A stretch of 64,000 nt of DNA from an uncultured Gammaproteobacteria bacterium. GTDB taxonomy: Bacteria > Pseudomonadota > Gammaproteobacteria > DRLM01. The stretch is taken from contig CAMYKQ010000017.1 in assembly GCA_947259075.1 (NCBI GenBank), positions 1-64,000 on the forward strand, written 5' to 3'. The translations under genes were made by a program, and so were the position numbers. Shown piece by piece: positions 1-64,000 of the stretch (the first letter of the stretch is position 1; the number at the start of each line of letters is the position of its first letter). The notes under the pieces are model-generated. The model did no database searches. It worked only from the letters and a program-made list of their open reading frames with translations, and was not told the origin of the DNA.

Positions 1-256
1 GCACGAAACGAATCTTGATGGCTTTGATGCGATTGGCGTAATCAGCGTCCCCCGGCGGCAGGGTGATGACGCAATGCATATGATCCGGCAACACCACCCA
101 CGCGTCGATGTGAAACGGGCGTTCGTCGCGCGTGCGCCGCACCGCCGCGCGCACGGCGTCGATGTGCCGTGTTAACAAATCGGCGCGCCGCTCCAGCAGA
201 TTGATGGTGAAGAAGTAGGTGCCCCCCGGCACGCGATGGCGGCGATAGTCCGGCAT
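1..256 (-). CDS. REP-associated tyrosine transposase (RAYT, IS200/Y1 type), 3' end outside the window
   Basis: The minus-strand frame from the ATG at 254-256 runs open to the window edge (85 codons) and starts MPDYRRHRVPGGTYFFTINL, the usual N-terminus of Y1_Tnp-family RAYT proteins. Further in it has WVVLPDHMHC, which contains the HxH metal-binding pair (HMH) of HUH single-strand nucleases. The catalytic Tyr and C-terminus lie off the window. RAYTs are single-copy transposase relatives that act on REP palindromes. A good palindrome sits just upstream at 286-311, which fits that pairing. Family assignment is firm; activity is not known. Confidence 0.85.
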   Translation of the reverse strand, partial: MPDYRRHRVPGGTYFFTINLLERRADLLTRHIDAVRAAVRRTRDERPFHIDAWVVLPDHMHCVITLPPGDADYANRIKAIKIRFV

Positions 257-285
257 GGGCGCAGCGTATCATTTCACAGCCATGC

Positions 286-311
286 GGCGGAACGCCCGTT
301 GGGCTTCCGCC
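286..311. repeat. REP-like palindrome upstream of the RAYT gene
   Basis: GGCGGAA (286-292) pairs with TTCCGCC (305-311). Inside, GCCC (294-297) pairs with GGGC (301-304) around a GTT loop, with one unpaired C at 293. The size and shape are those of proteobacterial REP elements, and the position directly 5' of a RAYT gene supports this reading. Confidence 0.6.
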
Positions 312-312
312 C

Positions 313-365
313 TACTTGTTGATCCGCCTTACGCGCGTTACTTGTTGATCCGCCTTACGCGCGTT
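313..365. repeat. Tandem direct duplication, 26-bp unit, two copies
   Basis: A 26-bp unit (it contains TTGTTGATCCGCCTTACGCG) occurs twice back to back without mismatch. The second copy covers the last codons and stop of the gene at 355-699, so the first copy is a duplicate of that gene's 3' end placed just downstream. It may come from slippage or from a partial REP-type unit. Confidence 0.75.
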
Positions 366-699
366 CTAGGTTCCTAACCAAAGCCTGCGCTCGTTCAGGA
401 GTCAACTTTTGTGTAAGATCAGGGTTAGCTAATTCATGAATTAACTCTTCGATAACATCTTCAGCCTCTTCAGATATGCCAACGTCATCCCGACATTCAA
501 TCGCATTTGCCCAATTTTCAATAATTGTTTCATTAAGCTCGCCTGATATATAGCGTTTAAGAACCTGCCTGATATGGTCAATTTCAACAACGACTAACTC
601 CTCACTATCCCAATCAAATTTGGACAAAGTGGCAGTAATGTCTTCAATTGGTTTATTGAGTCTCAACAGTGCTTTTAACGTGTCGGTTCGCTCATCCAT
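355..699 (-). CDS. Small acidic protein, candidate immunity protein for the RHS toxin tail
   Basis: A 114-residue acidic protein (starts MDERTDTLKALLRLN) of predicted helical character, with no signal peptide and no motif I recognise. It begins 2 bp after the stop of the RHS remnant, on the same strand. That is where cognate immunity genes of RHS/polymorphic toxins normally lie, and immunity proteins are often small and acidic. The DNA here looks more AT-rich than the rest of the window, as is common for toxin-immunity cassettes. The immunity role rests on position alone; a generic hypothetical protein is the alternative. Confidence 0.6.
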   Translation of the reverse strand: MDERTDTLKALLRLNKPIEDITATLSKFDWDSEELVVVEIDHIRQVLKRYISGELNETIIENWANAIECRDDVGISEEAEDVIEELIHELANPDLTQKLTPERAQALVRNLERA

Positions 700-701
700 G
701 G

Positions 702-2187
702 CTATTGTCCGGGAATAAATGTTTGGCCTGTAATCTTGTCCTTAACATGGACAATCTCGCCTTTTGGACCAAAAGTTGTTTTGGTGAATTGTGTGGTTTT
801 CCCAGCAGAATCGATCTGTTTTTCAAACCGAGCGAATGATCCTGGGATATTCTGTGCAGCAGAATCAGCTTGGAATGCTTTGCCACCACCGGGCAAATCC
901 CGAATTACCGTATCCGTTGAATTTGCAGGTTTCTTCTTGTCAAAACGTGCTAGGTTTTTCGCTTGCTGCGGGTTGAGTGTGCTCTTTGCAACCAACCCTG
1001 CCGCTTTCCCCGCACCAGGGAGGATACCGAGCATGCCAATTAGATAGTCAAATCGCTCCGCACCTGGGTTGTTGAATGCTTGCAGTAAATCATAACCGGG
1101 AATAAAGCCCAATAAAAAATCAGAAAGGCTATCCGAGCCATCACATGCCAAGCCGGACGGGTCAATAAAATTGATAGGGTCGTTGTAGCTATAGCTATAG
1201 TGATTGGCACTACCCGATACAAACCCAATCGGATCCTTCGCCGTCCACCTGCCCGTCTCGGCATCATAATCCCGCGCGCCGAAGCGTGTCAGCCCGGTGT
1301 CGCGGTCGTAGAGGCCGCCCGCGAAGCCGAAGGGCTGGAAGCCGGGGTTGCTGTCGTGGGCAATATAACCGAATTCATCGTAGTCGAGCCGTTGAGCAAT
1401 AACGCCGGTGCTGATGTTAACGACCAGGCGCGGGCTGCCCAAATGATCGCTGATGATGCGGTAGGTGTCGCCGCCCTTGACCATATAGTCCGGCACATTG
1501 GCTTTGCTGGCGTAGACGAATCTTGCGACGACGGCGCCGCTGGCGTCGAGCTCGGCGACGGGGTTGAGGGCGTCTTGGTAGAGGAAGCCTTGTATCAGGC
1601 TGCCATTTAGCTTTTTGCCGATGCGGCGGTTGCGGCCGTCGATGAGGTAATCGATGGCGCTGATGCCCTCTCCCCCGCCCGCTCCCGGGGGGAGAGGGGG
1701 TGAGAAGGTGACACGGGTCAGGTTGCCTGATGACGTCGTAGCTGTAGCTGGTGGTTCCACCGGCGGCGATTTTGGTTTGGAGTTCGCCGTTGGCGGTGTA
1801 GCCGTAGGTCGCGCCGTTGTAAGCGGTGAGGCGGTCTTGGGCGTCGATACTGGCGCTGATGGCGCCGCGGCGCGTGATGCCGCCGATGCGGTTGCCGTTG
1901 CTGTCGTAGCTGTAGCTGGCGACGGTGGCGCCGTTTTCTTTGACGAGACTGAGGCGACCGGGGGTGTCGTAGACGTAGTCGTAGGTCGTGGTGACGCCGT
2001 CCAGGGTTTCGACCTTTTGCGTGATGCGGCCGAGTTTGTCGCGGGTGTAGTGCGTGCTGTATAGCGCACTACCGCCGTAGCTGGCGGTAGCATCGGCCAG
2101 TTCGGCGAAGGCGTTGTAGCTTTGCGCGGTGTTGATGTTTCCTAAGGCGGTGGCGGTGAGCAGGCCGTTGAGCGGGTCGCAGAGTCA
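702..2187 (-). pseudogene. RHS-repeat protein remnant with C-terminal toxin-like tail; 5'-truncated and frameshifted
   Basis: Frame 1 (about 702-1730) encodes YD/RHS-core sequence such as [15 protein letters not shown] and YDEFGYI, then the core end [14 protein letters not shown] and [12 protein letters not shown]. After that comes a variable tail of about 150 residues: a hydrophobic Gly/Pro pre-toxin stretch ([16 protein letters not shown]), then an unrecognised domain ending [13 protein letters not shown]. Upstream (about 1727-2187) the RHS repeats continue in another frame ([55 protein letters not shown]). The frame changes near 1725-1733, apparently by one base. The repeats meet an in-frame TGA just beyond 2187, so the long N-terminal part of a normal RHS protein (usually over 1,000 residues) is missing. 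This looks like a displaced RHS C-terminal 'orphan' module. The toxin activity of the tail cannot be named from sequence. Confidence 0.85.
1666..1698. repeat. C/G-rich palindromic insertion inside the RHS remnant
   Basis: CCCTCTCCCC and its reverse complement flank a GC-rich centre. On the coding strand this adds [13 protein letters not shown] in frame between the RHS motifs GNLTRVT and IDYLIDG, which are normally separated by a few residues. Such CCCTCTCC/GGAGAGGG palindromes are common dispersed repeats in proteobacteria, and a similar G/C-rich hairpin lies at 9794-9817. Confidence 0.6.
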
Positions 2188-2211
2188 AAAGACCCTGTTA
2201 TTCAAAAAAGA

Positions 2212-2240
2212 CAAAAAAAGCCCGGCGTTGAGCCGGGCTT
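2212..2240 (-). terminator. Rho-independent terminator of the PEP-CTERM gene
   Basis: AGCCCGGC (2219-2226), loop GTTGA, GCCGGGCT (2232-2239), followed on the minus strand by a run of T. It lies about 35 bp past the stop of the PEP-CTERM gene and marks the border with the RHS remnant. Confidence 0.85.
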
Positions 2241-2272
2241 TGAGTTTGTGCTTCTGTTTTTATAATTATGTA

Positions 2273-3130
2273 TTAGCTACGCGCTTTTTGCTTGCGACGG
2301 GCCAGGCCCATGCCCATCAAGCCCAAGCCCAAGAGGGCCAGCGAGGCCGGCTCGGGCACGGTGCCGCCACCGCAGGTGACGCCGGTGGGGTCGGTGCAGC
2401 CGACCGTACCCAAGCTGCCGCCCAAGGCCAGGAAGGCCGAACCGCGGGGCTTGCCATCGGGCAAGGTGCCGAAGTAGGACGGATCGGCATCAACCAAGCT
2501 GATGAAGCCCAGGGGACCGAAGTAGCTCATGTCATAGGCTTGGTGTTCCCAGCAGCCCAGTGCGGGCGGTTGGGTGAAGCCTTTGGCCAAGGCGTCGGCG
2601 TTGAAGATTTCGCCGTCGGTGCAGATAGCGCCGCCGCCGCCGGTGTTATAACCCTTGACCGCGCCAGCGGGCGGGGTGGCAAGGACGGCGTGTAGGAAGG
2701 ACCAGTCACCGCCTTGGTAGTCCATGATCGCGACGCTGCCGCCAGCGGCATAGAACGCGCTGATTTCAGCGGCGTAAGCTGAGGCGCCACTGAGATTTTG
2801 GTCACAGCAACCACCCGGGCTCTGAATATAGAGGCCGCTATACAAGGACACATTCAAACCGCTCAGATCGGACAGAAACACCGTGCCCGCCGGGGCGCTG
2901 GGGGTGGCGCCGGACGAACCCAGCACCGCGATCGGAAGGGCCGAACCCTCTTTCATGAAGGCGAACAATTGGGTGGTGTAAGTCGAACCGCCGGTTTGAG
3001 AACCGTGAGCACCCGTGGCATCAGAACCTTCGAGCACCAAGGTTTTTGCTTGAACAGCACTGGAGAATGAAATCCCCACGAGCGCGGCGGCCCCCAGTGC
3101 GGTTAAAATTTTTGTTATACGCCGTATCAT
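2273..3130 (-). CDS. PEP-CTERM sorting domain protein, secreted
   Basis: A 285-residue protein with an N-terminal signal peptide (residues about 1-28, ending SSAVQAKT) and a C-terminal PEP-CTERM signal. That signal has VPEPASLALLGLGLMGMG followed by the basic tail ARRKQKARS (about 258-285). The PEP-CTERM signal directs sorting by an exosortase (EpsH/XrtA type) in bacteria that make exopolysaccharide. The middle part is rich in Gly/Ser/Ala, has several Cys, and matches no enzyme family I recognise. The ATG is supported by a GGAG about 9 bases upstream. No exosortase or other eps gene lies in this window, so sorting must be provided from elsewhere. The gene is monocistronic and ends in a strong terminator. 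Confidence 0.9.
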   Translation of the reverse strand: MIRRITKILTALGAAALVGISFSSAVQAKTLVLEGSDATGAHGSQTGGSTYTTQLFAFMKEGSALPIAVLGSSGATPSAPAGTVFLSDLSGLNVSLYSGLYIQSPGGCCDQNLSGASAYAAEISAFYAAGGSVAIMDYQGGDWSFLHAVLATPPAGAVKGYNTGGGGAICTDGEIFNADALAKGFTQPPALGCWEHQAYDMSYFGPLGFISLVDADPSYFGTLPDGKPRGSAFLALGGSLGTVGCTDPTGVTCGGGTVPEPASLALLGLGLMGMGLARRKQKARS

Positions 3131-3659
3131 CGTTTTAACTCCTTTAATGTATTAAATTTTCTTAGCGCTGCTGAAGCAAATTCGCATTAAACGCAAAGCC
3201 TGCAACCGAGTAATACAATATTTAGGCCACAATTTTAAAAAAATAATTTTTAAATTATTTACAGATAGTTATGCGCCCAGCATTTCCCAGTGAAACACGG
3301 ACTGTTAATTCTGCCGACAAGCACGCGCTTGGATTTTGAGTATGGAATCACGGGAACGTAATTGAGCCTTGCCTCAATCAGCGTCAGCCTCGCTGGCATC
3401 GGCGCAAGCGCACGGCTTGACTCAACATCAGGCGGCGAAGAAACCAATACACGGGCCTACCGTGCGCCACCCGCGCCATCTGGCCGCCTAAAGCGGCGGT
3501 GACCACGCATCAAGTAAATAGATAGACGCCTCGAAGCAAGCCTTTTTCATGCCCACTCAAGGCGGGTGGCAAACCTTTTTGAATTAGAAAAGCCGCAATC
3601 CTTGCCAAGCCAGCAGCGCGCGGCTTTACCCCTCCCCGCTCACCCTTTATCCTGCGCCC
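3131..3659. other. Intergenic region between divergent PEP-CTERM and helicase genes
   Basis: About 530 bp, clearly AT-rich at 3140-3270, which should hold the promoter of the PEP-CTERM gene on the minus strand. The rest is GC-rich up to the helicase start. I searched by eye for a -24/-12 sigma-54 site, as used by some PEP-CTERM genes, and saw no convincing one. A 62-codon open frame on the minus strand (3259-3447) has no family signature and I do not call it a gene. Confidence 0.5.
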
Positions 3660-6600
3660 ATGAATACCATCGCATCCGCCAGCGCGCCCGCGCACAGCGC
3701 CACGGTGATGGCCTCGGCCGGCACGGGCAAGACCTGGCTGCTGGTCACGCGCGTGGTGCGGCTGTTGCTGGACGGCGTGGCGCCCGACGCCATTTTGGCC
3801 GTCACCTTCACCCGCAAGGCGGCGGCGGAAATGGCGGCGCGCCTCGGCCAGCGTCTCGCCGATCTGGGCCGCGCCGATGATACCGGCCGCCACGCGCTGC
3901 TCAGCGCCATGGGCATCACGCCCAATCCCGAGACCTTGCGCGCCGCCGCCGATCTCTACGAACGGCAGCTGCGCCACACCCGCCAAGTACGCTTCACTAC
4001 CTTTCATGCCTTCTGCCAGGATTTGCTGCGCCGCTTCCCCCTTGAGGCGCAAGTCCCGGCGGGCTTCGAGGTGCTGGACAGCCCCGGCCTATTGCAGCAA
4101 GAAGCCTGGGACGCGGTGCTAACCGAGGCCACCGCCGCGCCGGACGGCGCCATCGCGCAGAACCTCAGTCTGCTGTTCGAACACTGCAACGGCCTGCACA
4201 ATGCCCAGTCCGCGCTGCGCCAGTTTCTTAATCACCGCAGCGATTGGTGGGCCTACACCCAGACTGAAGCGACAGCGGTCGAATGGGCGCTGCGGCAACT
4301 CGCCGCCGCGCTCGAAATCGACCCGGGCGCCGATCCGCTCGCCGGGGCTTTATCGCCGCGCGCCCAAGCGGAGCTGCGCGAAACCGCCGCGCTGCTCGCA
4401 CAGCACGGCACCGACACTGCGCTTGCACAGGCGCGCGCCATCGGCGACGCCCTCGACGGCGAGGCGGATGGCGCCACGCGTCTGTCACTGCTCAAACGCG
4501 GATTTCTCACGCAAAAAGACACGCCGCTGGCGCGCAAACCCAGCAAGGCCCTCGCCGCCAAACTCGGCGCGGCGGGCCAAGACCGCCTGCTGGACTTGCA
4601 CGCCTTGTGGGCCGAACGCCTGCTCGCTATCCAAGATCAAGTGCGGCGTCACGCCACCCACGCGCTCACCGCCGCATGGCTGGGCGCGGGCACGCGCGTG
4701 CTCGAACACTTCCAACGCATCAAAACCGAACAGCGCATGCTCGACTTCGCCGACCTCGAATGGAAGGCCTATCGCCTGCTCAATCACGGCGACCACGCGC
4801 AGTGGGTGCAATACAAACTCGATCAGCGCATCGAGCATGTGCTGGTGGATGAATTTCAAGACACCAATCCGACGCAATGGCATCTACTCTATCCCTTGCT
4901 GCAGGAGCTGGCGGCCGGGGAACAGGAACGCGGGCGCAGCGTGTTTTTAGTCGGCGACACCAAGCAGTCGATCTATCGCTTCCGCCGCGCCGATCCCAAT
5001 TTATTTCCCGCCGCGCGCGCCTGGCTGGATGCGCATCTGCACGCCGGGAGTTACGGCCTCGCCGCCTCGTGGCGCTCGGCGCCGGCGGTCATCGACTTCG
5101 TGAATCAGATTTTTGAAACAGGGCCGCTGCGCGATGCGCTCGCGGAGTTTCCGCAACACAGCACCCAGCGCGCGCAACTGTGGGGCCGCGTCGAGGTTTT
5201 ACCCTTGGTGCCGCCCGCGGAGGAAGCACCCGCGTCCGCGCCCGTGACCGCACTGCGCAATCCCTTGCAACAGCCGCGCGTGCTGCAACAAGACCAGCGC
5301 CATCTGCACGAAGGCCGTTTGCTCGCCGCGCGCATTCAAGCGTTGATGGACGCGGACACCATGGTGGGCAACGCGGACGAGGCGCGCCCCATGCGTTACG
5401 ACGACATCATGATACTGGTGCGCCAGCGCAGCCATCTGCCCGATTACGAACACGCGCTGCGCGCCGCGGGCATTCCCTATGTGAGCGCCAATCGCGGCAC
5501 TTTATTGCAGTGCGCGGAAATACAAGACATGGTGAGTCTGCTCACCACCCTCATCGTGCCTTACGACAATCTCGCCTTGGCGCGAGTGTTGCGCTGCCCG
5601 CTGTTCGCTTGCAGTGATGAAGATTTGATGGCGCTCGCGCGTCACGATGAACAGCCCGCTTGGTTCGAACGTCTGCGCGAAATCGGGCCAGGCATGGCGG
5701 CGGATTCACCGCTGCGGCGCGCCGCGCATTGGCTGACACAATGGCGGCAACGCGCGGACCAGCGTCCGGTGCATGATCTGCTCGACCGTGTCTACGCCGA
5801 AGGCAATGTGCTGGCGCGCTTCGACGCCGCCTTCCCCGTGCATTTACGCTCGCGGGTGCGCGCCAATCTCACCCGCTTCATCGAATTGGCGCTGGAAATC
5901 GACAGCGGCCGTTATCCCAGCCTCTCGTCTTTCCTGCATCGTCTGCGCGGCAGCGAAAGCGCCGAGGACGACGCCCCCGACGAAGCCCCCGCCGCCCACG
6001 CCCAAGGCGGCGTGCGCATGCTCACCATCCACGCGGCGAAAGGTTTGGAGGCGCCGGTGGTCTTCCTCGCCGGCAGCGCCACCGCCAGCCGTAACAATCG
6101 CGCCTATCAAGCCTTAGTGCGCTGGCCCACCCTCGCCGCCGCGCCCACGCATTTTTTGCTCACCGGCAAAACCAGCGAGCTGGACACGATGAGCGCTGCG
6201 TTGCTCGCTGAACAAGCGCGCGAAGATGAGCGCGAACAGGCCAATCTGCTTTACGTCGCGCTCACCCGCGCCAAGCAGATGCTGTACATCTCCGGCTGCC
6301 AGCCCCAGCGCGGCGAGGAGCTGGGCTGGTACGGACTCATCGCGGCGCAATTGGGCGACGCGGCAGACATAGCGAATGCCGGTTGGCGGCGCGAAAGCGG
6401 CACGCCGCCCCGCGCCGCAAGCCCCGCGGCTGAAAAACGCCATCCCGCGCCCGAAGTGGATCCCCGCCTCAGCGCCATCGTGCAACAGCGGCCGCGGGAA
6501 ATTGAAATCGCGCCCAGCCGCGCGCAACACGAGGCGTCTTTTGACGGCGAGGATGACGAAGACGGCCGCGAGCGCGGCCGCGCCATTCACCGATTCTTGG

Positions 6601-7043
6601 AGCTGCTCTGCGGCGGGATGCCGGGCGCGGCATTGGAGGCGCGCGGCCGCGTCGCGGCTGAATTAGGTTTGGATGCGAAAGACGCCCGTCTCGCGGATTG
6701 GTGGAACGAGGCGGAAAAAATCATCCGCGCCCCGGCGCTGCGCGCCTGGTTCGACGCCGCGCAGTACGACGCGGCCTATAACGAAGTGCCGCTGCAATAT
6801 CAACAGGGCGAGGCGCTGATTCACGGCGTGATTGACCGGCTGGTGCTGCGCGGCGGGCGTTGCGCGGTAATCGATTACAAAACCCACCGCGGCGCCGCGG
6901 ACGCGCCGCAAGAATACGCCCTGCGTTTTCGCGAACAATTACGCCTGTATGCGCAAGGCGTGGCGCGGCTGTGGCCCGGCAAACAAGTCGAGGCCTATCT
7001 GCTGTTCACCGTCAACGGCCGGATGGAATTACTCGATTTTTGA
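3660..7043 (+). CDS. UvrD/Rep-type helicase with C-terminal RecB-like nuclease (AddA-like)
   Basis: A 1127-residue protein of the superfamily 1A helicase plus PD-(D/E)XK nuclease type that processes DNA ends for recombination. Visible motifs: Walker A ASAGTGKT (residues 18-25), motif Ia VTFTRKAAAEM, motif II VLVDEFQDTNP (about 394), motif III VGDTKQSIYRFRRADP, motif V TIHAAKGLEAPVVF, motif VI LLYVALTRAKQMLYI. The C-terminal domain starts RGRAIHRFLE and has the nuclease core GVIDRL with IDYKTH. Size and order match AddA or the related RecB-like enzymes of gammaproteobacteria. The usual partner AddB is not next to it: upstream is the divergent PEP-CTERM gene and downstream a convergent methyltransferase. 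It may work with an unlinked AddB or alone. Confidence 0.92.
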   Translation: MNTIASASAPAHSATVMASAGTGKTWLLVTRVVRLLLDGVAPDAILAVTFTRKAAAEMAARLGQRLADLGRADDTGRHALLSAMGITPNPETLRAAADLYERQLRHTRQVRFTTFHAFCQDLLRRFPLEAQVPAGFEVLDSPGLLQQEAWDAVLTEATAAPDGAIAQNLSLLFEHCNGLHNAQSALRQFLNHRSDWWAYTQTEATAVEWALRQLAAALEIDPGADPLAGALSPRAQAELRETAALLAQHGTDTALAQARAIGDALDGEADGATRLSLLKRGFLTQKDTPLARKPSKALAAKLGAAGQDRLLDLHALWAERLLAIQDQVRRHATHALTAAWLGAGTRVLEHFQRIKTEQRMLDFADLEWKAYRLLNHGDHAQWVQYKLDQRIEHVLVDEFQDTNPTQWHLLYPLLQELAAGEQERGRSVFLVGDTKQSIYRFRRADPNLFPAARAWLDAHLHAGSYGLAASWRSAPAVIDFVNQIFETGPLRDALAEFPQHSTQRAQLWGRVEVLPLVPPAEEAPASAPVTALRNPLQQPRVLQQDQRHLHEGRLLAARIQALMDADTMVGNADEARPMRYDDIMILVRQRSHLPDYEHALRAAGIPYVSANRGTLLQCAEIQDMVSLLTTLIVPYDNLALARVLRCPLFACSDEDLMALARHDEQPAWFERLREIGPGMAADSPLRRAAHWLTQWRQRADQRPVHDLLDRVYAEGNVLARFDAAFPVHLRSRVRANLTRFIELALEIDSGRYPSLSSFLHRLRGSESAEDDAPDEAPAAHAQGGVRMLTIHAAKGLEAPVVFLAGSATASRNNRAYQALVRWPTLAAAPTHFLLTGKTSELDTMSAALLAEQAREDEREQANLLYVALTRAKQMLYISGCQPQRGEELGWYGLIAAQLGDAADIANAGWRRESGTPPRAASPAAEKRHPAPEVDPRLSAIVQQRPREIEIAPSRAQHEASFDGEDDEDGRERGRAIHRFLELLCGGMPGAALEARGRVAAELGLDAKDARLADWWNEAEKIIRAPALRAWFDAAQYDAAYNEVPLQYQQGEALIHGVIDRLVLRGGRCAVIDYKTHRGAADAPQEYALRFREQLRLYAQGVARLWPGKQVEAYLLFTVNGRMELLDF

Positions 7044-7254
7044 TCTCGCGGCCGCACTCTGCATGCGCGTCTTCCAGCGAGATGCAAACCTGGCACGGTC
7101 GAAAACCGCGGGCATTGATCCAACCTCTCCCGCCACTGTTTCGTTTCACTCGCCATGCTCTTCCATCAACGCAGGCGCTGATTCAAGCGGCGCGATTCTT
7201 CTCGGCGCGCATCGCAAAACCACGATGCGCTTGAGTCGAGTTACACGGGTGGTC
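7044..7254. other. Short convergent intergenic region
   Basis: About 210 bp between the ends of two convergent genes. I see no gene and no clear hairpin with a T tract. Confidence 0.4.
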
Positions 7255-8031
7255 TCAGCCGCCGTTCTGCCGCACCCGCTCAAAAAGACACACCGCCGCC
7301 GCGGCCGCGACATTGAGTGATTCCATTTTTCCCGGCAGGGGGATGCGGATATGCTGCGTGGCGCAGGCCGCGAGTTCATCACTCAAACCCGCCCCTTCAT
7401 TGCCAAAGATAAATGCAACCGGCCCACGCAGATCGAGCGCGTAGAGCGACTGCGGCGCGCTGATCCGCGTGGCGATCACCCGCGGCAGCCGGACGCACAG
7501 CGCGGTCAAATCCTGCTGTTCGTGCAGCACCAGGACAAAATGCGCGCCCATCGCCGCACGCAAGGCCTTGGGCGACCAGGCCTCGCAACACCCCTTGGAC
7601 AAATAGACCGCATCGGCACCCGCGGCCGCCGCCGTGCGCAGAATGCCGCCGAGATTGCCGGGGTCCTGAATATTTTCCAGCAACACGGCGCAGTGAGGCG
7701 CGGCTGATGCCGCGATGGGAAAGGTATACAACGCGAGCAGGCCCGCCGGCGTTTCCACCGGCGAAAGCGCATCGAATAAAACGGGACTCAGTTCGATGAC
7801 GGGGGTGGCGGCGTAGCGGCGCAGGCAGGCTAGAATTTCGCGATCGCCGTCGCTGCCGTGACGCAGGATGAGCAAGTCGGCATCCCCTCCCGCATCGGCC
7901 AATGCCTGGATTAAATGCACGCCGTCGAGCAAGGTCTGACCGCGTTTGCGCCGTTCGCGGGAGCTGCTCGCCAGCTTCTTCAGCTGTTTATATTGAGCGT
8001 TGTCCGCCGAGTTGATGACTTTAAATTTCAT
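7255..8031 (-). CDS. SpoU/TrmH-family rRNA 2'-O-methyltransferase
   Basis: 258 residues. The N-terminal part (SSRERRKRGQTLLDGVHLIQ) is the SpoU substrate-binding domain. The C-terminal SPOUT knot domain shows motif 1 NIQDPGNLGGILRTAAAAGA, motif 2 VAFIFGNEGAGLS and motif 3 IPLPGKMESLNVAAAAAV, which bind S-adenosylmethionine in the trefoil knot. The family methylates ribose 2'-OH in 23S rRNA or tRNA; the exact site is not readable from sequence. Its ATG overlaps the stop of the upstream FAD-dependent gene (ATGA), so the two are translationally coupled. Confidence 0.9.
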   Translation of the reverse strand: MKFKVINSADNAQYKQLKKLASSSRERRKRGQTLLDGVHLIQALADAGGDADLLILRHGSDGDREILACLRRYAATPVIELSPVLFDALSPVETPAGLLALYTFPIAASAAPHCAVLLENIQDPGNLGGILRTAAAAGADAVYLSKGCCEAWSPKALRAAMGAHFVLVLHEQQDLTALCVRLPRVIATRISAPQSLYALDLRGPVAFIFGNEGAGLSDELAACATQHIRIPLPGKMESLNVAAAAAVCLFERVRQNGG

Positions 8032-9656
8032 GGACGGTGTTGCGCCAATATACTCAGCGCTACCGCTTCCGCCACCTCAATGCCGTCCACCGCCGCGGAG
8101 AGGATGCCGCCGGCATACCCCGCGCCCTCACCCGCGGGATACAAACCTTGGGTGTTGAGGCTCTGATAATCATCGCGCTTGCGTTTGATGCGCAGCGGCG
8201 AGGAGGTGCGGGTTTCGACGCCGGTGAGCACGGCATCGTGCCGCGCGAATCCCTTGATCTGTTTTTCGAAGACCGGCAGGGCCTCGCGGATCGCGGCGAT
8301 GGCATAGCCGGGCAGCGCGCCGCTGAGATCGCTGAGGCGCACTCCCGGCGTATACGAGGGCAACACCTCGCCGAACGCCGTTGAAGCCCTGCCTTGCAAA
8401 AAATCACCGACCAGCTGTCCCGGCGCGGCGTAATTACCGCCGCCCAAGACGAAGGCGCGCGACTCCAGTTCGCGTTGCAGCTCGATACCCGCCAAGGGAT
8501 GATCGCTGGGAAAATCCGCCGGCGTGATGCCGACGACGATGCCGCTGTTGGCGTTGCGCTCGTTGCGCGAATATTGACTCATGCCATTGGTGACCACGCG
8601 GCCTGCTTCGGAAGTGGCGGCCACCACCGTGCCGCCGGGGCACATGCAGAAGCTATACACGCTGCGGCCGTTGCTGCAGTGGTGTACCAGTTTGTAATCC
8701 GCCGCGCCGAGTCCGGGGTGGCCGGCGGCATCACCGAAGCGGCAGCGGTCGATCAAGGCCTGGGGATGCTCGATGCGGAAACCGATGGAAAAGGGTTTCG
8801 CCTCGATATAGACACCGCGCTCATAAAGCATCTTAAAGGTGTCGCGGGCGCTGTGGCCGATGGCGAGAATGACGTGATCGCAGGCGATGCGTTCACCGCT
8901 GGCGAGCGCCACCGCCCGCACCCGCCCCTCCACGATATCAATATCGGCGACGCGGCTCTCGAAACGGAACTCTCCGCCGAGGCGGATAATTTCTTCGCGG
9001 ATTTTTTCCAGCATGCTGACGAGGCGGAAGGTGCCGACGTGCGGCTTGCTGAGGTAAAGAATCTCCTCGGGCGCGCCCGCCTTCACGAACTCGCGCAGCA
9101 CTTTTTTGCCGAGGTGGCGCGGGTCTTGAATCTGGGTGTACAACTTGCCGTCGGAAAAGGTGCCCGCGCCGCCCTCGCCAAACTGTACATTCGATTCCGG
9201 ATTGAGTTTGTGCTCGCGCCACAAGGCCCACGTGTCCTTGGTACGCTGCCGCACTTCCTTGCCGCGCTCCAGAATCAGCGGCTTGAAACCCATCTGCGCC
9301 AGCAGCAGCGCCGCCATGAAACCGCAGGGGCCGGTACCGACGATCACCGGGCGGGACTTGAGCGCGGCGGGCGCGTGCGCGCGGAATTGATACTCGCTAT
9401 CCGGCGTGGCTTTGACGTGCGCATCGGCGCTGCAGCGTTGCAACACCCGCGCCTCCGCCTTCACCTCCACGTCCAGCGAATAGACGAATACGATCGCATG
9501 CTTCTTGCGCGCGTCATAAGCGCGGCGCGCGATGGTGTAGCCGAGCAGATCATCCGCGGCGATCCCCAGCCGCTGGCAGATCGCCGCACGGAGCGCATCC
9601 GCCGTATGCTCGAGGGGGAGTCGGATTTCAGTGAGTCGTAACATCGTGCGGTCCAT
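8028..9656 (-). CDS. FAD-dependent oxidoreductase of the COG2509 type
   Basis: 542 residues. After an N-terminal region of about 100 residues there is a dinucleotide-binding motif VIVGTGPCGFMAALLLAQMG, continuing into LERGKEVRQRTKD. The family signature NVQFGEGGAGTFSDGKLYT follows, as does a late FAD-contact segment GLYPAGEGAGYAGGI. These belong to a widespread, poorly characterised flavoprotein family in bacteria, often annotated only as NAD(P)/FAD-dependent oxidoreductase. The substrate is unknown. The first four residues may be extra, because a second ATG (codon 5, MLRLTEIRLPLEH) is a plausible start. It is followed by the SpoU gene with an ATGA overlap. Confidence 0.85.
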   Translation of the reverse strand: MDRTMLRLTEIRLPLEHTADALRAAICQRLGIAADDLLGYTIARRAYDARKKHAIVFVYSLDVEVKAEARVLQRCSADAHVKATPDSEYQFRAHAPAALKSRPVIVGTGPCGFMAALLLAQMGFKPLILERGKEVRQRTKDTWALWREHKLNPESNVQFGEGGAGTFSDGKLYTQIQDPRHLGKKVLREFVKAGAPEEILYLSKPHVGTFRLVSMLEKIREEIIRLGGEFRFESRVADIDIVEGRVRAVALASGERIACDHVILAIGHSARDTFKMLYERGVYIEAKPFSIGFRIEHPQALIDRCRFGDAAGHPGLGAADYKLVHHCSNGRSVYSFCMCPGGTVVAATSEAGRVVTNGMSQYSRNERNANSGIVVGITPADFPSDHPLAGIELQRELESRAFVLGGGNYAAPGQLVGDFLQGRASTAFGEVLPSYTPGVRLSDLSGALPGYAIAAIREALPVFEKQIKGFARHDAVLTGVETRTSSPLRIKRKRDDYQSLNTQGLYPAGEGAGYAGGILSAAVDGIEVAEAVALSILAQHRP

Positions 9657-9880
9657 GGCCAGCCGTCAGGGCGGCGGCCATTTTACCTTGTTAATGCCTT
9701 GAGATGTCCGCTATCCGCCGGTACTTTCCCCGCCGGTGGCGATGAAAAAAGCACAGATTAAGCAAGCAGCAGCGTAGAAAGACCATGGATATTCCCCTCG
9801 CCCGCCAGGGCAAGGGGAGAAAGGGGAGACAAGTTATCGCCGGGGTTAAACCGGCAATCCAACTTGCTTAGCTTGAGACT
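9657..9880. other. Intergenic region holding a G/C palindrome
   Basis: About 220 bp between dsbC and the FAD-dependent gene, both on the minus strand. The only clear structure is the hairpin at 9794-9817. I see no open frame with coding character. Confidence 0.4.
9794..9817. repeat. G/C-rich hairpin, dispersed-repeat type
   Basis: CCCCT-c-GCCC, loop GCCA, GGGC-a-AGGGG forms a near-perfect hairpin. There is no T tract on the minus strand, so it is not a standard terminator for dsbC. Its composition recalls the palindrome inserted in the RHS remnant at 1666-1698. Confidence 0.5.
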
Positions 9881-10621
9881 TCAACGCGCCGCGGTGGCTT
9901 GGTCGAGGGCTTGACTCAAACGCGCGGCGGGCATGTAGCCGGGGACGACGCTGCCGTCTTCCAGCACCAGGGTGGGCGTGCCCGATACGCCGAAACGCGC
10001 CGCCAGCGCCAACTGTTCTTTTACGGGATTGTCACAATTTTTTTGTTCCACCGCCTCGCCGAGTTTGGCGCGGGTCATGGCGGCGCGGCGGTCCTTCGCG
10101 CACCACACGTTCACCATCTTGAAATACGAAGGCGTGTTCTCGCCCGAACGCGGGAAGGCCAGATAACGGATGGTGATGCCGGCCTTGTTGTAGTCGGCCA
10201 TCTCGGCGTGCAGTTTGCGGCAATAGGAGCAATCAACATCAGTGAAAACGGTCACCACGTGCTTTTGCTGTTTGGTCGTCGCGGGGAAAATGATCATGTC
10301 CTTTTCCTTGAGCTCATTCACCAATTGCAAGCGCCCCGCGCCACGGCGGCTCTCGGAGAGATTTTCCCGGGTAGCGACGTCGATCAAATCACCCTGCAAG
10401 GCGTAACGCCCGTCTTTAGAGACATACAATACCTCGGGACCGAAACTCACTTCGTACAGTCCCGCCACCGGACTCTCGACGATACGATCGGGCGTCATGC
10501 CCGGCACCAATTGCTGCATCACCTTGGTCAAGGCCTTGATATTGTCGTCGGCGGCCAGCGCCGTCATGCTCATCGCCGCCAGCGCACCCGCGGCCCAGTA
10601 GGTCAGTTTGCTGTTCATCAT
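9881..10621 (-). CDS. dsbC: Thiol:disulfide interchange protein DsbC
   Basis: 246 residues with a Sec signal peptide (about 1-24, MTALAADD). An N-terminal dimerisation domain (VESPVAGLYEVSFGPEVLYV) is followed by a thioredoxin-fold catalytic domain. The active site CxxC is in FTDVDCSYCRKLHAEM, with the cis-Pro loop at SGTPTLVLEDG. DsbC is a periplasmic disulfide isomerase that corrects wrong disulfides and is kept reduced by DsbD (not in this window). It lies downstream of xerD, as in Pseudomonas, separated by about 83 bp. Confidence 0.95.
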   Translation of the reverse strand: MMNSKLTYWAAGALAAMSMTALAADDNIKALTKVMQQLVPGMTPDRIVESPVAGLYEVSFGPEVLYVSKDGRYALQGDLIDVATRENLSESRRGAGRLQLVNELKEKDMIIFPATTKQQKHVVTVFTDVDCSYCRKLHAEMADYNKAGITIRYLAFPRSGENTPSYFKMVNVWCAKDRRAAMTRAKLGEAVEQKNCDNPVKEQLALAARFGVSGTPTLVLEDGSVVPGYMPAARLSQALDQATAAR

Positions 10622-10704
10622 GATAGTAAATCGCTCGTTTTAGAAAACCGGTTTCAGTTGGAGGCCTAGACGTTACGCTGGTTCCCCGCTCCGTGATATT
10701 AGCG

Positions 10705-11616
10705 TTAGCCGCGCGGGTGGTGCGCGGCATGGACGCTCTTCAGACGCTCTCGCGCCACATGAGTGTATATCTGGGTTGTCGACAGATTATGATGTCCCAA
10801 GAGCATCTGTACCACCCGCAGATCGGCGCCGTGATTGAGCAAGTGCGTAGCGAAGGAGTGCCGCAGGGTGTGGGGCGAGAGGCTGGCGCGCACCCCCGCG
10901 CGCAGGGCATAACGTTTGATTAAATACCAAAAGGCCTGGCGGGTCATGGCGCCGCCGCGCTGGGTGACGAACAAGGCGTTGCTCTGGGCGCCATGCAGCA
11001 AAGCGGGCCGCGCCTCGCGCAGATAGCGTTCCAGCCAGCTCGCCGCCTCGTCGCCCATGGGCACCAAACGTTCCTTGCTGCCCTTGCCCACCACCCGCAC
11101 CACGCCCTGACGCAGGTTGAGCTGGGTCACCTCCACGCCCACCAGCTCGGAGACCCGCAGGCCTGAGGCATACAGCAATTCCAGCATGGCGCGGTCGCGC
11201 AGGCCGAGTGCCGCGTTGATGTCCGGCCCGTGCAACAAGGCCTCCACTTCGGCCTCGGTGAGGGCCTTGGGCAAGGGCCGGCCGAGTTTGGGCGCGTCGA
11301 TGAGGGCGCTGGGGTCCACGCTCAAACGCCGCTCGCGCACTTGGTATTGATAAAAACGCCGCAGGCTGGAGAGCAGCCGCGCCGAACTGCGCGGCTGGGC
11401 GCCGCCGTTGACCCGCTGCGCCAAATAAGCCAGGAGGTCCTCGCGGCGCGCGGCGAGGAGTTCGCGGCCTTGCGGCCGCAGCCACTGCGCCCAGCCTTTG
11501 AGATCAGCGCGGTAAGCGGCCAGGGTATTGCCGCTCAAACCGTTCTCCATCCACAGGGCGTCGAGAAAGCCGTCGATGACCGCTTGCTGCTCGCCGCTCA
11601 GCGCCTCATCGGTCAC
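10705..11616 (-). CDS. xerD: Site-specific tyrosine recombinase XerD
   Basis: A phage-integrase-fold recombinase that, with XerC, resolves chromosome dimers at dif. The N-terminal SAM-like domain (LWMENGLSGNTLAAYRADL) precedes the catalytic domain with Arg in YASGLRVSELV, the HxxR box in LSPHTLRHSFATHLLNHGAD, the H in MLLGHHNLSTTQ, and the nucleophile Tyr in QIYTHVARERL. I chose the GTG at 11614-11616 (VTDEALSGEQQ), just after the ogt stop; this gives 303 residues, close to the usual 298. A GTG ten codons further upstream (11644-11646) is also in frame but lies inside ogt. Confidence 0.92.
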   Translation of the reverse strand: MTDEALSGEQQAVIDGFLDALWMENGLSGNTLAAYRADLKGWAQWLRPQGRELLAARREDLLAYLAQRVNGGAQPRSSARLLSSLRRFYQYQVRERRLSVDPSALIDAPKLGRPLPKALTEAEVEALLHGPDINAALGLRDRAMLELLYASGLRVSELVGVEVTQLNLRQGVVRVVGKGSKERLVPMGDEAASWLERYLREARPALLHGAQSNALFVTQRGGAMTRQAFWYLIKRYALRAGVRASLSPHTLRHSFATHLLNHGADLRVVQMLLGHHNLSTTQIYTHVARERLKSVHAAHHPRG

Positions 11617-11618
11617 GC

Positions 11619-12152
11619 TCAGGCCTGCTCGTGCCGCAGCAGCCACTGTTTGAGCGCCAGGGCCGGGCCCTCGATACGGCCCATGAAACCGCCGGCGCCG
11701 CCGGCCGCCACCACGCGGTGACAGGGCACGAACAGCGGAATGGGATTGGCGCGGCAGGCGCCGCCCACCGCCCGCGGCCCGCTGCCGAGGAGACGGGCCA
11801 GCTCGCCGTACTGGCGGGTTTCACCGGCGGGGATGGCGCGCAAGGCGGCCCACACCCGAGCCTGAAACGCGGTGCCACTCAAATTCAAAGGCAGATCAAG
11901 CGGGCTGCGCGCATCGGCGAAATAGGCCCGCAACTGCGCCACCGCCCGCCGCGCCAATTCGGCGCGGGGCGCCCGGTCCGGCGTGGCGGTTTCAATAAAG
12001 CTCACGTCGCACAGTGCGCCGTTCTCCGTGCGCAGGGCGATCTTCACCCCCGGCACCGGACTGGCGAACACGGCCTCGTAGTCGTTTGATAAAGCGCTGG
12101 CGGCCGCGACGCGCAAACCGCTGACCGGACGGATTAGATCGGCATGCATCAC
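11619..12152 (-). CDS. ogt: Methylated-DNA--protein-cysteine methyltransferase
   Basis: 177 residues, the suicide DNA-repair enzyme that removes alkyl groups from O6-alkylguanine. The active-site motif is PCHRVVAAGGAGGFMG with the acceptor Cys. The preceding helix-turn-helix region AFQARVWAALRAIPAGETR and the arginine finger segment AVGGACRANPIPLFV are typical. The short N-terminal domain is of the Ogt type rather than the Ada fusion type. The start overlaps the stop of the upstream TPR gene by ATGA, and xerD follows at once, so TPR gene - ogt - xerD look like one unit. Confidence 0.93.
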   Translation of the reverse strand: MMHADLIRPVSGLRVAAASALSNDYEAVFASPVPGVKIALRTENGALCDVSFIETATPDRAPRAELARRAVAQLRAYFADARSPLDLPLNLSGTAFQARVWAALRAIPAGETRQYGELARLLGSGPRAVGGACRANPIPLFVPCHRVVAAGGAGGFMGRIEGPALALKQWLLRHEQA

Positions 12153-13981
12153 TTACCTCCTAATTGATCCAAGGCGCGCAAGGCGTAGGCCCGGCGCGCG
12201 GGGTCGGTGTCCTCACCCAGCAAACCCGCGTACAAACGCCGCGCATCGGCGGCGAGTCCCGCTCTTTCGAGCGCGGCCGCGGCGTGAAAACGGCCGAGCT
12301 GTCCCCAGCTATCCCGCGCCCCTTCTTCGCCCGCGAGGAAGGCTACACGCAGATAACTCAGAGCGGCGCGTTGATAATCCTCCAAGGCATCATAAGACTG
12401 ACCCGCCCAGAATTGCAGCTCGCGCTGCATGTCCATCTCCGGGGTGAGCGCGGCCAAGCCTTGCCATAATTCCAATGCGGCAGAGTGCTGGCCCAAACCC
12501 TGCACCACACCGGCCGCCCGCAACAACTCCTGGCGCTGCGCGGGTGTGAGCGCCGCCCCCAGCGCGAGCACATCGTGCAATACGCTGATGCCCAATTCGT
12601 CGCTGCCGCTGGCGAGCAAGACCCGCGCCCGCAGCAATTGCCACGCCGCCGCCTCGGTGCCAAGGGGCGGCACGGACAGATCACCCATCAACCGCGTGGC
12701 GGCGGGCAGGTCACCTTCGTTCAAGGCCAGCGCCGCCAAGCTGTAACGCACCCCGGCGGGCAGGAGGTCCAGGCTGGGGAAACGGGCGGAGTGGAGATAC
12801 AAGGCCCGCAACAGCGTGCGATCGTGCGCGGTATTTTCAAAGGCAGCGACGAAGCGCTGGTGCGCCCCGGCGGCGCCGGACTGGACCGGGTCGAGCAAAA
12901 TCAGCGCCGCCATCAGCGCCCGCGCCTCCATCGGTTTTACCGCTCGCAGACGCGATTCAATATCCAGCCACGGGGCGGTATCCTCGATACGCAATTGCGC
13001 CCGTTGCGCCAAAGCCGTGCCGTGCCGCAAATAGGCGTCCCACAAAAGATCGGCATCCACCGCCAGCATCTCGCCCGCGGCGCCATAACCTAAGCTGACG
13101 GCGTTTTCCAAATCCTCGATGCGCGCCAGCTCGTCGCCGCTCAAGCGCATCGCCTCCGCCGCCACCGCCCACAAACGCCGCCGCGTGGACGCCTCGATCG
13201 CGGCGTCGCGCGCCAAGGCGCGGGCCTGCGCCGCGACGCTGCCAGGCGCGCTTGTTTGCGCACGCAAGTCCGCGAGTAAATTTAAGGCGCGGCTTTCGGG
13301 ATCGGCGTGGGACACGAGCAGCTCCGCGGCCTCGGCGGCGCGGTTGGCGGTGAGCAAAACGCGCGCGGCGAGACGCGTCTCCTCCGCGTCGAACTCCGGC
13401 GTGTCTTGTTGGTAACGCTGCAGCGCGGTACCCGCCTCGTCGGCGCGCTGTTCCGCCAAATACGTCTCGATGACCAGGCGCCGCCACTCGGCGAGCTGAT
13501 TGGCGCTCAGACTTTCTTCTTTGGCCCAGATCAAACGCGCCAGCCGTTCGCGCGCGGCGGCCGGACGGCCCATGGCCAGCTCCGCTTCAGCGGCGCGGGT
13601 TTGCGTCCATTTATGCAAGTCGTCGCGCGCATCCGCGGGCAAGGCATCAGCCCCCGCGATCACGGCCTCCCACTGCTCCAAGGCGATATGCAGGGCGATG
13701 CGGTGTTTTTCCCAGCGCGCCGATTCCGCCGCGTCGCCGGCGGCCTCGGCCTGATAGCGGTCGATGAGCCGTTGCGCGAGTTGCGGCGCGCCGTGGCGGA
13801 TCAAACGGGTGATGTCGTCATCGCCGCCGGCGGCAGGCGCTGGTGGCGCGATCAGACTTAATAGAACAACGAAGAGTGCCGCCTGAACCCCGCGGCTAGC
13901 GGTATTGAGGCGCGCTAAAAAAAACAACGGACCGCGAAAGCGGCGGGCGCCGTTCCACGATCCGTTGTACGCAGCATCCAT
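12149..13981 (-). CDS. Exported TPR/alpha-solenoid protein
   Basis: About 610 residues of Ala/Leu/Arg-rich helical repeats (for example QLAQRLIDRYQAEAAGDAAE and FWAGQSYDALEDYQRAALSY), with a hydrophobic segment near the start (VQAALFVVLLSLIAPPAPAAG) that looks like a signal peptide. It resembles tetratricopeptide repeat proteins of the cell envelope; no enzymatic motif is visible. The start is uncertain. The open frame extends upstream into rplS, so I used the ATG at 13979-13981, but the rplS terminator hairpin (13917-13954) lies inside that N-terminal stretch. The only in-frame alternative before the signal peptide is a TTG at 13925-13927. It is the first gene of the ogt - xerD unit. Confidence 0.75.
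   Translation of the reverse strand: MDAAYNGSWNGARRFRGPLFFLARLNTASRGVQAALFVVLLSLIAPPAPAAGGDDDITRLIRHGAPQLAQRLIDRYQAEAAGDAAESARWEKHRIALHIALEQWEAVIAGADALPADARDDLHKWTQTRAAEAELAMGRPAAARERLARLIWAKEESLSANQLAEWRRLVIETYLAEQRADEAGTALQRYQQDTPEFDAEETRLAARVLLTANRAAEAAELLVSHADPESRALNLLADLRAQTSAPGSVAAQARALARDAAIEASTRRRLWAVAAEAMRLSGDELARIEDLENAVSLGYGAAGEMLAVDADLLWDAYLRHGTALAQRAQLRIEDTAPWLDIESRLRAVKPMEARALMAALILLDPVQSGAAGAHQRFVAAFENTAHDRTLLRALYLHSARFPSLDLLPAGVRYSLAALALNEGDLPAATRLMGDLSVPPLGTEAAAWQLLRARVLLASGSDELGISVLHDVLALGAALTPAQRQELLRAAGVVQGLGQHSAALELWQGLAALTPEMDMQRELQFWAGQSYDALEDYQRAALSYLRVAFLAGEEGARDSWGQLGRFHAAAALERAGLAADARRLYAGLLGEDTDPARRAYALRALDQLGGK
13917..13954 (-). terminator. Rho-independent terminator after rplS
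   Basis: On the minus strand AACGG ... CCGTT encloses CCGC-TTTC-GCGG (a GC-rich stem with an asymmetric bulge), followed by eight T (13917-13924). It is about 40 bp past the rplS stop and would end the rpsP operon. Confidence 0.7.
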
Positions 13982-13994
13982 CGCTGCGAAGGGC

Positions 13995-14339
13995 TTAAAG
14001 CTTTTCTTTGATGCGGGCCGACTTGCCTCGGCGGCCACGCAGGTAATAAAGTTTGGCGCGGCTGACATCGCCACGGCGCACCAGCTTGATACCGGCGACC
14101 ACGGGGCTGTGGGTCTGAAACACGCGCTCCACGCCTTCGCCATGCGAGATTTTGCGCACGGTGAAGGCGGAGTTGAGGCCGCGGTTGCGCTTGGCGATGA
14201 CCACGCCTTCGAAGGCCTGCAAACGTTCGCGGGTACCTTCCTTCACCTTCACTTGCACTTCGACGGTGTCGCCGGGCCCAAAGGCCGGGACTTCCGTCTT
14301 CATCTGTTCGGCTTCGATTTGCTGGATGATGTTACTCAT
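13995..14339 (-). CDS. rplS: 50S ribosomal protein L19
   Basis: 114 residues, full length for bL19. It shows the family core [20 protein letters not shown], then [33 protein letters not shown] and [18 protein letters not shown] at the C-terminus. L19 sits at the 30S-50S interface. It is last in the rpsP-rimM-trmD-rplS operon and is followed by a terminator. Confidence 0.98.
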
Positions 14340-14390
14340 GACTGTTACCCCAAAAATATATCCACGTTTTCACCAAAACGAACGTCCCGC

Positions 14391-15128
14391 TTATTCATCG
14401 CGTTCGCGTTTAAACTCATTCAACAGCGCCGTTTGCTCCGGCGTCAGCGTCCTATCCCGCAACAGGTCGGGCCGCTCCAGCCAGGTGCGCCCCAGGGCCT
14501 GTTTCAGGCGCCAGCGGCGTATCGCCGCGTGATCACCCTGCAACAACACCGGCGGCACCGCCACGCCCTCGTATTCTTCCGGGCGGGTGTAATGCGGGTG
14601 ATCCAGCAAGCCCGCCGCGAAGGAATCCTGCGCGGCGGACTGTTCATGCCCCAAGACCCCGGGCAAGAGACGGATCACCGCGTCCATCATCACCATCGCC
14701 GCCAGCTCGCCGCCGCTCAGCACATAGTCGCCGATGGACCATTCCTCGTCCACCTCGCGGTCGATTAGGCGCTGATCGACGCCTTCATAACGGCCCGCCA
14801 CCAAAATCACGCCCGGCCGCGCCGCCAGTTCCGCCGCCCCGGCTTGATCCAGCCGCCGCCCCTGCGGGCTGAGGTAGATCACCCGGCTGTCCGGGGCCTG
14901 GGTCCGCGCCGCGTGTATCGCGTCGCGCAGCGGCTGCACCATCATCACCATACCGGGGCCGCCGCCGTAGGGCCGGTCGTCCACCGTGCGGTGGCGGTCG
15001 TGGGTGTACTCCCGCGGATTCCGCAGCGTCAGCTCCACCAGCCCCCGCTGCACCGCCCGGCCCGTGACCCCGTGACGGGTCGCGATCTCAAACAGCTCCG
15101 GAAACAGGGTGATGACGTCGAAACGCAT
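14391..15128 (-). CDS. trmD: tRNA (guanine37-N1)-methyltransferase TrmD
   Basis: 245 residues. TrmD forms a SPOUT-fold dimer that methylates G37 of tRNAs with a G at position 36, preventing frameshifts. Motifs are [14 protein letters not shown] at the start, [12 protein letters not shown], the AdoMet knot loop [29 protein letters not shown], and [20 protein letters not shown] with the C-terminal linker. It begins 3 bp after the rimM stop, so the two are coupled. Confidence 0.98.
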
Positions 15129-15131
15129 CGC

Positions 15132-15644
15132 TCAAAACTCCGGGTCCCACTCGACCCGCATCTCGCCCTGTTCAAGGTCGACCCCGGTCACCACTACACC
15201 CCAGACATAAGGGATCAGCCGTTCCCGCTCGCCCTTGACCACCAGCACATCGTTGGCGCCGGTCTCTAATAAACGGTCCACTACACCCAGCTCTACGCCG
15301 TCCCGGGTGATGACCCGCAATCCTTCCAAATCCGCCCAGTAAAACTCATCGGGACCCAAGTCCGGCAAGTCAGCCCGCGGAACGCCGATATCGCAACCGA
15401 CCAGCTTTTGCGCCGCGTCGCGATCCGCGTACTCCGCCAGCCGCGCCACCAGGGCCTTACCGTGGGGCCGGCCCTCGGCCACCGCCAGGGGCCGCCACGC
15501 ATCACCCATTTTCAGCCACCAGCGCGGGTGCTCCAAGATCGCCTCCCGGGGCTCGGTATAGGCATAGACCTTGACCCAGCCGCGCACGCCATAGACGCCG
15601 CCTATACAACCGATCACCACCATGCGTTGGGCATCTATCGACAT
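15132..15644 (-). CDS. rimM: Ribosome maturation factor RimM
   Basis: 170 residues. RimM binds S19 and assists 30S head assembly. The N-terminal RimM domain shows VVIGCIGGVYGVRGWVKVYA and the C-terminal PRC-barrel shows DEFYWADLEGLRV with LIPYVWGVVVTGVDLE. I chose the ATG at 15642-15644 because a GAGGG lies about 7 bases before it; an upstream in-frame GTG (15663-15665) would add seven residues. Second gene of the rpsP operon. Confidence 0.95.
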   Translation of the reverse strand: MSIDAQRMVVIGCIGGVYGVRGWVKVYAYTEPREAILEHPRWWLKMGDAWRPLAVAEGRPHGKALVARLAEYADRDAAQKLVGCDIGVPRADLPDLGPDEFYWADLEGLRVITRDGVELGVVDRLLETGANDVLVVKGERERLIPYVWGVVVTGVDLEQGEMRVEWDPEF

Positions 15645-15676
15645 ATGCCCTCGCTGGGGTGACACACCGGGCGAGA

Positions 15677-15922
15677 TCAGGCCTGGGCTTGGCTCTTCAG
15701 CAATTGGCCGACGCGATCGGAGGGCTGGGCGCCTTGCGAAACCCAGTAGTTAACCCGCTCAACATTGACTTCGAGTGTGGTCTCGGCGCCCTTGGCGACC
15801 GGGTTGAAGAAGCCCACGCGCTCGATGAAACGGCCACCGCGGGCGCTGCGGCTGTCGGTCACCACGATGTGGTAGAAAGGCCGTTTTTTCGCGCCGCTGC
15901 GGGCCAAACGAATGCTCACCAT
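15677..15922 (-). CDS. rpsP: 30S ribosomal protein S16
   Basis: 81 residues, normal length for bS16, with the family start [20 protein letters not shown] and the middle [21 protein letters not shown]16 is an early-assembling 30S protein. First gene of the four-gene operon, with a 123-bp gap after ffh where its promoter probably lies; a TACAAT hexamer occurs on the minus strand at 15993-15998. Confidence 0.98.
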
Positions 15923-15992
15923 GTCAGTACGTATCCCCTAAAATGCAAGTAGCCCGCCACCCCGCGAGACGGAGGGGCGGTAAAAGCGCGTT

Positions 15993-15998
15993 ATTGTA
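15993..15998 (-). promoter_or_regulatory. Possible -10 element of the rpsP operon promoter
   Basis: TACAAT on the minus strand, about 70 bases before the rpsP start and within the only sizeable gap of this block. No good TTGACA is seen 17 bases upstream, so this is a weak call based on one hexamer and its position. Confidence 0.3.
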
Positions 15999-16045
15999 CG
16001 CAATTTTCCCGAAATGGGAAGGGGGCGCTTAGCCTGGCCCCGGCT

Positions 16046-17404
16046 TTAGAAGGGCATGCGCCCCGGCAGGCGGCCGCCGAGACCACGCAACATCTTGGCC
16101 AGCCCGCCTTTTGCCATTTTTTTCATCATGCGCTGCATCTGGTCGAACTGCTTGAGCAGGCGGTTGACGTCCTGCACCTGGGTGCCGGACCCGGCGGCAA
16201 TGCGGCGCTTGCGCGAGCCCTTGATGAGATCCGGCATGCGCCGCTCCTGCGGCGTCATGGAGCCGATGATGGCCTCCATGCGCACGATCTCCTTGTCGTT
16301 GACCTGCTGCTTGACCGCATCGGGGACATTACTCATGCCGGGCATTTTGTCCATCAGGGCGCCGATGCCGCCCATCTGCCGCATCTGCGCCATTTGATCG
16401 CGGAAGTCCTCCAGGTCGAAGCCCTTGCCCTTTTTCAGCTTTTGCGCGAGTTGTTCGGCCTTGCCGCGGTCGAGGTTCTGCTCGGCCTGCTCCACCAGCG
16501 AAAGCACATCACCCATGCCGAGTATGCGCGAGGCCACCCGGTCGGGGTGGAAAGGCTCCAGGGCCGTGGTCTTCTCACCCATGCCGAGGAACTTGATGGG
16601 TTTGCCGGTGACCTGACGCACCGACAAGGCCGCGCCGCCGCGGGCGTCGCCGTCGGCCTTGGTGAGCACCACGCCGGTCAGGGGCAAGGCCTCGTTAAAA
16701 ACCTTGGCGGTGTTCACCGCGTCCTGGCCGGTCATGCTGTCGACCACGAACAAGGTCTCGATGGGGCGCAGCGCGGCGTGCAGGCGCTTGATCTCGTCCA
16801 TCATCTCGGCGTCCACGTGCAGGCGGCCGGCGGTATCGATGATGACCACGTCGATGAATTGCTTGCGCGCCGCCTCCACCGCGCCCTGGGCGATGGTCAC
16901 GGGGTCTTGATCGGGGGTGCTGGGATAAAAGGTGGCGCCGACTTCGCCGGCGAGGGTCTGCAGCTGATCGATGGCGGCGGGACGGTAGATGTCGCAGCTG
17001 GCGACCAGCACGCTCTTTTTGCGGCGCTCCTTTAAAAAGCGCGAGAGCTTGGCCACGGTGGTGGTCTTGCCCGAACCCTGCAGGCCCGCCATTAATATAA
17101 CCGCGGGCGGGGTGATATTGAGTTGCAGGTCCTCGTTGGCCTGGCCCATGAGGGCCACCAGCTCGTCGCGCACCACGCCGACCAGGGCCTGACCCGGGGT
17201 GAGGCTTTGCAGCACGTCCTTGCCCACGGCACGGGTGCGCACCTGTTCGATGAATTCGCGCACCACCGGCAGGGCGACGTCGGCCTCGAGCAGGGCCATG
17301 CGCACCTCGCGCAGGGCGTCTTTTATATTGTCCTCGGTGAGCCGGCCCTGACCCCGCAGATTCTTTAAGGTGCGGCCCAGGCGTTCAGTCAAGCTTTCAA
17401 ACAT
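16046..17404 (-). CDS. ffh: Signal recognition particle protein Ffh
   Basis: 452 residues, the usual length. Ffh binds signal sequences and 4.5S RNA and targets membrane proteins to FtsY. N domain MFESLTERLGRTLKNLRGQG; G domain with P-loop GLQGSGKTTTVAKL, DTAGRLHVD and TKADGDARGG; Met-rich M domain near the end (MGGIGALMDKMPGM, then RKRRIAAGSGTQVQDVNRLL for RNA binding). It is upstream of rpsP, a gammaproteobacterial order. Confidence 0.98.
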   Translation of the reverse strand: MFESLTERLGRTLKNLRGQGRLTEDNIKDALREVRMALLEADVALPVVREFIEQVRTRAVGKDVLQSLTPGQALVGVVRDELVALMGQANEDLQLNITPPAVILMAGLQGSGKTTTVAKLSRFLKERRKKSVLVASCDIYRPAAIDQLQTLAGEVGATFYPSTPDQDPVTIAQGAVEAARKQFIDVVIIDTAGRLHVDAEMMDEIKRLHAALRPIETLFVVDSMTGQDAVNTAKVFNEALPLTGVVLTKADGDARGGAALSVRQVTGKPIKFLGMGEKTTALEPFHPDRVASRILGMGDVLSLVEQAEQNLDRGKAEQLAQKLKKGKGFDLEDFRDQMAQMRQMGGIGALMDKMPGMSNVPDAVKQQVNDKEIVRMEAIIGSMTPQERRMPDLIKGSRKRRIAAGSGTQVQDVNRLLKQFDQMQRMMKKMAKGGLAKMLRGLGGRLPGRMPF

Positions 17405-17460
17405 GGAGTCCCCCTGGCGGCAGATGCAGCGCCGCGCGCCGGATTGCGCTGAGCGGGTGA

Positions 17461-18225
17461 TTATAGCGTGATGAGGTCACCGCCGTTCAAGCGGCGGATG
17501 TTACGGCCCGGCAGCGCCGCCCGGCATTCACTGAAGATGACGTCTTCCTCGCCGGGCTTATTGTGGGTGATATACAGCTGGGGTTGATGACGCAGTTTTT
17601 TCAAATCCTCGGCCAATAAACTGGGGCAATAATGTTTCGCCATGCGGCTGATGGCCAGGTCGGCGTTAGCGAAGGCCGTCTCGACGATGAGCACGTCGAG
17701 GCGCTCGTGGGCGTTCAAGCCTTGCCAAAAACTGTCATTGGTGGAGGTGTCGCCGCTGAAGGCCAGCACCCCGCCGGCACAGCTGACGCGATAACCCACC
17801 GCGGGCACGGCATGCACCACGGGAATCATCTCCCAGCTACGCCCGCCCAAGCTCACCAGCTCGCCGGGCGACATGGGGGCGTAACGCATCACCGGCTGCT
17901 CGGGTGTAGGCAATTGATGGAAGTCGGGCCAGATCACCCAATTGAAAATATGCTGACGCAGGGCGTGCAAGGTTTCCGGCAGACCATGCACGATGAGCGC
18001 TTCTTGGCGCTCTTCAAAGATGCTGTCGAGCATGAGCGGGATGAAGGCAAGATGGTCGAGGTGGGAATGCGTAAGAAAAATATGGCGGATCTTCGCCATC
18101 TCATCGAGGCTTAAATCACCGACACCGCTACCCGCGTCGATGAGGACATCGTCATCTATTAGCAAAGAGGTGGTGCGTAATCCCTGCCCGACGCCTCCGC
18201 TGCATCCCAATACCCGAACTTGCAT
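17461..18225 (-). CDS. Metallo-beta-lactamase-fold hydrolase (class II cyclic-nucleotide phosphodiesterase-like)
   Basis: 254 residues. The metal-binding motif THSHLDHLAFIPLM (HxHxDH), a later His (PVVHAVPAVGYRV) and FSGDTSTNDSFW form the MBL active-site set, with another His near ITHNKPGEE. The start MQVRVLGCSGGVGQGLRTTS and the overall order resemble class II cyclic-nucleotide phosphodiesterases and related MBL hydrolases. The substrate is not certain. It is divergent from the ypjD-like gene, with about 150 bp between them to its ATG. Confidence 0.8.
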   Translation of the reverse strand: MQVRVLGCSGGVGQGLRTTSLLIDDDVLIDAGSGVGDLSLDEMAKIRHIFLTHSHLDHLAFIPLMLDSIFEERQEALIVHGLPETLHALRQHIFNWVIWPDFHQLPTPEQPVMRYAPMSPGELVSLGGRSWEMIPVVHAVPAVGYRVSCAGGVLAFSGDTSTNDSFWQGLNAHERLDVLIVETAFANADLAISRMAKHYCPSLLAEDLKKLRHQPQLYITHNKPGEEDVIFSECRAALPGRNIRRLNGGDLITL

Positions 18226-18378
18226 AAATCTCCTTAGCGACGTCCCTGTTTTCGCCCGCCCGACTATAACACGGCCGCCTAACTGGCTGGCCTCCGCGCC
18301 AAGCGCTTCTCGATGACCCCTTCTATCGTTGCGCCAGGTATGCCATCATTCGCGCTGTTGCGTGACATCCATCAGTCC

Positions 18379-19185
18379 ATGACCACACTCTATATCGCCA
18401 TCCCGGCCATCATTCTTTACCTCGCCGTCGGCATCAAACTCGGCCTGCGGCTCCTCAAGGGCGGCCTAAGCCCGGGCACCAAACGGCCTTTGCTGGCTAT
18501 CGGCTTGGTGGCCGCGGTACTGCACGCCGCCATCTTGTACCAAAACCTCTTTGTGGTTAGCGGACTCGATCTGGGATTTTTTAATGCCCTGTCACTCCTC
18601 TCATGGCTGATCGCCCTGCTGGTGCTAATCACCGCCCTCGCCCAACCCCTGGAAAATCTTGGCATCGCGGTCTTACCGCTCGCCGCGCTGGCCGTGCTGC
18701 TGGAACAAATCTTCCCTTCTTCGCATATAGTGGGCGGCGACACTGCCATCGCACTGCGGCTGCACATCGCCATCTCGATCTTCGCTTACAGCTTGTTCAG
18801 CGTCGCCGCGGTACAAGCGATCTTGCTCGCCATACAAGACCGGCACTTGCACAGCAAACGCCCCGGCGGCTTCATTCGCGCCCTGCCGCCGCTAGAGACC
18901 ATGGAAACCCTCTTGTTCCAGCTGATCAGCATCGGCTTCCTCCTGCAAAGCCTGTCACTACTCAGCGGCTTCGTCTATCTGGAAAACATGTTCGCCCAGC
19001 ACCTCGCCCATAAAACCGTATTCTCCATCATAGCTTGGCTCACCTTCGCCACCCTGCTCTTCGGCCGCCGGCGCTTCGGCTGGCGCGGCCGCATCGCCAT
19101 CCGCTGGACCTTGGGAGGATTCGCCGCCTTATTGCTCGCTTATCTCGGCAGCAAATGGGTGCTGGAAATCCTTTTGCATCGCTGA
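18379..19185 (+). CDS. Inner-membrane cytochrome c assembly-like protein (YpjD/CcsA family)
   Basis: About 268 residues with eight likely transmembrane helices. The core resembles CcsA/CcmF-type haem-handling proteins (LRLHIAISIFAYSLFSVAAV and a late HKTVFSIIAWLTFATLLFG with conserved His). In gammaproteobacteria this gene sits between ffh and corB. Its function is not established, though the fold suggests a role in haem delivery or c-type cytochrome assembly. I chose the ATG at 18379 (MTTLYIAIPAIILY), which puts the first helix at the N-terminus; upstream ATGs at 18313 and 18340 are possible. Confidence 0.85.
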   Translation: MTTLYIAIPAIILYLAVGIKLGLRLLKGGLSPGTKRPLLAIGLVAAVLHAAILYQNLFVVSGLDLGFFNALSLLSWLIALLVLITALAQPLENLGIAVLPLAALAVLLEQIFPSSHIVGGDTAIALRLHIAISIFAYSLFSVAAVQAILLAIQDRHLHSKRPGGFIRALPPLETMETLLFQLISIGFLLQSLSLLSGFVYLENMFAQHLAHKTVFSIIAWLTFATLLFGRRRFGWRGRIAIRWTLGGFAALLLAYLGSKWVLEILLHR

Positions 19186-19267
19186 AATATGAAAACATCT
19201 ATGCGCGGCCACGCCCACACCGCCACGCAAACGGCGGGTTATTACGTTTCGGAAACACACGAAGCCC

Positions 19268-20557
19268 ATGGATGACATTCCCCTAAGCGCGCTCGTCACC
19301 ACGCTGATCTTGATGATAGTGCTCTCGGCCTTTTTTTCCGCCTCGGAAACGGCCATGATGAGTCTCAATCGTTACCGCCTGCGCCATCACGCCAAGGCCC
19401 GGCACCGCGGCGCCATGCTCGCCAGCGCCCTGCTCGCCAGGCCAGACCGGCTTATCGGGCTCATCTTACTCGGCAACAACTTCGTCAACATCGCCGCCTC
19501 GGCGCTGAGCACCCTCATCGCCTTACGCCTGCTGGGCGAAGCCGGCATCGCGATCGCCACGGGCTTGCTCACCATCGTCATCCTGATTTTCGCCGAAGTC
19601 ACGCCAAAAACCCTGGCCGTGTTGCATCCCGAACGCATCGCTTTTCCGGTGGCCTATATCCTCACGCCGCTATTGAAGCTCATGTACCCCATCGTCTGGC
19701 TGACCAATGGCATCGCTAATTCATTGCTGAGACTATTCGGCGTCTCCGCCAACGAACCGGCCATGCACCAGCTCAGCCGCGAAGAGTTGCGCAGCGTGGT
19801 CAACGAAGCCGGCGCCCTCATCCCGCGCCGCCATCAACGCATGCTGCTCAGCATTCTCGATCTGGAAAACGTCACGGTCGAGGACATCATGATTCCGCGC
19901 AATGAGATAGTCGGCATCGACCTCGACGGCGATGTCGATGAAATTCTGCGCCTGCTCAGCACCAGCCAGCACACCCGCCTGCCCGTCTACCGCGAAAACA
20001 TCGACAACGTCGTCGGCATCATCCATTTGCGCAATGCCTTGCACCTGATTGCCAGCGGTAACCTCACCAAGGAATCTTTAACCCAAATCACCCGCGAAGC
20101 CTATTTCGTGCCGGAAGGCACGCCGCTCAACACCCAGCTGCTCAACTTCCAGCGCCAAAAACGCCGGATTGGCCTCGTGGTGGATGAATACGGTGACATT
20201 CTCGGTTTGGTAACGCTCGAAGACATACTCGAGGAGATCGTCGGTGAATTCACCACCGACGCCGCCGCCACCGTGCGCGATGTGCATCAGCAGGACGACG
20301 GCAGCTTTTTGGTCGATGGCAGCAGCAATATCCGCGAACTGAACCGGCTGATGGAATGGGAGCTGCCCACCGACGGGCCGAAGACGCTCAACGGCCTCAT
20401 TCTGGAACACATGGAATCCATCCCCGAACCGGGTACCAGCCTCATGATCGCGGGCTACCCCATTGAGATCATACAAACCAGCAGCAGCACGGTGAAAACC
20501 GCGAAAATCTATCCCGGGTTACGCCGGCAAGCAGCAAAGGCCAAGGACTGGCAATAA
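19268..20557 (+). CDS. corB: HlyC/CorC-family membrane protein with DUF21 and CBS domains (CorB-like)
   Basis: 429 residues. The DUF21 transmembrane domain (about 1-190) starts LSALVTTLILMIVLSAFFSA, with SETAMMSLNRYRLRHHAK in the first loop. Two CBS domains follow (EDIMIPRNEIVGIDLDGDVD and VDEYGDILGLVTLEDILEEI), then a CorC_HlyC domain (DDGSFLVDGSSNIRELNRLM). Such proteins are implicated in Mg2+/Co2+ export or resistance. It follows the ypjD-like gene by 82 bp, as in other gammaproteobacteria, and converges on wspR. Confidence 0.92.
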   Translation: MDDIPLSALVTTLILMIVLSAFFSASETAMMSLNRYRLRHHAKARHRGAMLASALLARPDRLIGLILLGNNFVNIAASALSTLIALRLLGEAGIAIATGLLTIVILIFAEVTPKTLAVLHPERIAFPVAYILTPLLKLMYPIVWLTNGIANSLLRLFGVSANEPAMHQLSREELRSVVNEAGALIPRRHQRMLLSILDLENVTVEDIMIPRNEIVGIDLDGDVDEILRLLSTSQHTRLPVYRENIDNVVGIIHLRNALHLIASGNLTKESLTQITREAYFVPEGTPLNTQLLNFQRQKRRIGLVVDEYGDILGLVTLEDILEEIVGEFTTDAAATVRDVHQQDDGSFLVDGSSNIRELNRLMEWELPTDGPKTLNGLILEHMESIPEPGTSLMIAGYPIEIIQTSSSTVKTAKIYPGLRRQAAKAKDWQ

Positions 20558-20578
20558 AGTAATCAGCAAGGGGGCGAT

Positions 20579-21730
20579 TTAACGCGGCGCACCCGCCGCT
20601 ACGTCCTTACCTTTGTTCCCCCCGGCACTTTTCCGCTTGGATGGCTTACTCGCCAACTTCACAGTTTTTTTATCCGCCTCTTCTTCATTCTGCTTCACGC
20701 CTAAACTAAGGTCATGGGCGCTGATGAAACGGTTACGTCCCGAATGCTTAGCCTTATACAAAGCCTCATCCGCCGATTCAATCAACATCGCGGGCAAAAC
20801 ACCTTCGCGCGGAATTATGCACGCCACGCCCATACTAATGGTGACATAATCCGCCGTCGTCGAATGCTCATGAGGAATCACTAATTTCTCTATTGATTGA
20901 CGGATCTTTTCGGCCACGATTTTGGCGCCGTCCGGATCGGTATCGGGCAGAATAATCGCGAATTCTTCTCCGCCATAACGCGCGGCCAAATCACCGGGAC
21001 GGCTAGTACCCTGCTCGATTACCTGCGCCACGCGGCGCAATACTTCATCACCGCCTTGGTGGCCATAATTATCGTTGTAAAGTTTAAAGTGATCGATATC
21101 GATCAAAATCAACGAAATTATTTTTCCGCCGCGCGCCGCGCGCATCCATTCCTGCTCTAAATATTCATCGAAACGACGCCGGTTAGCGATGCCCGTCAAA
21201 CCATCAAGACTCGTCAAGCGCTGCAACTCTCTATTCGTTTTCTCCAGCTCAATCTGCATATCGTGCATCACGCGATAAGCCTCGTCACGTTGTTGTTGCG
21301 CTAAGTAACTGCGAGTATGCGCGCGCACACGGGCGATCAACTCGATCTTGTCGGGTATCTTGACCAAATAATCGCTGGCTTGAAGCTCAAAAGCCTGGCT
21401 CTTGACCTTGGGATCCTCCTTGGAGGACATCACGATGATGGGAATATTTTTAGTTTCGGGGTTGGCGCGGAAAAACCTTAATAGCATCATTCCGTCTATA
21501 TCAGGCATCACCAAGTCTTGCAGGATCACGGTAGGCTGGAACTCCACCGCTTCGGCAATGGCTCGCGCCGGGTCGGTGCAATAGTGATATTCCAGGTTTT
21601 CTTCCGTCATCAGCATGCGCCGGATCGCCTCAGCCACAATAGGCTGATCATCCACTAGCAAAACGCGCGTCATCGTGAGCGGCGGGCCATGCGGGACGGG
21701 GTTGTCCTTGATAATTTTATCGTTACTCAT
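20579..21730 (-). CDS. wspR: WspR response regulator diguanylate cyclase (REC-GGDEF)
   Basis: 383 residues: output of the Wsp pathway, making c-di-GMP from two GTP. REC domain about 20-140 with the acidic pair in VLLVDDQP and phospho-acceptor Asp72 in [11 protein letters not shown] coiled helix links to the GGDEF domain, active site GGEEF at 253-257. The allosteric inhibitory I-site RxxD (RPGD, 244-247) is intact, so product inhibition is expected. A Lys/Ser-rich tail of about 40 residues follows. It is the last gene of the wsp operon and its ATG overlaps the wspF stop. Confidence 0.95.
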
Positions 21731-22773
21731 ATCATGACGCCTCTTTTGCTTTTATCGGCGCCATTAGGAAAAATCTTCAATAGCGCTGATGCAATCTCAC
21801 CGACGGGCAACACATCTACCGCGGCATTGAATTGCACCGCCGCCTTAGGCATACCATAAACCGCGCAGGTAGATTCATGTTCCGCGATAGTGTGGCAACC
21901 GCGTTCACGTATACGCAGCAGACCCGCGCCTCCGTCCCGCCCCATTCCAGTCAACAACACCCCGACGACGTCGCCGCGCCAATACGTGGCCACACTCTCA
22001 AAAAATACGTCTACCGAAGGCCGGTATACCATATCGCGGGGAACCGGGGTGTAACTGAGACGTAACAAATCAGTGAGCACTAAGTGGTCATTTGTACCAG
22101 CGATCAATACCGTCCCTACCGTAGGTCTATCGCCTTCCCTGGCAAGCCTTACTGGCATGAGACATTGTTCGTTCAACCACTCCGCGAGATCGCCCGCGAA
22201 CTGGGCGTCAACATGCTGAATAATGACCGTCGCGCCAGTAAAATCCTCCGGGAGTTTTGACAAAATCGTAGCGAGCGCCTTGGGGCCGCCAGTGGATGAA
22301 CCAATCGCCAGCATTTTGATGCCGCTTCGCGCGCCTTCGATAATGCTCGCCGCAGAACCAGAAGAATGGCGCGGCACGACACTCCTCGTCAGCCTTTCGA
22401 TAGTGGCGATTTTCGCCAGCAATCCAGCCGCGCCTTGCTCACCTTCCTGAGCGAGAATAGGCGTGCGCACCGCATCCAAGGCGCCGGCGCCCATGGCTTC
22501 GAAGACCAAGGACGCATTGCCACCCACGGAACTGGTCACCACCAATATTGGGCATGGGGTTTTCGCCATAATCTGACGGGTGGTATCCGCCCCGTTCATC
22601 AATGGCATGATGAGATCCATTAAAATCAAATCAGGCCGGTCTTCCGCGCAACGTTTAACCGCCTCGACACCATCACGCGCCACCCATGCGACCTGATGTT
22701 GAGGGACGCTATTCACCACACGCCGCAAACTCTCTACGGCAAGACTCATATCATTAACGATCGCGATTCTCAC
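21727..22773 (-). CDS. wspF: WspF, CheB-like methylesterase response regulator
   Basis: 348 residues. REC domain at the N-terminus ([20 protein letters not shown], phospho-site in [13 protein letters not shown]) and a CheB methylesterase domain with the catalytic Ser in [12 protein letters not shown], His in [10 protein letters not shown] and Asp in [12 protein letters not shown]. WspF demethylates WspA and so lowers signalling; its loss in Pseudomonas gives constant c-di-GMP production. Overlaps wspE and wspR by ATGA at both ends. Confidence 0.95.
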
Positions 22774-25688
22774 GCGGCGACACCGATCAAATCCATCACC
22801 GCTTCTCTCAGCGTTTCGTCATGGAAGCTGCCTTTAGTGAGGTAATAATTAGCGCCCGCCTCCAGACCGCGATAACGATCCTCTTCCCGGTCTTTGTATG
22901 AAACTATCATGACCGGCAAGTCGCGATATTTGGCGTCTTGCCGGATCATTTTCACCAATTCAATGCCGTCCATTCTAGGCATATCAATATCGCTAATTAT
23001 CAAATCATAATCGCCTTCGCGCAGGGCGTTCCATCCGTCCATGCCATCCACGGCCACGTCAACCAAATACCCGGAAGCCGTCAGCAATTTCCTTTCCACC
23101 TCGCGAACGGTGATGGAATCATCCACAACCAAGATTCGTTTCGCTTTACCTTTCTCGTCCTTTTGCTGGACATCACCAACCCGGTTAAGGCGGCCAACGG
23201 TGACTATTTTTTCAATTGACCGCAACATGTCATCCACGTCAACCACCAGCAAGGGCGCGCCATTTTCCATAAGTGCGGCGGAATTTATATCCTTTACCTT
23301 CCCCAACTGATGTGGAAGGACATGAACAACCAGATCGCGTTCGCCAAGAAAGCGATCGACCACCAGCCCATAAGAATTCTTTCGCTCACCCAACACCACA
23401 ACCGGCAATTCATTACGCTGTAAATTCTCCTCGCCAAAACCGAACACCTGGTAGGCGGAAACCAGGCCAACGTGATGATCCTCGACGCTGATGTACTGAT
23501 GCCCCTCCACTTCACGCAAGGACTCTTTAGAAACATGCATGATCCGCTCAATACGCGCCAAAGGAAAGGCATAGGGTTCACCAGCGATCTCAACCAGCAA
23601 GGCCGGCAAAACCGATAAGGTCAGAGGCAACTGCAATTGGAAACGCGTACCGACGCCAAGCTGGGATGTCGCCCGAACCATGCCGCGCATTTCCTGTACC
23701 ACATCATGAACCACATCCAGTCCGACGCCTCTGCCGGATATCTCGGTTACCTCTTCCTTCGTGCTAAAGCTAGGCAGAAAGAGAAACTCCATTAATTCCG
23801 CCTCATCAAGATTAGCGGCCATTTCTTCCGTCACCAAACCGCGCTCGATTACTTTCTTGCGAAGCCGCTCCGTATCGACACCGCGCCCGTCATCTTCCAC
23901 AACAACGGAAAGCATGCCGGATTGATGGTAGGCGGATAGCCGGATTGTACCGCGCTCCGGTTTTCCCTTGGCCTCTCTTTCATCGGGAAACTCGACGCCA
24001 TGATCCATTGAATTACGTAACAAGTGATTTAATGGCGCTTCTATTTTTTCAAGTATGTCTCGGTCAACCATGGTCGCTTGGCCATCAATCTGCAATTGCA
24101 CTTGTTTTCCAAGCTGGCGCGCGAGATCACGCACCATACGCGGGAACCCTTGTATCCCATCACCAAAAGGCCGCATCCGGCTGGTCACGACCTCCCGGCG
24201 CAAGCGGCTGGATAAATTCACGGCGCGTCTATCATAGGACTCCAACTCCGCAAGCCTATCCGCCAATATTTGCCGGCATTCAGCCGCCCTGCCTTGCGCA
24301 TCTCGCAACACTCGCCGCATTTTATCCCGGTCAAAACCTTCATCAAGTTGCTCGCGCAAGCCATCAAGCATGGTGACGATCTCCGCCTGGCGGCGTTTCA
24401 GCCTTAACATACTTTCCGCATACGGCCGCAGCCATCGCGCCTCAACCATTGATTCGCCCGCCAATCCCATTAAGCGGTTAAGTTGATCGGCGCTAATACG
24501 CAACACCCTATCGGCCGCCTGTGAACTCTGCGCGGGTTTTTCCTTGATCTTTACTTCCGGTAACTTAATAGATTTTTTCTGCTCTATTTCCTCGGTCTCA
24601 TTTGCCGCCGGTGACGCGGAAATCGTCTCGGCTATAGAAACATCATCTATCCGCCGAGCAGAATTTTCCGGGGAGCTAGATTTTATTGGGCTTTTACCAG
24701 AAAGAATGGCCGCCAATTCTCCCAGCAATCTCTCATGCTCTTCGCGCTTAGCTTCACTGAGCGCACTTTCAGGCCCCTCACCTAGATGCGCCACAGCGAA
24801 CAAAAGATCAGTGGACTTCAATAAAACATCTATATGGCTTGGCAATAGAGTTAAGCTTCCATTTTGCGCGGCGACCAAACAATCTTCCATACGATGGGCG
24901 AGTCCGACTGCCACATCCACGCCGACGAGGCGCGCAGCGCCTTTTATGGAATGTGCAGCCCGCATCAGCGGCTCAATTTTTTCCGGCGAACTGGGGTCTT
25001 GCTCTAATTGCAGCAGGCCATCGGTTAGCACCTGACTTTGCTGTTCGACCTCAAGATGAAATAACTCCATCATCGTCGCGTCAGCCAATACCGCGGCAGG
25101 CTGAAATTCTGACGCGGGAGTTTCATCCTGCGTCACCGGGGATGAAGCGATATCGGTTTCGCCCGGTGACATCGCCTCGTCAATAACTGATTGAGAATCC
25201 TGTCGCGCAGAAGCCGCAACACTCGGCGTTAATTTCGCTGCTTTCTTTTTTTTCTTCGGCTTATTATCATCTGAAAGCATACTGGATAGCCGATTTTCCA
25301 AATCGGATAAATTGGCTTGAGTCGCTTCGTCCAGCTCGGCACCCTCTTCTTCGCGAGCCCCGTCGGCTATGAGAGACAAAATATCGACGCCCTTCAGAAG
25401 CAAATCGACACCATCGCCCCCCAACACCAGTTTTCCATTTTGGGCAGCAACCAAGCAATCTTCCATCTTGTGCGCCAAGCCAACGGCATGTGACAGACCC
25501 ACTAAACGCGCAGCCCCTTTTATTGAGTGGGCCGCGCGCATCAAAGACTCCATCTTGTCATGCGATGATGGGGAACTTTCAAGATGCAGCAAGCCTTCGG
25601 TTAAAACCGCCGCGTGCTGCTCCACCTCCATACGAAACAGCTCCAGCATGGAACTATCTGCGAGAGACTTAATATCCTTTTGACTCAT
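22770..25688 (-). CDS. wspE: WspE, CheA-type hybrid histidine kinase with two Hpt domains
   Basis: 972 residues. Two Hpt domains, both with the phospho-His box AAHSIKGAARLVG (His54 and His246), separated by a Lys/Ser-rich linker. Next come a dimerisation/ATPase region (NHLLRNSMDHGVEFPDE, VVEDDGRGVD, SGRGVGLDVV), a CheW-like regulatory domain, and a C-terminal REC (RILVVDDSITVREVER, with Asp in LIISDIDMPRMDG). This kinase should phosphorylate WspR and WspF. The ATG at 25686-25688 was chosen for its GAGGG and ATGA overlap with wspD; an in-frame start further upstream lies within wspD. The second Hpt domain looks like an internal duplication. Confidence 0.95.
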   Translation of the reverse strand: MSQKDIKSLADSSMLELFRMEVEQHAAVLTEGLLHLESSPSSHDKMESLMRAAHSIKGAARLVGLSHAVGLAHKMEDCLVAAQNGKLVLGGDGVDLLLKGVDILSLIADGAREEEGAELDEATQANLSDLENRLSSMLSDDNKPKKKKKAAKLTPSVAASARQDSQSVIDEAMSPGETDIASSPVTQDETPASEFQPAAVLADATMMELFHLEVEQQSQVLTDGLLQLEQDPSSPEKIEPLMRAAHSIKGAARLVGVDVAVGLAHRMEDCLVAAQNGSLTLLPSHIDVLLKSTDLLFAVAHLGEGPESALSEAKREEHERLLGELAAILSGKSPIKSSSPENSARRIDDVSIAETISASPAANETEEIEQKKSIKLPEVKIKEKPAQSSQAADRVLRISADQLNRLMGLAGESMVEARWLRPYAESMLRLKRRQAEIVTMLDGLREQLDEGFDRDKMRRVLRDAQGRAAECRQILADRLAELESYDRRAVNLSSRLRREVVTSRMRPFGDGIQGFPRMVRDLARQLGKQVQLQIDGQATMVDRDILEKIEAPLNHLLRNSMDHGVEFPDEREAKGKPERGTIRLSAYHQSGMLSVVVEDDGRGVDTERLRKKVIERGLVTEEMAANLDEAELMEFLFLPSFSTKEEVTEISGRGVGLDVVHDVVQEMRGMVRATSQLGVGTRFQLQLPLTLSVLPALLVEIAGEPYAFPLARIERIMHVSKESLREVEGHQYISVEDHHVGLVSAYQVFGFGEENLQRNELPVVVLGERKNSYGLVVDRFLGERDLVVHVLPHQLGKVKDINSAALMENGAPLLVVDVDDMLRSIEKIVTVGRLNRVGDVQQKDEKGKAKRILVVDDSITVREVERKLLTASGYLVDVAVDGMDGWNALREGDYDLIISDIDMPRMDGIELVKMIRQDAKYRDLPVMIVSYKDREEDRYRGLEAGANYYLTKGSFHDETLREAVMDLIGVAA

Positions 25689-26389
25689 GATGTCGCCCTC
25701 TGCAACGCGGAGAATAGCAGAGTTTCGTCGAGGCACCCAACGTGCTTATCACCGAGATCCAACATACCCTTCATATAATTCGTCGCATTCCTTTCAGCGG
25801 TTGCAGGCACATTCTGAAGCTCGGCAAAACCATAGCGGTGAATCCCCTTAACCTCGCTCACCGGAAATACATACCTGCTCTCACTATTGGAAATGACGAC
25901 AAGCCGCGCATAGATTCCTTGCGCGGCATCATCGCCAAGCGACAAGCCTTTATCGACGCCTAACAATCGGCCTAGAGAAACGCACAACTGTAATTCACCC
26001 CGAATATTTACCAGACCTTTCAGCGCACCACTTTTTGCGTGGGGAACACGATGCACAACTCGCATGTCCACGACCTCTTGAAATAAACGCGCGGGCAAGG
26101 CCAGCCATTCATCGGCAATACGAAAAACCACCACGGATAAAGAATTATGATCTTTTTTACTTTTTATCTTTTTTAACTGGTCAGTCCACGTTTTTATATA
26201 ATCAGGGTCGGCATTTCTATCCAAAAGAAGACGCCCGCTATTCGAATAAACCTTACAATTGGCGCAATGAACAACCTTGTCGAGTTCAGGACAACGCGGC
26301 TTCTGCTTCCCCCAGACACCGATTTTGTTCCAACAGTCGTTGATATTTATATCAGGCTTAGACTCAATTTCGCGCTCAGCATTAGCCAT
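25685..26389 (-). CDS. wspD: WspD, CheW-like coupling protein with Cys-rich N-terminus
   Basis: 234 residues. A CheW domain (about 85-230, VVVFRIADEWLALPARLFQE and KGLVNIRGELQLCVSLGRLL) couples receptor to kinase. The N-terminal 75 residues contain NDCWNKIGVWGKQKPRCPEL and HCANCKVYSNSGRLLLDR, a four-Cys arrangement typical of WspD and possibly metal binding. It overlaps wspE by ATGA and lies 56 bp after wspC. Confidence 0.93.
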   Translation of the reverse strand: MANAEREIESKPDININDCWNKIGVWGKQKPRCPELDKVVHCANCKVYSNSGRLLLDRNADPDYIKTWTDQLKKIKSKKDHNSLSVVVFRIADEWLALPARLFQEVVDMRVVHRVPHAKSGALKGLVNIRGELQLCVSLGRLLGVDKGLSLGDDAAQGIYARLVVISNSESRYVFPVSEVKGIHRYGFAELQNVPATAERNATNYMKGMLDLGDKHVGCLDETLLFSALQRATS

Positions 26390-26445
26390 TGTCCATCCCT
26401 CACATCATTACCAGACGGCACATGAAACATCCCATAAAGGTTTCC

Positions 26446-27768
26446 TTACTCATCCTCACCAGAGACTCGAGATGCTCGCGACCTGTAAACTGCGGCAGCG
26501 GCCCAATTTCCGGATAACTCAGCTTGTGCGGCAAGATGGACTAAGGCCTGGTAGTGCCGTGGATTCAAATATACGACTTTTCTAAATAGCTCCCCTGCGA
26601 ATGAATCTTTGCCTTCAGCCTGCCTTATCAACCCCAGCAAGTAATATCCCTCGGCCGATATTACATTCTTAGAAATATATTCTTCACAAAACTCGGCGGC
26701 CTTGGTTAATTCACCTTTATCAGCCATTCTCCTGGCTTCATCCAAGCCCGGCTCGCTAACACCATCACGAATGGATACCTCATCAAGATGAGCATCAGTG
26801 GAAACATCAACGGCATTAGGATGAACCAAAGATTTTGACGGCGCGCTTTTGTAACTATTATTCGACTTAGCCTTATTGGACGATTTTTTACTGTGAATAG
26901 CATTATTTGACGAATCGAGCGGCTTCGGAGAGCTCGGCACAATCAAGGTAGGCTGATCCACCGCAAGTGTTGATGTTGATTTTTTACGAAAAGCAAAAGT
27001 GCCGGCCTGCCGCATAGAAGTGAACTTATCACTCGGCAAACGCCCCCCCTCTGCATGCCCGACAAACAACACCCCGCCGCCCTCCAAAATTCGGTGCAAC
27101 TTAATAACCGCCTCCTCCTGCTGGGTCCTTCTAAAATAGATCAAAACATTACGGCAAAAAATTACGTCGTAAAAATTAACGCCTGACAAGAAATTATCAT
27201 CCAGCAGATTACCATGCTGGATATTAACCATGCTCTTAATCACATCGCTCAACGCATAACCTTCTTCCGTTTTATCAAAATACCTCGAGAGATAACTCCC
27301 AACGTCGCCTCTAAATGAATTAGCTCCATAAATTGCACGGCGCGCGCGCGCCAATGCGCGCATACTTATATCGACTGCGTCGACGCGGACGGTTCCAGAA
27401 TCAAAACCCATATCCTTTAGGATCATCGCGATAGAATAAGGCTCTTCACCGGTCGCGCATGGGACGCTCAAGATTCTCAGCAATTTACTCTTAGAGGGAG
27501 GAAACCATTCTCGTTGCACCAACTGCATCAGGAGAACAAATGGATCTTTATCTCTAAAAAACCAGGTTTCCGGGACGGTCACCGCATCAATGAGCTCTTG
27601 CAATTCCGATGAGTTCTTCACCACCTTGGAAAAGTATTCTTCGATATTAGCGGCACCAATAGCCCTCATGCGCTGATTGACGATTCTTTGCACGGTATTG
27701 CTGCCAATGGATTCGCTATCGAGCCCCATCGCTTCCAGCAATAGATTTTCGATAGCCGTGATACTCAT
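26446..27768 (-). CDS. wspC: WspC, CheR-type chemoreceptor methyltransferase with TPR tail
   Basis: 440 residues. CheR domain with VTVPETWFFRDKDPFVLL, AdoMet site LRILSVPCATGEEPYSIAM and DVIFCRNVLIYFRR. A Ser/Lys/Asn-rich linker of about 80 residues follows, then a C-terminal TPR pair (KGELTKAAEFCEEYISKN, YYLLGLIRQAEGKDSFAGEL), the usual WspC layout. It methylates Glu residues of WspA and so raises its activity. The linker part is visibly AT-rich compared with neighbours. Start and stop overlap wspB by one base (TGATG). Confidence 0.94.
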   Translation of the reverse strand: MSITAIENLLLEAMGLDSESIGSNTVQRIVNQRMRAIGAANIEEYFSKVVKNSSELQELIDAVTVPETWFFRDKDPFVLLMQLVQREWFPPSKSKLLRILSVPCATGEEPYSIAMILKDMGFDSGTVRVDAVDISMRALARARRAIYGANSFRGDVGSYLSRYFDKTEEGYALSDVIKSMVNIQHGNLLDDNFLSGVNFYDVIFCRNVLIYFRRTQQEEAVIKLHRILEGGGVLFVGHAEGGRLPSDKFTSMRQAGTFAFRKKSTSTLAVDQPTLIVPSSPKPLDSSNNAIHSKKSSNKAKSNNSYKSAPSKSLVHPNAVDVSTDAHLDEVSIRDGVSEPGLDEARRMADKGELTKAAEFCEEYISKNVISAEGYYLLGLIRQAEGKDSFAGELFRKVVYLNPRHYQALVHLAAQAELSGNWAAAAVYRSRASRVSGEDE

Positions 27769-28250
27769 CAGCCAACTCCGAACCTAGTTTCTTCGTCTAC
27801 TTTCGGGCTAAACAGTTTATCGCGCAATTCGACGGGCAAAAGTTTATTTATATGGATACACTGAACCATTCCTCTTTCATCCATGGCTATATCGCCGAGA
27901 AATTCCGCGCTTTGAGCACCTCGTCCGGACGACATAAAGGAGGATTTATCGAAATTAGCGGTCTCCGTGACATGCTCCGCCAGAAGGCCGAGGATGTGTT
28001 TACTTTCGTCATTGCCGTACGGGTAATCAACCACGATGATTCTCGTGCTGAGATGACGGCGGACAGGTTCACCACTTATCATCTTGGAAACATCAATAAC
28101 GGGCACCGCTATACTGCGGTAATTGAACAAACCCGCGACATAATCCGGTGTTTTAGGCAGGCGCTTGAGATTGACGTGGGGTATGACTTCTACAACACGC
28201 CTTACATCAAGTCCAAAACGATCTTCCCCAACAGTGAAGAGAAGCAGCAT
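27768..28250 (-). CDS. wspB: WspB, CheW-like coupling protein
   Basis: 160 residues, a single CheW domain: MLLLFTVGEDRFGLDVRRVV, then YVAGLFNYRSIAVPVIDVSK, as in other WspB proteins. It should bridge WspA and WspE. It lies 26 bp after wspA and is translationally coupled to wspC. Confidence 0.93.
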   Translation of the reverse strand: MLLLFTVGEDRFGLDVRRVVEVIPHVNLKRLPKTPDYVAGLFNYRSIAVPVIDVSKMISGEPVRRHLSTRIIVVDYPYGNDESKHILGLLAEHVTETANFDKSSFMSSGRGAQSAEFLGDIAMDERGMVQCIHINKLLPVELRDKLFSPKVDEETRFGVG

Positions 28251-28276
28251 AAGATTTACCCTTCATAGGCCTTCTA

Positions 28277-30325
28277 TCAAGCACTCGCAAACCATGAGTC
28301 AGAATCACGGGAGCGTTTCTGAACTTTGAAACGCGTGACCCCGGCTTGAAGACCATGTGCCGCATCGTTGAGACTTTCTATCGCTGAAGTCGATTGCCGG
28401 ATTGAATCCACCGTCTGCTGCGCGGCCTCATTCAGTTGAATCATGGCTTGCTTGATTTGATCGGCACCTTGTGACTGCGATTGCATGCCTTCATGCACGC
28501 TCTCGAAACGCGGCGTCAATGCCTGCACTTGCTCAATAATCTGCACGAGCTGCACGCCGACCGACTCCACCTCCGCCACGCTGCGACGTACCTCTTCCGA
28601 GAATTTCTCGACACTCATCACCCCGGCGGTCACCGCCGACTGCATCTCTTTAACCATTTGCTCGATATCCCAGGTCGCCACGGCGGTCTGGTCGGCCAGG
28701 CGCCGAATCTCGGTTGCCACCACCGCGAAACCTTGACCGTATTCACCGGCTTTCTCCGCCTCGATGGCGGCATTCAGTGAAAGGAGGTTGGTTTGATCGG
28801 CCACTTTGGTGATTGTGGTGACCACCGTGTTGATATTGCTCGCCTTCTCATTGAGTACTTCCAGTTTAGACGCGATGGAGGCCGAGGCTTCCACAACGTG
28901 GTGCATCGTGCTTTCCATTTTGTCCAGACCGGCCTGACCGCTGCTTGCAGCGACCGCTGTGGTCTCGGCGACGCGCGCCACCTCTTCCATGGTCTTCACC
29001 AATTCTTTTGAGGTTGCTGAGATCTCGGTTGAGGTGGCGACGATTTCATTGACGGTGGCGGCCTGCTCCGCGGCCGTCGCTTCCTGCTGCTTGGCGGTCG
29101 CCGCAATTTCGGTCGCCGATGACGTCACTTGAATGCCAGACTGCTGAACCTGATTGACCAACGCGCTTAAATTTTCCATCATGCGCTGTACGCCACCCGC
29201 CAATTTGCCGATGGTATCATCACCACGTATCTCCACGCGCCCGGTCAAATCACCTTCCGTGGCGCGAACAACCACGCCGAGTATGGTGTCCACCTTGCTC
29301 TGCAAATCCTCCATCGCGCGACGGCGTTCTTCCAGCAAATCCCGCAGATTGTCATTCATTTTCTGCAAGCCCTTGCCAAGCTTGCCGATCGTGTCCTCGC
29401 CGGAAAAACTGATTTTACTAGTCAAATCACCCGCGGCGGTTTTATCCACCGCTTCGAGCAAGATATTGACCTTATTCGCCAACTCATCTGCTACTTGGCG
29501 CTCACGCTCAAGATGCTCCTTTTCACGCTGCGAGGCGGCATCCATATTATCCGCCATGGAGTTAAACGACTTGGCGAGCTTACCCAATTCATCATTATTG
29601 TGAATTACTGCCCGCACTTGATTGTCGCCGCCAGTACGCGCATTCAGTGTATCCATCAAGTTTTGCAGCGGGCGTGATATCCAGCCGCGAAACAGCATAT
29701 TGACCAGTAGTAAACCACACATCAGCAGCACGACATTCGCAAGCGCGCCTACCCATAATTCTTTTTCAACCCCAGCATCCATATCAGCCAAGGAATAGGT
29801 CAATCGAATTGCGCCATTCACCGAACCAGAGGGGACCTGATGGCACTGCAGACAATTGACGCCGCGCGTATCTGGCGTGGCAAGGAAAGGCGTCATGACC
29901 GTTACCGTGCGGCCTTTATTATTTTTTCCGACCACGAGAATATCCTCGCCAGCCAAGGCCCTCTGATCGAGTTCGTCCATCGGCTGCTCTTCGGGGAAGC
30001 CGACGCCGAATTGACCTTTCACAGGCAAGCCGCGCACCACCCGCGCCTCAAGCACATTGGTACGGCGCAGCATTTTTTCCCGCAGGATATTACGCTGATC
30101 CATGGTGCCGGTGAGCATCATGGTGTTGAGACTATCGAAATACAGCGTCGAGGTATCTTTGATCTGATCTTCGGCCAATTTAAGAATCGCTTCTTTCTGG
30201 CGAATTCCGGAATAAATCGTAACGGACCCAACCACCAGGATGAATATCATGGCTACGGTCAAATTAATCTTGGCGCGAACGGACAAACGATCGGCGAAGG
30301 GCAGTCGATTTACAATAGTTTGCAT
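28277..30325 (-). CDS. wspA: WspA, membrane methyl-accepting receptor with periplasmic haem-attachment motif
   Basis: 682 residues. TM1 about 20-40 ([20 protein letters not shown]), periplasmic domain about 41-190, TM2 about 192-212. A membrane-proximal HAMP and two further HAMP-like units follow (each ending in a DTIGKL motif), then the MCP signalling domain with hairpin tip region [18 protein letters not shown]. The periplasmic domain holds C158-L-Q-C161-H162 in [19 protein letters not shown], a classic c-type haem attachment site. Pseudomonas WspA is a surface-contact sensor that, as far as I know, lacks such a motif. This copy may therefore sense redox state or a haem ligand. First gene of the operon, SD-like AAGGAT before the ATG. 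Confidence 0.92.
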
Positions 30326-30691
30326 GGCTTAGTATCCTTTTTCATCCCACGGCCGAGCTGCGCCCTAGCTCGCGTAACGAACTGACTAAAAATTTCCTCT
30401 TCACATAACGACCCCAGACAGGATGGCCATACTCAAACATCATCGCCTTCCCTTGCGGGACCCTACTGCAAACGGATCACACCCAACGTGAACCCACTGC
30501 TATCAACGGCTAGTGAAATTAAAACTTTAACCGCACCCCGTCCCCGCCCATGTGACAGGCCCTCGCCCCCGTCTCACAGGCGAAACATCGCGACTGAACC
30601 ACTTAAGAGACCAAGACTAGATAAATGCCATATTTTTATTGACCTTAAATAAAATCCTTGTTAAAACCTCACATGGAGTGAATCTATCAAC

Positions 30692-30697
30692 TATAAT
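30692..30697 (+). promoter_or_regulatory. Candidate -10 hexamer (TATAAT) for the GGDEF-EAL gene
   Basis: A perfect TATAAT on the plus strand; the -35 position 17 bases upstream (TCACAT) is poor. If used, it would give a leader of roughly 185 nucleotides that includes the hairpins at 30796-30870. Confidence 0.35.
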
Positions 30698-30795
30698 TCT
30701 TAAGATTATTCAAAAAACGCACACAGTTTGGGTACTTGGCGGGTAGGTATGTCGAATCTACATAGAGCGGCGGCTCACTCGGTGGGTGCCGTGAG

Positions 30796-30829
30796 AGCGA
30801 TTCATGCGCCAATACGGCGCGGAATCGCT
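30796..30829 (+). other. Stable stem-loop in the leader of the GGDEF-EAL gene
   Basis: AGCGATTC (30796-30803) pairs with GAATCGCT (30822-30829). Inside, GCGCC (30806-30810) pairs with GGCGC (30816-20) around loop AATAC. Just upstream CTCAC (30774-30778) can pair with GTGAG (30791-30795), and downstream CCGGG (30843-30847) with CCCGG (30866-30870). No T tract follows, so these are not terminators. They do not fit the conserved core of the GEMM-I c-di-GMP riboswitch. Confidence 0.45.
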
Positions 30830-30888
30830 ATTAGCCAACGGTCCGGGAACAGGCGCGCGGGCAAACCCGGATTAAAGGGGCTGCCGCG

Positions 30889-33435
30889 ATGAATACGCTC
30901 GTCAATCAAAACACTATCGAATTTACAGCCCCGAACTCGCACAAAACCGAGCCCTGGCGGCAGCCCCGTATCCTCGTTGTCAACGACCAACCCGATATTC
31001 TCCACCTGCTATCTAAAATCCTTCTCAACGCGGGATACACCCAGATAATAGAAGCAGGCGATGGCGTCGAAGCCGTGCGCCAGCTGCGCACCCACAGCAT
31101 CGATCTGTTGATTACCGATGTACATATGCCCCAATTGGACGGCTGGCGCCTTGCCCGCATGGTGCGTACCGGATTGCTAGGCTGCCCCGCCACCACCCCC
31201 ATCATCGTGGCCTCGGCCACCTTCGGTGAACACATTGCCGAAACAACCGCCCGCGAATTCGAGGTCAACCGCTTTTTCTCGCTGCCGCTGCAAAACCAGG
31301 AAAAATTAACATCGGCGGTACAAAGCCTGCTCACGGAGTCCAATAGCCCCCTCGAAAAACCGCGCTTATTAATCATTGAGGATGACAGCGACACCGCGAT
31401 CCTCGCCGAACGCATGTTACGCAATCGATTCGACATTGAAACGGTTAGTGATGGCCAGCGGGGACTGGAAGCATGGCGTGAGCGGCGCCACAACCTCGTG
31501 CTGCTGGACGTCATGCTCCCCAAAATGAGCGGGCCGGATGTCCTGCGAAAAATACTCGAGGAAGACCCGCAACAAACCGTCATCATCATGACCGCCGATG
31601 GCGGGGTTGAACGCTGCGAGTCGCTGATGCTGGAAGGCGCCGTCGATTTCATCGCCAAACCTTTTCATGCCAATCAATTGCGCCAAATTTGCGAAATCGC
31701 GTTACGCCGCATCGATAGCTTGATCAGCAACCGCCAATTCCTAGAACGTAGTAATGCCCTCAAAACCGCGCAAAGCCACTATCATGAAATCGCGGACGCC
31801 CATCAACGGCTGCTCGACAACCTCAGCTCCGTGGTCTTCGAACTCGATACCAGCGGACATCTGCGTTTCCTCAACCGTTCCTGGGAACAGCTCAGTCACT
31901 ACAAAATTCATGAAAGCCTTGGCCGCCCCCTCTATGATTTTCTCGCGCCCATGGACCGCAGCCAATGCCGCGCCTTCATTCGCGCCCTGGCCGCGGGCCG
32001 TAAACAGCACCATGAACAAGAATTGCGCCTACTGAGTAAGCGCGGCGAAATGGTATGGACCGAAATAACGCTGACCGTTAAGCAAAATACCGATGCCGGC
32101 GTCGAAGCCATTTTTGGCCACATCACCGATATTACTGAGCGCAAGCTGGCGATGGCGCAATTGGAACACTTGACGATTCATGACTCACTAACGGGCTTGT
32201 ATAACCGGCGTTACTTTGAAATCAGCTTAGAACATATGGCCGCGGGCAGCGCCCGTTCCACGGTACGGCATGCGCTGCTATATATAGACCTGGATCATTT
32301 TCAAATGGTGAATGACGCCATCAGCCATCGCGAAGGCGACATCGTACTCAAGAAAATATCGGAGCTTCTCGCCTCACGTACCCGCGAGGCGGATCTGCTA
32401 TGCCGCATCGGCGGCGATGAGTTCGCGATCCTGCTCACCCACACCGACGCCGAACAAGCGCTCGCTGTGGCCTACAGCCTCGTTGAAGTCATCAACAGCT
32501 TCCGCTACCGTCACGACGCTCTTGAGATAGCACTCGGCTGCAGCATTGGCATCAGCCTGCTCGACGGCGGTCAAACTTCCGGCGCCACGCACCTCGTGCA
32601 AGCGGACAGGGCGAGCTTCGTCGCGAAAAATCGCGGCCGCAATCTTGTACATATTTACGACCCCACGGACAAAGACAGCGACGAATTAAGGCAAAGCATT
32701 GATTGGGCCCACAGGGTAAGACAAGCCATCAATGAAGAACGCTTGGAACTCTATATTCAACCGATTCTCGAAGTTAGTAGCGGCAAAATAAACCACTACG
32801 AAGCCCTCTTACGGCTGCGCACGCGAGAACCCGTCGATATCATTTCACCGGGCACCTTCATCCCAGCCGTGGAAAAAGCCGGACAGATCCATATGCTCGA
32901 CCGCTGGGTCATCAAGCGCGCCATCCAATTGCTGGCCAGCGAAAACTGGCTGTTGAAACTGGCGATCAATCTTTCAGGCCATGCCTTCGCCGACCCTGAC
33001 CTGTTCGCCTACGTCGAACACGAGCTCAATAACCAAGGTGTGGACCCGCGGCGGATCATCTTCGAAATCACCGAAACCGCCAGCATCGCCAATATCGATA
33101 AAACCCAACGCATGATCGCGCAGCTACAAAGCCTGGGTTGCGATTTCGCCCTGGATGATTTCGGCACGGGCTTCTGTTCGTTCCATTATCTGCGTCACCT
33201 CCCGGCGGATTATCTGAAACTGGACGGTTCCTACATTAAGAACATCGCCGACAACGACCTCGATCTGGCCATGGTGCGGTCGATGAATGACATCGCCCAT
33301 ATCCTCGGTAAGAAAACCATCGCGGAGTGCGTGGAGACCCCCGCCATCCTGCATTGCCTGCAAAACCTGGGTGTTGACTACGTTCAGGGCCACAGCATCG
33401 GCCATGCATTGCCCTTCGAATTTTATTCCGCATAA
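30889..33435 (+). CDS. c-di-GMP signalling protein, REC-REC-PAS-GGDEF-EAL
   Basis: 848 residues, no transmembrane helix. Two receiver domains (about 27-145, phospho-site LLITDVHMPQLDG; about 157-275, LLIIEDDSDT with LVLLDVMLPKMSG) precede a PAS domain (about 310-415, SSVVFELDTSGHLRFLNRSW). The GGDEF domain has an intact GGDEF (CRIGGDEFAILL) and an upstream RxxD (READ). The EAL domain has YEALLRLR, the catalytic DDFGTG segment and AECVET. All key residues of both catalytic domains are visible, so it could make and degrade c-di-GMP. No kinase is adjacent; it is divergent from wspA. Confidence 0.94.
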   Translation: MNTLVNQNTIEFTAPNSHKTEPWRQPRILVVNDQPDILHLLSKILLNAGYTQIIEAGDGVEAVRQLRTHSIDLLITDVHMPQLDGWRLARMVRTGLLGCPATTPIIVASATFGEHIAETTAREFEVNRFFSLPLQNQEKLTSAVQSLLTESNSPLEKPRLLIIEDDSDTAILAERMLRNRFDIETVSDGQRGLEAWRERRHNLVLLDVMLPKMSGPDVLRKILEEDPQQTVIIMTADGGVERCESLMLEGAVDFIAKPFHANQLRQICEIALRRIDSLISNRQFLERSNALKTAQSHYHEIADAHQRLLDNLSSVVFELDTSGHLRFLNRSWEQLSHYKIHESLGRPLYDFLAPMDRSQCRAFIRALAAGRKQHHEQELRLLSKRGEMVWTEITLTVKQNTDAGVEAIFGHITDITERKLAMAQLEHLTIHDSLTGLYNRRYFEISLEHMAAGSARSTVRHALLYIDLDHFQMVNDAISHREGDIVLKKISELLASRTREADLLCRIGGDEFAILLTHTDAEQALAVAYSLVEVINSFRYRHDALEIALGCSIGISLLDGGQTSGATHLVQADRASFVAKNRGRNLVHIYDPTDKDSDELRQSIDWAHRVRQAINEERLELYIQPILEVSSGKINHYEALLRLRTREPVDIISPGTFIPAVEKAGQIHMLDRWVIKRAIQLLASENWLLKLAINLSGHAFADPDLFAYVEHELNNQGVDPRRIIFEITETASIANIDKTQRMIAQLQSLGCDFALDDFGTGFCSFHYLRHLPADYLKLDGSYIKNIADNDLDLAMVRSMNDIAHILGKKTIAECVETPAILHCLQNLGVDYVQGHSIGHALPFEFYSA

Positions 33436-33578
33436 AATTTAAGCTATCAAGTCCGTCGCTTGGTGCGGGCGCAACAAGGGAGGGACGCGCACCGGGTCCA
33501 CCATTTCTTCTCACCGCAATTTGTTGCATGCGCCGCGACAGTCTATTATTGTACGTATCTGTGTCAGGGAGGAACGTT

Positions 33579-35531
33579 ATGCCGTCAGTTACCCCTAGCG
33601 ATGCTTCCAATAAAAATAAAGAAGCCCATGAGCCTTCCCCAACGCAGCCGCTACGTGCCGCGGATCTCATACTCCATTATTTACAGCAACTCGATATCGA
33701 ATTCGTATTCGGTATTCCCGGCGGAGGCATTGAGCCTTTATACGATGCCCTAGCCCGCAGCCAACGGCGCGGCGGCCCCCGGCCGGTCATCGCCCGCCAT
33801 GAAACCGGCGCGGCCTTCATGGCCGACGGTTATGCCCGCGAAACCGGTAAACTCGGCGTCTGTTGCGCCACCACCGGCCCCGGCGCCACCAATATGATCA
33901 CCGGCATCGCCTCCGCGTTTCAGGATCAAATCCCGCTGCTGGCCATCACCGCCCAAACGCCATTGCGCACCTTCGGCCGCGGCGGAGTGCAAGAATCGAG
34001 CTGCACCGGCATTAACACCGTCGCCATGTATGAACACTGCACGCGCTATAACACCCTGGTCTCCCATGTCGAGCAGCTGGAACGTAAACTCATCACCGCC
34101 ATTACCATCGCCATGCAAGCCCCGCAAGGGCCCGTGCATTTAAGCATCCCGCTGGATATCCTGCGTGAGCACGTGAGCATTGAACCGGAGCACAATTTAA
34201 AATCCTTGCTCTATCCCTCCTACGCGATCGACGATGGCGCCATCGACCAGCTGCATAACACCTTAGCCACGGCGCACAACGCCGTGTTCGTACTCGGCGC
34301 GGGGGCGGGTCATGCCGTGGGCACCATCCTCGAAATCGCCGTACTTCTAAACGCTAACGTCGTCACCACCCCGCACGCCAAAGGTTTGGTGAGCTCCTAT
34401 CACCCCCAATACCGCGGCGTGTATGGACTCGCCGGCCATGCCACCGCGCACAACCTGCTCAAAAACCCCAGAGTGGACGCCGTGCTCGCCATCGGCACCG
34501 ATCTAGATGAGCAGGCAACCAACAGCTGGGACAGCACCGCCCTCATGAGCAACAAAGTCACTTTCATCGACACCACCGCCCTGCATTTCTCTCGTTCACC
34601 CATGGCGCGCCAGCACATCAGCGGCAATCTGCGCAGCTTGTTCGATCGCCTCATCACCCGTTTGTACACCCACCGCAAGGAAGAAGAACCGGTGCTGTGG
34701 CAATTCGCCGAACACAACCGGCCGCGACAGTTCCCGGTCATCCAATTCGACCGCCGCGCGAACGAACGGAGACAGCCCCGCACCGGCACCAGCTCGAGCG
34801 TCACCCCTATTCGCCCCAAGGATAAACGCCACGAACACGAGCGCCGCGGCAGTCTCGCCATCCCGCAAACCGCCCGCCGCTTTCTGTTGCAAGACGAAGA
34901 CAAGTACATCTCCGACACCCGCCCCATCAAACCCCAGCGGCTGATGTACGATCTATCCCGGCTCTTCCCGCCCACCACGCGCTTTCTCGCCGACATCGGC
35001 AACAGCTTTCTGTGGGTGATTCATTACTTGCACCCCTACGACCGGCGCATCATCGGTGACCGCTCACTCCCCACGGGCGTCATCCGCCTGGGCATGGGCT
35101 TCGCCTCCATGGGCTGGGCCATCGGCGCGGCGGTGGGCACCGCCCTCGCCGCCCCGGGCAATCCCGTGGTCTGCATCGCCGGTGACGGCGCCATCCTCAT
35201 GAGCGGCCAAGAAATCAACACCGCGGTGCAGGAAAAATTATCCATCATCTTCGTCATCCTCAACGACGCCGCCTTCGGCACCGTCAAGCACGGCCAGCAG
35301 ATGTCCGGCGCGGAACTCATCGCCCACGAACTGCCGCCGGTCGACTTCGTGACCTACGCGAAATCCATGGGCGCGAACGCCTACCGCATCGACTCCCCCG
35401 ACGACATCGCGGCGTTGAACATCGGCGCCCTGTGCCGGCACCCCGGCCCCACGGTGCTCGACGTCCACATCGACCCCGACGAACTGCCGCCATTGGAAGA
35501 GCGCATCAAGATGCTCAAAGGCAAAGCGTAA
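33579..35531 (+). CDS. Acetolactate-synthase-like thiamine diphosphate enzyme, unknown reaction
   Basis: 650 residues with the three-domain ALS/pyruvate oxidase plan. The N-terminal PYR domain has the catalytic Glu (VIARHETGAAFMADGYARET) and GPGATNMITGIASAFQDQIP. The middle domain has VFVLGAGAGHAVGTILEIAV and AVLAIGTDLDEQ. The C-terminal PP domain has the ThDP/Mg motif GDGAILMSGQEINTAV ending in VILNDAAFG. Between middle and PP domains (about 365-448) lies an unusual basic insertion (FDRRANERRQP, KDKRHEHERRG). Family members make C-C bonds from 2-oxoacids; the substrate is not predictable. The ATG at 33579 has GGGAGG 6 bases upstream. It leads a cluster with two citrate-synthase-fold genes. 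Confidence 0.85.
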   Translation: MPSVTPSDASNKNKEAHEPSPTQPLRAADLILHYLQQLDIEFVFGIPGGGIEPLYDALARSQRRGGPRPVIARHETGAAFMADGYARETGKLGVCCATTGPGATNMITGIASAFQDQIPLLAITAQTPLRTFGRGGVQESSCTGINTVAMYEHCTRYNTLVSHVEQLERKLITAITIAMQAPQGPVHLSIPLDILREHVSIEPEHNLKSLLYPSYAIDDGAIDQLHNTLATAHNAVFVLGAGAGHAVGTILEIAVLLNANVVTTPHAKGLVSSYHPQYRGVYGLAGHATAHNLLKNPRVDAVLAIGTDLDEQATNSWDSTALMSNKVTFIDTTALHFSRSPMARQHISGNLRSLFDRLITRLYTHRKEEEPVLWQFAEHNRPRQFPVIQFDRRANERRQPRTGTSSSVTPIRPKDKRHEHERRGSLAIPQTARRFLLQDEDKYISDTRPIKPQRLMYDLSRLFPPTTRFLADIGNSFLWVIHYLHPYDRRIIGDRSLPTGVIRLGMGFASMGWAIGAAVGTALAAPGNPVVCIAGDGAILMSGQEINTAVQEKLSIIFVILNDAAFGTVKHGQQMSGAELIAHELPPVDFVTYAKSMGANAYRIDSPDDIAALNIGALCRHPGPTVLDVHIDPDELPPLEERIKMLKGKA

Positions 35532-35551
35532 GCACCGCGGCCGCCAGATGC

Positions 35552-36388
35552 ATGGCTGATAAACGCGACATATTCAACACCCGGATTTGGGACGAAGTAC
35601 CCGAAGCGGACAACCCCTTCGCCGCGGCGGCAAGTTTCTGCCATGGCTATGACGTCTACGGCGACCTTCTCGGCAAAGCCAGCTGGATAGAATATTTATA
35701 CCTATTGTTTCTTGGTGAACGGCCCTCAAGCCAACAAGCCGCCTTGCTCGAAGGGCTCGCCGTTGCCCTCGCCAATCCCGGCATCCGCGATCACAGCGTC
35801 CATGCCGCCATGAATGGCGGCGTCGGCGGTTCCACCAGCGCCTCGTGTCTAATGGCGGCCTTGGCCGTCGGCGCGGGTCAGCTCGGCGGCGCGCATGAAA
35901 TCTATCGCGCCATGGAATACTGGAACAGCTGCGGCCGCGACATCAAAACCTGGGAGCACCTGCTGCGCAATCCGCCCCAAGAAGAACGCATCGACATTTG
36001 GCTGCCCATGGAGCACGCGCCCGGCTTCGACCCCCACGGCGCCAGTTGCAGCACCCCCGTCCGCCAAACCTTGACGTACCTCAGCGCCCAAAGCCCCGGC
36101 CCGCACCTGCCTTGGTTATCAGCGCAGCGTGTTCTGCTCGAAAGCATCACCGGCTCCCCCCTGGCCATGAGCGGCGTCGCCGCCGCCGCGTTTCATGATC
36201 TCAAACTCAGCGCGGAACAGGGCGAGATGCTTTATTTACTGCTGCGCCTGCCCGGCGCGGCCGTCCACGCGCTGGAACAAAAAGACTACGGCTGGCGGCG
36301 CTTCCCCTTTTTCACAAATGCGCTCCACCTCGAAAACGACCCCGGCCCCGTTGTCGCGCCAGATAAAGAAACGAGTGACGCAAAATGA
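35552..36388 (+). CDS. Citrate-synthase/citryl-CoA-lyase-fold protein, first of a pair
   Basis: 278 residues, close to the short citryl-CoA lyase form (about 260-280) rather than full citrate synthase (about 400). Recognisable family segments are WIEYLYLLFLGERPSSQQAA near the start, MNGGVGGSTSASCLMAALAV, GAGQLGGAHEIYRAMEYW (equivalent of the GPLHGGA(H/N)E loop, but without the catalytic His before GGA), and GEMLYLLLRLPGAAVHALEQ at the end. The region where the catalytic Asp is expected reads PLAMSGVAAAAFHDL, with Ser in place of Asp by my alignment. The stop overlaps the start of the next gene (ATGA). A normal citrate synthase reaction is unlikely. Confidence 0.8.
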   Translation: MADKRDIFNTRIWDEVPEADNPFAAAASFCHGYDVYGDLLGKASWIEYLYLLFLGERPSSQQAALLEGLAVALANPGIRDHSVHAAMNGGVGGSTSASCLMAALAVGAGQLGGAHEIYRAMEYWNSCGRDIKTWEHLLRNPPQEERIDIWLPMEHAPGFDPHGASCSTPVRQTLTYLSAQSPGPHLPWLSAQRVLLESITGSPLAMSGVAAAAFHDLKLSAEQGEMLYLLLRLPGAAVHALEQKDYGWRRFPFFTNALHLENDPGPVVAPDKETSDAK

Positions 36389-37185
36389 GCGGCCCGGAAA
36401 AACTACTCGAGACTGAAGGCCGCTGGTCCACCACCATGGGCGCCTCCTTCCCCGGCGAGCGCGTGGTATTCCGCGGCAAAGACCTCTTCCACGACCTAGG
36501 CTCGCTCTCGTGGATGCAGCTTTATTTATACGGCATCACCGGCCGCATCTTCGGCGAGCATCAAAGCAAACTATTCGAAGGCATCTGGGTGCTCTCGACC
36601 AGCTACCCCGACCCGCGTCTGTGGAACAACCGCATAGCCTCACTCGCCGGCACCGCCCGCAGCACCGGCAGTCTAGGCGTCAGCGCCGCCATGGCCGTAT
36701 CCGATGCCAGCATATATGGAGGACGACCAGAAATTAGGGCCATGAATTTTCTCCTGCGCGCGCAAAAATCACTGGACGCGGGAAAAACGCTCGTCGACAT
36801 CATCGAAAGCGAGCTGGCGAAATACAGAAACATCTATGGCTATGGCCGCCCCATCATCAACGTCGACGAACGCATAGGCCCGCTGCACACCATGGCCAAG
36901 GAACTGGGATTGGCGGACGGGCCTTATGTCAAGCTCGCCTTTACCATCGAAGAGACGCTGCTTGCCAACCGCTGGCGCATGCACATGAACGTAGCCTCGC
37001 TGATCGCCGCAATAGCAGCGGATCAGGACCTTACGGAACGGCAATTTTATCTGTATATGCTGCCAACGTTTATCGGGGGTATTGTTCCCTGTTTCAGCGA
37101 AGCGAACGAACGCGGTGAAGGTACTTTTTTACCGATCCGGTGTGATCAGCTCGCTTACGCGGGTCCAGGCAAACGGCAATGGTAA
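36385..37185 (+). CDS. Citrate-synthase/citryl-CoA-lyase-fold protein, second of a pair
   Basis: 266 residues. Family landmarks are FHDLGSLSWMQLYLYGITGR, GVSAAMAVSDASIYGGRPEI (the GGA loop), NIYGYGRPIINVDERIGPLH (the G-x-G-H-x-V loop, with Arg in place of the catalytic His), and RMHMNVASLIAAIA (the NVD loop, with Ala in place of the catalytic Asp). These substitutions are read by eye against citrate synthase and ATP-citrate lyase. Like its partner it seems degenerate, so the two may form a heteromer with a new or non-catalytic role. Overlaps the upstream gene by ATGA and is 47 bp before the TonB receptor. Confidence 0.8.
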   Translation: MSGPEKLLETEGRWSTTMGASFPGERVVFRGKDLFHDLGSLSWMQLYLYGITGRIFGEHQSKLFEGIWVLSTSYPDPRLWNNRIASLAGTARSTGSLGVSAAMAVSDASIYGGRPEIRAMNFLLRAQKSLDAGKTLVDIIESELAKYRNIYGYGRPIINVDERIGPLHTMAKELGLADGPYVKLAFTIEETLLANRWRMHMNVASLIAAIAADQDLTERQFYLYMLPTFIGGIVPCFSEANERGEGTFLPIRCDQLAYAGPGKRQW

Positions 37186-37232
37186 TAAATGGCGCAACAA
37201 TCAAAAAAAACAACTCAAAGAAGGTCGCATCC

Positions 37233-39317
37233 ATGAAGCTATCACAGCTCACCATCTACCTCTTCGTTACAGTGACTGGCGCTTCTTTAGCGCATGCCGC
37301 ATCGCCATTCTCCGATGAAAGTGAATTTGCCCTCACTTACGGCGACGAGGAAATGCTCAGCATAGCGACGGGGGCGGCGCAACCCATCGCCCGCGCGCCC
37401 GCTGTCGCCAGCGTAATCACGGCCGCGCAGATAAAAGAGATAGGCGCCACGGATCTTGACCAGATATTGGAAACAATACCGGGACTGCATGTATCCAGAT
37501 CAAATAGGCTGTATAACCCGGCGTATGTCATACGAGGCATCTACTCGGAAACCAATCCTCAAACATTGGTATTAGTTAATGGTATCGCCATCACTAATAT
37601 TTTTTCAGGCGATCGGAGCCAAGTCTGGGGCGGCATGCCAGTCAATAATATCGCCCGCATAGAAGTGATACGCGGTCCGGGCTCCGCCATTTATGGCGCG
37701 GACGCCTTCTCCGGCGTCATCAACATCATCACCAAAGACGCGCAAGACATCGATGGCACCGAGGCCGGCGCACGCGTCGGCTCCTTCGAGTCAAAAGATA
37801 TCTGGCTCCAATACGGTGGCGAGCACAACGGCTTGAGCACCGCCTTCTCCCTTGAATATGGGACAACGGACGGGCAGCGGGAGACGATTCAAGCGGACGC
37901 CCAAAGCGGGCTGGACGCGTTATTCAGCACCAGCGCCTCGCTCGCGCCCGGCCCGGTGAATCTCGGACGCAAATATTTGGATACCCGCGTTGATGCGGGC
38001 TGGAACAATTGGCGGCTGCGCGCGGGTTATCAAGGCCGCCGCGATGTCGGGACCGGCGCGGGCGTGGCGCAAGCGCTCGACCCCGCGGGCAGCAATGAAA
38101 GTGACCGCTACAACGCCGATCTCTCCTATCATTTCGCGGATGTGGAGGATTGGGACACCACCGTCGAGTTAAGCCATTTCAATAGCAGCGCCCGTTCCGA
38201 TCTCGTCTTGTTCCCGCCCGGCACCTTCGCCGGTGCCTTTCCGGACGGCCTCATCGGCAACCCCGACGTCTATGAACGTCATACCCGTTTGGGCATTTCC
38301 AGCTTCTACACCGGCTGGGAACGGCATCGCCTGCGTCTCGGCGCGGGCCACAACCACAGCGATCTCTACAAGGTCAAGGAAACGCATAATTTCTTTTTCG
38401 CCCCCGGCGGCATCCCCGTCCCGCTCGGCGGCGTCGTCGACGTCAGTGACGCGGCGGCCTTCGTGCGGGAAGAAACGCGTCAAGTCAATTATGTCTTCGT
38501 TCAGGATGAATGGTCGTTCGCGCGTGACTGGAGCCTCACCGCGGGCCTGCGTTATGACAATTATTCAGACTTCGGCGACACGGTGAACCCGCGCGCCGCC
38601 ATCGTCTGGCAAACGGCCTTCGATCTGACTACCAAACTATTATACGGCCGCGCCTTCCGTGCGCCGTCCTTCGCCGAGCTCTATAACATCAATAATCCCG
38701 TCGCGCTGGGAAATCCTGATCTCAATCCAGAAACGATCGACACCATTGAATTAGCATTTGATTACCAGCTGTCAGGCAAGGCGCGCACCGGCCTCAATCT
38801 TTTCCATTATAAAATGCAAGATATTATTCGGCCCATCAATGACCCGGCACCCGCGACAACGGTAACGGCGCAAAATACGGGAAACCAATCCGGCTACGGC
38901 TTGGAGTGGGAACTCAGCGCCAACATCAGCAACACAACCCGCTTGATCGCCAATTATGCATTGCAACGTTCGGAGGACGAGAACACTGACTCAGATGCGG
39001 GCAATGCCCCGCATCATCAAATCTATCTGCGCGTCAACTGGCAAGCACTCGACAATTGGACATTCAGCCCGCAAGTGACCTGGATCGGTGAACGGCAACG
39101 GGTCTTCGGTGACGCGCGGCCGCCAGTCGCTGATTACACCACCGTGGACATTACCGTGCGCCGCACCCGCACATTCGGTAATTTCGAATTCGCCGCCTCA
39201 ATCCGCAATCTCTTCGATGAGGCCGGATATGAACCCAGCCTAAGCCCGGGCCAGATACCACAAGACTTGCCCATGCCAGGACGCAGCCTCTATATCGAGG
39301 GGAGCTATTTTCTATAA
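37233..39317 (+). CDS. TonB-dependent outer-membrane receptor
   Basis: 694 residues. Signal peptide (MKLSQLTIYLFVTVTGASLA, cut near AHAA), plug domain (PAVASVITAAQIKEIGATDL, VLVNGIAITNIF, RIEVIRGPGSAIYGADAFSG) and a 22-strand-type barrel ending RSLYIEGSYFL with the terminal aromatic. The plug is of the vitamin B12/colicin-receptor (BtuB/CirA) type; the ligand is unknown. I chose the ATG at 37233, preceded by AAGAAGG, since it gives a clean signal peptide. It is the last gene of the TPP - citrate-synthase-fold cluster by spacing and strand, which may point to uptake of a related small molecule or its metal complex. Confidence 0.92.
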   Translation: MKLSQLTIYLFVTVTGASLAHAASPFSDESEFALTYGDEEMLSIATGAAQPIARAPAVASVITAAQIKEIGATDLDQILETIPGLHVSRSNRLYNPAYVIRGIYSETNPQTLVLVNGIAITNIFSGDRSQVWGGMPVNNIARIEVIRGPGSAIYGADAFSGVINIITKDAQDIDGTEAGARVGSFESKDIWLQYGGEHNGLSTAFSLEYGTTDGQRETIQADAQSGLDALFSTSASLAPGPVNLGRKYLDTRVDAGWNNWRLRAGYQGRRDVGTGAGVAQALDPAGSNESDRYNADLSYHFADVEDWDTTVELSHFNSSARSDLVLFPPGTFAGAFPDGLIGNPDVYERHTRLGISSFYTGWERHRLRLGAGHNHSDLYKVKETHNFFFAPGGIPVPLGGVVDVSDAAAFVREETRQVNYVFVQDEWSFARDWSLTAGLRYDNYSDFGDTVNPRAAIVWQTAFDLTTKLLYGRAFRAPSFAELYNINNPVALGNPDLNPETIDTIELAFDYQLSGKARTGLNLFHYKMQDIIRPINDPAPATTVTAQNTGNQSGYGLEWELSANISNTTRLIANYALQRSEDENTDSDAGNAPHHQIYLRVNWQALDNWTFSPQVTWIGERQRVFGDARPPVADYTTVDITVRRTRTFGNFEFAASIRNLFDEAGYEPSLSPGQIPQDLPMPGRSLYIEGSYFL

Positions 39318-39523
39318 TTTAGAGAAGCCCTGATTCATTGCGTGATACATAAATCGCAAGCTCCGTTCCCCTGTGAAGGCATGGGGATGAACGGCTGGCC
39401 GGCACAAGACTATACACCCCCCTCTTAACCCCAAGCCCGCGGAAGAGAGCGAAGGCGAAATCGCTTGCGCTGAATTATCCTCGCATCCAATTCAAAGATA
39501 CCCAGACCGGCGCTCGTAAAAAC

Positions 39524-41149
39524 TCAGTCCAGCGCAGGCGCGTCCGCATCACGCCGTTGACGCCCAACCGCGTGAGCGTCTTTAACCGGAAGCGGAATCC
39601 GCACGGAGAAGGTCGACCCTTGTTGAGGCACGCTTTTCAAAGAAATATTCGCCCCCAGCAGATGGCATAATCTCTGGGTGATGCTCAAACCCAAACCAGT
39701 CCCGCCGTATTCACGCGTGGTACTCATGTCCGCCTGCCTGAACTCCTCGAATATCCGCGCCTGCTGTTGTTCGGATATACCTATACCCGTATCGGACACA
39801 TCGAGATCAAGTTGCTCCTTACTTACGTTCACCACCACATCGATACGGCCGTGCTTGGTAAACTTCACGGCGTTACTAAGCAAGTTCAGCACTATTTGCC
39901 GGAGCTTCTGCCCATCCATCATCACCGTTTTCTGCTCACCATCAACCCGCACCGTTAATTGATTGTCATTTTTCTTCACGAGTATCCTTACGGTATCAAC
40001 CGCCTCAAAAATCAATTCTTTTATATCGGTGGGCTCAAGCCAAATATCCATATGGCCTGCCTCGATCTTCGCAAGGTCCAATATGGTATTTATCATCGCC
40101 AGCAGATGATTCGCCGCGGCATGGACACGGCGCAAGTCGGTTACCACCGCGTCATTACCCTCAATCTCCATCTCCTCAATCACCATCTCGGTATATCCAA
40201 TGATGGCATTCAAAGGGGTGCGGAGCTCATGACTCATATTCGCGAGAAATTCAGACTTGTGCCGGCTGGCCAGCAGCGCTTGATCGCGCGCCGCCACCAA
40301 CTCTTGGGTACGTGATGACACCAAGGATTCAAGATTATCGTTTTGCTCCCGCAGCTGGCGATCCCTTTGCTCCAGCGCCGTAATCATTTTGTTGAATACT
40401 TCGGCGATAGTCCTCACCTCAGCCGGGCCTTCAACGACTGACCGCGAATGCGCCTCCCCTTCCCCCGCTTTTCTCATAATCACCGCGAGGGCCTGTAAAG
40501 GCGAAGTAGCGCGATTAACTATAACGCGCAACAAAAAGACCAAGACCGCGGCGAAGATTAAAGCAACGATGATATTATTAATGAAAATAGTCGCCTGGGC
40601 CTTGAGTAATTCAGCCTTACTGAGCGCGACATGCACGAATCCCAGCTGTTCAACAAGTGGATCTCGCAAACGAAATTGCGACTCCACCCCTTCCGCCGCA
40701 TCTTGCCGCGAATACACTGGCGCGACGAAATGAAATGAGGAGTTGGTTTCTTCCAACAATAATGCCCTGTCATCACCGGAAATCACGGATAGAATATCTG
40801 ACGAAGGCGTCCAATCCACCTTCTCGCCTTGCGCAAGCAAAATCATGTTCTCCATATTATAAATGGATACATAGCGAATATTCGGGAAGGCAAGGGTGGC
40901 CTTAACCGCATCCGCGGCATTTTCTTTGGAAGAAAATAACAGCGCCAGCACACTTTGCGCGGCGAAATTATCCGCTATCTGCTCACCTTCTTGAACCAGC
41001 AAGCCGCGTATATTTTGACTCTGCAAAAACGCGGTCGCCATCGACGCCAACAAAGCCAAACACGCCACGCCAATGGACACGGTATACAGTAGTTGTTTCC
41101 GGAAACTCCACGATGGCGGCAAGATACGATCGAGGACGCTCATCCGCAC
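39524..41149 (-). CDS. Membrane sensor histidine kinase (HAMP-HisKA-HATPase)
   Basis: 541 residues. TM1 about 18-42, periplasmic domain about 43-187, TM2 about 192-212, HAMP about 212-270, coiled coil, HisKA with phospho-His in FLANMSHELRTPLNAIIGYT, then HATPase (NLLSNAVKFTKHG, VSDTGIGIS, GGTGLGLSITQRL). No response regulator is beside it. It begins 3 bp after the stop of the periplasmic binding protein gene on the same strand, so the two probably work together, with the binding protein presenting a ligand. Convergent with the TonB receptor. Confidence 0.92.
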   Translation of the reverse strand: MRMSVLDRILPPSWSFRKQLLYTVSIGVACLALLASMATAFLQSQNIRGLLVQEGEQIADNFAAQSVLALLFSSKENAADAVKATLAFPNIRYVSIYNMENMILLAQGEKVDWTPSSDILSVISGDDRALLLEETNSSFHFVAPVYSRQDAAEGVESQFRLRDPLVEQLGFVHVALSKAELLKAQATIFINNIIVALIFAAVLVFLLRVIVNRATSPLQALAVIMRKAGEGEAHSRSVVEGPAEVRTIAEVFNKMITALEQRDRQLREQNDNLESLVSSRTQELVAARDQALLASRHKSEFLANMSHELRTPLNAIIGYTEMVIEEMEIEGNDAVVTDLRRVHAAANHLLAMINTILDLAKIEAGHMDIWLEPTDIKELIFEAVDTVRILVKKNDNQLTVRVDGEQKTVMMDGQKLRQIVLNLLSNAVKFTKHGRIDVVVNVSKEQLDLDVSDTGIGISEQQQARIFEEFRQADMSTTREYGGTGLGLSITQRLCHLLGANISLKSVPQQGSTFSVRIPLPVKDAHAVGRQRRDADAPALD

Positions 41150-41152
41150 AAC

Positions 41153-42109
41153 CTAAGGCGAAGGAAAAGTAAGCGTAGAATCACGCTGCATTTCGATAGG
41201 AATCGTCAGCCCCAAATGATCGGCGCTGCGCGTGTTCACCGCGGCTTGTAAATCAGTGAGCGGCATAATGGTAAACTTTGGCTCACCCCCACCATTCAAT
41301 ATAGTCTTAGCAAGTTTAGCCAAACTTACGCCCATTGCCTTATTGTCCGGAAACAAGGAAAAGAGCGCCCCTCGCTTCACATGGCCCGGGTTGGTGGAAA
41401 ACACCGCAATATTTTTATCCCACGCACCCTTCAAAATTAGAGGCAATATCACCCTATCCTCCACCGTAGTCGGATCGGGAAGCAACCAAATGGCATCCGC
41501 CGATTGACGGCTATTCGCGATAATGTCCCTATACACCCGCACCGCGCCTTTGCTGTCTTGGACCGGGTACGCGGCCAGCTTGAGTCCGTGGCGCTTGGCC
41601 GCGCTTTGCCCCAAGCTGACCAACCATTGACTATTGGCGCGGTTGTACACCACGTTGACGTTTTTAATCTCGGGTGAAAGCACCTTGAGCGTAGAGAACA
41701 ATAAATCAGGATCGGCAGCGAGACTGATGCCAAACACACCAGGGCTCACGTCACCCGGCGCGATAATCAACGCGCCCACGACGATCGGCTTATTTAACTT
41801 TAAATCTTGCGCGGCGGCGAACCCCCCGCGCCCGAGCGCGATTATTACCTCAGGGTCTCCGCGCACCAAGACCTCCCGCAGTGCATCACGGTCGTAACTG
41901 TCCCCGATCGCGTAGCTATTGACCTCGCGCGCCGCCTCTTGTTGGATCCCATCGAGAATCGTGGTAATCACTTCCCGGTATGGCTCGCGCATATCGGGAT
42001 ACAACACGGCAATGGAACCTTCAGCGGCCTGCGAAACGGAAAAAAACGGCATCCCAAGCAAACAAATGCCCGCCGACACCACTATCCGTACTAACGAAAT
42101 AAAGGTCAT
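41153..42109 (-). CDS. Periplasmic binding protein, ABC_sub_bind (TrpX/COG2984-like)
   Basis: 318 residues with a signal peptide (about 1-28, ending FFSVSQAAEG). The fold signature is that of the ABC_sub_bind family: SIAVLYPDMREPYREVITTI, then PEVIIALGRGGFAAAQDL, KPIVVGALIIAPGDVSPGVF, NVNVVYNRANSQWLVSLGQS and VFSTNPGHVKRGALFSLFPD. No permease or ATPase gene is nearby; the partner is the adjacent histidine kinase, so it may be a sensory rather than a transport binding protein. Ligand unknown. Confidence 0.85.
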   Translation of the reverse strand: MTFISLVRIVVSAGICLLGMPFFSVSQAAEGSIAVLYPDMREPYREVITTILDGIQQEAAREVNSYAIGDSYDRDALREVLVRGDPEVIIALGRGGFAAAQDLKLNKPIVVGALIIAPGDVSPGVFGISLAADPDLLFSTLKVLSPEIKNVNVVYNRANSQWLVSLGQSAAKRHGLKLAAYPVQDSKGAVRVYRDIIANSRQSADAIWLLPDPTTVEDRVILPLILKGAWDKNIAVFSTNPGHVKRGALFSLFPDNKAMGVSLAKLAKTILNGGGEPKFTIMPLTDLQAAVNTRSADHLGLTIPIEMQRDSTLTFPSP

Positions 42110-42324
42110 TCGCTGTCTGTAATTTTAGGCGGGATCATCCCTGTTGAATTCTCAATCATCACGGCTTGAGAACAGTGGTGATTGTAGGGCTTTAGCTGCA
42201 GCAACACAATTTGTAGAGAGGCGGATTCCTTGAATTCGGCTCTCAAACTAATCACAAACATCGGCATCAGGCTAGAGAACGGGGCGACGATTCATGCCGC
42301 CCCTGCCACGTCGGCCCACGAGCG

Positions 42325-42501
42325 TCAGTGCAGCGTCTTATTCACCACTGCCACACCCAGAGCCGCTTCGACCTTCGGCACCTCGGCAATGACGCGAGGG
42401 GGAGTCTGGCGTTTCTTCAGGTTATAAGCTGTATCTTCAGTGACCTCAAGCAGCCTTAACTGCAAATCGTCGTCTTGATGGTATTTACGCCGCTGACTCA
42501 T
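42325..42501 (-). CDS. Small conserved-looking protein, function unknown
   Basis: 58 residues (starts MSQRRKYHQDDDLQLRLLEV, ends VVNKTLH), mostly polar with an acidic middle. The ATG at 42499-42501 has a strong GGGGAG four bases upstream after a short spacer, better than the longer frame that begins at 42567. No motif or membrane segment. It stands alone between the binding protein gene and the DUF1249 gene. I cannot assign a role. Confidence 0.55.
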   Translation of the reverse strand: MSQRRKYHQDDDLQLRLLEVTEDTAYNLKKRQTPPRVIAEVPKVEAALGVAVVNKTLH

Positions 42502-42729
42502 AACTGTCTCCCCATTGAGGTTGATCCGGAGAAGCGCGGCAGGCGGGGTTTTGGAAACCGTTGCCACTCAATCTAGGTATCGGCATCGCTGACTAGGGCC
42601 TTTAATATTTCAGACCCTCATCACCGTAGCACAAACCCAAAAAGCGGATAAAACCCATAGCGCTCAATCACAAACTAGTTTCACCACGATCACACGCTAC
42701 ATTGCTTTCAGATCAGCGGGCGCGCACCA

Positions 42730-43143
42730 TTAAAGTGCGGCTCTGGCCCGTATTCTTAAACAAAAAGCCAGCCACTCCCCCAGAAACTGGTTTACCCGCC
42801 GCTTTTCATGGGGCTGAAACATCCGGGGATTGGGGTAGGGATAGAGCGGTTTAAAATGCCCCGCGCTTTGATAGGACAGGACTTCGGCGACACGCGCATC
42901 GCGGTAAATTCGTATTTTCATGTATACGGCACGCACATAACGCGCATCGGCGTCCATCACGTGTGATAGAGAAATCGTCGTTGTGTATGGACTGCGATCC
43001 AGCAGCTTCACCTTCAGAGGCGGCACCCCTTCCCCACACAACACCACCCCATCCTCGATCGTATCGAGTCCAGGCAGCAAGGCCATCAGCCGGGAGAAGT
43101 TCTCCTCATAGATGACAAGTGGATTTTGTGCTACATACGTCAC
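42730..43143 (-). CDS. DUF1249 protein (YqiB-like)
   Basis: 137 residues. The pattern YEENFSRLMALLPGL near the start, the middle LKVKLLDRSPYTTTISLSHV, MKIRIYRDARVAEVLSYQS, and the C-terminal PYPNPRMFQPHEKRRVNQFL with GEWLAFCL match the DUF1249/YqiB family of gammaproteobacteria. The family is cytosolic and its role is unknown. It is separated by about 110 bp from the slipin gene on the same strand. Confidence 0.85.
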   Translation of the reverse strand: MTYVAQNPLVIYEENFSRLMALLPGLDTIEDGVVLCGEGVPPLKVKLLDRSPYTTTISLSHVMDADARYVRAVYMKIRIYRDARVAEVLSYQSAGHFKPLYPYPNPRMFQPHEKRRVNQFLGEWLAFCLRIRARAAL

Positions 43144-43257
43144 ACTCAGCCCTTCACTTTAACAACGCTTTCTTTGCCGATCATAACATCCACGGCGCAA
43201 ACCGCATGTCTTGAATCTCATGCCCTATTTTGTTATCGACTTTCCCTGCCACGGGGT

Positions 43258-44031
43258 TTAATCGGAGGCGCCGGGCTTGGAAATGCCTGGCTTCATGAAG
43301 GGCCGCAGCAGATCCATCGGCAATGGGAAAATGATCGTGGAATTTTTCTCCCCCGCGATGGCGGTGAGTGTCTGCAAATAACGCAGTTGCAAGGCCTCCG
43401 GATTACCGGCCAGAATCGCCCCCGCCTCCAGCAGCTTCTTTGAAGCCTGCAACTCACCTTCCGCGTGGATCACCTTGGCGCGGCGATCACGCTCCGCTTC
43501 GGCTTGACGCGCGATCGCGCGGATCATGTTCTCATTCAAATCTACGTGTTTGATCTCAACGTTGGCGACCTTGATGCCCCAGGCATCGGTCTGTTCATCG
43601 AGAATGCGTTGAATGTCCTCATTGAGTTTGTCCCGGCTGGACAACATCTCATCCAAATCATGCTGGCCGAGTACGGAACGCAAAGTAGTCTGCGCCAATT
43701 GACTGGTGGCCGCTTCAAAATTTTCCACTTGAATGATCGCCCGTTGCGAATCGATTACGCGGTAATACACCACGGCATTGACCTTCACTGACACATTATC
43801 GCGGGAAATCACATCTTGGCTCGGCACATCCATCACAATGGTACGCAAATCCACCTTGACCATTTGCTGCAGCACGGGGATGACGATAATCAGCCCCGGA
43901 CCTTTCACCTTCCAAAACCGCCCCAGCATGAACACCACGCCACGCTGATATTCCCGCAGCACCCGAAACGCGCTGGCCAACACGGCCACAATCACTCCGG
44001 CCAAAACTAGAAACGCATATGACGTCACCAT
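43258..44031 (-). CDS. Slipin (SPFH/stomatin-like membrane protein)
   Basis: 257 residues. One N-terminal membrane segment ([20 protein letters not shown]) followed by an SPFH domain: [40 protein letters not shown], and a C-terminal helix [20 protein letters not shown]. Slipins form rings or sheets at membranes and pair with NfeD-type proteases. Here it follows nfeD by 3 bp, the standard slipin-NfeD operon. Confidence 0.94.
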
Positions 44032-44034
44032 AAT

Positions 44035-45390
44035 TTATTCCTCCGTTCGCTCTGTTTCATCGGCCGGCTCCACCCGCAACGTCAAACCCTCCATGGCCAC
44101 CACGCGCACGCGTTGCCCCTGATGCAAGGGCCGCTCCGAAGAAGCCGCCCAGCGCTCACCGTGAATATGCACCGGACCCTTGCTCTCGAAATCGGCCAGC
44201 GCCGTGCCCACGCTGCCCACCATTTCTTCCTGGCCGCTGACCACCGGCCTGCGCCGCGCCTTCAGCGCCATCTGCACCACGAACACGAGAAAAAAGACAC
44301 TCACGAGGGCGAATGCGGCGATGACTGGCAGGGAGATGCCGTATCCCGGCACATCGGTTTCCAGCAGAATGATGGAGCCGATCACGAAGGCGATCACGCC
44401 GCCGATGCCCAGCGCGCCGAAACTCGGCAACACCGCCTCGCCAATCATGAAGCCAACGCCGAGAATAATCAGCCCCAGACCGGCATAGTTGATCGGCAAG
44501 ACTTGAAACGCGAACAAGGCGAGCAGCAACGCGATGGCGCCCGCCACCCCGGGCAGAATCATCCCCGGGTTCGCGAATTCGTAAATCAAGCCATAGATGC
44601 CGAGCAGCATCAACACATAGGCGATGGTGGGATCGGTAATCACCGCGAGTAATTGCGAACGCCAATCGGGCTCGACATACTCCACCGTCATATCCGCCGT
44701 GGCGACGCGCGTTTGCGCGCCCGCCACGCTCACCGGCCGCTCATTAATCTGCGCCAGCAAATCATCCACGTCATCGGCGACTATGTCGATCACACCCAAA
44801 CGCAAGGCGTCATCCGCCCCCAGACTGGCGGCCTCGCGCACCGCCTTCTCCGCCCACTCCGCGTTACGGCCGCGCATCTGCGCCAAAGATTGAATATAGG
44901 CCACCGCATCATTGACGATTTTCTTCGTCATCGCATCATCGCCGTGCGCGGGCGGCGCCGCGGGCTTGCCGTCCTGCTCACCCGCGGCGGGGCTGATGGG
45001 CGTGGCGATCTGTACCGGCGTCGCCGCGCCGAGATTCGTGCCCGGCGCCATCGCCGCGTAATGCGCGGCGTACAAAATATACGTGCCGGCGCTGGCGGCG
45101 CGCGCACCCGGCGGCGCCACATACACCGCCACCGGCACCGGCGAGGCGATGATATCTTGAATGATCTCGCGCATGGATAAATCCAAACCGCCGGGGGTAT
45201 CGATTTGCAGAATGACTAAATCCACGCCCTTGGCGGCGGCCTGTTTGAGATTGCGCTGCAGATAATCGTCAGTCGCGGGTCCGATAACACCCGTCACCTT
45301 CAGCAGCACGGCTTGACCCGCTTGCTGCCCCTGTGAAGCCAGCGGCAAACAAAAGAGCAAACAAGACAGCAATGTGAGTAGTCGTCGCAT
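44035..45390 (-). CDS. NfeD membrane serine protease (ClpP-class), long form
   Basis: 451 residues. Signal peptide, then a ClpP-like protease domain with catalytic Ser in GARAASAGTYIL and Lys in AMTKKIVND. Next come four to five transmembrane helices (AYVLMLLGIYGLIYEFANPG onwards) and a C-terminal OB-fold NfeD domain (VGSVGTALADFESKGPVHI, GQRVRVVAMEGLTLRVEP). Long NfeD proteins cleave the C-terminus of their partner slipin. I chose the ATG at 45388-45390 (MRRLLTLLSCLLFC), which has GGAG nine bases before it; an ATG five codons upstream is also in frame. Confidence 0.92.
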   Translation of the reverse strand: MRRLLTLLSCLLFCLPLASQGQQAGQAVLLKVTGVIGPATDDYLQRNLKQAAAKGVDLVILQIDTPGGLDLSMREIIQDIIASPVPVAVYVAPPGARAASAGTYILYAAHYAAMAPGTNLGAATPVQIATPISPAAGEQDGKPAAPPAHGDDAMTKKIVNDAVAYIQSLAQMRGRNAEWAEKAVREAASLGADDALRLGVIDIVADDVDDLLAQINERPVSVAGAQTRVATADMTVEYVEPDWRSQLLAVITDPTIAYVLMLLGIYGLIYEFANPGMILPGVAGAIALLLALFAFQVLPINYAGLGLIILGVGFMIGEAVLPSFGALGIGGVIAFVIGSIILLETDVPGYGISLPVIAAFALVSVFFLVFVVQMALKARRRPVVSGQEEMVGSVGTALADFESKGPVHIHGERWAASSERPLHQGQRVRVVAMEGLTLRVEPADETERTEE

Positions 45391-45541
45391 GTGGCACGTC
45401 TCCATCGACTTCGATGATATATCACGAGCGTCACAACTTGCCTACTAATTCAGCGCCACATTCTCTCTCCGTTGTGAAGTGCGGCCGAACTTGCTAAATT
45501 CAGCCTGCTATATTGTGACGTCAAGGCCGAAATAGAGTTCT

Positions 45542-46888
45542 ATGAACGACCCGCAGACCAAGCCGCCTCCCGCGAAACCGCCGGGCGCCGCCGCCATCAT
45601 CTTAATCAGCGTCGCCGTGTTATCGATAATGCTGGGTATCTACCAGTGGTATGAGTTATACCAATTGCGCACCAGCGGCAGCACGCCCCTTTGCGCCTTG
45701 TCGGAAAACCTCGACTGCGGCGCGGTATGGACTTCACCGCTCGCCACCGCCGCGCACAGCTACACCGGCCTGCCTTTTGCCGCTTGGGGCGTAGCCTGGG
45801 GCGCTATCGTGCTGATCCTCGGCATTGAATTAAAGATGCGGCAGCAACGCGAAAAACCCGTGGCGGAAACCATGCTCGCACTGCGGCTCACCACCGGCGC
45901 GGGCGCCCTGCTCTCCATCGCCCTCTTGATCTACAGCATCACCCTCGGCGTATTCTGCCCCACTTGCGTGTTGTTCTATGCCTTCGTCGCCACGGCCGCC
46001 TACACCGCCTTCGCGCGGCTGCGCCCGCTGGAGCAAAACTGGTCGCGCGCCACCCTCCACGGCGTGGGTTTGCTCCTCATCGTCGTGGCCGCGCTGTTAT
46101 ATCCTGGCCTGCAAACCCCGAAACAAGATTTGGTATCGGCCTCCCTCGCCAAGATCGCCGGCTCGCCCGCCACCCGGCAAAACGTCGACCTCTCGCAAGA
46201 CCCGCTCGCCAATTTTCTGCAAACCCTTTCACCGCCGGCGCTGCAAGCCGTCAGTGACGCCCGCGCCCTTTACCGCACCGCGCCTTTTATCGAACGGCCG
46301 GTGGACATCAGCCGCATTGTCTACGGCAACCCGCGCGCGCCCGTGCATCTGATCGACTGGGTGGATATCCGCTGCCCTCATTGCCGCGACCTCGATGCGG
46401 CCTTGAACGAAATCCGCAACGTCACGCCTACCACCAGCTGGACCGAAGAGTCACGGCACTTCCCTTTGGACAGCGAGTGTAACGGCAATGTCTCGCGCAG
46501 CGATGGCGGCGGCGTGGCCTGCTTGAGCGCGAAACTCCTCATCTGTCTGGCGGGCTCGCCCAAAGGCCACATCGTGCGCGGCGCCCTCTTCGAGGCGCAG
46601 CGCAAGCTCAGCAAAGAACACGTATGGGACATCGCCGCGCAAAACCAAGAGCAGCGCGCCTCCCTGGAAAAATGCGTCGCCTCGCCGGACACCGCCTCCA
46701 CCTTACGCCGCGATATCGACTTCGCCGTTCAGCATCGGATCGAAGGCACGCCGCTGGTGGCCATCAACGGCCGCCAAGCGCCCGCCTTCCCGCCCTTTAT
46801 CTACAGCATGATTATCGCCGCTGGCGACAGTAACGCCGCGGGCTTCAGCATACTGCCTCCGCCACGGCCGGAAGTCTTGGCTCAATAA
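45542..46888 (+). CDS. VKOR-DsbA fusion: vitamin K epoxide reductase-like domain joined to a thioredoxin-fold domain
   Basis: 448 residues. Residues about 15-190 are a VKOR four-helix membrane domain, with the loop Cys pair C51/C59 (CALSENLDCGAVW) and the active CxxC C139-P-T-C142 (VFCPTCVLFYAF). Residues about 225-445 form a DsbA/DsbG-like thioredoxin domain with CPHC in DWVDIRCPHCRDLDAAL and the cis-Pro loop IEGTPLVAINGRQ. Such fusions oxidise periplasmic proteins and pass electrons to quinone, replacing DsbA plus DsbB. It is 6 bp before moeA. Confidence 0.92.
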   Translation: MNDPQTKPPPAKPPGAAAIILISVAVLSIMLGIYQWYELYQLRTSGSTPLCALSENLDCGAVWTSPLATAAHSYTGLPFAAWGVAWGAIVLILGIELKMRQQREKPVAETMLALRLTTGAGALLSIALLIYSITLGVFCPTCVLFYAFVATAAYTAFARLRPLEQNWSRATLHGVGLLLIVVAALLYPGLQTPKQDLVSASLAKIAGSPATRQNVDLSQDPLANFLQTLSPPALQAVSDARALYRTAPFIERPVDISRIVYGNPRAPVHLIDWVDIRCPHCRDLDAALNEIRNVTPTTSWTEESRHFPLDSECNGNVSRSDGGGVACLSAKLLICLAGSPKGHIVRGALFEAQRKLSKEHVWDIAAQNQEQRASLEKCVASPDTASTLRRDIDFAVQHRIEGTPLVAINGRQAPAFPPFIYSMIIAAGDSNAAGFSILPPPRPEVLAQ

Positions 46889-46894
46889 ATCAGC

Positions 46895-48151
46895 ATGGTC
46901 CATCCGCCACAAAACAGTTGCGCCGCGCCGCGGGAAGATCACGCCCTCAGCGTGACGGAGGCGCAACAGCGCATACTGGATATCATCACCCCCGTAAGCG
47001 AACGCGAAACCGTCACGCTGCACGATAGCCTCGGCCGCATCAGCGCCCACGCCATCCGTGCGCCGCTCAAGGTGCCGCCCTATGACAACTCGGCAATGGA
47101 CGGCTACGCCCTGCGTGGCGGCGACCTGCCCGCCGAAGATCAACGCGAACTGCGGGTGACCGGCACCGCCATGGCGGGCGCGCCCTTCACGGGCAGGGTC
47201 AAGAGCGGCGAATGCGTCCGCATCATGACGGGCGGTCTCATCCCCGAGGGCTGCGACACGGTCGTGATGCAAGAAAAAGTCGTACGCCGTGATGACAGCA
47301 TCGTCATCGGCCCCGGCCACACGCCCGGCGAACATGTGCGCCATGCCGGCGAAGACATCGCGCAGCACGACAGCGTCATCGCCGCGGGTAAGCGTTTGGG
47401 TCCAGCCGACCTCGGCGTACTCGCCTCGCTGGGCTTCGTACAGTGTGAGGTGCTGCGCCGTCCGCGTGTGGCGTTTTTTTCCACCGGTGATGAACTGCGT
47501 CCCGTGGGCGAACCCCTCGCCAGCGGCTGCCACTACGACAGCAACCGCTACACCCTCTACGGTCTGCTCCAGCAATTGGGCGTCAGCGTCATCGACCTCG
47601 GCATCGTCCCCGATCAGCGCGACGCCCTGCGCGAAACCTTGCTGCGCGCGGCGGCGCAGGCCGACATCGTCATCACCAGCGGCGGCGTCTCGGTGGGCGA
47701 GGCCGACTTCGTGCGCGATAGCCTGGGTGCCGTGGGCGAAATCCACTTCTGGCGCGTCGGCATGAAACCAGGCCGCCCGTTCGCCTTCGGCCGCATCAAC
47801 CAAGCCTGGTTCTTCGGCCTGCCTGGCAACCCCGTATCCGCCATGGTCGCCTTCCTGCAATTCGTGCAACCCGCCCTGCGCCGCTTAATGGGCGAACACC
47901 GCACTCAGGCTTATCACCTCAACGTGCCCTGCGCCACTGCGCTCAAAAAATCACCGGGAAGAACGGAATTTCAACGCGGCATTTTGCAAACGGATGCTAG
48001 CGGCCGCAGCGTGGTACGTAGCACCGGCGCGCAAGGTTCCGCCATCTTAAGTTCCATGAGCAAGGCAAATTGCTTCATCGTCCTGCCCGCCGACTGCGGC
48101 GACCTGCCCGCCGGCAGTCTCGTGGACGTGCAACTGTTCACCTTATTGTAA
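46895..48151 (+). CDS. moeA: Molybdopterin molybdotransferase MoeA
   Basis: 418 residues, normal length. MoeA inserts molybdate into adenylated molybdopterin. Motifs: PPYDNSAMDGYALRGGDLPA, RIMTGGLIPEGCDTVVMQE, VAFFSTGDELRPVGEPLASG, SGGVSVGEADFVRDSLGAVG, MKPGRPFAFG, FFGLPGNPVSAMVAFLQF. It would serve the molybdenum-dependent NasA encoded at 58416-61082. No other moa/mob gene is in the window. Confidence 0.96.
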   Translation: MVHPPQNSCAAPREDHALSVTEAQQRILDIITPVSERETVTLHDSLGRISAHAIRAPLKVPPYDNSAMDGYALRGGDLPAEDQRELRVTGTAMAGAPFTGRVKSGECVRIMTGGLIPEGCDTVVMQEKVVRRDDSIVIGPGHTPGEHVRHAGEDIAQHDSVIAAGKRLGPADLGVLASLGFVQCEVLRRPRVAFFSTGDELRPVGEPLASGCHYDSNRYTLYGLLQQLGVSVIDLGIVPDQRDALRETLLRAAAQADIVITSGGVSVGEADFVRDSLGAVGEIHFWRVGMKPGRPFAFGRINQAWFFGLPGNPVSAMVAFLQFVQPALRRLMGEHRTQAYHLNVPCATALKKSPGRTEFQRGILQTDASGRSVVRSTGAQGSAILSSMSKANCFIVLPADCGDLPAGSLVDVQLFTLL

Positions 48152-48444
48152 GCCGCGTTTATTCCGCGGCGTGCGCGCCGACAACGTAATCTTTCACCGC
48201 CGGGCGTCACGATCACTCGCAGCCGCAGGGATGCCCGCGCAAAGAAAACACAGGGCATCGCGTCATGGCCGGCAGCGGCAGCCGCGGCGGCGGAGTGAAG
48301 TTATCGCCGCGATGTTTCGCCCGCATCCAGCAGCAGCATGCCGCAAACCTCGCCGCGTTCACCGCAGCGCTCGCGCGCATTCCGTACGTCCTCCGCCTAG
48401 GATGCGCGCACGGCATGCGTCATAACTTGCCCCGTTGACGATGA
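48152..48444. other. GC-rich intergenic stretch after moeA
   Basis: About 290 bp. GCCGCG and CGCGGC near 48153-48172 can pair around TTTATTC but without a T tract. I see no coding frame with family similarity; several short open frames here are Arg-rich artefacts of high GC. Confidence 0.4.
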
Positions 48445-48927
48445 CCGCAGCGGCGGCTATCAATTGATGCCTATCTCAACGGCGACGCCGGAACCCTGTC
48501 CGCGCAAGCGCAAGCGGGCCTGCGGAAATTCATGGACACCGGCTGCAGCGCCTGCCACAACGGCGCGGGTGTGGGCGGCGGCCTATTTCAGAAATTCGGC
48601 GTGATAGAAGATTACTGGAAGGCGACCGGCAGCAACGACATCGACAAGGGCCGCTTCGATGTCACCAAGAATCCCGGCGACATGTATGTCTTCAAAATCC
48701 CGGCCCTGCGCAACGTCGCCATGACCCCGCCCTATTTTCACGACGGCTCGGCGCCAATTCTGCCGCAAGCCGTGCGCGTCATGGCCCAGGTGCAACTCGG
48801 CAAACGCTTGAACGATGAAGATGTGGACGATATCGTCGCCTTCTTGCACAGCCTCACCGGCCCCTTGTCCAAAGAGATCCTCAGCGCGCCGCCATTACCC
48901 GCGGCCGCGTTCACGCAAAGCGAGTAA
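48445..48927 (+). pseudogene. Remnant of a di-haem cytochrome c peroxidase (C-terminal part)
   Basis: The frame opens after a TGA (48442-48444) and reads DAYLNGDAGTLSAQAQAGLR, then the haem site GCSACHNGAGVGGG. It continues through NPGDMYVFKIPALRNVAMTP, PYFHDGS and DDIVAFLHSLTGPL. This is the C-terminal haem domain of CcpA/MauG-type peroxidases, whose usual length is over 300 residues with two haem sites. Only one CxxCH and no signal peptide remain. An internal ATG (48532) could start a 131-residue product, but it would sit just upstream of the haem motif and lack export. I regard it as a decayed gene. Confidence 0.8.
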
Positions 48928-48980
48928 TTGGCGGGCATAATCCTAAGCCTCACTGTGGTTGCGCGTCGTTGCAAACCGCG

Positions 48981-49060
48981 CTAGGAGCCTGTCGGACTTG
49001 GGCGATCGTCGCGAGCAAGGTGGGAGGGCGATGTCAGTCCCAAGTCCGACAGACTCCTAG
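48981..49060. mobile_element. MITE copy 1, 72 bp between CTAG target duplications
   Basis: CTAG (48981-48984), then an element starting GAGCCTGTCGGACTTGGG and ending CCCAAGTCCGACAGACTC, then CTAG (49057-49060). The ends are near-perfect inverted repeats of about 18 bp. The element encodes nothing. The second copy at 54009-54192 shares the ends and the interior GCGAGCAAGG..GGGAGGGCGA. It sits against the stop of the coiled-coil gene; the CTAG duplication supplies the TAG stop, which the uninterrupted target would also have supplied. Confidence 0.85.
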
Positions 49061-49500
49061 CCCTCGTTCTTCCGCGGGCTTTTTTCTTGGCGCTTAGCGA
49101 CCGCTGATTGGTATTTTTTCCGCACCTTCCGTTCCAAGGTCCGCACCAGCACTTTGCGCTCAGCGGCCTCTTGTTGTTTGATGGCCTTGGCCTGTTCGCG
49201 GGCGGATTTGCGTTCGCTACGCAATGCTTGAGTAGCCGCGCGCAGGGCGGCGGCGAGTTCCTTCAATTTATTGCGCAGGCTCCGTTCCTTTCGCTTCGCT
49301 TGCTGCTCTATTTCCTTGGCCTTGGCCCGCGCCGCGTGTTCACGTTTACGTGCGTTCTCCATCGCCTGGCGCAGCTTGGCCTTGGCCGCGCGGTCACCCA
49401 TGACGATGGCCTGCACCCCGCTCTTTTTGGCGGACGGCCGAGTGGATTTTCCGGTGCTGGCACGGGCTTTGGCGCCCTCCTTCTTTTTGGATTCGTTCAT
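49057..49500 (-). CDS. Lys/Arg/Ala-rich coiled-coil protein, function unknown
   Basis: 147 residues (from ATG 49498-49500, MNESKKKEGAKARASTGKS). The N-terminal 40 residues are a basic, Ser/Lys-rich disordered tail. The rest is a long helix with heptad character (KAKEIEQQAKRKERSLRNKL, LERKVRKKYQ). Strongly basic overall, so it may bind nucleic acid. No family is recognisable. The first 21 codons of the longer frame (to 49563) lack support. Divergent from archease. Confidence 0.65.
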   Translation of the reverse strand: MNESKKKEGAKARASTGKSTRPSAKKSGVQAIVMGDRAAKAKLRQAMENARKREHAARAKAKEIEQQAKRKERSLRNKLKELAAALRAATQALRSERKSAREQAKAIKQQEAAERKVLVRTLERKVRKKYQSAVAKRQEKSPRKNEG

Positions 49501-49639
49501 ACCCGCCTTTCTCGTCACGCGAAAATAACGGCCATTAAACCACAGGCGCCGGGCGTGGAACACGGCGCGGAATCAGCGGCTGCACCGCGCCGCCGGCGCG
49601 CGTATGCTATCAGCGCAGGGGCACACTCCGGTAAACGGC

Positions 49640-50077
49640 ATGAGCGGCAGGGACGGCGAACAAGGCGGTTATTGGGAGCACTTCCCGCATGAGGCGGACA
49701 TGGGCGTGCGCGGTGTCGGCCCGAGTTTGGCGCAGGCCTACGCGCAGGCGGCGCTGGCGCTCACCGCGGTGATCTGCGACCCGGCGACGGTGCAGCCGCG
49801 CGAGACGGTGCGGATCGAACTCGACGAGGCCGATCCCGAATTGCTGCTGGTGGATTTTCTCAACGCGCTAATCTTCGAGATGGCGACCCGCAATATGCTC
49901 TTCAAGCGTTTCGATCTGAGCGTGCATGAGGGCCATCTCCGCGCCAGCATGAGTGGCGAGACGATCGACGCCGCGCGCCATCAACCCCGCGTCGAGGTGA
50001 AAGGCGCCACCTACACCGAGCTCGCCGTGCACCGCAGCGGCGGCGGCTGGCTGGCGCAGTGCGTCGTGGATGTGTGA
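49640..50077 (+). CDS. Archease, activator of RtcB
   Basis: 145 residues from the ATG at 49640; an in-frame upstream start at 49604 adds 12 residues of unlikely sequence. Family landmarks are GGYWEHFPHEADMGVRGVGP (with the HxADxG metal-binding motif), LALTAVICDP, DPELLLVDFLNALIFEMAT and a C-terminal VEVKGATYTELAV. Archease binds a divalent metal and speeds guanylylation of the RNA ligase RtcB, which is encoded 90 bp downstream on the same strand. Confidence 0.92.
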   Translation: MSGRDGEQGGYWEHFPHEADMGVRGVGPSLAQAYAQAALALTAVICDPATVQPRETVRIELDEADPELLLVDFLNALIFEMATRNMLFKRFDLSVHEGHLRASMSGETIDAARHQPRVEVKGATYTELAVHRSGGGWLAQCVVDV

Positions 50078-50167
50078 CTGGCGCGCAGGTAGAACAATAC
50101 ACTGAACCCGGCTTAACTCACCGCGGCCGTCACGCGCCGCGCCCACCCTGCATAAAGGGAGACGCAC

Positions 50168-51598
50168 ATGGACCGAGCGCAATTCACCCGGCTTGACGAG
50201 AACGCCTGGCAGGTGGCGCCCCGCGGCGCGATGCGGGTGCCCGCCGTCATCTACGCCAGCGCCGCGCTGATCGACGGCATGGATCAAAAAGTCTTCGAGC
50301 AGATCACCCATGTCGCCACCCTCCCCGGCATCGTGCAAGCCGCCTATGCCATGCCGGATGCGCATTGGGGCTACGGTTTTCCCATCGGCGGCGTAGCCGC
50401 CTTCGATGCCGAAGCAGGCGGGGTGATCTCCGCCGGCGGCGTGGGCTTCGACATCTCCTGCGGCGTGCGCAGTCTGCTCACCGGCCTGAGCCGCGACGAC
50501 ATCCTGCCCGTGCAAAAAGAATTGGCCGAGCTGCTCTACTACGCCATTCCCGCCGGCCTCGGCAGCACCGGCGCCATCCGCCTCTCGGGCAAGGAGATGG
50601 ATGCCATGCTGCGCGGCGGCGCGCGTTGGGCGGTGGAACAGGGTTACGGCGAGGAAGACGATTTACAGCGCGTCGAAGAACGGGGCTGCATGGCCGGCGC
50701 CCGCGCCGAGGCGGTGTCGGAACAGGCCAAAAAACGTCAGCGCGACGAGATGGGCACCCTGGGTTCGGGCAATCATTATCTGGAAGTGCAGCAGCTCACC
50801 GAGGTGTACGACGCAACGCTGGCGCAAGACTTCGGCCTCGAGCCCGGCGCCATCGTGGTGAGCATCCACTGCGGTTCACGCGGGCTGGGGCATCAGATCG
50901 GCACCGAGTTTCTCAAGCGCATGCTGGTCGCCGCCAAGGGCTACGGCATCAGCCTGCCCGACCGCGAGCTGGCCTGCGCGCCGCTGCGCTCGCCGCTGGG
51001 CGAAGATTATTTAGGCGCCATGCGCGCCGGCATCAACTGCGCCCTCGCCAACCGCCAGATCCTCACCCATCTCACCCGCCGCGCCTTCGCGGAAATCTTG
51101 CCGCAGGCGCATCTGCGCCTGCTCTACGATGTCTCGCACAACACCTGCAAACTGGAAGAGCACGAGGTCGGCGGCGCGCGGCGGCGCCTGTTCGTCCACC
51201 GCAAAGGCGCCACCCGCGCCTACGGACCCGGCCACCCCGAGCTGCCCGAGGCCTTGCGCGCCAGCGGCCAGCCGGTGCTGATCGGCGGCACCATGGGCAC
51301 GGCCTCGTATATTTTGGCGGGTACCGCCGAAGGCGAGGCCAAATCCTTCTCCTCCGCCTGCCACGGCGCGGGCCGCGCCATGAGCCGCCATCAGGCCGGC
51401 CGCCAGTGGCGCGGCCGCGCGCTGGTGGATGAACTGGCCGCGCGCGGCATCCTCATCCGCAGTCCCTCGCTGCACGGCGTGGCCGAGGAGGCGCCGGGCG
51501 CTTACAAAGACGTGAGCGCGGTGGTGGAGGCCTCGCACCAGGCCGGGCTGGCGCGCAAGGTGGCGCGGCTGGAACCGCTGATCGTCATCAAGGGTTGA
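50168..51598 (+). CDS. rtcB: RNA-splicing ligase RtcB
   Basis: 476 residues, full length. RtcB joins 2',3'-cyclic phosphate or 3'-phosphate ends to 5'-OH using GTP and Mn2+. Metal and GTP site motifs: YAMPDAHWGYGFPIGGVAAF, GGVGFDISCGVRSLL, LGSGNHYLEVQ, VVSIHCGSRGLGHQIG, DVSHNTCKLEEHEV, HRKGATRAYGPGHPELP, the guanylylated His in SSACHGAGRAMSR. The start is supported by GGGAGA seven bases upstream. The archease-rtcB pair is a known functional unit for RNA repair. Confidence 0.97.
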   Translation: MDRAQFTRLDENAWQVAPRGAMRVPAVIYASAALIDGMDQKVFEQITHVATLPGIVQAAYAMPDAHWGYGFPIGGVAAFDAEAGGVISAGGVGFDISCGVRSLLTGLSRDDILPVQKELAELLYYAIPAGLGSTGAIRLSGKEMDAMLRGGARWAVEQGYGEEDDLQRVEERGCMAGARAEAVSEQAKKRQRDEMGTLGSGNHYLEVQQLTEVYDATLAQDFGLEPGAIVVSIHCGSRGLGHQIGTEFLKRMLVAAKGYGISLPDRELACAPLRSPLGEDYLGAMRAGINCALANRQILTHLTRRAFAEILPQAHLRLLYDVSHNTCKLEEHEVGGARRRLFVHRKGATRAYGPGHPELPEALRASGQPVLIGGTMGTASYILAGTAEGEAKSFSSACHGAGRAMSRHQAGRQWRGRALVDELAARGILIRSPSLHGVAEEAPGAYKDVSAVVEASHQAGLARKVARLEPLIVIKG

Positions 51599-51605
51599 GA
51601 CCCGC

Positions 51606-53330
51606 ATGCCGGTCCACAATGCCGAGATCGCCGCCCTCTTCGAAGAGATCGCCGGGCTCTTGGAGATTCAAGGCGAGAACCCCTTCCGCATCCGCGCCTA
51701 CCGCAACGCCGCGCGCAGCGTCGGCGACTTGGGCACGGAACTCGCCGAACTGCACGCGCGCGGCACCGACCTCACCCGCCTGCCCGGCATCGGCAAAGAC
51801 CTCGCCGCGCAAATCGAAGCGATACTCGCCAGCGGCGCCAGCACCAAACTGCGCGCCTTGCGCAAGCGCAGTCCCGCCGGCGTCACCGCCCTGCTGGCCG
51901 TGCCTGGCCTCGGACCAAAACGCGTCAAGGCCCTGGCCGGGCAGCTGGGCATCCACACCCTCAAGCAATTGGAACGCGCCGCCGCCTCCGGCAAGATTCG
52001 CGCGCTGCCCGGCTTCGGCGCCAAGACCGAAGAGCGCATCCGCCTCGCCGTGCAAGCGCGCCAGGGCGAGGGCCCGCGCCTGCCGCTCGCCAGCGCCGAT
52101 CAATACGCCCAGGCCCTGCTCGCGTATCTGCGCCAGACCCCCGGCGTACAACAAGTGGAGATGGCCGGCAGTTACCGCCGCGCCAAAGAGACCGTCGGCG
52201 ATCTCGACATCTTGCTCAGCGCCGAGAGCGGCAGCGAGGTGATGACCCGCTTCACCCGCTATGACGAAGTGCAAAAAGTGCTATCCCAAGGCCCCGCCCG
52301 TGCCAGCGTCATCCTGCGCGGCGGCCTGCAAGTCGATCTGCGGCGCGTGGCCGCAAACAGCTTCGGCGCCGCGCTGCAATACTTCACCGGCAGCAAGGCG
52401 CACAACATCGCCGTGCGCCGTCTGGCGCGGCAGCGCGGCCTCAAGCTCAACGAATACGGTGTATTCAAAGGCGGACGGCGCGTGGCGGGCGAGACCGAGG
52501 CGTCGGTGTACCGCGCGCTCGGCCTGCCGCCGATCGCGCCGGAGCTGCGGGAAAACCGCGGCGAGATCGCCGCGGCGCAGGCCGGCCGCCTGCCGCGCCT
52601 GATCGAATTCGAGGACATCAAAGGCGACCTGCACAGCCACACCCGCGCCACCGACGGCCGCCTCAGTCTCAAAGAGTTGGCGCTGGCCGCCAAGCAATTC
52701 GGCCTGCGCTACCTGGCCATCACCGACCATACCCGGCACCTGACCGTGGCCAAGGGACTGGACGCCGCGCGGCTGGCGCGTCAAGGCGAGGAAATCGACC
52801 GCCTTAATGCGGAGCTGACGGGCATCACCCTGCTCAAGGGCATCGAAGTGGATATCTTGGAAGACGGCCGCCTCGACCTGCCGGACGCGGCGCTGGCGCC
52901 GCTGGACATCATCGTGGGCGCGGTGCACGGCGGCTTCAATCTCTCAGCGAAAAAACAGACCGAACGCCTCATCCGCGCCATGAACGCCGCGCATTTCACC
53001 GTGCTCGCCCACCCCAGCGGCCGTCTGCTGGGCAGGCGTGAGGCCTATCAAGTGGACATGGAACGCGTCATCCGCGAGGCCGGCCGGCGCGGCTGTTTTC
53101 TCGAACTCAACGCCCAGCCGCAGCGGCTAGATCTCAACGACGTCTACTGCAAACTGGCCAAAAGCGAAGGCGTATTGATCAGCCTCGCCTCCGATGCCCA
53201 CCGCGCCCAAGACTTCGAGCATCTGCGGCGGGGCATAGGACAGGCGCGGCGCGGCTGGCTGGAGGCGGACGATGTGGTGAACACCCGTCCTCTGCGCCAG
53301 CTCCGCGCCCTGCTGCGGCGCATGCGTTAA
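51606..53330 (+). CDS. polX: DNA polymerase X with PHP domain (PolX)
   Basis: 574 residues, typical for bacterial PolX. Helix-hairpin-helix N-terminal region (DLTRLPGIGKDLAAQIEAIL, GLGPKRVKALAGQLG). Polymerase X palm with the catalytic Asp pair in GSYRRAKETVGDLDILLSAE and ITGSK-like FTGSKAHNIAVRRLA. C-terminal PHP nuclease domain with GDLHSHTRATDGRLS, AITDHTRHL, VGAVHGGF and VLAHPSGR. It fills short gaps and has 3'-5' exonuclease activity. It starts 7 bp after rtcB and may be co-transcribed with it. Confidence 0.95.
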   Translation: MPVHNAEIAALFEEIAGLLEIQGENPFRIRAYRNAARSVGDLGTELAELHARGTDLTRLPGIGKDLAAQIEAILASGASTKLRALRKRSPAGVTALLAVPGLGPKRVKALAGQLGIHTLKQLERAAASGKIRALPGFGAKTEERIRLAVQARQGEGPRLPLASADQYAQALLAYLRQTPGVQQVEMAGSYRRAKETVGDLDILLSAESGSEVMTRFTRYDEVQKVLSQGPARASVILRGGLQVDLRRVAANSFGAALQYFTGSKAHNIAVRRLARQRGLKLNEYGVFKGGRRVAGETEASVYRALGLPPIAPELRENRGEIAAAQAGRLPRLIEFEDIKGDLHSHTRATDGRLSLKELALAAKQFGLRYLAITDHTRHLTVAKGLDAARLARQGEEIDRLNAELTGITLLKGIEVDILEDGRLDLPDAALAPLDIIVGAVHGGFNLSAKKQTERLIRAMNAAHFTVLAHPSGRLLGRREAYQVDMERVIREAGRRGCFLELNAQPQRLDLNDVYCKLAKSEGVLISLASDAHRAQDFEHLRRGIGQARRGWLEADDVVNTRPLRQLRALLRRMR

Positions 53331-53524
53331 CGCCGCGGTCATCGCGTGGGGACCCTATTTTTAATATTGAGCGGTGTGCTCACGCACGCAGATGACTCTG
53401 TAACCGTCACCTGCGCATCGCGGCTTGGGCGGTGAAACCGCCGCGACGCGAGAAGGCCAAGCGCGGCATCCAGCCAAGCACCGCCCCTCTCACCCAGGCG
53501 AAAGCATGACCGCATCCCTAGCCT

Positions 53525-54211
53525 TCAAGGATTGAGCGTAGTCACCGCGCCGGTGAGCGCGTTGTAAAAAATTCGCCGCACGGTGTCGGAGTCGCGCTGG
53601 TAGGTGTAAATGCAGGTCTGGCCGGAACGGGTGGCGCGGTAGTCCGGATTCCCCGCCCCGGTGTTGGACGCGGTCGGCCCGCTCATGAGCACGCCGTTCC
53701 ACACCCGGGCGCAGCGCGCCGGGTTGACGGTGTTGGCGTTATTGGTGTCGGTGGGATAACCGTTGGCGTTGACGTCGATGGTGCCGTTGCCGTAACCGGC
53801 GACATTGTCCTGCGCGCCCGACAAGCCGTTGAGCCGGTATTGGATGTAGACCATGCGCACCGCGGTTTGCAGCCCGCCCGCGCTGGAGGCCACTTGCGAG
53901 TGATGCGCGCCATCACTCAAATCAATGAATTTTTCCACCATCACCGCGGCGACGATAGACAGGATCAAAATGACTAACACCAATTCTAAAAAGGTGAAGC
54001 CACGCTGGCTAGGAGCCTGCCGGACTTGGGCGCTCGTAGCGAGCAAGGCGGGAGGGCGAGGCCAGTTTTTCGATCGTTCGAGGAGAATAGCCGTCGCCCC
54101 CTTTTTATATACAAGGGGACGAGAAGGATCGGGAAAATGGACCGTTCTCGCACCGGCGCGGCAGATCAGCCCCAAGTCCGACAGACTCCTAGCATGAAAC
54201 ATTGATCCCAT
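53525..54211 (-). CDS. Type IV pilin-like protein, leader interrupted in frame by a MITE
   Basis: The conserved prepilin site reads SQRGFTFLELVLVILILSIV (cleavage after Gly, Phe+1, Glu+5), followed by a hydrophobic helix and a globular domain with two Cys. Coordinates give a 228-residue product because 180 bp (54013-54192) inserted between codons for MFHA and SQRG added exactly 60 codons without a stop. Removing the insert restores MFHASQRGFTFLE, a normal short leader. As it stands the leader would be about 70 residues, or a TTG inside the MITE (54044-54046) could restart translation with a 16-residue leader. No pilus assembly gene is adjacent. Confidence 0.85.
   Translation of the reverse strand: MGSMFHARSLSDLGLICRAGARTVHFPDPSRPLVYKKGATAILLERSKNWPRPPALLATSAQVRQAPSQRGFTFLELVLVILILSIVAAVMVEKFIDLSDGAHHSQVASSAGGLQTAVRMVYIQYRLNGLSGAQDNVAGYGNGTIDVNANGYPTDTNNANTVNPARCARVWNGVLMSGPTASNTGAGNPDYRATRSGQTCIYTYQRDSDTVRRIFYNALTGAVTTLNP
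54009..54192. mobile_element. MITE copy 2, 176 bp between CTAG target duplications
   Basis: CTAG at 54009-54012 and 54189-54192 flank an element starting GAGCCTGCCGGACTTGGG and ending CCCCAAGTCCGACAGACTC. The ends match copy 1 (48985-49056). The first 50 bases are shared with copy 1; then about 100 bases are unique to this copy. Insertion into the pilin-like gene kept its reading frame. Confidence 0.9.
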
Positions 54212-54422
54212 CCATCACCTGATTTATTTTTAATTCAACCCGGGCCACCGGCGTTAAACGCCACGCCCGGGCGATCATTGGTAAATATCGGCTAACACCC
54301 GCCCAACTTGAAATTTCCCGCATCGCCCTGCCAGCCGCTACCCAAAGCGGCGCGGAATCGCTACCATACGCCGCCCCTCGCCCGGCCTAGCGGCAACACG
54401 TCAACAACTCCGAAACTCCCTC

Positions 54423-55124
54423 ATGCGGCAACGGCTCTTCCGAATAGTAAAACTCCCGCTGCTGATCCTGGCCTTGGCCTTTATCGCTTATGAGCTGTGG
54501 CTGGCCGCGCAAGTGGCGTGGTGGGTCACGCATAATCCGCGCTCCAGCGCCTTCATGGACGATAGGCTAGATACCCTGCGGGAAAAAAATCCCCAGGCCC
54601 GGCTTACGCAAATCTGGGTACCCTATTCACGCATTTCACCCTATTTAAAACGGGCGGTGATCGCCGCCGAGGATGGCGGTTTCATAGGTCACGGCGGGTT
54701 TGAGTGGGCCGCGCTGGAAGCCGCCATGAAAAAGAATTTAAAAAAAGGCCGCATCGTCGCCGGCGGCTCCACCCTCAGCCAGCAGCTGGCGAAGAATTTA
54801 TTTTTATCCGGTAAACGCACCCCGTGGCGCAAGCTGCAAGAGGCCTACATCACCGTGCTGCTAGAACAGATGATGGACAAGCGCCGCATCCTGGAAATCT
54901 ATCTGAACCTTATCGAATGGGGTGATGGCATTTATGGCGCCGAGGCCGCCGCGCGGCATTACTTCGGCGTCTCCAGCGCCGCGCTCAGCCCGCAACAGGC
55001 CGCGCGTCTGGCGGCGATGATTCCCAATCCCCGCTATTATGACCGTCACCGCCACACCGCTTATTTGCAATACCGCGGCACGGTGATTCTGGCGCGGCTA
55101 CCCGGCGCGGCCGTGCCGCGCTGA
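54423..55124 (+). CDS. mtgA: Monofunctional peptidoglycan glycosyltransferase MtgA
   Basis: 233 residues with one N-terminal membrane anchor (LPLLILALAFIAYELWLA) and a GT51 domain. The domain shows KRAVIAAEDGGFIGHGGFEW (catalytic Glu in EDGGF), GGSTLSQQLAKNLFLSGKRT, the second Glu in KRRILEIYLNLIEWGDG, and GAEAAARHYFG. It polymerises lipid II into glycan strands. No transpeptidase domain follows, which separates it from class A PBPs. Confidence 0.95.
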   Translation: MRQRLFRIVKLPLLILALAFIAYELWLAAQVAWWVTHNPRSSAFMDDRLDTLREKNPQARLTQIWVPYSRISPYLKRAVIAAEDGGFIGHGGFEWAALEAAMKKNLKKGRIVAGGSTLSQQLAKNLFLSGKRTPWRKLQEAYITVLLEQMMDKRRILEIYLNLIEWGDGIYGAEAAARHYFGVSSAALSPQQAARLAAMIPNPRYYDRHRHTAYLQYRGTVILARLPGAAVPR

Positions 55125-55136
55125 ACCGCAATGCGG

Positions 55137-55370
55137 CTAATGGCTTTGCCGTTCCAGCGCTTGACCGCGCTCGCGGGCGCCATCCAACAACAGGCCTTCC
55201 ACGCTCTTAGCCTTGTCCAAGGCCTGCGTCTTTTCGCTCCACACATGCTCGGGCGCCGGCTTCGCGGCGCTTTGTTTTTCTTGTTGCGCGCCGTGATTGT
55301 CTTCACCGCGCGAACACGCCGCGCTCAACAACAGCAGCAACACCGGCACGGCCCAATGAGTTCGCTTCAT
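55137..55370 (-). CDS. Small lipoprotein, function unknown
   Basis: 77 residues from the ATG at 55368-55370, supported by GGAGAGGAAG directly upstream. The signal segment MKRTHWAVPVLLLLLSAACS ends in a lipobox-like AAC, and the rest is Lys/Glu/Gln-rich and disordered or helical. Convergent with mtgA and divergent from the Kelch gene. A longer frame to 55472 has no RBS support. No family recognised. Confidence 0.7.
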   Translation of the reverse strand: MKRTHWAVPVLLLLLSAACSRGEDNHGAQQEKQSAAKPAPEHVWSEKTQALDKAKSVEGLLLDGARERGQALERQSH

Positions 55371-55496
55371 CTTCCTCTCCTCCCATCTCTCCACGCGCAC
55401 GTGCACCCTCCCGTATCGGCGCCGCGGCGCATCCCCTAAACACGGCGGAGCGGGTACACTAGACCGCTGCAATCTAGCACTGAGCCGCCGCAGCGC

Positions 55497-56585
55497 ATGA
55501 ATAACTCGAAGACCAGTCTCGCCCTGCCCTTATTGGGCCTGGTGCTACTCGCCGCGATCACCGCCACGCTCATGCTCGGCAAGAATAACGCGCAACGCGA
55601 ACCCCTGCTTGCGCAAGAAGGCTGGCGCGCCACCACCCCTTTTCAAATCCCGCGCCGCGCCCTCACCGCGGTGGCCACGGCCACACATGTCTACGTAATC
55701 GGCGGCATGGACAATGAGGACAACTACGTCGCGGAGGTGGAATACGCGCCCATCCTCGCCGGCGGCCGGCTCGGCCCTTGGCGCTTCACCGCACCGCTGG
55801 GGGAACCGCGATTTTATCTCTCGGCGGTGGTCAACAACGGCTACATCTACGCCATCGGCGGGGCCAATGGCGAGCGCGGCAAGGATAATATTCCCAGCGC
55901 CGCCGTCGAAAAGGCGCGCATTCTGCCCGATGGCGCGCTGGGCCCCTGGCAACGCGAGGTCTATCTCACCAGCCCGCGCCGCGGACTGCAAACCGTGGCC
56001 TACGGCGATCATCTCTACGCCATCGGCGGTTACAACGGCGCCTTTCTCAAATCCACCGAACATGCGCGGGTGAACGCCGACGGCACGCTGGACGCGTGGC
56101 AATTGGATGCGCAACAGGCGGTCGTGGACCGTTACATCCACTCCGCGACGCATCTTGGCGACAAGCTCTATTTACTCGGCGGCCACGTGCAGGGCGCCGA
56201 TGCCATGAGTTACGGCGACGTGGAAATGAGCACGCTGGCGGCGGACGGCGCGCTGACGCCGTGGCGGATTCAAAAATCCGTCTTGCGGACGCCGCGCTTC
56301 ATCGCCTCGGCCTTTGCCTTGAATGATTACCTTTACATGCTGGGCGGCCACGACGGCCGCGAGCGGCTGCGCGGCGTGGAATTCGCGCGATTGAACCCGC
56401 GGGGTGAAGTCGGCGCCTGGTCGGCGGCCGCGCCGCTCAATGAAGGGCGCAGCGCGACCAGCTTGGCGGCACACGGTAATACAGTCTATGTGATGGGCGG
56501 GATGGGCCGCGAGGGCGCGCTCAACAGCGTGGAAATGGCCGAGCAATTGGCCAATGGCCGTCTGGGTTACCGCCGCGATGAGTAA
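55497..56585 (+). CDS. Membrane-anchored Kelch-repeat beta-propeller protein
   Basis: 362 residues. One N-terminal anchor or signal (LALPLLGLVLLAAITATLML), then six Kelch-type blades, each with a Y(x)xGG motif: VYVIGGMDN, IYAIGGANG, LYAIGGYNG, LYLLGGHVQ, LYMLGGHDG, VYVMGGMGR. Between blades recur segments such as LGPWRFTAPL and LGPWQREVYL. Kelch propellers bind proteins or carbohydrates; no enzymatic motif. It ends just before the convergent GGDEF-EAL gene. Confidence 0.85.
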   Translation: MNNSKTSLALPLLGLVLLAAITATLMLGKNNAQREPLLAQEGWRATTPFQIPRRALTAVATATHVYVIGGMDNEDNYVAEVEYAPILAGGRLGPWRFTAPLGEPRFYLSAVVNNGYIYAIGGANGERGKDNIPSAAVEKARILPDGALGPWQREVYLTSPRRGLQTVAYGDHLYAIGGYNGAFLKSTEHARVNADGTLDAWQLDAQQAVVDRYIHSATHLGDKLYLLGGHVQGADAMSYGDVEMSTLAADGALTPWRIQKSVLRTPRFIASAFALNDYLYMLGGHDGRERLRGVEFARLNPRGEVGAWSAAAPLNEGRSATSLAAHGNTVYVMGGMGREGALNSVEMAEQLANGRLGYRRDE

Positions 56586-56592
56586 TGGCGCC

Positions 56593-58242
56593 TCAGAAAT
56601 GCGCCCAATCAACCCGCGGCCCGGTCTCTTCCAGCCAACGGGTCAGCTGCTCCGCGGTTAGCGGACGGCTGATGTAATAACCTTGCGCGGAGTCGCAGCC
56701 CAAGGCGGACAATAAACACCAGGTCTTGTAGGACACCACGCCTTCGGCCACGGTCTTCAACCCGAGGTTATGCGCCAAATCAATGGTCGCGCGCACGATC
56801 ACGCTGTCCTCATTTTCCTCGCTCATATTGAGAATGAACGATTTGTCTATCTTGATTTCATCGACGGGCAATTGTTTAAGATAGGTGAGAGAGGAGTAGC
56901 CCGTGCCGAAATCGTCGATGGACAATTTCATGCCGAAACCGCTCAATTGATGCAGCACTTTCAGCGCATGCTGCGGATCGGTCATCACCGCGCTTTCGGT
57001 AATCTCCAACTCCAGCCATTCCGCTTTGGCGCTGCAGCCGTTGATCAAATCCAACAGTTGATCCGGCAAATCTTCGTCCTGCAGATTACACACCGACAGA
57101 TTGACCGCCACGTTCAAGGCATAGCCGGCGGCACGCCACTTGGCGCATTGGGCCATGGCGGTACGCGTCACCCACAAGCCCAACGGACGGATGAAACCCG
57201 ACTGTTCGGCGAGATGAATAAAACTGTCCGGGCTCATGAGGTCATAATTGGGGTGCTGCCAACGCACCAGGGCCTCGACACTCACCATCCGCCCCGACTT
57301 CATGTCCACTTTCGGCTGGTAGTGCAAGACCAATTCATTATTTTCCAAGGCTTGATGCAGCTCGCTCTTGAGCTTGAGATTATTGGGACTGCGAGCCTGA
57401 TCCGGTTGATAGATCGCTTGGGAATCGTGACTGCCCTTGGCCGTACTCATGGCCAGGTCGGCGTGTTGAATCAAGGCTTGCGCATCCTGGCCGTGGGCGG
57501 GATACAGCGCGATGCCCAGGCTGGCGCTGAGTTGAATCATCTGCCCTTCCAATTCCAGCGGCTCGCGCAGGACTTGTAAGAGTTTGTCCGCCACTTGCCG
57601 CGCCTGCTCCACTGACTCGGTGGTGGGCAGTAAAACGGCGAATTCATCACCGCCCAGCCGCGCCACCGTATCGGATTCACGCAATTCACCGGACAGGCGG
57701 GAGGCTAATTGTTGCAACACCCAATCACCGGCGTAGTGGCCGTAATTGTCATTGACGGCATGAAAGTCGTCGAGGTCGATGATAAAAATACTGAAAGGGC
57801 TGCCCAAGCGTTTACCGGTGAGAATGCTTTGATGCAAGCGATCATAAAACAGAATGCGGTTAGGCAGACCCGTGAGGGAATCGTAGACCACCTGATACTC
57901 TAGCGCCGCGCGTTTGGTCACGCGTTCACCCACGTCGCGAATCAGCAAAACGAAGAAGTTGCCCTTATCGCAAATCGTCTCGCTCATCAATACCTCCACC
58001 GGTATGGTGGTGCCGTCGCGGCGATGGATCTTGGCCTCATAACTATTTTCCAAGGGACGAGTGGACTGACTCAGTTCATTGGTTAAATACAGACCGGGAA
58101 TGAGCAATTCGATATTGCGGCCTTTAACATCAGCCAAGGCATAGGAAAAAAGGGTTTGCGCAACGGCATTCAACGATTCGATGGCGCCCTGTTCATTGAT
58201 AATGACAATGCCATCGTAACGCGATTTTAGGGCTTTCTTCAC
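56593..58242 (-). CDS. PAS-GGDEF-EAL c-di-GMP protein
   Basis: 549 residues, soluble. PAS domain about 5-115 (YDGIVIINEQGAIESLNAVA, RRDGTTIPVEVLMSE); GGDEF domain with VARLGGDEFAVLL and upstream I-site RESD; EAL domain with SVEALVRWQHPN, NLSVCNL, LEITESAV, IDDFGTGYSSLTYL and VAEGVVS. The usual motif at the last position is AEGVE, so the second Glu of that loop is replaced by Val. The first Glu, which contacts the metal, is present. Both activities are possible, and phosphodiesterase may be reduced. Confidence 0.94.
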   Translation of the reverse strand: MKKALKSRYDGIVIINEQGAIESLNAVAQTLFSYALADVKGRNIELLIPGLYLTNELSQSTRPLENSYEAKIHRRDGTTIPVEVLMSETICDKGNFFVLLIRDVGERVTKRAALEYQVVYDSLTGLPNRILFYDRLHQSILTGKRLGSPFSIFIIDLDDFHAVNDNYGHYAGDWVLQQLASRLSGELRESDTVARLGGDEFAVLLPTTESVEQARQVADKLLQVLREPLELEGQMIQLSASLGIALYPAHGQDAQALIQHADLAMSTAKGSHDSQAIYQPDQARSPNNLKLKSELHQALENNELVLHYQPKVDMKSGRMVSVEALVRWQHPNYDLMSPDSFIHLAEQSGFIRPLGLWVTRTAMAQCAKWRAAGYALNVAVNLSVCNLQDEDLPDQLLDLINGCSAKAEWLELEITESAVMTDPQHALKVLHQLSGFGMKLSIDDFGTGYSSLTYLKQLPVDEIKIDKSFILNMSEENEDSVIVRATIDLAHNLGLKTVAEGVVSYKTWCLLSALGCDSAQGYYISRPLTAEQLTRWLEETGPRVDWAHF

Positions 58243-58415
58243 AGGCGAGATCCTTTAATCCGAGATACGCGAAGGCGCTAACGCGCCACGTCCCAGCAGG
58301 GGTTTGTGACCCATGTCATAAAACGGCGGGGGAATGGAAACCTTTAGCCGGAGTGGCCCAAGAAAGGAGGCTCAACTCGCCGTGGCCACGCCGGTGCGGA
58401 GCGAGTGCGCGGGGT

Positions 58416-61082
58416 TCAGGCCGGTAAATTCGACCGCTGGGCGATCAGCGCCTTGAGTTCGGGGATGCAAGAACCGCAATTGGTGCCGGCCTTGAGTGCG
58501 CGGCCGATGGCCTCGGGGGTGGTCAAGCCCTGTTCGCGGATGGCGCGGCTGAGGGTGTTCACCCCCACCGCGAAACAACTGCAGACGATGCGTCCGGCGT
58601 CGGGCCGGTCCTTGGACGGCGTGCCGGTGAGCAGGCTCGCCCGGTCCTGCGGACCCAAGCTCTCTTGCGCGAATAACTGCCCCAGCCAGGTACGTGGTGG
58701 CAGTTCAATGCCAGGGGCGATGAACACGCAGCTCTCCACCCGCTGACCGACCAGGCGCACACCGCGGTAGCGGCCGGCGGCGGTGTCCTGATACTCCACC
58801 CATTCCTTGCGTGCCTGCTCATCGCTGCAAAGCATGGCGCGCGCCCAGCGGCTCCACTCGTCGGGCAGAGACTCACCCGCCAATTCATAACGCCAGAACT
58901 GCTGGCCCGCGGCCATGACCCAATAGTCGAGCGCCGGCAGCCGCAGACGCCGCCGCGACAGAATAAAGCCGTGCCATTTCGGCGTGTAGGCCTCCAGCTG
59001 CACGGGCGTGTGTTTCGATTCCGGCTGACCGGAGACGGGATCGGTCTCGGGATTGACCAGGGCATCCACCCGCCCTTGCGCCGCGAATTGCGCGGTCCAG
59101 TGCATGGGCACGAATACTTGGCCGGGCAACTGTCCTTCATTGAGCGAAACGCGGGCGATCATCGCGCCCCAGCGGCTGCGCAAGCGCAACAAGGCCCCTT
59201 CCTTCACGCTCAAGCGCGCGGCATCGCGCGGATGCAGTTCCGCATACGGTTCCGCGATGTGCGCCGACAGGCGCGGCGATTTACCGGTGCGCGTCAAGGT
59301 GTGCCAGTGATCCCGCACCCGGCCGGTGTTGAGCACGAAGGGGTATTCGACATCGGTGGCATGCACCGGCGCGCGCGGCGTCACCGCCACGAAACGCGCC
59401 TTGCCGCTCGCGGTGAAGAAGCGGCCGTCGCCGAAGAGCCGCGGCGTGCCCGTGGCCTGCGCGGCGTTCACCGGCCACTGCACGGGTTGTAATTGCGCAT
59501 AGGCCGCATCGCTCAGTTGCGCGAGCGCGGAGAGATCGAAGTCGCGCGTGCCCTGATTTTCAAAACCGCTCAAGGCGGCGTGTTCGCGAAACACCGCCGC
59601 CGCGCTCTCGAAGGCGAAGCCTTCGCCGTAAGCCATGCGCCGCGCCACTTCATTGATGATCCACCAATCGGGCTTGGCTTCGCCCGGCGGCGGCAGAAAG
59701 GCGCGTTGACGCGAGATGCGCCGCTCGGAGTTGGTGACCGTGCCCTCCTTCTCGCCCCAGGCCAATGCCGGCAGCAATACATGCGCCAGCGCAGTCGTAT
59801 CAGTTTTAGCGATGCAATCGGAGACCACGACTAATTCGCACTTCTCCAGCGCGGCGCGCACGCGATCGGCGTCGGGCATGCTCACCACCGGATTGGTGGC
59901 CATGATCCACACCGCTTTGATGCGTCCCTCGCCGATGGCGCGGAACATATCCACCGCCTTCAGCCCGGGTTGCGTAGCGATGCGCGGCGCCTGCCAGAAA
60001 CGTTGCACGCGATCGACGTCGGCCGCGGCGAAATCCATGTGCGCGGCCAATTGATTGGCCAAGCCGCCCACCTCGCGCCCGCCCATGGCATTGGGCTGAC
60101 CCGTCACGGAGAACGGCCCCATGCCGGGCCGGCCGATGCGGCCGCTGGCGAGATGGCAATTGATGATGGCGTTGACCTTGTCGCTGCCGCTGGAAGATTG
60201 ATTGATGCCTTGTGAATAGACCGTCACCGTTTTTTCGGTACGGGCGAACAGGCCGTAAAATTGCGCGACATCTTCTTCACTTAAACCGCAGGCGGCGGCC
60301 ACCGCGGGTATCGTCGCCGCGCTGTCGCGCGCCGCCTGCAGCGCCTGGCCATAACCTTCGGTGTGCGCCTCAAGAAAATTGAAATCGGCGCGGCCGTTTT
60401 GAAATAGATAACTCAACAGGCCGTTGAACAACACCGCGTCGCTGCCGGATTTCAACGGCAGATGCAGATCGGCGATGTCACAGGTGGCGGTACGGCGCGG
60501 ATCGATGACGATGACTTTACATTGCGCGTTTTTTTCCTTGGCGGCGCGGATACGTTGAAACAGCACCGGGTGACACCACGCGGTATTGGAACCGGTCAGC
60601 ACCAGCAAATCGGCCTGCTCCAAATCCTCGTAATTACCCGGGACCGTGTCGCTGCCGAAGGCGCGCTTGTGCCCGGCGACGCTGGAGGACATGCACAGCC
60701 GCGAATTGGTGTCGATGTTCGCCGAACCGATGAAGCCCTTCATCAGCTTGTTGGCGACGTAGTAATCCTCGGTGAGCAATTGCCCGGAAACATAAAAAGC
60801 CACGGCCTCGGGGCCGTGCTGTTCGATGATGCGGCGGAAACCGCCGCCGACGTGATCGAGCGCCGCGTCCCAACTGGTTTGCTCGCCGTGAATTTGCGGA
60901 TACAGCAAACGGCCGTCAAGGTCCACGGTCTCACCCAAGGCCGCGCCCTTGGAACACAAGCGGCCGAGATTGGCGGGATGTTGCGCGTCGCCTTTGACGC
61001 TGACCGTGTAGCCTTCACCCGGCGTGGCCAACACGCCGCAACCGACACCGCAATAGGGACAAGTGGTACGTACCGCATCCAC
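58416..61082 (-). CDS. nasA: Assimilatory nitrate reductase catalytic subunit with C-terminal BFD-like [2Fe-2S] domain
   Basis: 888 residues from the GTG at 61080-61082, which has GAAGG seven bases upstream overlapping the nirD stop. N-terminal [4Fe-4S] site (CPYCGVGCGVLATPGE, then LGRLCSKGA), Mo-bis-MGD domain with the Mo-ligand Cys in DTNSRLCMSSSVAG, DIADLHLPLKSGSDA and GSNTAWCHP. A C-terminal ferredoxin-like BFD domain follows (IVCSCFAVGVNTLSRAI, TNCGSCIPELKALI, four Cys). It reduces nitrate to nitrite in the cytoplasm. Third gene after nirB and nirD, with MoeA encoded elsewhere in the window. Confidence 0.94.
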   Translation of the reverse strand: MDAVRTTCPYCGVGCGVLATPGEGYTVSVKGDAQHPANLGRLCSKGAALGETVDLDGRLLYPQIHGEQTSWDAALDHVGGGFRRIIEQHGPEAVAFYVSGQLLTEDYYVANKLMKGFIGSANIDTNSRLCMSSSVAGHKRAFGSDTVPGNYEDLEQADLLVLTGSNTAWCHPVLFQRIRAAKEKNAQCKVIVIDPRRTATCDIADLHLPLKSGSDAVLFNGLLSYLFQNGRADFNFLEAHTEGYGQALQAARDSAATIPAVAAACGLSEEDVAQFYGLFARTEKTVTVYSQGINQSSSGSDKVNAIINCHLASGRIGRPGMGPFSVTGQPNAMGGREVGGLANQLAAHMDFAAADVDRVQRFWQAPRIATQPGLKAVDMFRAIGEGRIKAVWIMATNPVVSMPDADRVRAALEKCELVVVSDCIAKTDTTALAHVLLPALAWGEKEGTVTNSERRISRQRAFLPPPGEAKPDWWIINEVARRMAYGEGFAFESAAAVFREHAALSGFENQGTRDFDLSALAQLSDAAYAQLQPVQWPVNAAQATGTPRLFGDGRFFTASGKARFVAVTPRAPVHATDVEYPFVLNTGRVRDHWHTLTRTGKSPRLSAHIAEPYAELHPRDAARLSVKEGALLRLRSRWGAMIARVSLNEGQLPGQVFVPMHWTAQFAAQGRVDALVNPETDPVSGQPESKHTPVQLEAYTPKWHGFILSRRRLRLPALDYWVMAAGQQFWRYELAGESLPDEWSRWARAMLCSDEQARKEWVEYQDTAAGRYRGVRLVGQRVESCVFIAPGIELPPRTWLGQLFAQESLGPQDRASLLTGTPSKDRPDAGRIVCSCFAVGVNTLSRAIREQGLTTPEAIGRALKAGTNCGSCIPELKALIAQRSNLPA

Positions 61083-61092
61083 GCGCAAGCCT

Positions 61093-61455
61093 TCAGCGCG
61101 CGGCGGGCGCGGCGGGTAATTGCAAATACACCACGCCCTGTTCCACTTTCACCGGATAGGAACCCGTGTGGCCCTCGTCCGGCGCCACCGCGCAGCCGGT
61201 CTGTAATTCTATGCACCAATTGTGCAGCGGGCAGGCCACTTTGTGATCGAAGACGATGCCCTGCGACAAGGGCCCGCCCTTGTGCGGACAGCGGTCGTCC
61301 AAGGCGAAAATGTGATCGTCATTGGCGCGAAACACCGCCACATCACCGCGGGGCGTGCGCACCACGCGCGCGCCGAGAGCGGGGATATCTTCGAGCTTAC
61401 CTACTTCCAGCCATTGCTTCATCGCGATTACCGTTGCTGTACTACTCACCGTCAC
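61093..61455 (-). CDS. nirD: Nitrite reductase small subunit NirD (Rieske type)
   Basis: 120 residues with a Rieske fold and visible cluster ligands: DDRCPHKGGPLSQG (CxH) and ACPLHNWCIELQTG (CxxH). Pairs with NirB to reduce nitrite to ammonia. The GTG at 61453-61455 lies next to AAAGGAAGGG; an internal GTG two codons on (61447-61449) has better spacing, and MKQWLEVGKL at 61422 is a third option. Between nirB and nasA on the same strand. Confidence 0.94.
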   Translation of the reverse strand: MTVSSTATVIAMKQWLEVGKLEDIPALGARVVRTPRGDVAVFRANDDHIFALDDRCPHKGGPLSQGIVFDHKVACPLHNWCIELQTGCAVAPDEGHTGSYPVKVEQGVVYLQLPAAPAAR

Positions 61456-61464
61456 ACCCTTCCT

Positions 61465-63903
61465 TTAAACCACATGCTTCAGCGGCACGAATTCATGCTG
61501 GTCCACGCCCTGCTCGGCACGCTCGGCCCAAGGATCCACCTGCGCATGTTGTTGCGATTCGAGGAAGCGTTGATACAAGGCCGCGCGGCCCGCGGCGTCC
61601 TCCACCACGCGTTGTTTCACATAGGACAGGCCCACCCGTTCGATCCACGGCGCGGTGCGCTCCAGATACTGCGCCTCTTCGCGGTAGACCTGCATGAAGG
61701 CGCCGCAGTATTCCATAACTTGCTCCTCGGTTTCCACCTTGCAGAGCAAATCGGTGGCGCGCACCTTCACCCCGCCGTTACCGCCGACGTGCAATTCGTA
61801 ACCGGAATCGACGCAGACCACGCCGTAATCCTTGATCGTCGCCTCGGCGCAATTGCGCGGACAGCCGGACACCGCGATCTTGAATTTGTGCGGCGTCCAC
61901 GAACCCCAAGTCATTTTTTCGATCTTGATGCCGAGGCCGGTGGAATCCTGGGTGCCGAAGCGGCACCATTCGGAACCGACGCAAGTCTTCACCGTGCGCA
62001 GCGATTTACCGTAGGCATGACCCGAGACGAATCCGGCTTTGTTGAGATCACCCCACATGCGCGGCAGGTCTTCCTTCTTCACACCCAATAAATCAATGCG
62101 CTGACCGCCGGTAATCTTCACGGTCGGCACTTTATACTTGTCCGCCACATCGGCGATGGCGCGCAGCTCGGCCGCGTTGGTCACCCCGCCCCAGATGCGC
62201 GGCACCACCGAATAGGTGCCGTCCTTTTGAATATTGGCGTGGGCGCGTTCGTTGATGAAACGCGACTGGTAATCATCTTTCACGTCACCGGGCCAGGCGG
62301 CGATCAGATAGAAATTGAGCGCCGGACGGCATTTGGCACAACCATCGGCCGAATGCCACTCACAAAAATCCATCACCGCGCGAATACTGGTCAAACGCTG
62401 CGATTGAATCGCCTTGCGCACTTGCTCGTGGGTGTGATCGGTACAACCGCACATCGGTTTTTCTTTGGACGAAGTCGAGTAATCACCGACGGTGTTGGCG
62501 AGGATCTGTTCGACCAGGCCAGTGCACGAGCCGCACGAGGCCGAGGCCTTGGTGTGGGCGCGCACGTCATCGAGGGTGAACAAACCTTTGCTGGTGATCG
62601 CCTTGACGATGGTGCCCTTGCACACGCCGTTACAACCGCAAATTTCCGCATTGTCGGCCATCGCCGCCACCGCGTTTTGACCACCGTGACCCGAATCGCC
62701 CAAGTGAGCCTGACCGAAGAGCAGGCCGTCGCGGATATCACTGACATCGGTGCCGTCACGCATCAATTGAAAATACCAAGCGCCATCCACGGTGTCGCCA
62801 TACAACACCGCGCCGTGAATCTTATTGTCCTTCAGCACTAGTTTTTTATAGACGCCGTGGCCGGGGTCTTTATAAACAACGTCCTCACAACCCTCGCCGC
62901 CGCCGAACTCACCCGCCGAGAATAAATCAATGCCAGTCACCTTCAATTTGGTTGAGGTCACCGAGCCTTGATAACGGGCGTAACCGAAACCCGCGAGGTG
63001 ATTGGCGCAGACCTTGGCCTGCTCGAACAGCGGTGCGACCAAACCGTAAGAGGTGCCGCGATGCTGCACGCATTCGCCCACCGCGTAGACACGCGGATCG
63101 AAGGTCTGCATGGTGTCGTTGACGATCACGCCGCGTTCACAATGCAGGCCGATCTTTTTGGCGAGCTCGATGTTGGGGCGAATACCCACGGCCATCACCA
63201 CCAAATCGGCCTCCACTTCGCTGCCATCCTTGAAACGCACGCCGCGCACGCGATCATCCCCAAGGATGGCGGCCGTCTGCGCTTCCATTAAGAATTTCAG
63301 ACCACGTTGTTCCAGTGAGGACTTGAGCAGGGTCGCCGCCGGCTTATCCAACTGACGTTCCATCAAAGTGTCCAGCAAATGCACCACGGTGACATCCATT
63401 CCTTGTTTGAGCAGGCCGTTGGCCGCTTCCAAACCCAGCAGGCCACCGCCGATCACCACCGCGTGGCGATGCTGTTTGCTCGCGGCGAGCATGGCGTCGA
63501 CATCGTAAATATCACGGAAGCTCACTACCCCGGGCAACTCATGGCCGGGCACGGGGATGATGAAGGGATTGGAGCCGGTGGCGAACAGCAAACGGTCGTA
63601 CTTCGTCACCGTGCCATCTGCCGCGATCACCTCGCGCCGCGCGCGATTGACCTCCACCACCTTCTTGCCTTTATACAGCGTGATGTGATTGTCGGCGTAC
63701 CATTGATCATCATTGAGCATAATCTCCTCAATGGTCTTCTCGCCGGCCAGCACCGGCGACAATAGAATGCGATTGTAATTGCCGTACGGCTCGGCGCCGA
63801 ACACGGTGACTTCGTAATGCTCCGGCGCCAGCTTGAGCAGCTCTTCCAAGGTGCGCACACCGGCCATACCGTTACCGATCAATACCAATTTTTCTTTAGA
63901 CAT
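61465..63903 (-). CDS. nirB: NADH-dependent nitrite reductase large subunit NirB
   Basis: 812 residues, normal length. N-terminal FAD/NAD(P)H domain (KLVLIGNGMAGVRTLEELLK, HAVVIGGGLLGLEAANGLLK), central BFD-type [2Fe-2S] region (AEICGCNGVCKGTIVKAI, SCGSCTGLVEQI), then the sulfite/nitrite reductase half. That half has the sirohaem-[4Fe-4S] Cys set in KTCVGSEWCRFGTQDS and VSGCPRNCAEATIKDY. Reduces nitrite to ammonium. The start has GGAG seven bases upstream. The promoter lies within the last 97 bp of the window or beyond it. Confidence 0.97.
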   Translation of the reverse strand: MSKEKLVLIGNGMAGVRTLEELLKLAPEHYEVTVFGAEPYGNYNRILLSPVLAGEKTIEEIMLNDDQWYADNHITLYKGKKVVEVNRARREVIAADGTVTKYDRLLFATGSNPFIIPVPGHELPGVVSFRDIYDVDAMLAASKQHRHAVVIGGGLLGLEAANGLLKQGMDVTVVHLLDTLMERQLDKPAATLLKSSLEQRGLKFLMEAQTAAILGDDRVRGVRFKDGSEVEADLVVMAVGIRPNIELAKKIGLHCERGVIVNDTMQTFDPRVYAVGECVQHRGTSYGLVAPLFEQAKVCANHLAGFGYARYQGSVTSTKLKVTGIDLFSAGEFGGGEGCEDVVYKDPGHGVYKKLVLKDNKIHGAVLYGDTVDGAWYFQLMRDGTDVSDIRDGLLFGQAHLGDSGHGGQNAVAAMADNAEICGCNGVCKGTIVKAITSKGLFTLDDVRAHTKASASCGSCTGLVEQILANTVGDYSTSSKEKPMCGCTDHTHEQVRKAIQSQRLTSIRAVMDFCEWHSADGCAKCRPALNFYLIAAWPGDVKDDYQSRFINERAHANIQKDGTYSVVPRIWGGVTNAAELRAIADVADKYKVPTVKITGGQRIDLLGVKKEDLPRMWGDLNKAGFVSGHAYGKSLRTVKTCVGSEWCRFGTQDSTGLGIKIEKMTWGSWTPHKFKIAVSGCPRNCAEATIKDYGVVCVDSGYELHVGGNGGVKVRATDLLCKVETEEQVMEYCGAFMQVYREEAQYLERTAPWIERVGLSYVKQRVVEDAAGRAALYQRFLESQQHAQVDPWAERAEQGVDQHEFVPLKHVV

Positions 63904-64000
63904 CTTGCTCCAACTCTCTCAAAATGCACGGGCATACCTGTGGAGAGCAACATGCATGCCAGCAGATAGGGCATCGCACAAAAACAGGCTAAGCGATTGA

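Follow-up and report, generated by a model that had tools for sequence, protein, structure and literature searches.

A conserved gene module that joins a ThDP-dependent enzyme and two proteins of predicted citryl-CoA lyase fold with sensory and c-di-GMP-related genes

The analyzed window, a stretch of 64,000 nucleotides from an uncultured Gammaproteobacteria bacterium (contig CAMYKQ010000017.1), contains at positions 30889-42109 seven genes that form a conserved module with a metabolic and a sensory part. They encode a GGDEF-EAL protein, a ThDP-dependent enzyme, two proteins of predicted citryl-CoA lyase fold (CS1 and CS2), a TonB-dependent receptor, a sensor histidine kinase (HK) and a periplasmic substrate-binding protein (SBP) (Table 1). 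Because the ThDP enzyme, the CS pair, the TonB receptor, the SBP and the putatively c-di-GMP-controlling kinase are kept together in many bacteria, the results suggest an undescribed system for making or processing, and sensing, a small molecule.

Table 1. Genes of the module in the window
Feature	Length	Coordinates	Strand	Remarks
REC-REC-PAS-GGDEF-EAL protein	848 aa	30889..33435	+	Pfam domains; upstream of ThDP gene
ThDP-dependent enzyme	650 aa	33579..35531	+	TPP_enzyme_N/M/C (Pfam); ALS-superfamily fold
CS1, citryl-CoA-lyase-fold protein (predicted)	278 aa	35552..36388	+	without canonical catalytic residues
CS2, citryl-CoA-lyase-fold protein (predicted)	266 aa	36385..37185	+	without canonical catalytic residues
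TonB-dependent outer-membrane receptor	694 aa	37233..39317	+	Plug and beta-barrel (Pfam)
sCache_4-HAMP-HisKA-HATPase sensor histidine kinase (HK)	541 aa	39524..41149	-	convergent with TonB gene
Periplasmic substrate-binding protein (SBP), PF04392 ABC_sub_bind	318 aa	41153..42109	-	

Gene content and recurrence of the module

An earlier note on this DNA had described four tandem genes on the plus strand, from the ThDP gene to the TonB gene, with a gap of 20 bp between ThDP and CS1, an ATGA overlap of CS1 and CS2, and a gap of 47 bp between CS2 and TonB, and this arrangement was confirmed. The TonB reading frame yields 694 amino acids from the ATG at 37233, and an alternative in-frame ATG at 37179 overlaps CS2. 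The four genes stood as a cluster, but the SBP, the sensor kinase and the GGDEF-EAL gene had been missed, and with them the pointer to signalling.

That the four genes belong together functionally was borne out by other genomes, as the order ThDP-CS1-CS2-TonB was found again in the majority of the fetched ortholog loci. Among 81 loci, which were retrieved via CS1 only and many of which end at contig ends, ThDP was present in 77, CS2 in 76, TonB in 68, HK in 55 and SBP in 52. The module was found in many families of the Gammaproteobacteria, in some Betaproteobacteria, in Desulfuromonadia, and in one Planctomycetota MAG. It falls into four clades with differing gene orders. The gene set stays together with altered order in clades B, C and D, and therefore its conservation does not reflect a single inherited operon order.

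Co-occurrence was quantified in about 340 genomes of the class. SBP (44 genomes) and CS2 (40) shared 35 genomes, and ThDP (37) and CS2 (40) shared 32, with Fisher p values of about 6e-34 and 3e-32, respectively, in a test that assumes independent genomes, which these are not. A chance operon was ruled out by the recurrence together with the phyletic co-occurrence. CS1 had no match on plasmids, and thus there was no sign of plasmid carriage. A search for defence systems with PADLOC also gave no match.

The ThDP enzyme and the CS1/CS2 pair

Residues for cofactor binding and catalysis were strongly conserved in an alignment of 103 ThDP enzyme sequences: the Asp of the GDG motif in 102, the Asn in 101, and the Glu in 99, with gaps in the remaining four. 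This shows that the enzyme looks catalytically competent. The positions that characterize acetolactate synthase (ALS) gave a different result. The specificity Trp of the RQWQ motif is replaced by Gly in 101 of the 103 sequences and the acceptor-site Arg of GARFDDR is present in only 10; in AHAS structures both positions have catalytic roles. The score against the ALS equivalog model was 288 bits, with a cut-off of 538. Because the Trp site is Gly and the acceptor Arg is mostly missing, the enzyme is probably not an acetolactate synthase, and the earlier proposal of an ALS-family enzyme that makes a branched 2-hydroxy acid became unlikely. The ThDP enzyme of the window also carries a low-complexity interdomain insert at about residues 370-445.

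For CS1 and CS2, the best PDB match by profile was citryl-CoA lyase. Both match Pfam Citrate_synt below its gathering score, and CS1 and CS2 reached 46 and 50 bits against the PRK06224 citryl-CoA-lyase models, which have cut-offs of 245 and 212. Comparison of the structural models with the citryl-CoA lyase of Hydrogenobacter thermophilus (6HXP) gave Z values of 22.9 for CS2 (3.2 A, 235 residues) and 18.9 for CS1 (4.3 A, 235 residues). On the basis of these models, both proteins are predicted to have the citryl-CoA lyase fold.

The note had read both proteins as devoid of the canonical catalytic residues, and this turned out to hold throughout the family. None of the His/His/Asp residues is kept in 182 of the 195 CS1 and CS2 sequences, and the remaining sequences keep a single one. 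All 97 CS2 sequences and 85 of the 98 CS1 sequences retain none; the other 13 CS1 sequences retain the first His only. At the first His site Leu is found in CS1, and the His is also lost in CS2. The second His is replaced by Arg in all 97 CS2 sequences and by Pro or Ser in CS1, and the Asp site is occupied by Ser, Thr or Pro in CS1 and by Ala, Ser or Gly in CS2. The two observations that the note had named as refuting its reading were looked for, and neither was made: a catalytic His or Asp did not reappear nearby, as none of the 195 sequences has an Asp or Glu within two positions of the Asp site, and the search yielded no close homologue whose reaction is known.

In the phylogenetic tree, CS1 and CS2 each formed a fully supported clade, and their distance matrices were closely correlated (r = 0.89). 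Taken together, the results show that CS1 and CS2 are a co-evolving pair without the residues that canonical Claisen or citryl-CoA chemistry requires. The correlation of ThDP with CS1/CS2 was weaker (r about 0.53), and therefore the ThDP enzyme may be exchanged.

Sensory genes and variant loci

The GGDEF and EAL motifs of the 848-aa protein appeared intact by eye, and the protein is the probable output of the module's kinase. In 40 loci the HK and the GGDEF-EAL protein are fused to one polypeptide; in others, including the window, they are separate. The GGDEF-EAL gene is located upstream of the ThDP gene in six further loci (L031, L041, L053, L055, L213, L214). The SBP gene lies beside that of an HK with a periplasmic domain, and no ABC permease or ATPase gene was found near it.

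Exceptions to the full set were of several kinds. In clade D, TonB and SBP are missing and ThDP-CS1-CS2 are kept with a kinase. Among loci without TonB and SBP, the ThDP-CS genes lie beside a Ser/Thr-kinase-AAA-GAF-HK protein and a response regulator in three (L153, L160, L161) and beside PAS/GAF hybrid kinases in two (L219, L220). Accessory enzymes vary and the sensing parts are constant; an SDR was present in four loci (L083, L147, L150, L216) and an AMP-ligase in one (L154). In four genomes (G204, G213, G232, G286), SBP-HK was present, with or without TonB, and ThDP and CS2 were not detected; these sensor-only genomes fit eavesdropping and also an external ligand. In one genome (G081), CS1 and CS2 are missing, probably only because the ThDP and TonB genes are located at contig ends. 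All six genes are present in G034, with frameshifts in TonB, CS2 and ThDP, and in G071 and G201 the ThDP gene is found elsewhere in the genome.

Two other neighbourhoods were observed. In L206 and L207 the ThDP gene occurs alone beside FIST and HK genes, and a link of FIST to nitric oxide was raised as an idea. In L141, a YfiR/HmsC-like protein and a CHASE8-GGDEF-EAL protein are encoded near CS1/CS2.

Proposed function, alternatives and related systems

That the module makes and senses its ligand, what this ligand is and how the CS pair contributes are inferred from the conserved gene set. With help from the CS1/CS2 pair, the ThDP enzyme would make or convert a small molecule, which the TonB receptor, SBP and kinase would detect to trigger a c-di-GMP response; we assign this reading a probability of roughly 0.4. 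The product would plausibly be of the alpha-hydroxyketone type, because this is the usual carboligase chemistry of ThDP enzymes. CS1 and CS2 probably form a heteromer, which would bind a carboxylate or acyl-CoA ligand or organise the ThDP enzyme. The TonB receptor would capture the molecule at the outer membrane, the SBP would then bind it in the periplasm, and the HK would signal to the receiver domains of the GGDEF-EAL protein, thereby setting the c-di-GMP level. Low-mass signals usually need no TonB receptor, and therefore its presence also fits the uptake of a ligand that is scarce or large. No dedicated exporter was found. We put forward only tentatively the bolder version, a bacterial signalling system both widespread and undescribed, in which a ThDP carboligase and a dead or re-tooled CS-fold heteromer make a new class of diffusible signal, and a TonB-SBP-kinase relay sets c-di-GMP.

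The same genes could instead serve uptake and catabolism with sensing: TonB would capture an exogenous compound, SBP-HK would sense it, c-di-GMP would be adjusted, and the ThDP enzyme together with the CS pair would cleave or decarboxylate it in the cytoplasm. This would agree with the conserved TonB receptor, with the lyases and decarboxylases among ThDP enzymes, and with the few genomes that have sensors without ThDP/CS. It is nevertheless rather unlikely, as the conserved neighbours include no inner-membrane transporter except an MFS-looking gene that is limited to a single syntenic lineage, neither a permease nor an ATPase accompanies the SBP, and clade D keeps its enzyme genes and kinase without TonB and SBP. 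The wider module is in line with the earlier suggestion of a product that is made or sensed; the metal-chelating variant of this suggestion found no specific support. A metallophore system, with an alpha-hydroxycarboxylate chelator made by the enzymes, recovered by TonB and sensed as metal complex by SBP-HK, is quite improbable: the solved relatives of the receptor are mainly receptors for siderophores, heme and B12, but matches of this kind are common throughout the superfamily, residues for making citrate-like acids are missing from the CS pair and ALS acceptor residues from the ThDP enzyme, and the conserved neighbours comprise no gene for a NIS synthetase, an exporter or metal handling. 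Hardly any weight is left for ordinary metabolism, i.e., a misannotated acetolactate synthase beside citrate-metabolism genes. The HMM matches at the superfamily level are in line with it, but the scores are far below the equivalog cut-offs, true ALS and true citrate synthase are encoded elsewhere in the same genome, specificity and catalytic residues are lost, and the linkage to signalling genes is conserved.

For the CS pair, a purely regulatory or scaffold role as ligand-binding, non-catalytic subunits of the ThDP enzyme comes close to an even chance and is compatible with the make-and-sense reading. Most of the lost catalytic sites vary among the 195 sequences, other residues of the fold are invariant, and ThDP and CS1 frequently overlap by 4 bp across the loci. 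However, the polar pocket residues Arg155, Asp161, Arg163 and Asn202 and also Cys236 are near-invariant in CS2, which would also fit a new active site, and in at least one locus (L200, with the order ThDP-MT-TonB-SBP-HK) a methyltransferase replaces CS1/CS2. Somewhat less likely, the pair would be a heteromeric enzyme whose new active site acts on the product of the ThDP enzyme or on its acyl-CoA donor or acceptor. The tight co-evolution argues for this, as does a complementary retention of residues: the Arg of 'DPR' and the Asn of 'LNVD' are each present in all 97 CS2 sequences, and CS1 keeps a C-terminal His (His239, 98/98), Glu (Glu242, 97/98) and Arg (81/98). In citrate synthase, however, the split residues act in one subunit, and therefore reconstitution in trans is not obvious.

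c-di-GMP is a switch between sessile and motile life. If the make-and-sense reading is true, marine oil degraders (Cycloclasticus, Porticoccus, Marinobacter) would have in common an overlooked small-molecule circuit that controls c-di-GMP, and the same circuit would operate in soil and groundwater species (Collimonas, Gallionella, Dechloromonas). The module also raises the question of why two CS-fold proteins without citrate-synthase catalysis occur so frequently with a ThDP enzyme. The conserved gene set makes identification of product and ligand directly testable.

The literature searched contained no paper joining the ThDP enzyme, the CS pair and the sensor parts. Acetolactate synthase (IlvB/AlsS) and the nearest structurally solved relatives of the ThDP enzyme, BbmA (8X3X) and CsmA (8X3Z), have in common with it the ThDP domains, the catalytic Glu, the Gln and the GDG...N motif; it differs from ALS in the Gly for Trp, the mostly missing acceptor Arg, and scores far below the ALS cut-offs. 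The CS proteins share their fold with citryl-CoA lyase (6HXP and the CCL module of ATP-citrate lyase), but they lack His/His/Asp, form two separate subunit families, and are linked with a ThDP enzyme and sensory proteins. c-di-GMP/HK sensing loci of the YfiR and FIST types stand beside ThDP/CS genes only as alternatives to the usual neighbours (L141, L206), and ThDP/CS genes are not known to belong to systems of either type. LuxPQ and CqsS are quorum-sensing receptors (PMC5467912). AI-2/LuxPQ and CqsA/CqsS resemble the module in logic only, by combining a synthase with a periplasmic or membrane kinase receptor. In contrast to them, the module has a PF04392 SBP, an sCache_4 kinase, an unrelated putative synthase of the ThDP type, a TonB receptor and a probable GGDEF-EAL output.

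Gene block and conserved neighborhood

Four plus-strand genes in tandem had been proposed in the earlier note, and an ORF check of the window recovered all of them: 20 bp separate the first two, an ATGA overlap joins the second to the third, and 47 bp precede the fourth. They encode a thiamine-dependent (ThDP) enzyme, the proteins CS1 and CS2, and a TonB receptor.

Features and coordinates in the window and in related loci (L numbers)
Feature	Sequence	Position	Strand	Remark
RHS-type repeat protein end and probable PEP-CTERM-anchored protein	window	702-3130	-	assigned by eye
Wsp-like chemosensory array	window	20579-30325	-	directly upstream of module; REC-GGDEF, CheB, CheA-REC, CheW, CheR, CheW, MCP
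Module	window	30889-42109		
REC-REC-PAS-GGDEF-EAL	window	30889-33435		just upstream of ThDP
ThDP	window	33579-35531	+	
Low-complexity insert in ThDP	window	34686-34913		residues ~370-445
CS1	window	35552-36388	+	
CS2	window	36385-37185	+	
TonB receptor	window	37233-39317	+	
sCache_4-HAMP-HisKA-HATPase kinase and binding protein	window	39524-42109		convergent
DUF1249 protein	window	42733-43143	-	cluster c32; several close relatives also have it near the module
Methyltransferase	L200	12509-13303		in CS1/CS2 position between ThDP and TonB
FIST-domain protein and kinase, next to ThDP	L206	11581-13691		
FIST-domain protein and kinase, next to ThDP	L207	11297-13440		
Frameshifted TonB, CS2 and ThDP	L242	8949-14365		single-contig genome; decay or sequencing error

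A CS1 profile scan of 84,980 species genomes yielded 255 confirmed relatives, and 80 loci were retained with flanks of up to 10 kb. The carriers included Porticoccus, SAR92, Cycloclasticus, Marinobacter, Thiohalobacter, Collimonas, Gallionella, Dechloromonas, Pelotalea, Desulfuromonadaceae and one Planctomycetota MAG. Clustering of the neighbors in 81 loci revealed six families far above all others: ThDP (77/81), CS2 (76/81), CS1 (69/81, not 81 because some CS1 ORFs were overlooked or wrongly extended by a basic ORF caller), TonB (68/81), histidine kinase (55/81) and the PF04392 periplasmic binding protein (52/81). The seventh was a GGDEF-EAL protein (15 loci). In 40 loci, kinase and GGDEF-EAL, the c-di-GMP domains, were fused into a single protein; that of L046 comprises sCache_4, HAMP, HisKA, HATPase, three REC stretches, Hpt, GGDEF and EAL. 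This fusion supports the view that the two window genes, on either side of the metabolic block, are the kinase and the output of one pathway. The Wsp-like array is itself a c-di-GMP system, and portions of it recur close to the module in L031 and a few more loci.

Among about 340 class genomes, the binding protein (44) and CS2 (40) coincided in 35, and ThDP (37) and CS2 in 32, with Fisher p-values of about 6e-34 and 3e-32, which are a rough guide only, because the genomes are not independent and CS2 carriers were listed from a somewhat bigger set of 369 genomes, from which three were removed by hand. Several apparent exceptions arose where a contig was broken or where the gene lay in another part of the genome.

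Lost and retained residues

All three TPP-enzyme domains are present in the ThDP protein. Its nearest solved relatives were BbmA and CsmA, and every acetolactate synthase (ALS) entry ranked behind. In 103 aligned sequences, the cofactor motif and the catalytic Glu are almost always retained and a family-specific His is invariant (103/103); the ALS Trp position is Gly in 101/103, and the ALS acceptor Arg was found in just 10/103. Elsewhere, the same genome encodes a genuine ALS as well as a genuine citrate synthase. A housekeeping role of the ThDP and CS genes was rejected because of these altered specificity residues and the genuine enzymes elsewhere. The ThDP insert carries ERRxxxRR-type repeats in the majority of some 16 related sequences; shorter members (~600 aa) lack it.

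CS1 and CS2 gave weak but clear matches to citryl-CoA-lyase models (PRK06224), with scores under the curated cut-offs. AlphaFold models from 23- and 24-sequence alignments (pLDDT 86.5 and 84.7) matched citryl-CoA lyases best: CS2 matched the Hydrogenobacter enzyme 6HXP with Z 22.9 (3.2 A, 235 residues), and CS1 matched it with Z 18.9 (4.3 A, 235 residues), a tie with ATP-citrate-lyase CCL modules.

The catalytic residues had been suspected to be missing, and this was borne out by an alignment of 98 CS1, 97 CS2, five ordinary citryl-CoA-lyase-like proteins and 6HXP. The His-His-Asp set is intact in four of the five ordinary proteins, and the fifth retains one residue. None of the 97 CS2 retains any, 85/98 CS1 retain none and the remaining 13 only the first His; in both families, Asp and Glu are absent from the Asp site and from the two positions flanking it on each side. 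The second-His position of CS2 is Arg in 97/97, although the profile alignment reads equally well as a deleted His. CS2 retains the 'DPR' Arg and 'LNVD' Asn (97/97), and its C-terminal His position is Cys in 95/97, whereas CS1 has lost that Arg and Asn and retains C-terminal His (98/98), Glu (97/98) and Arg (81/98). The opposite residue sets thus indicate complementary decay of the two families. CS1 and CS2 form separate, fully supported clades (FastTree), their distance matrices correlate (r = 0.89, 86 loci), and the two proteins probably form a heteromer.

Gene orders in other clades

Independent ARRANGEMENTS of module genes were found in clades B, C and D and in single loci. Clade B (L140-L150, L216, L242; CS about 30% identical to the window CS) contains TonB, CS1-CS2, SBP-HK-GGDEF/EAL (SBP, binding protein; HK, kinase) and ThDP in differing order and strands, with an added SDR gene in some loci. 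Clade C (L151, L152, L163) has TonB-CS1-CS2-ThDP-SBP-HK on a single strand. Clade D has ThDP-CS1-CS2 without TonB and SBP; in L153, L160 and L161 the trio adjoins a Ser/Thr-kinase-AAA-GAF-histidine-kinase, identified by Pfam in L153 and by similarity in the other two, together with a response regulator, and in L154 it adjoins an AMP-ligase. PAS/GAF hybrid kinases adjoin the trio in L219 and L220. In L206 and L207, a FIST-domain protein and a kinase (Pfam on L206) adjoin a module-type ThDP without CS1/CS2, and L200 has ThDP-methyltransferase-TonB-SBP-HK without CS genes. In L141, a YfiR/HmsC-like protein and a CHASE8-GGDEF-EAL protein lie close to CS1/CS2.

A proposed ligand-sensing circuit with linked enzymes

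ThDP enzymes with such a fold form or break C-C bonds beside carbonyls. Where a periplasmic binding protein lies next to a kinase with a periplasmic domain and no ABC permease accompanies them, the arrangement serves sensing; LuxPQ is an example. PMC5467912 describes LuxPQ as a quorum-sensing receptor. The analysis establishes the gene set, the folds, the residues lost and retained, and the joining of kinase and c-di-GMP domains in one protein. Beyond that, we read the module as a ligand-sensing kinase circuit with linked enzymes, in which ThDP, CS1 and CS2 would make or convert the ligand of the sensing arm.

Synthesis is preferred over catabolism for the metabolic trio because no inner-membrane transporter is conserved among the neighbors, except an MFS-looking gene limited to one lineage, because accessory biosynthetic enzymes change while the sensing parts persist, and because the ThDP-CS genes move among different sensor types. 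Nevertheless, a TonB receptor is also consistent with taking up a compound from outside, and synthesis is therefore given a probability of only about 0.4. Within the circuit reading, a case can be made for a new class of signal synthase, which would be its novel element.

No description of the gene set was found in the papers searched. In this reading, the module works like known make-and-sense circuits, yet it belongs to none of them, because its proteins, related to the known ones at the level of the fold, lack the defining residues.
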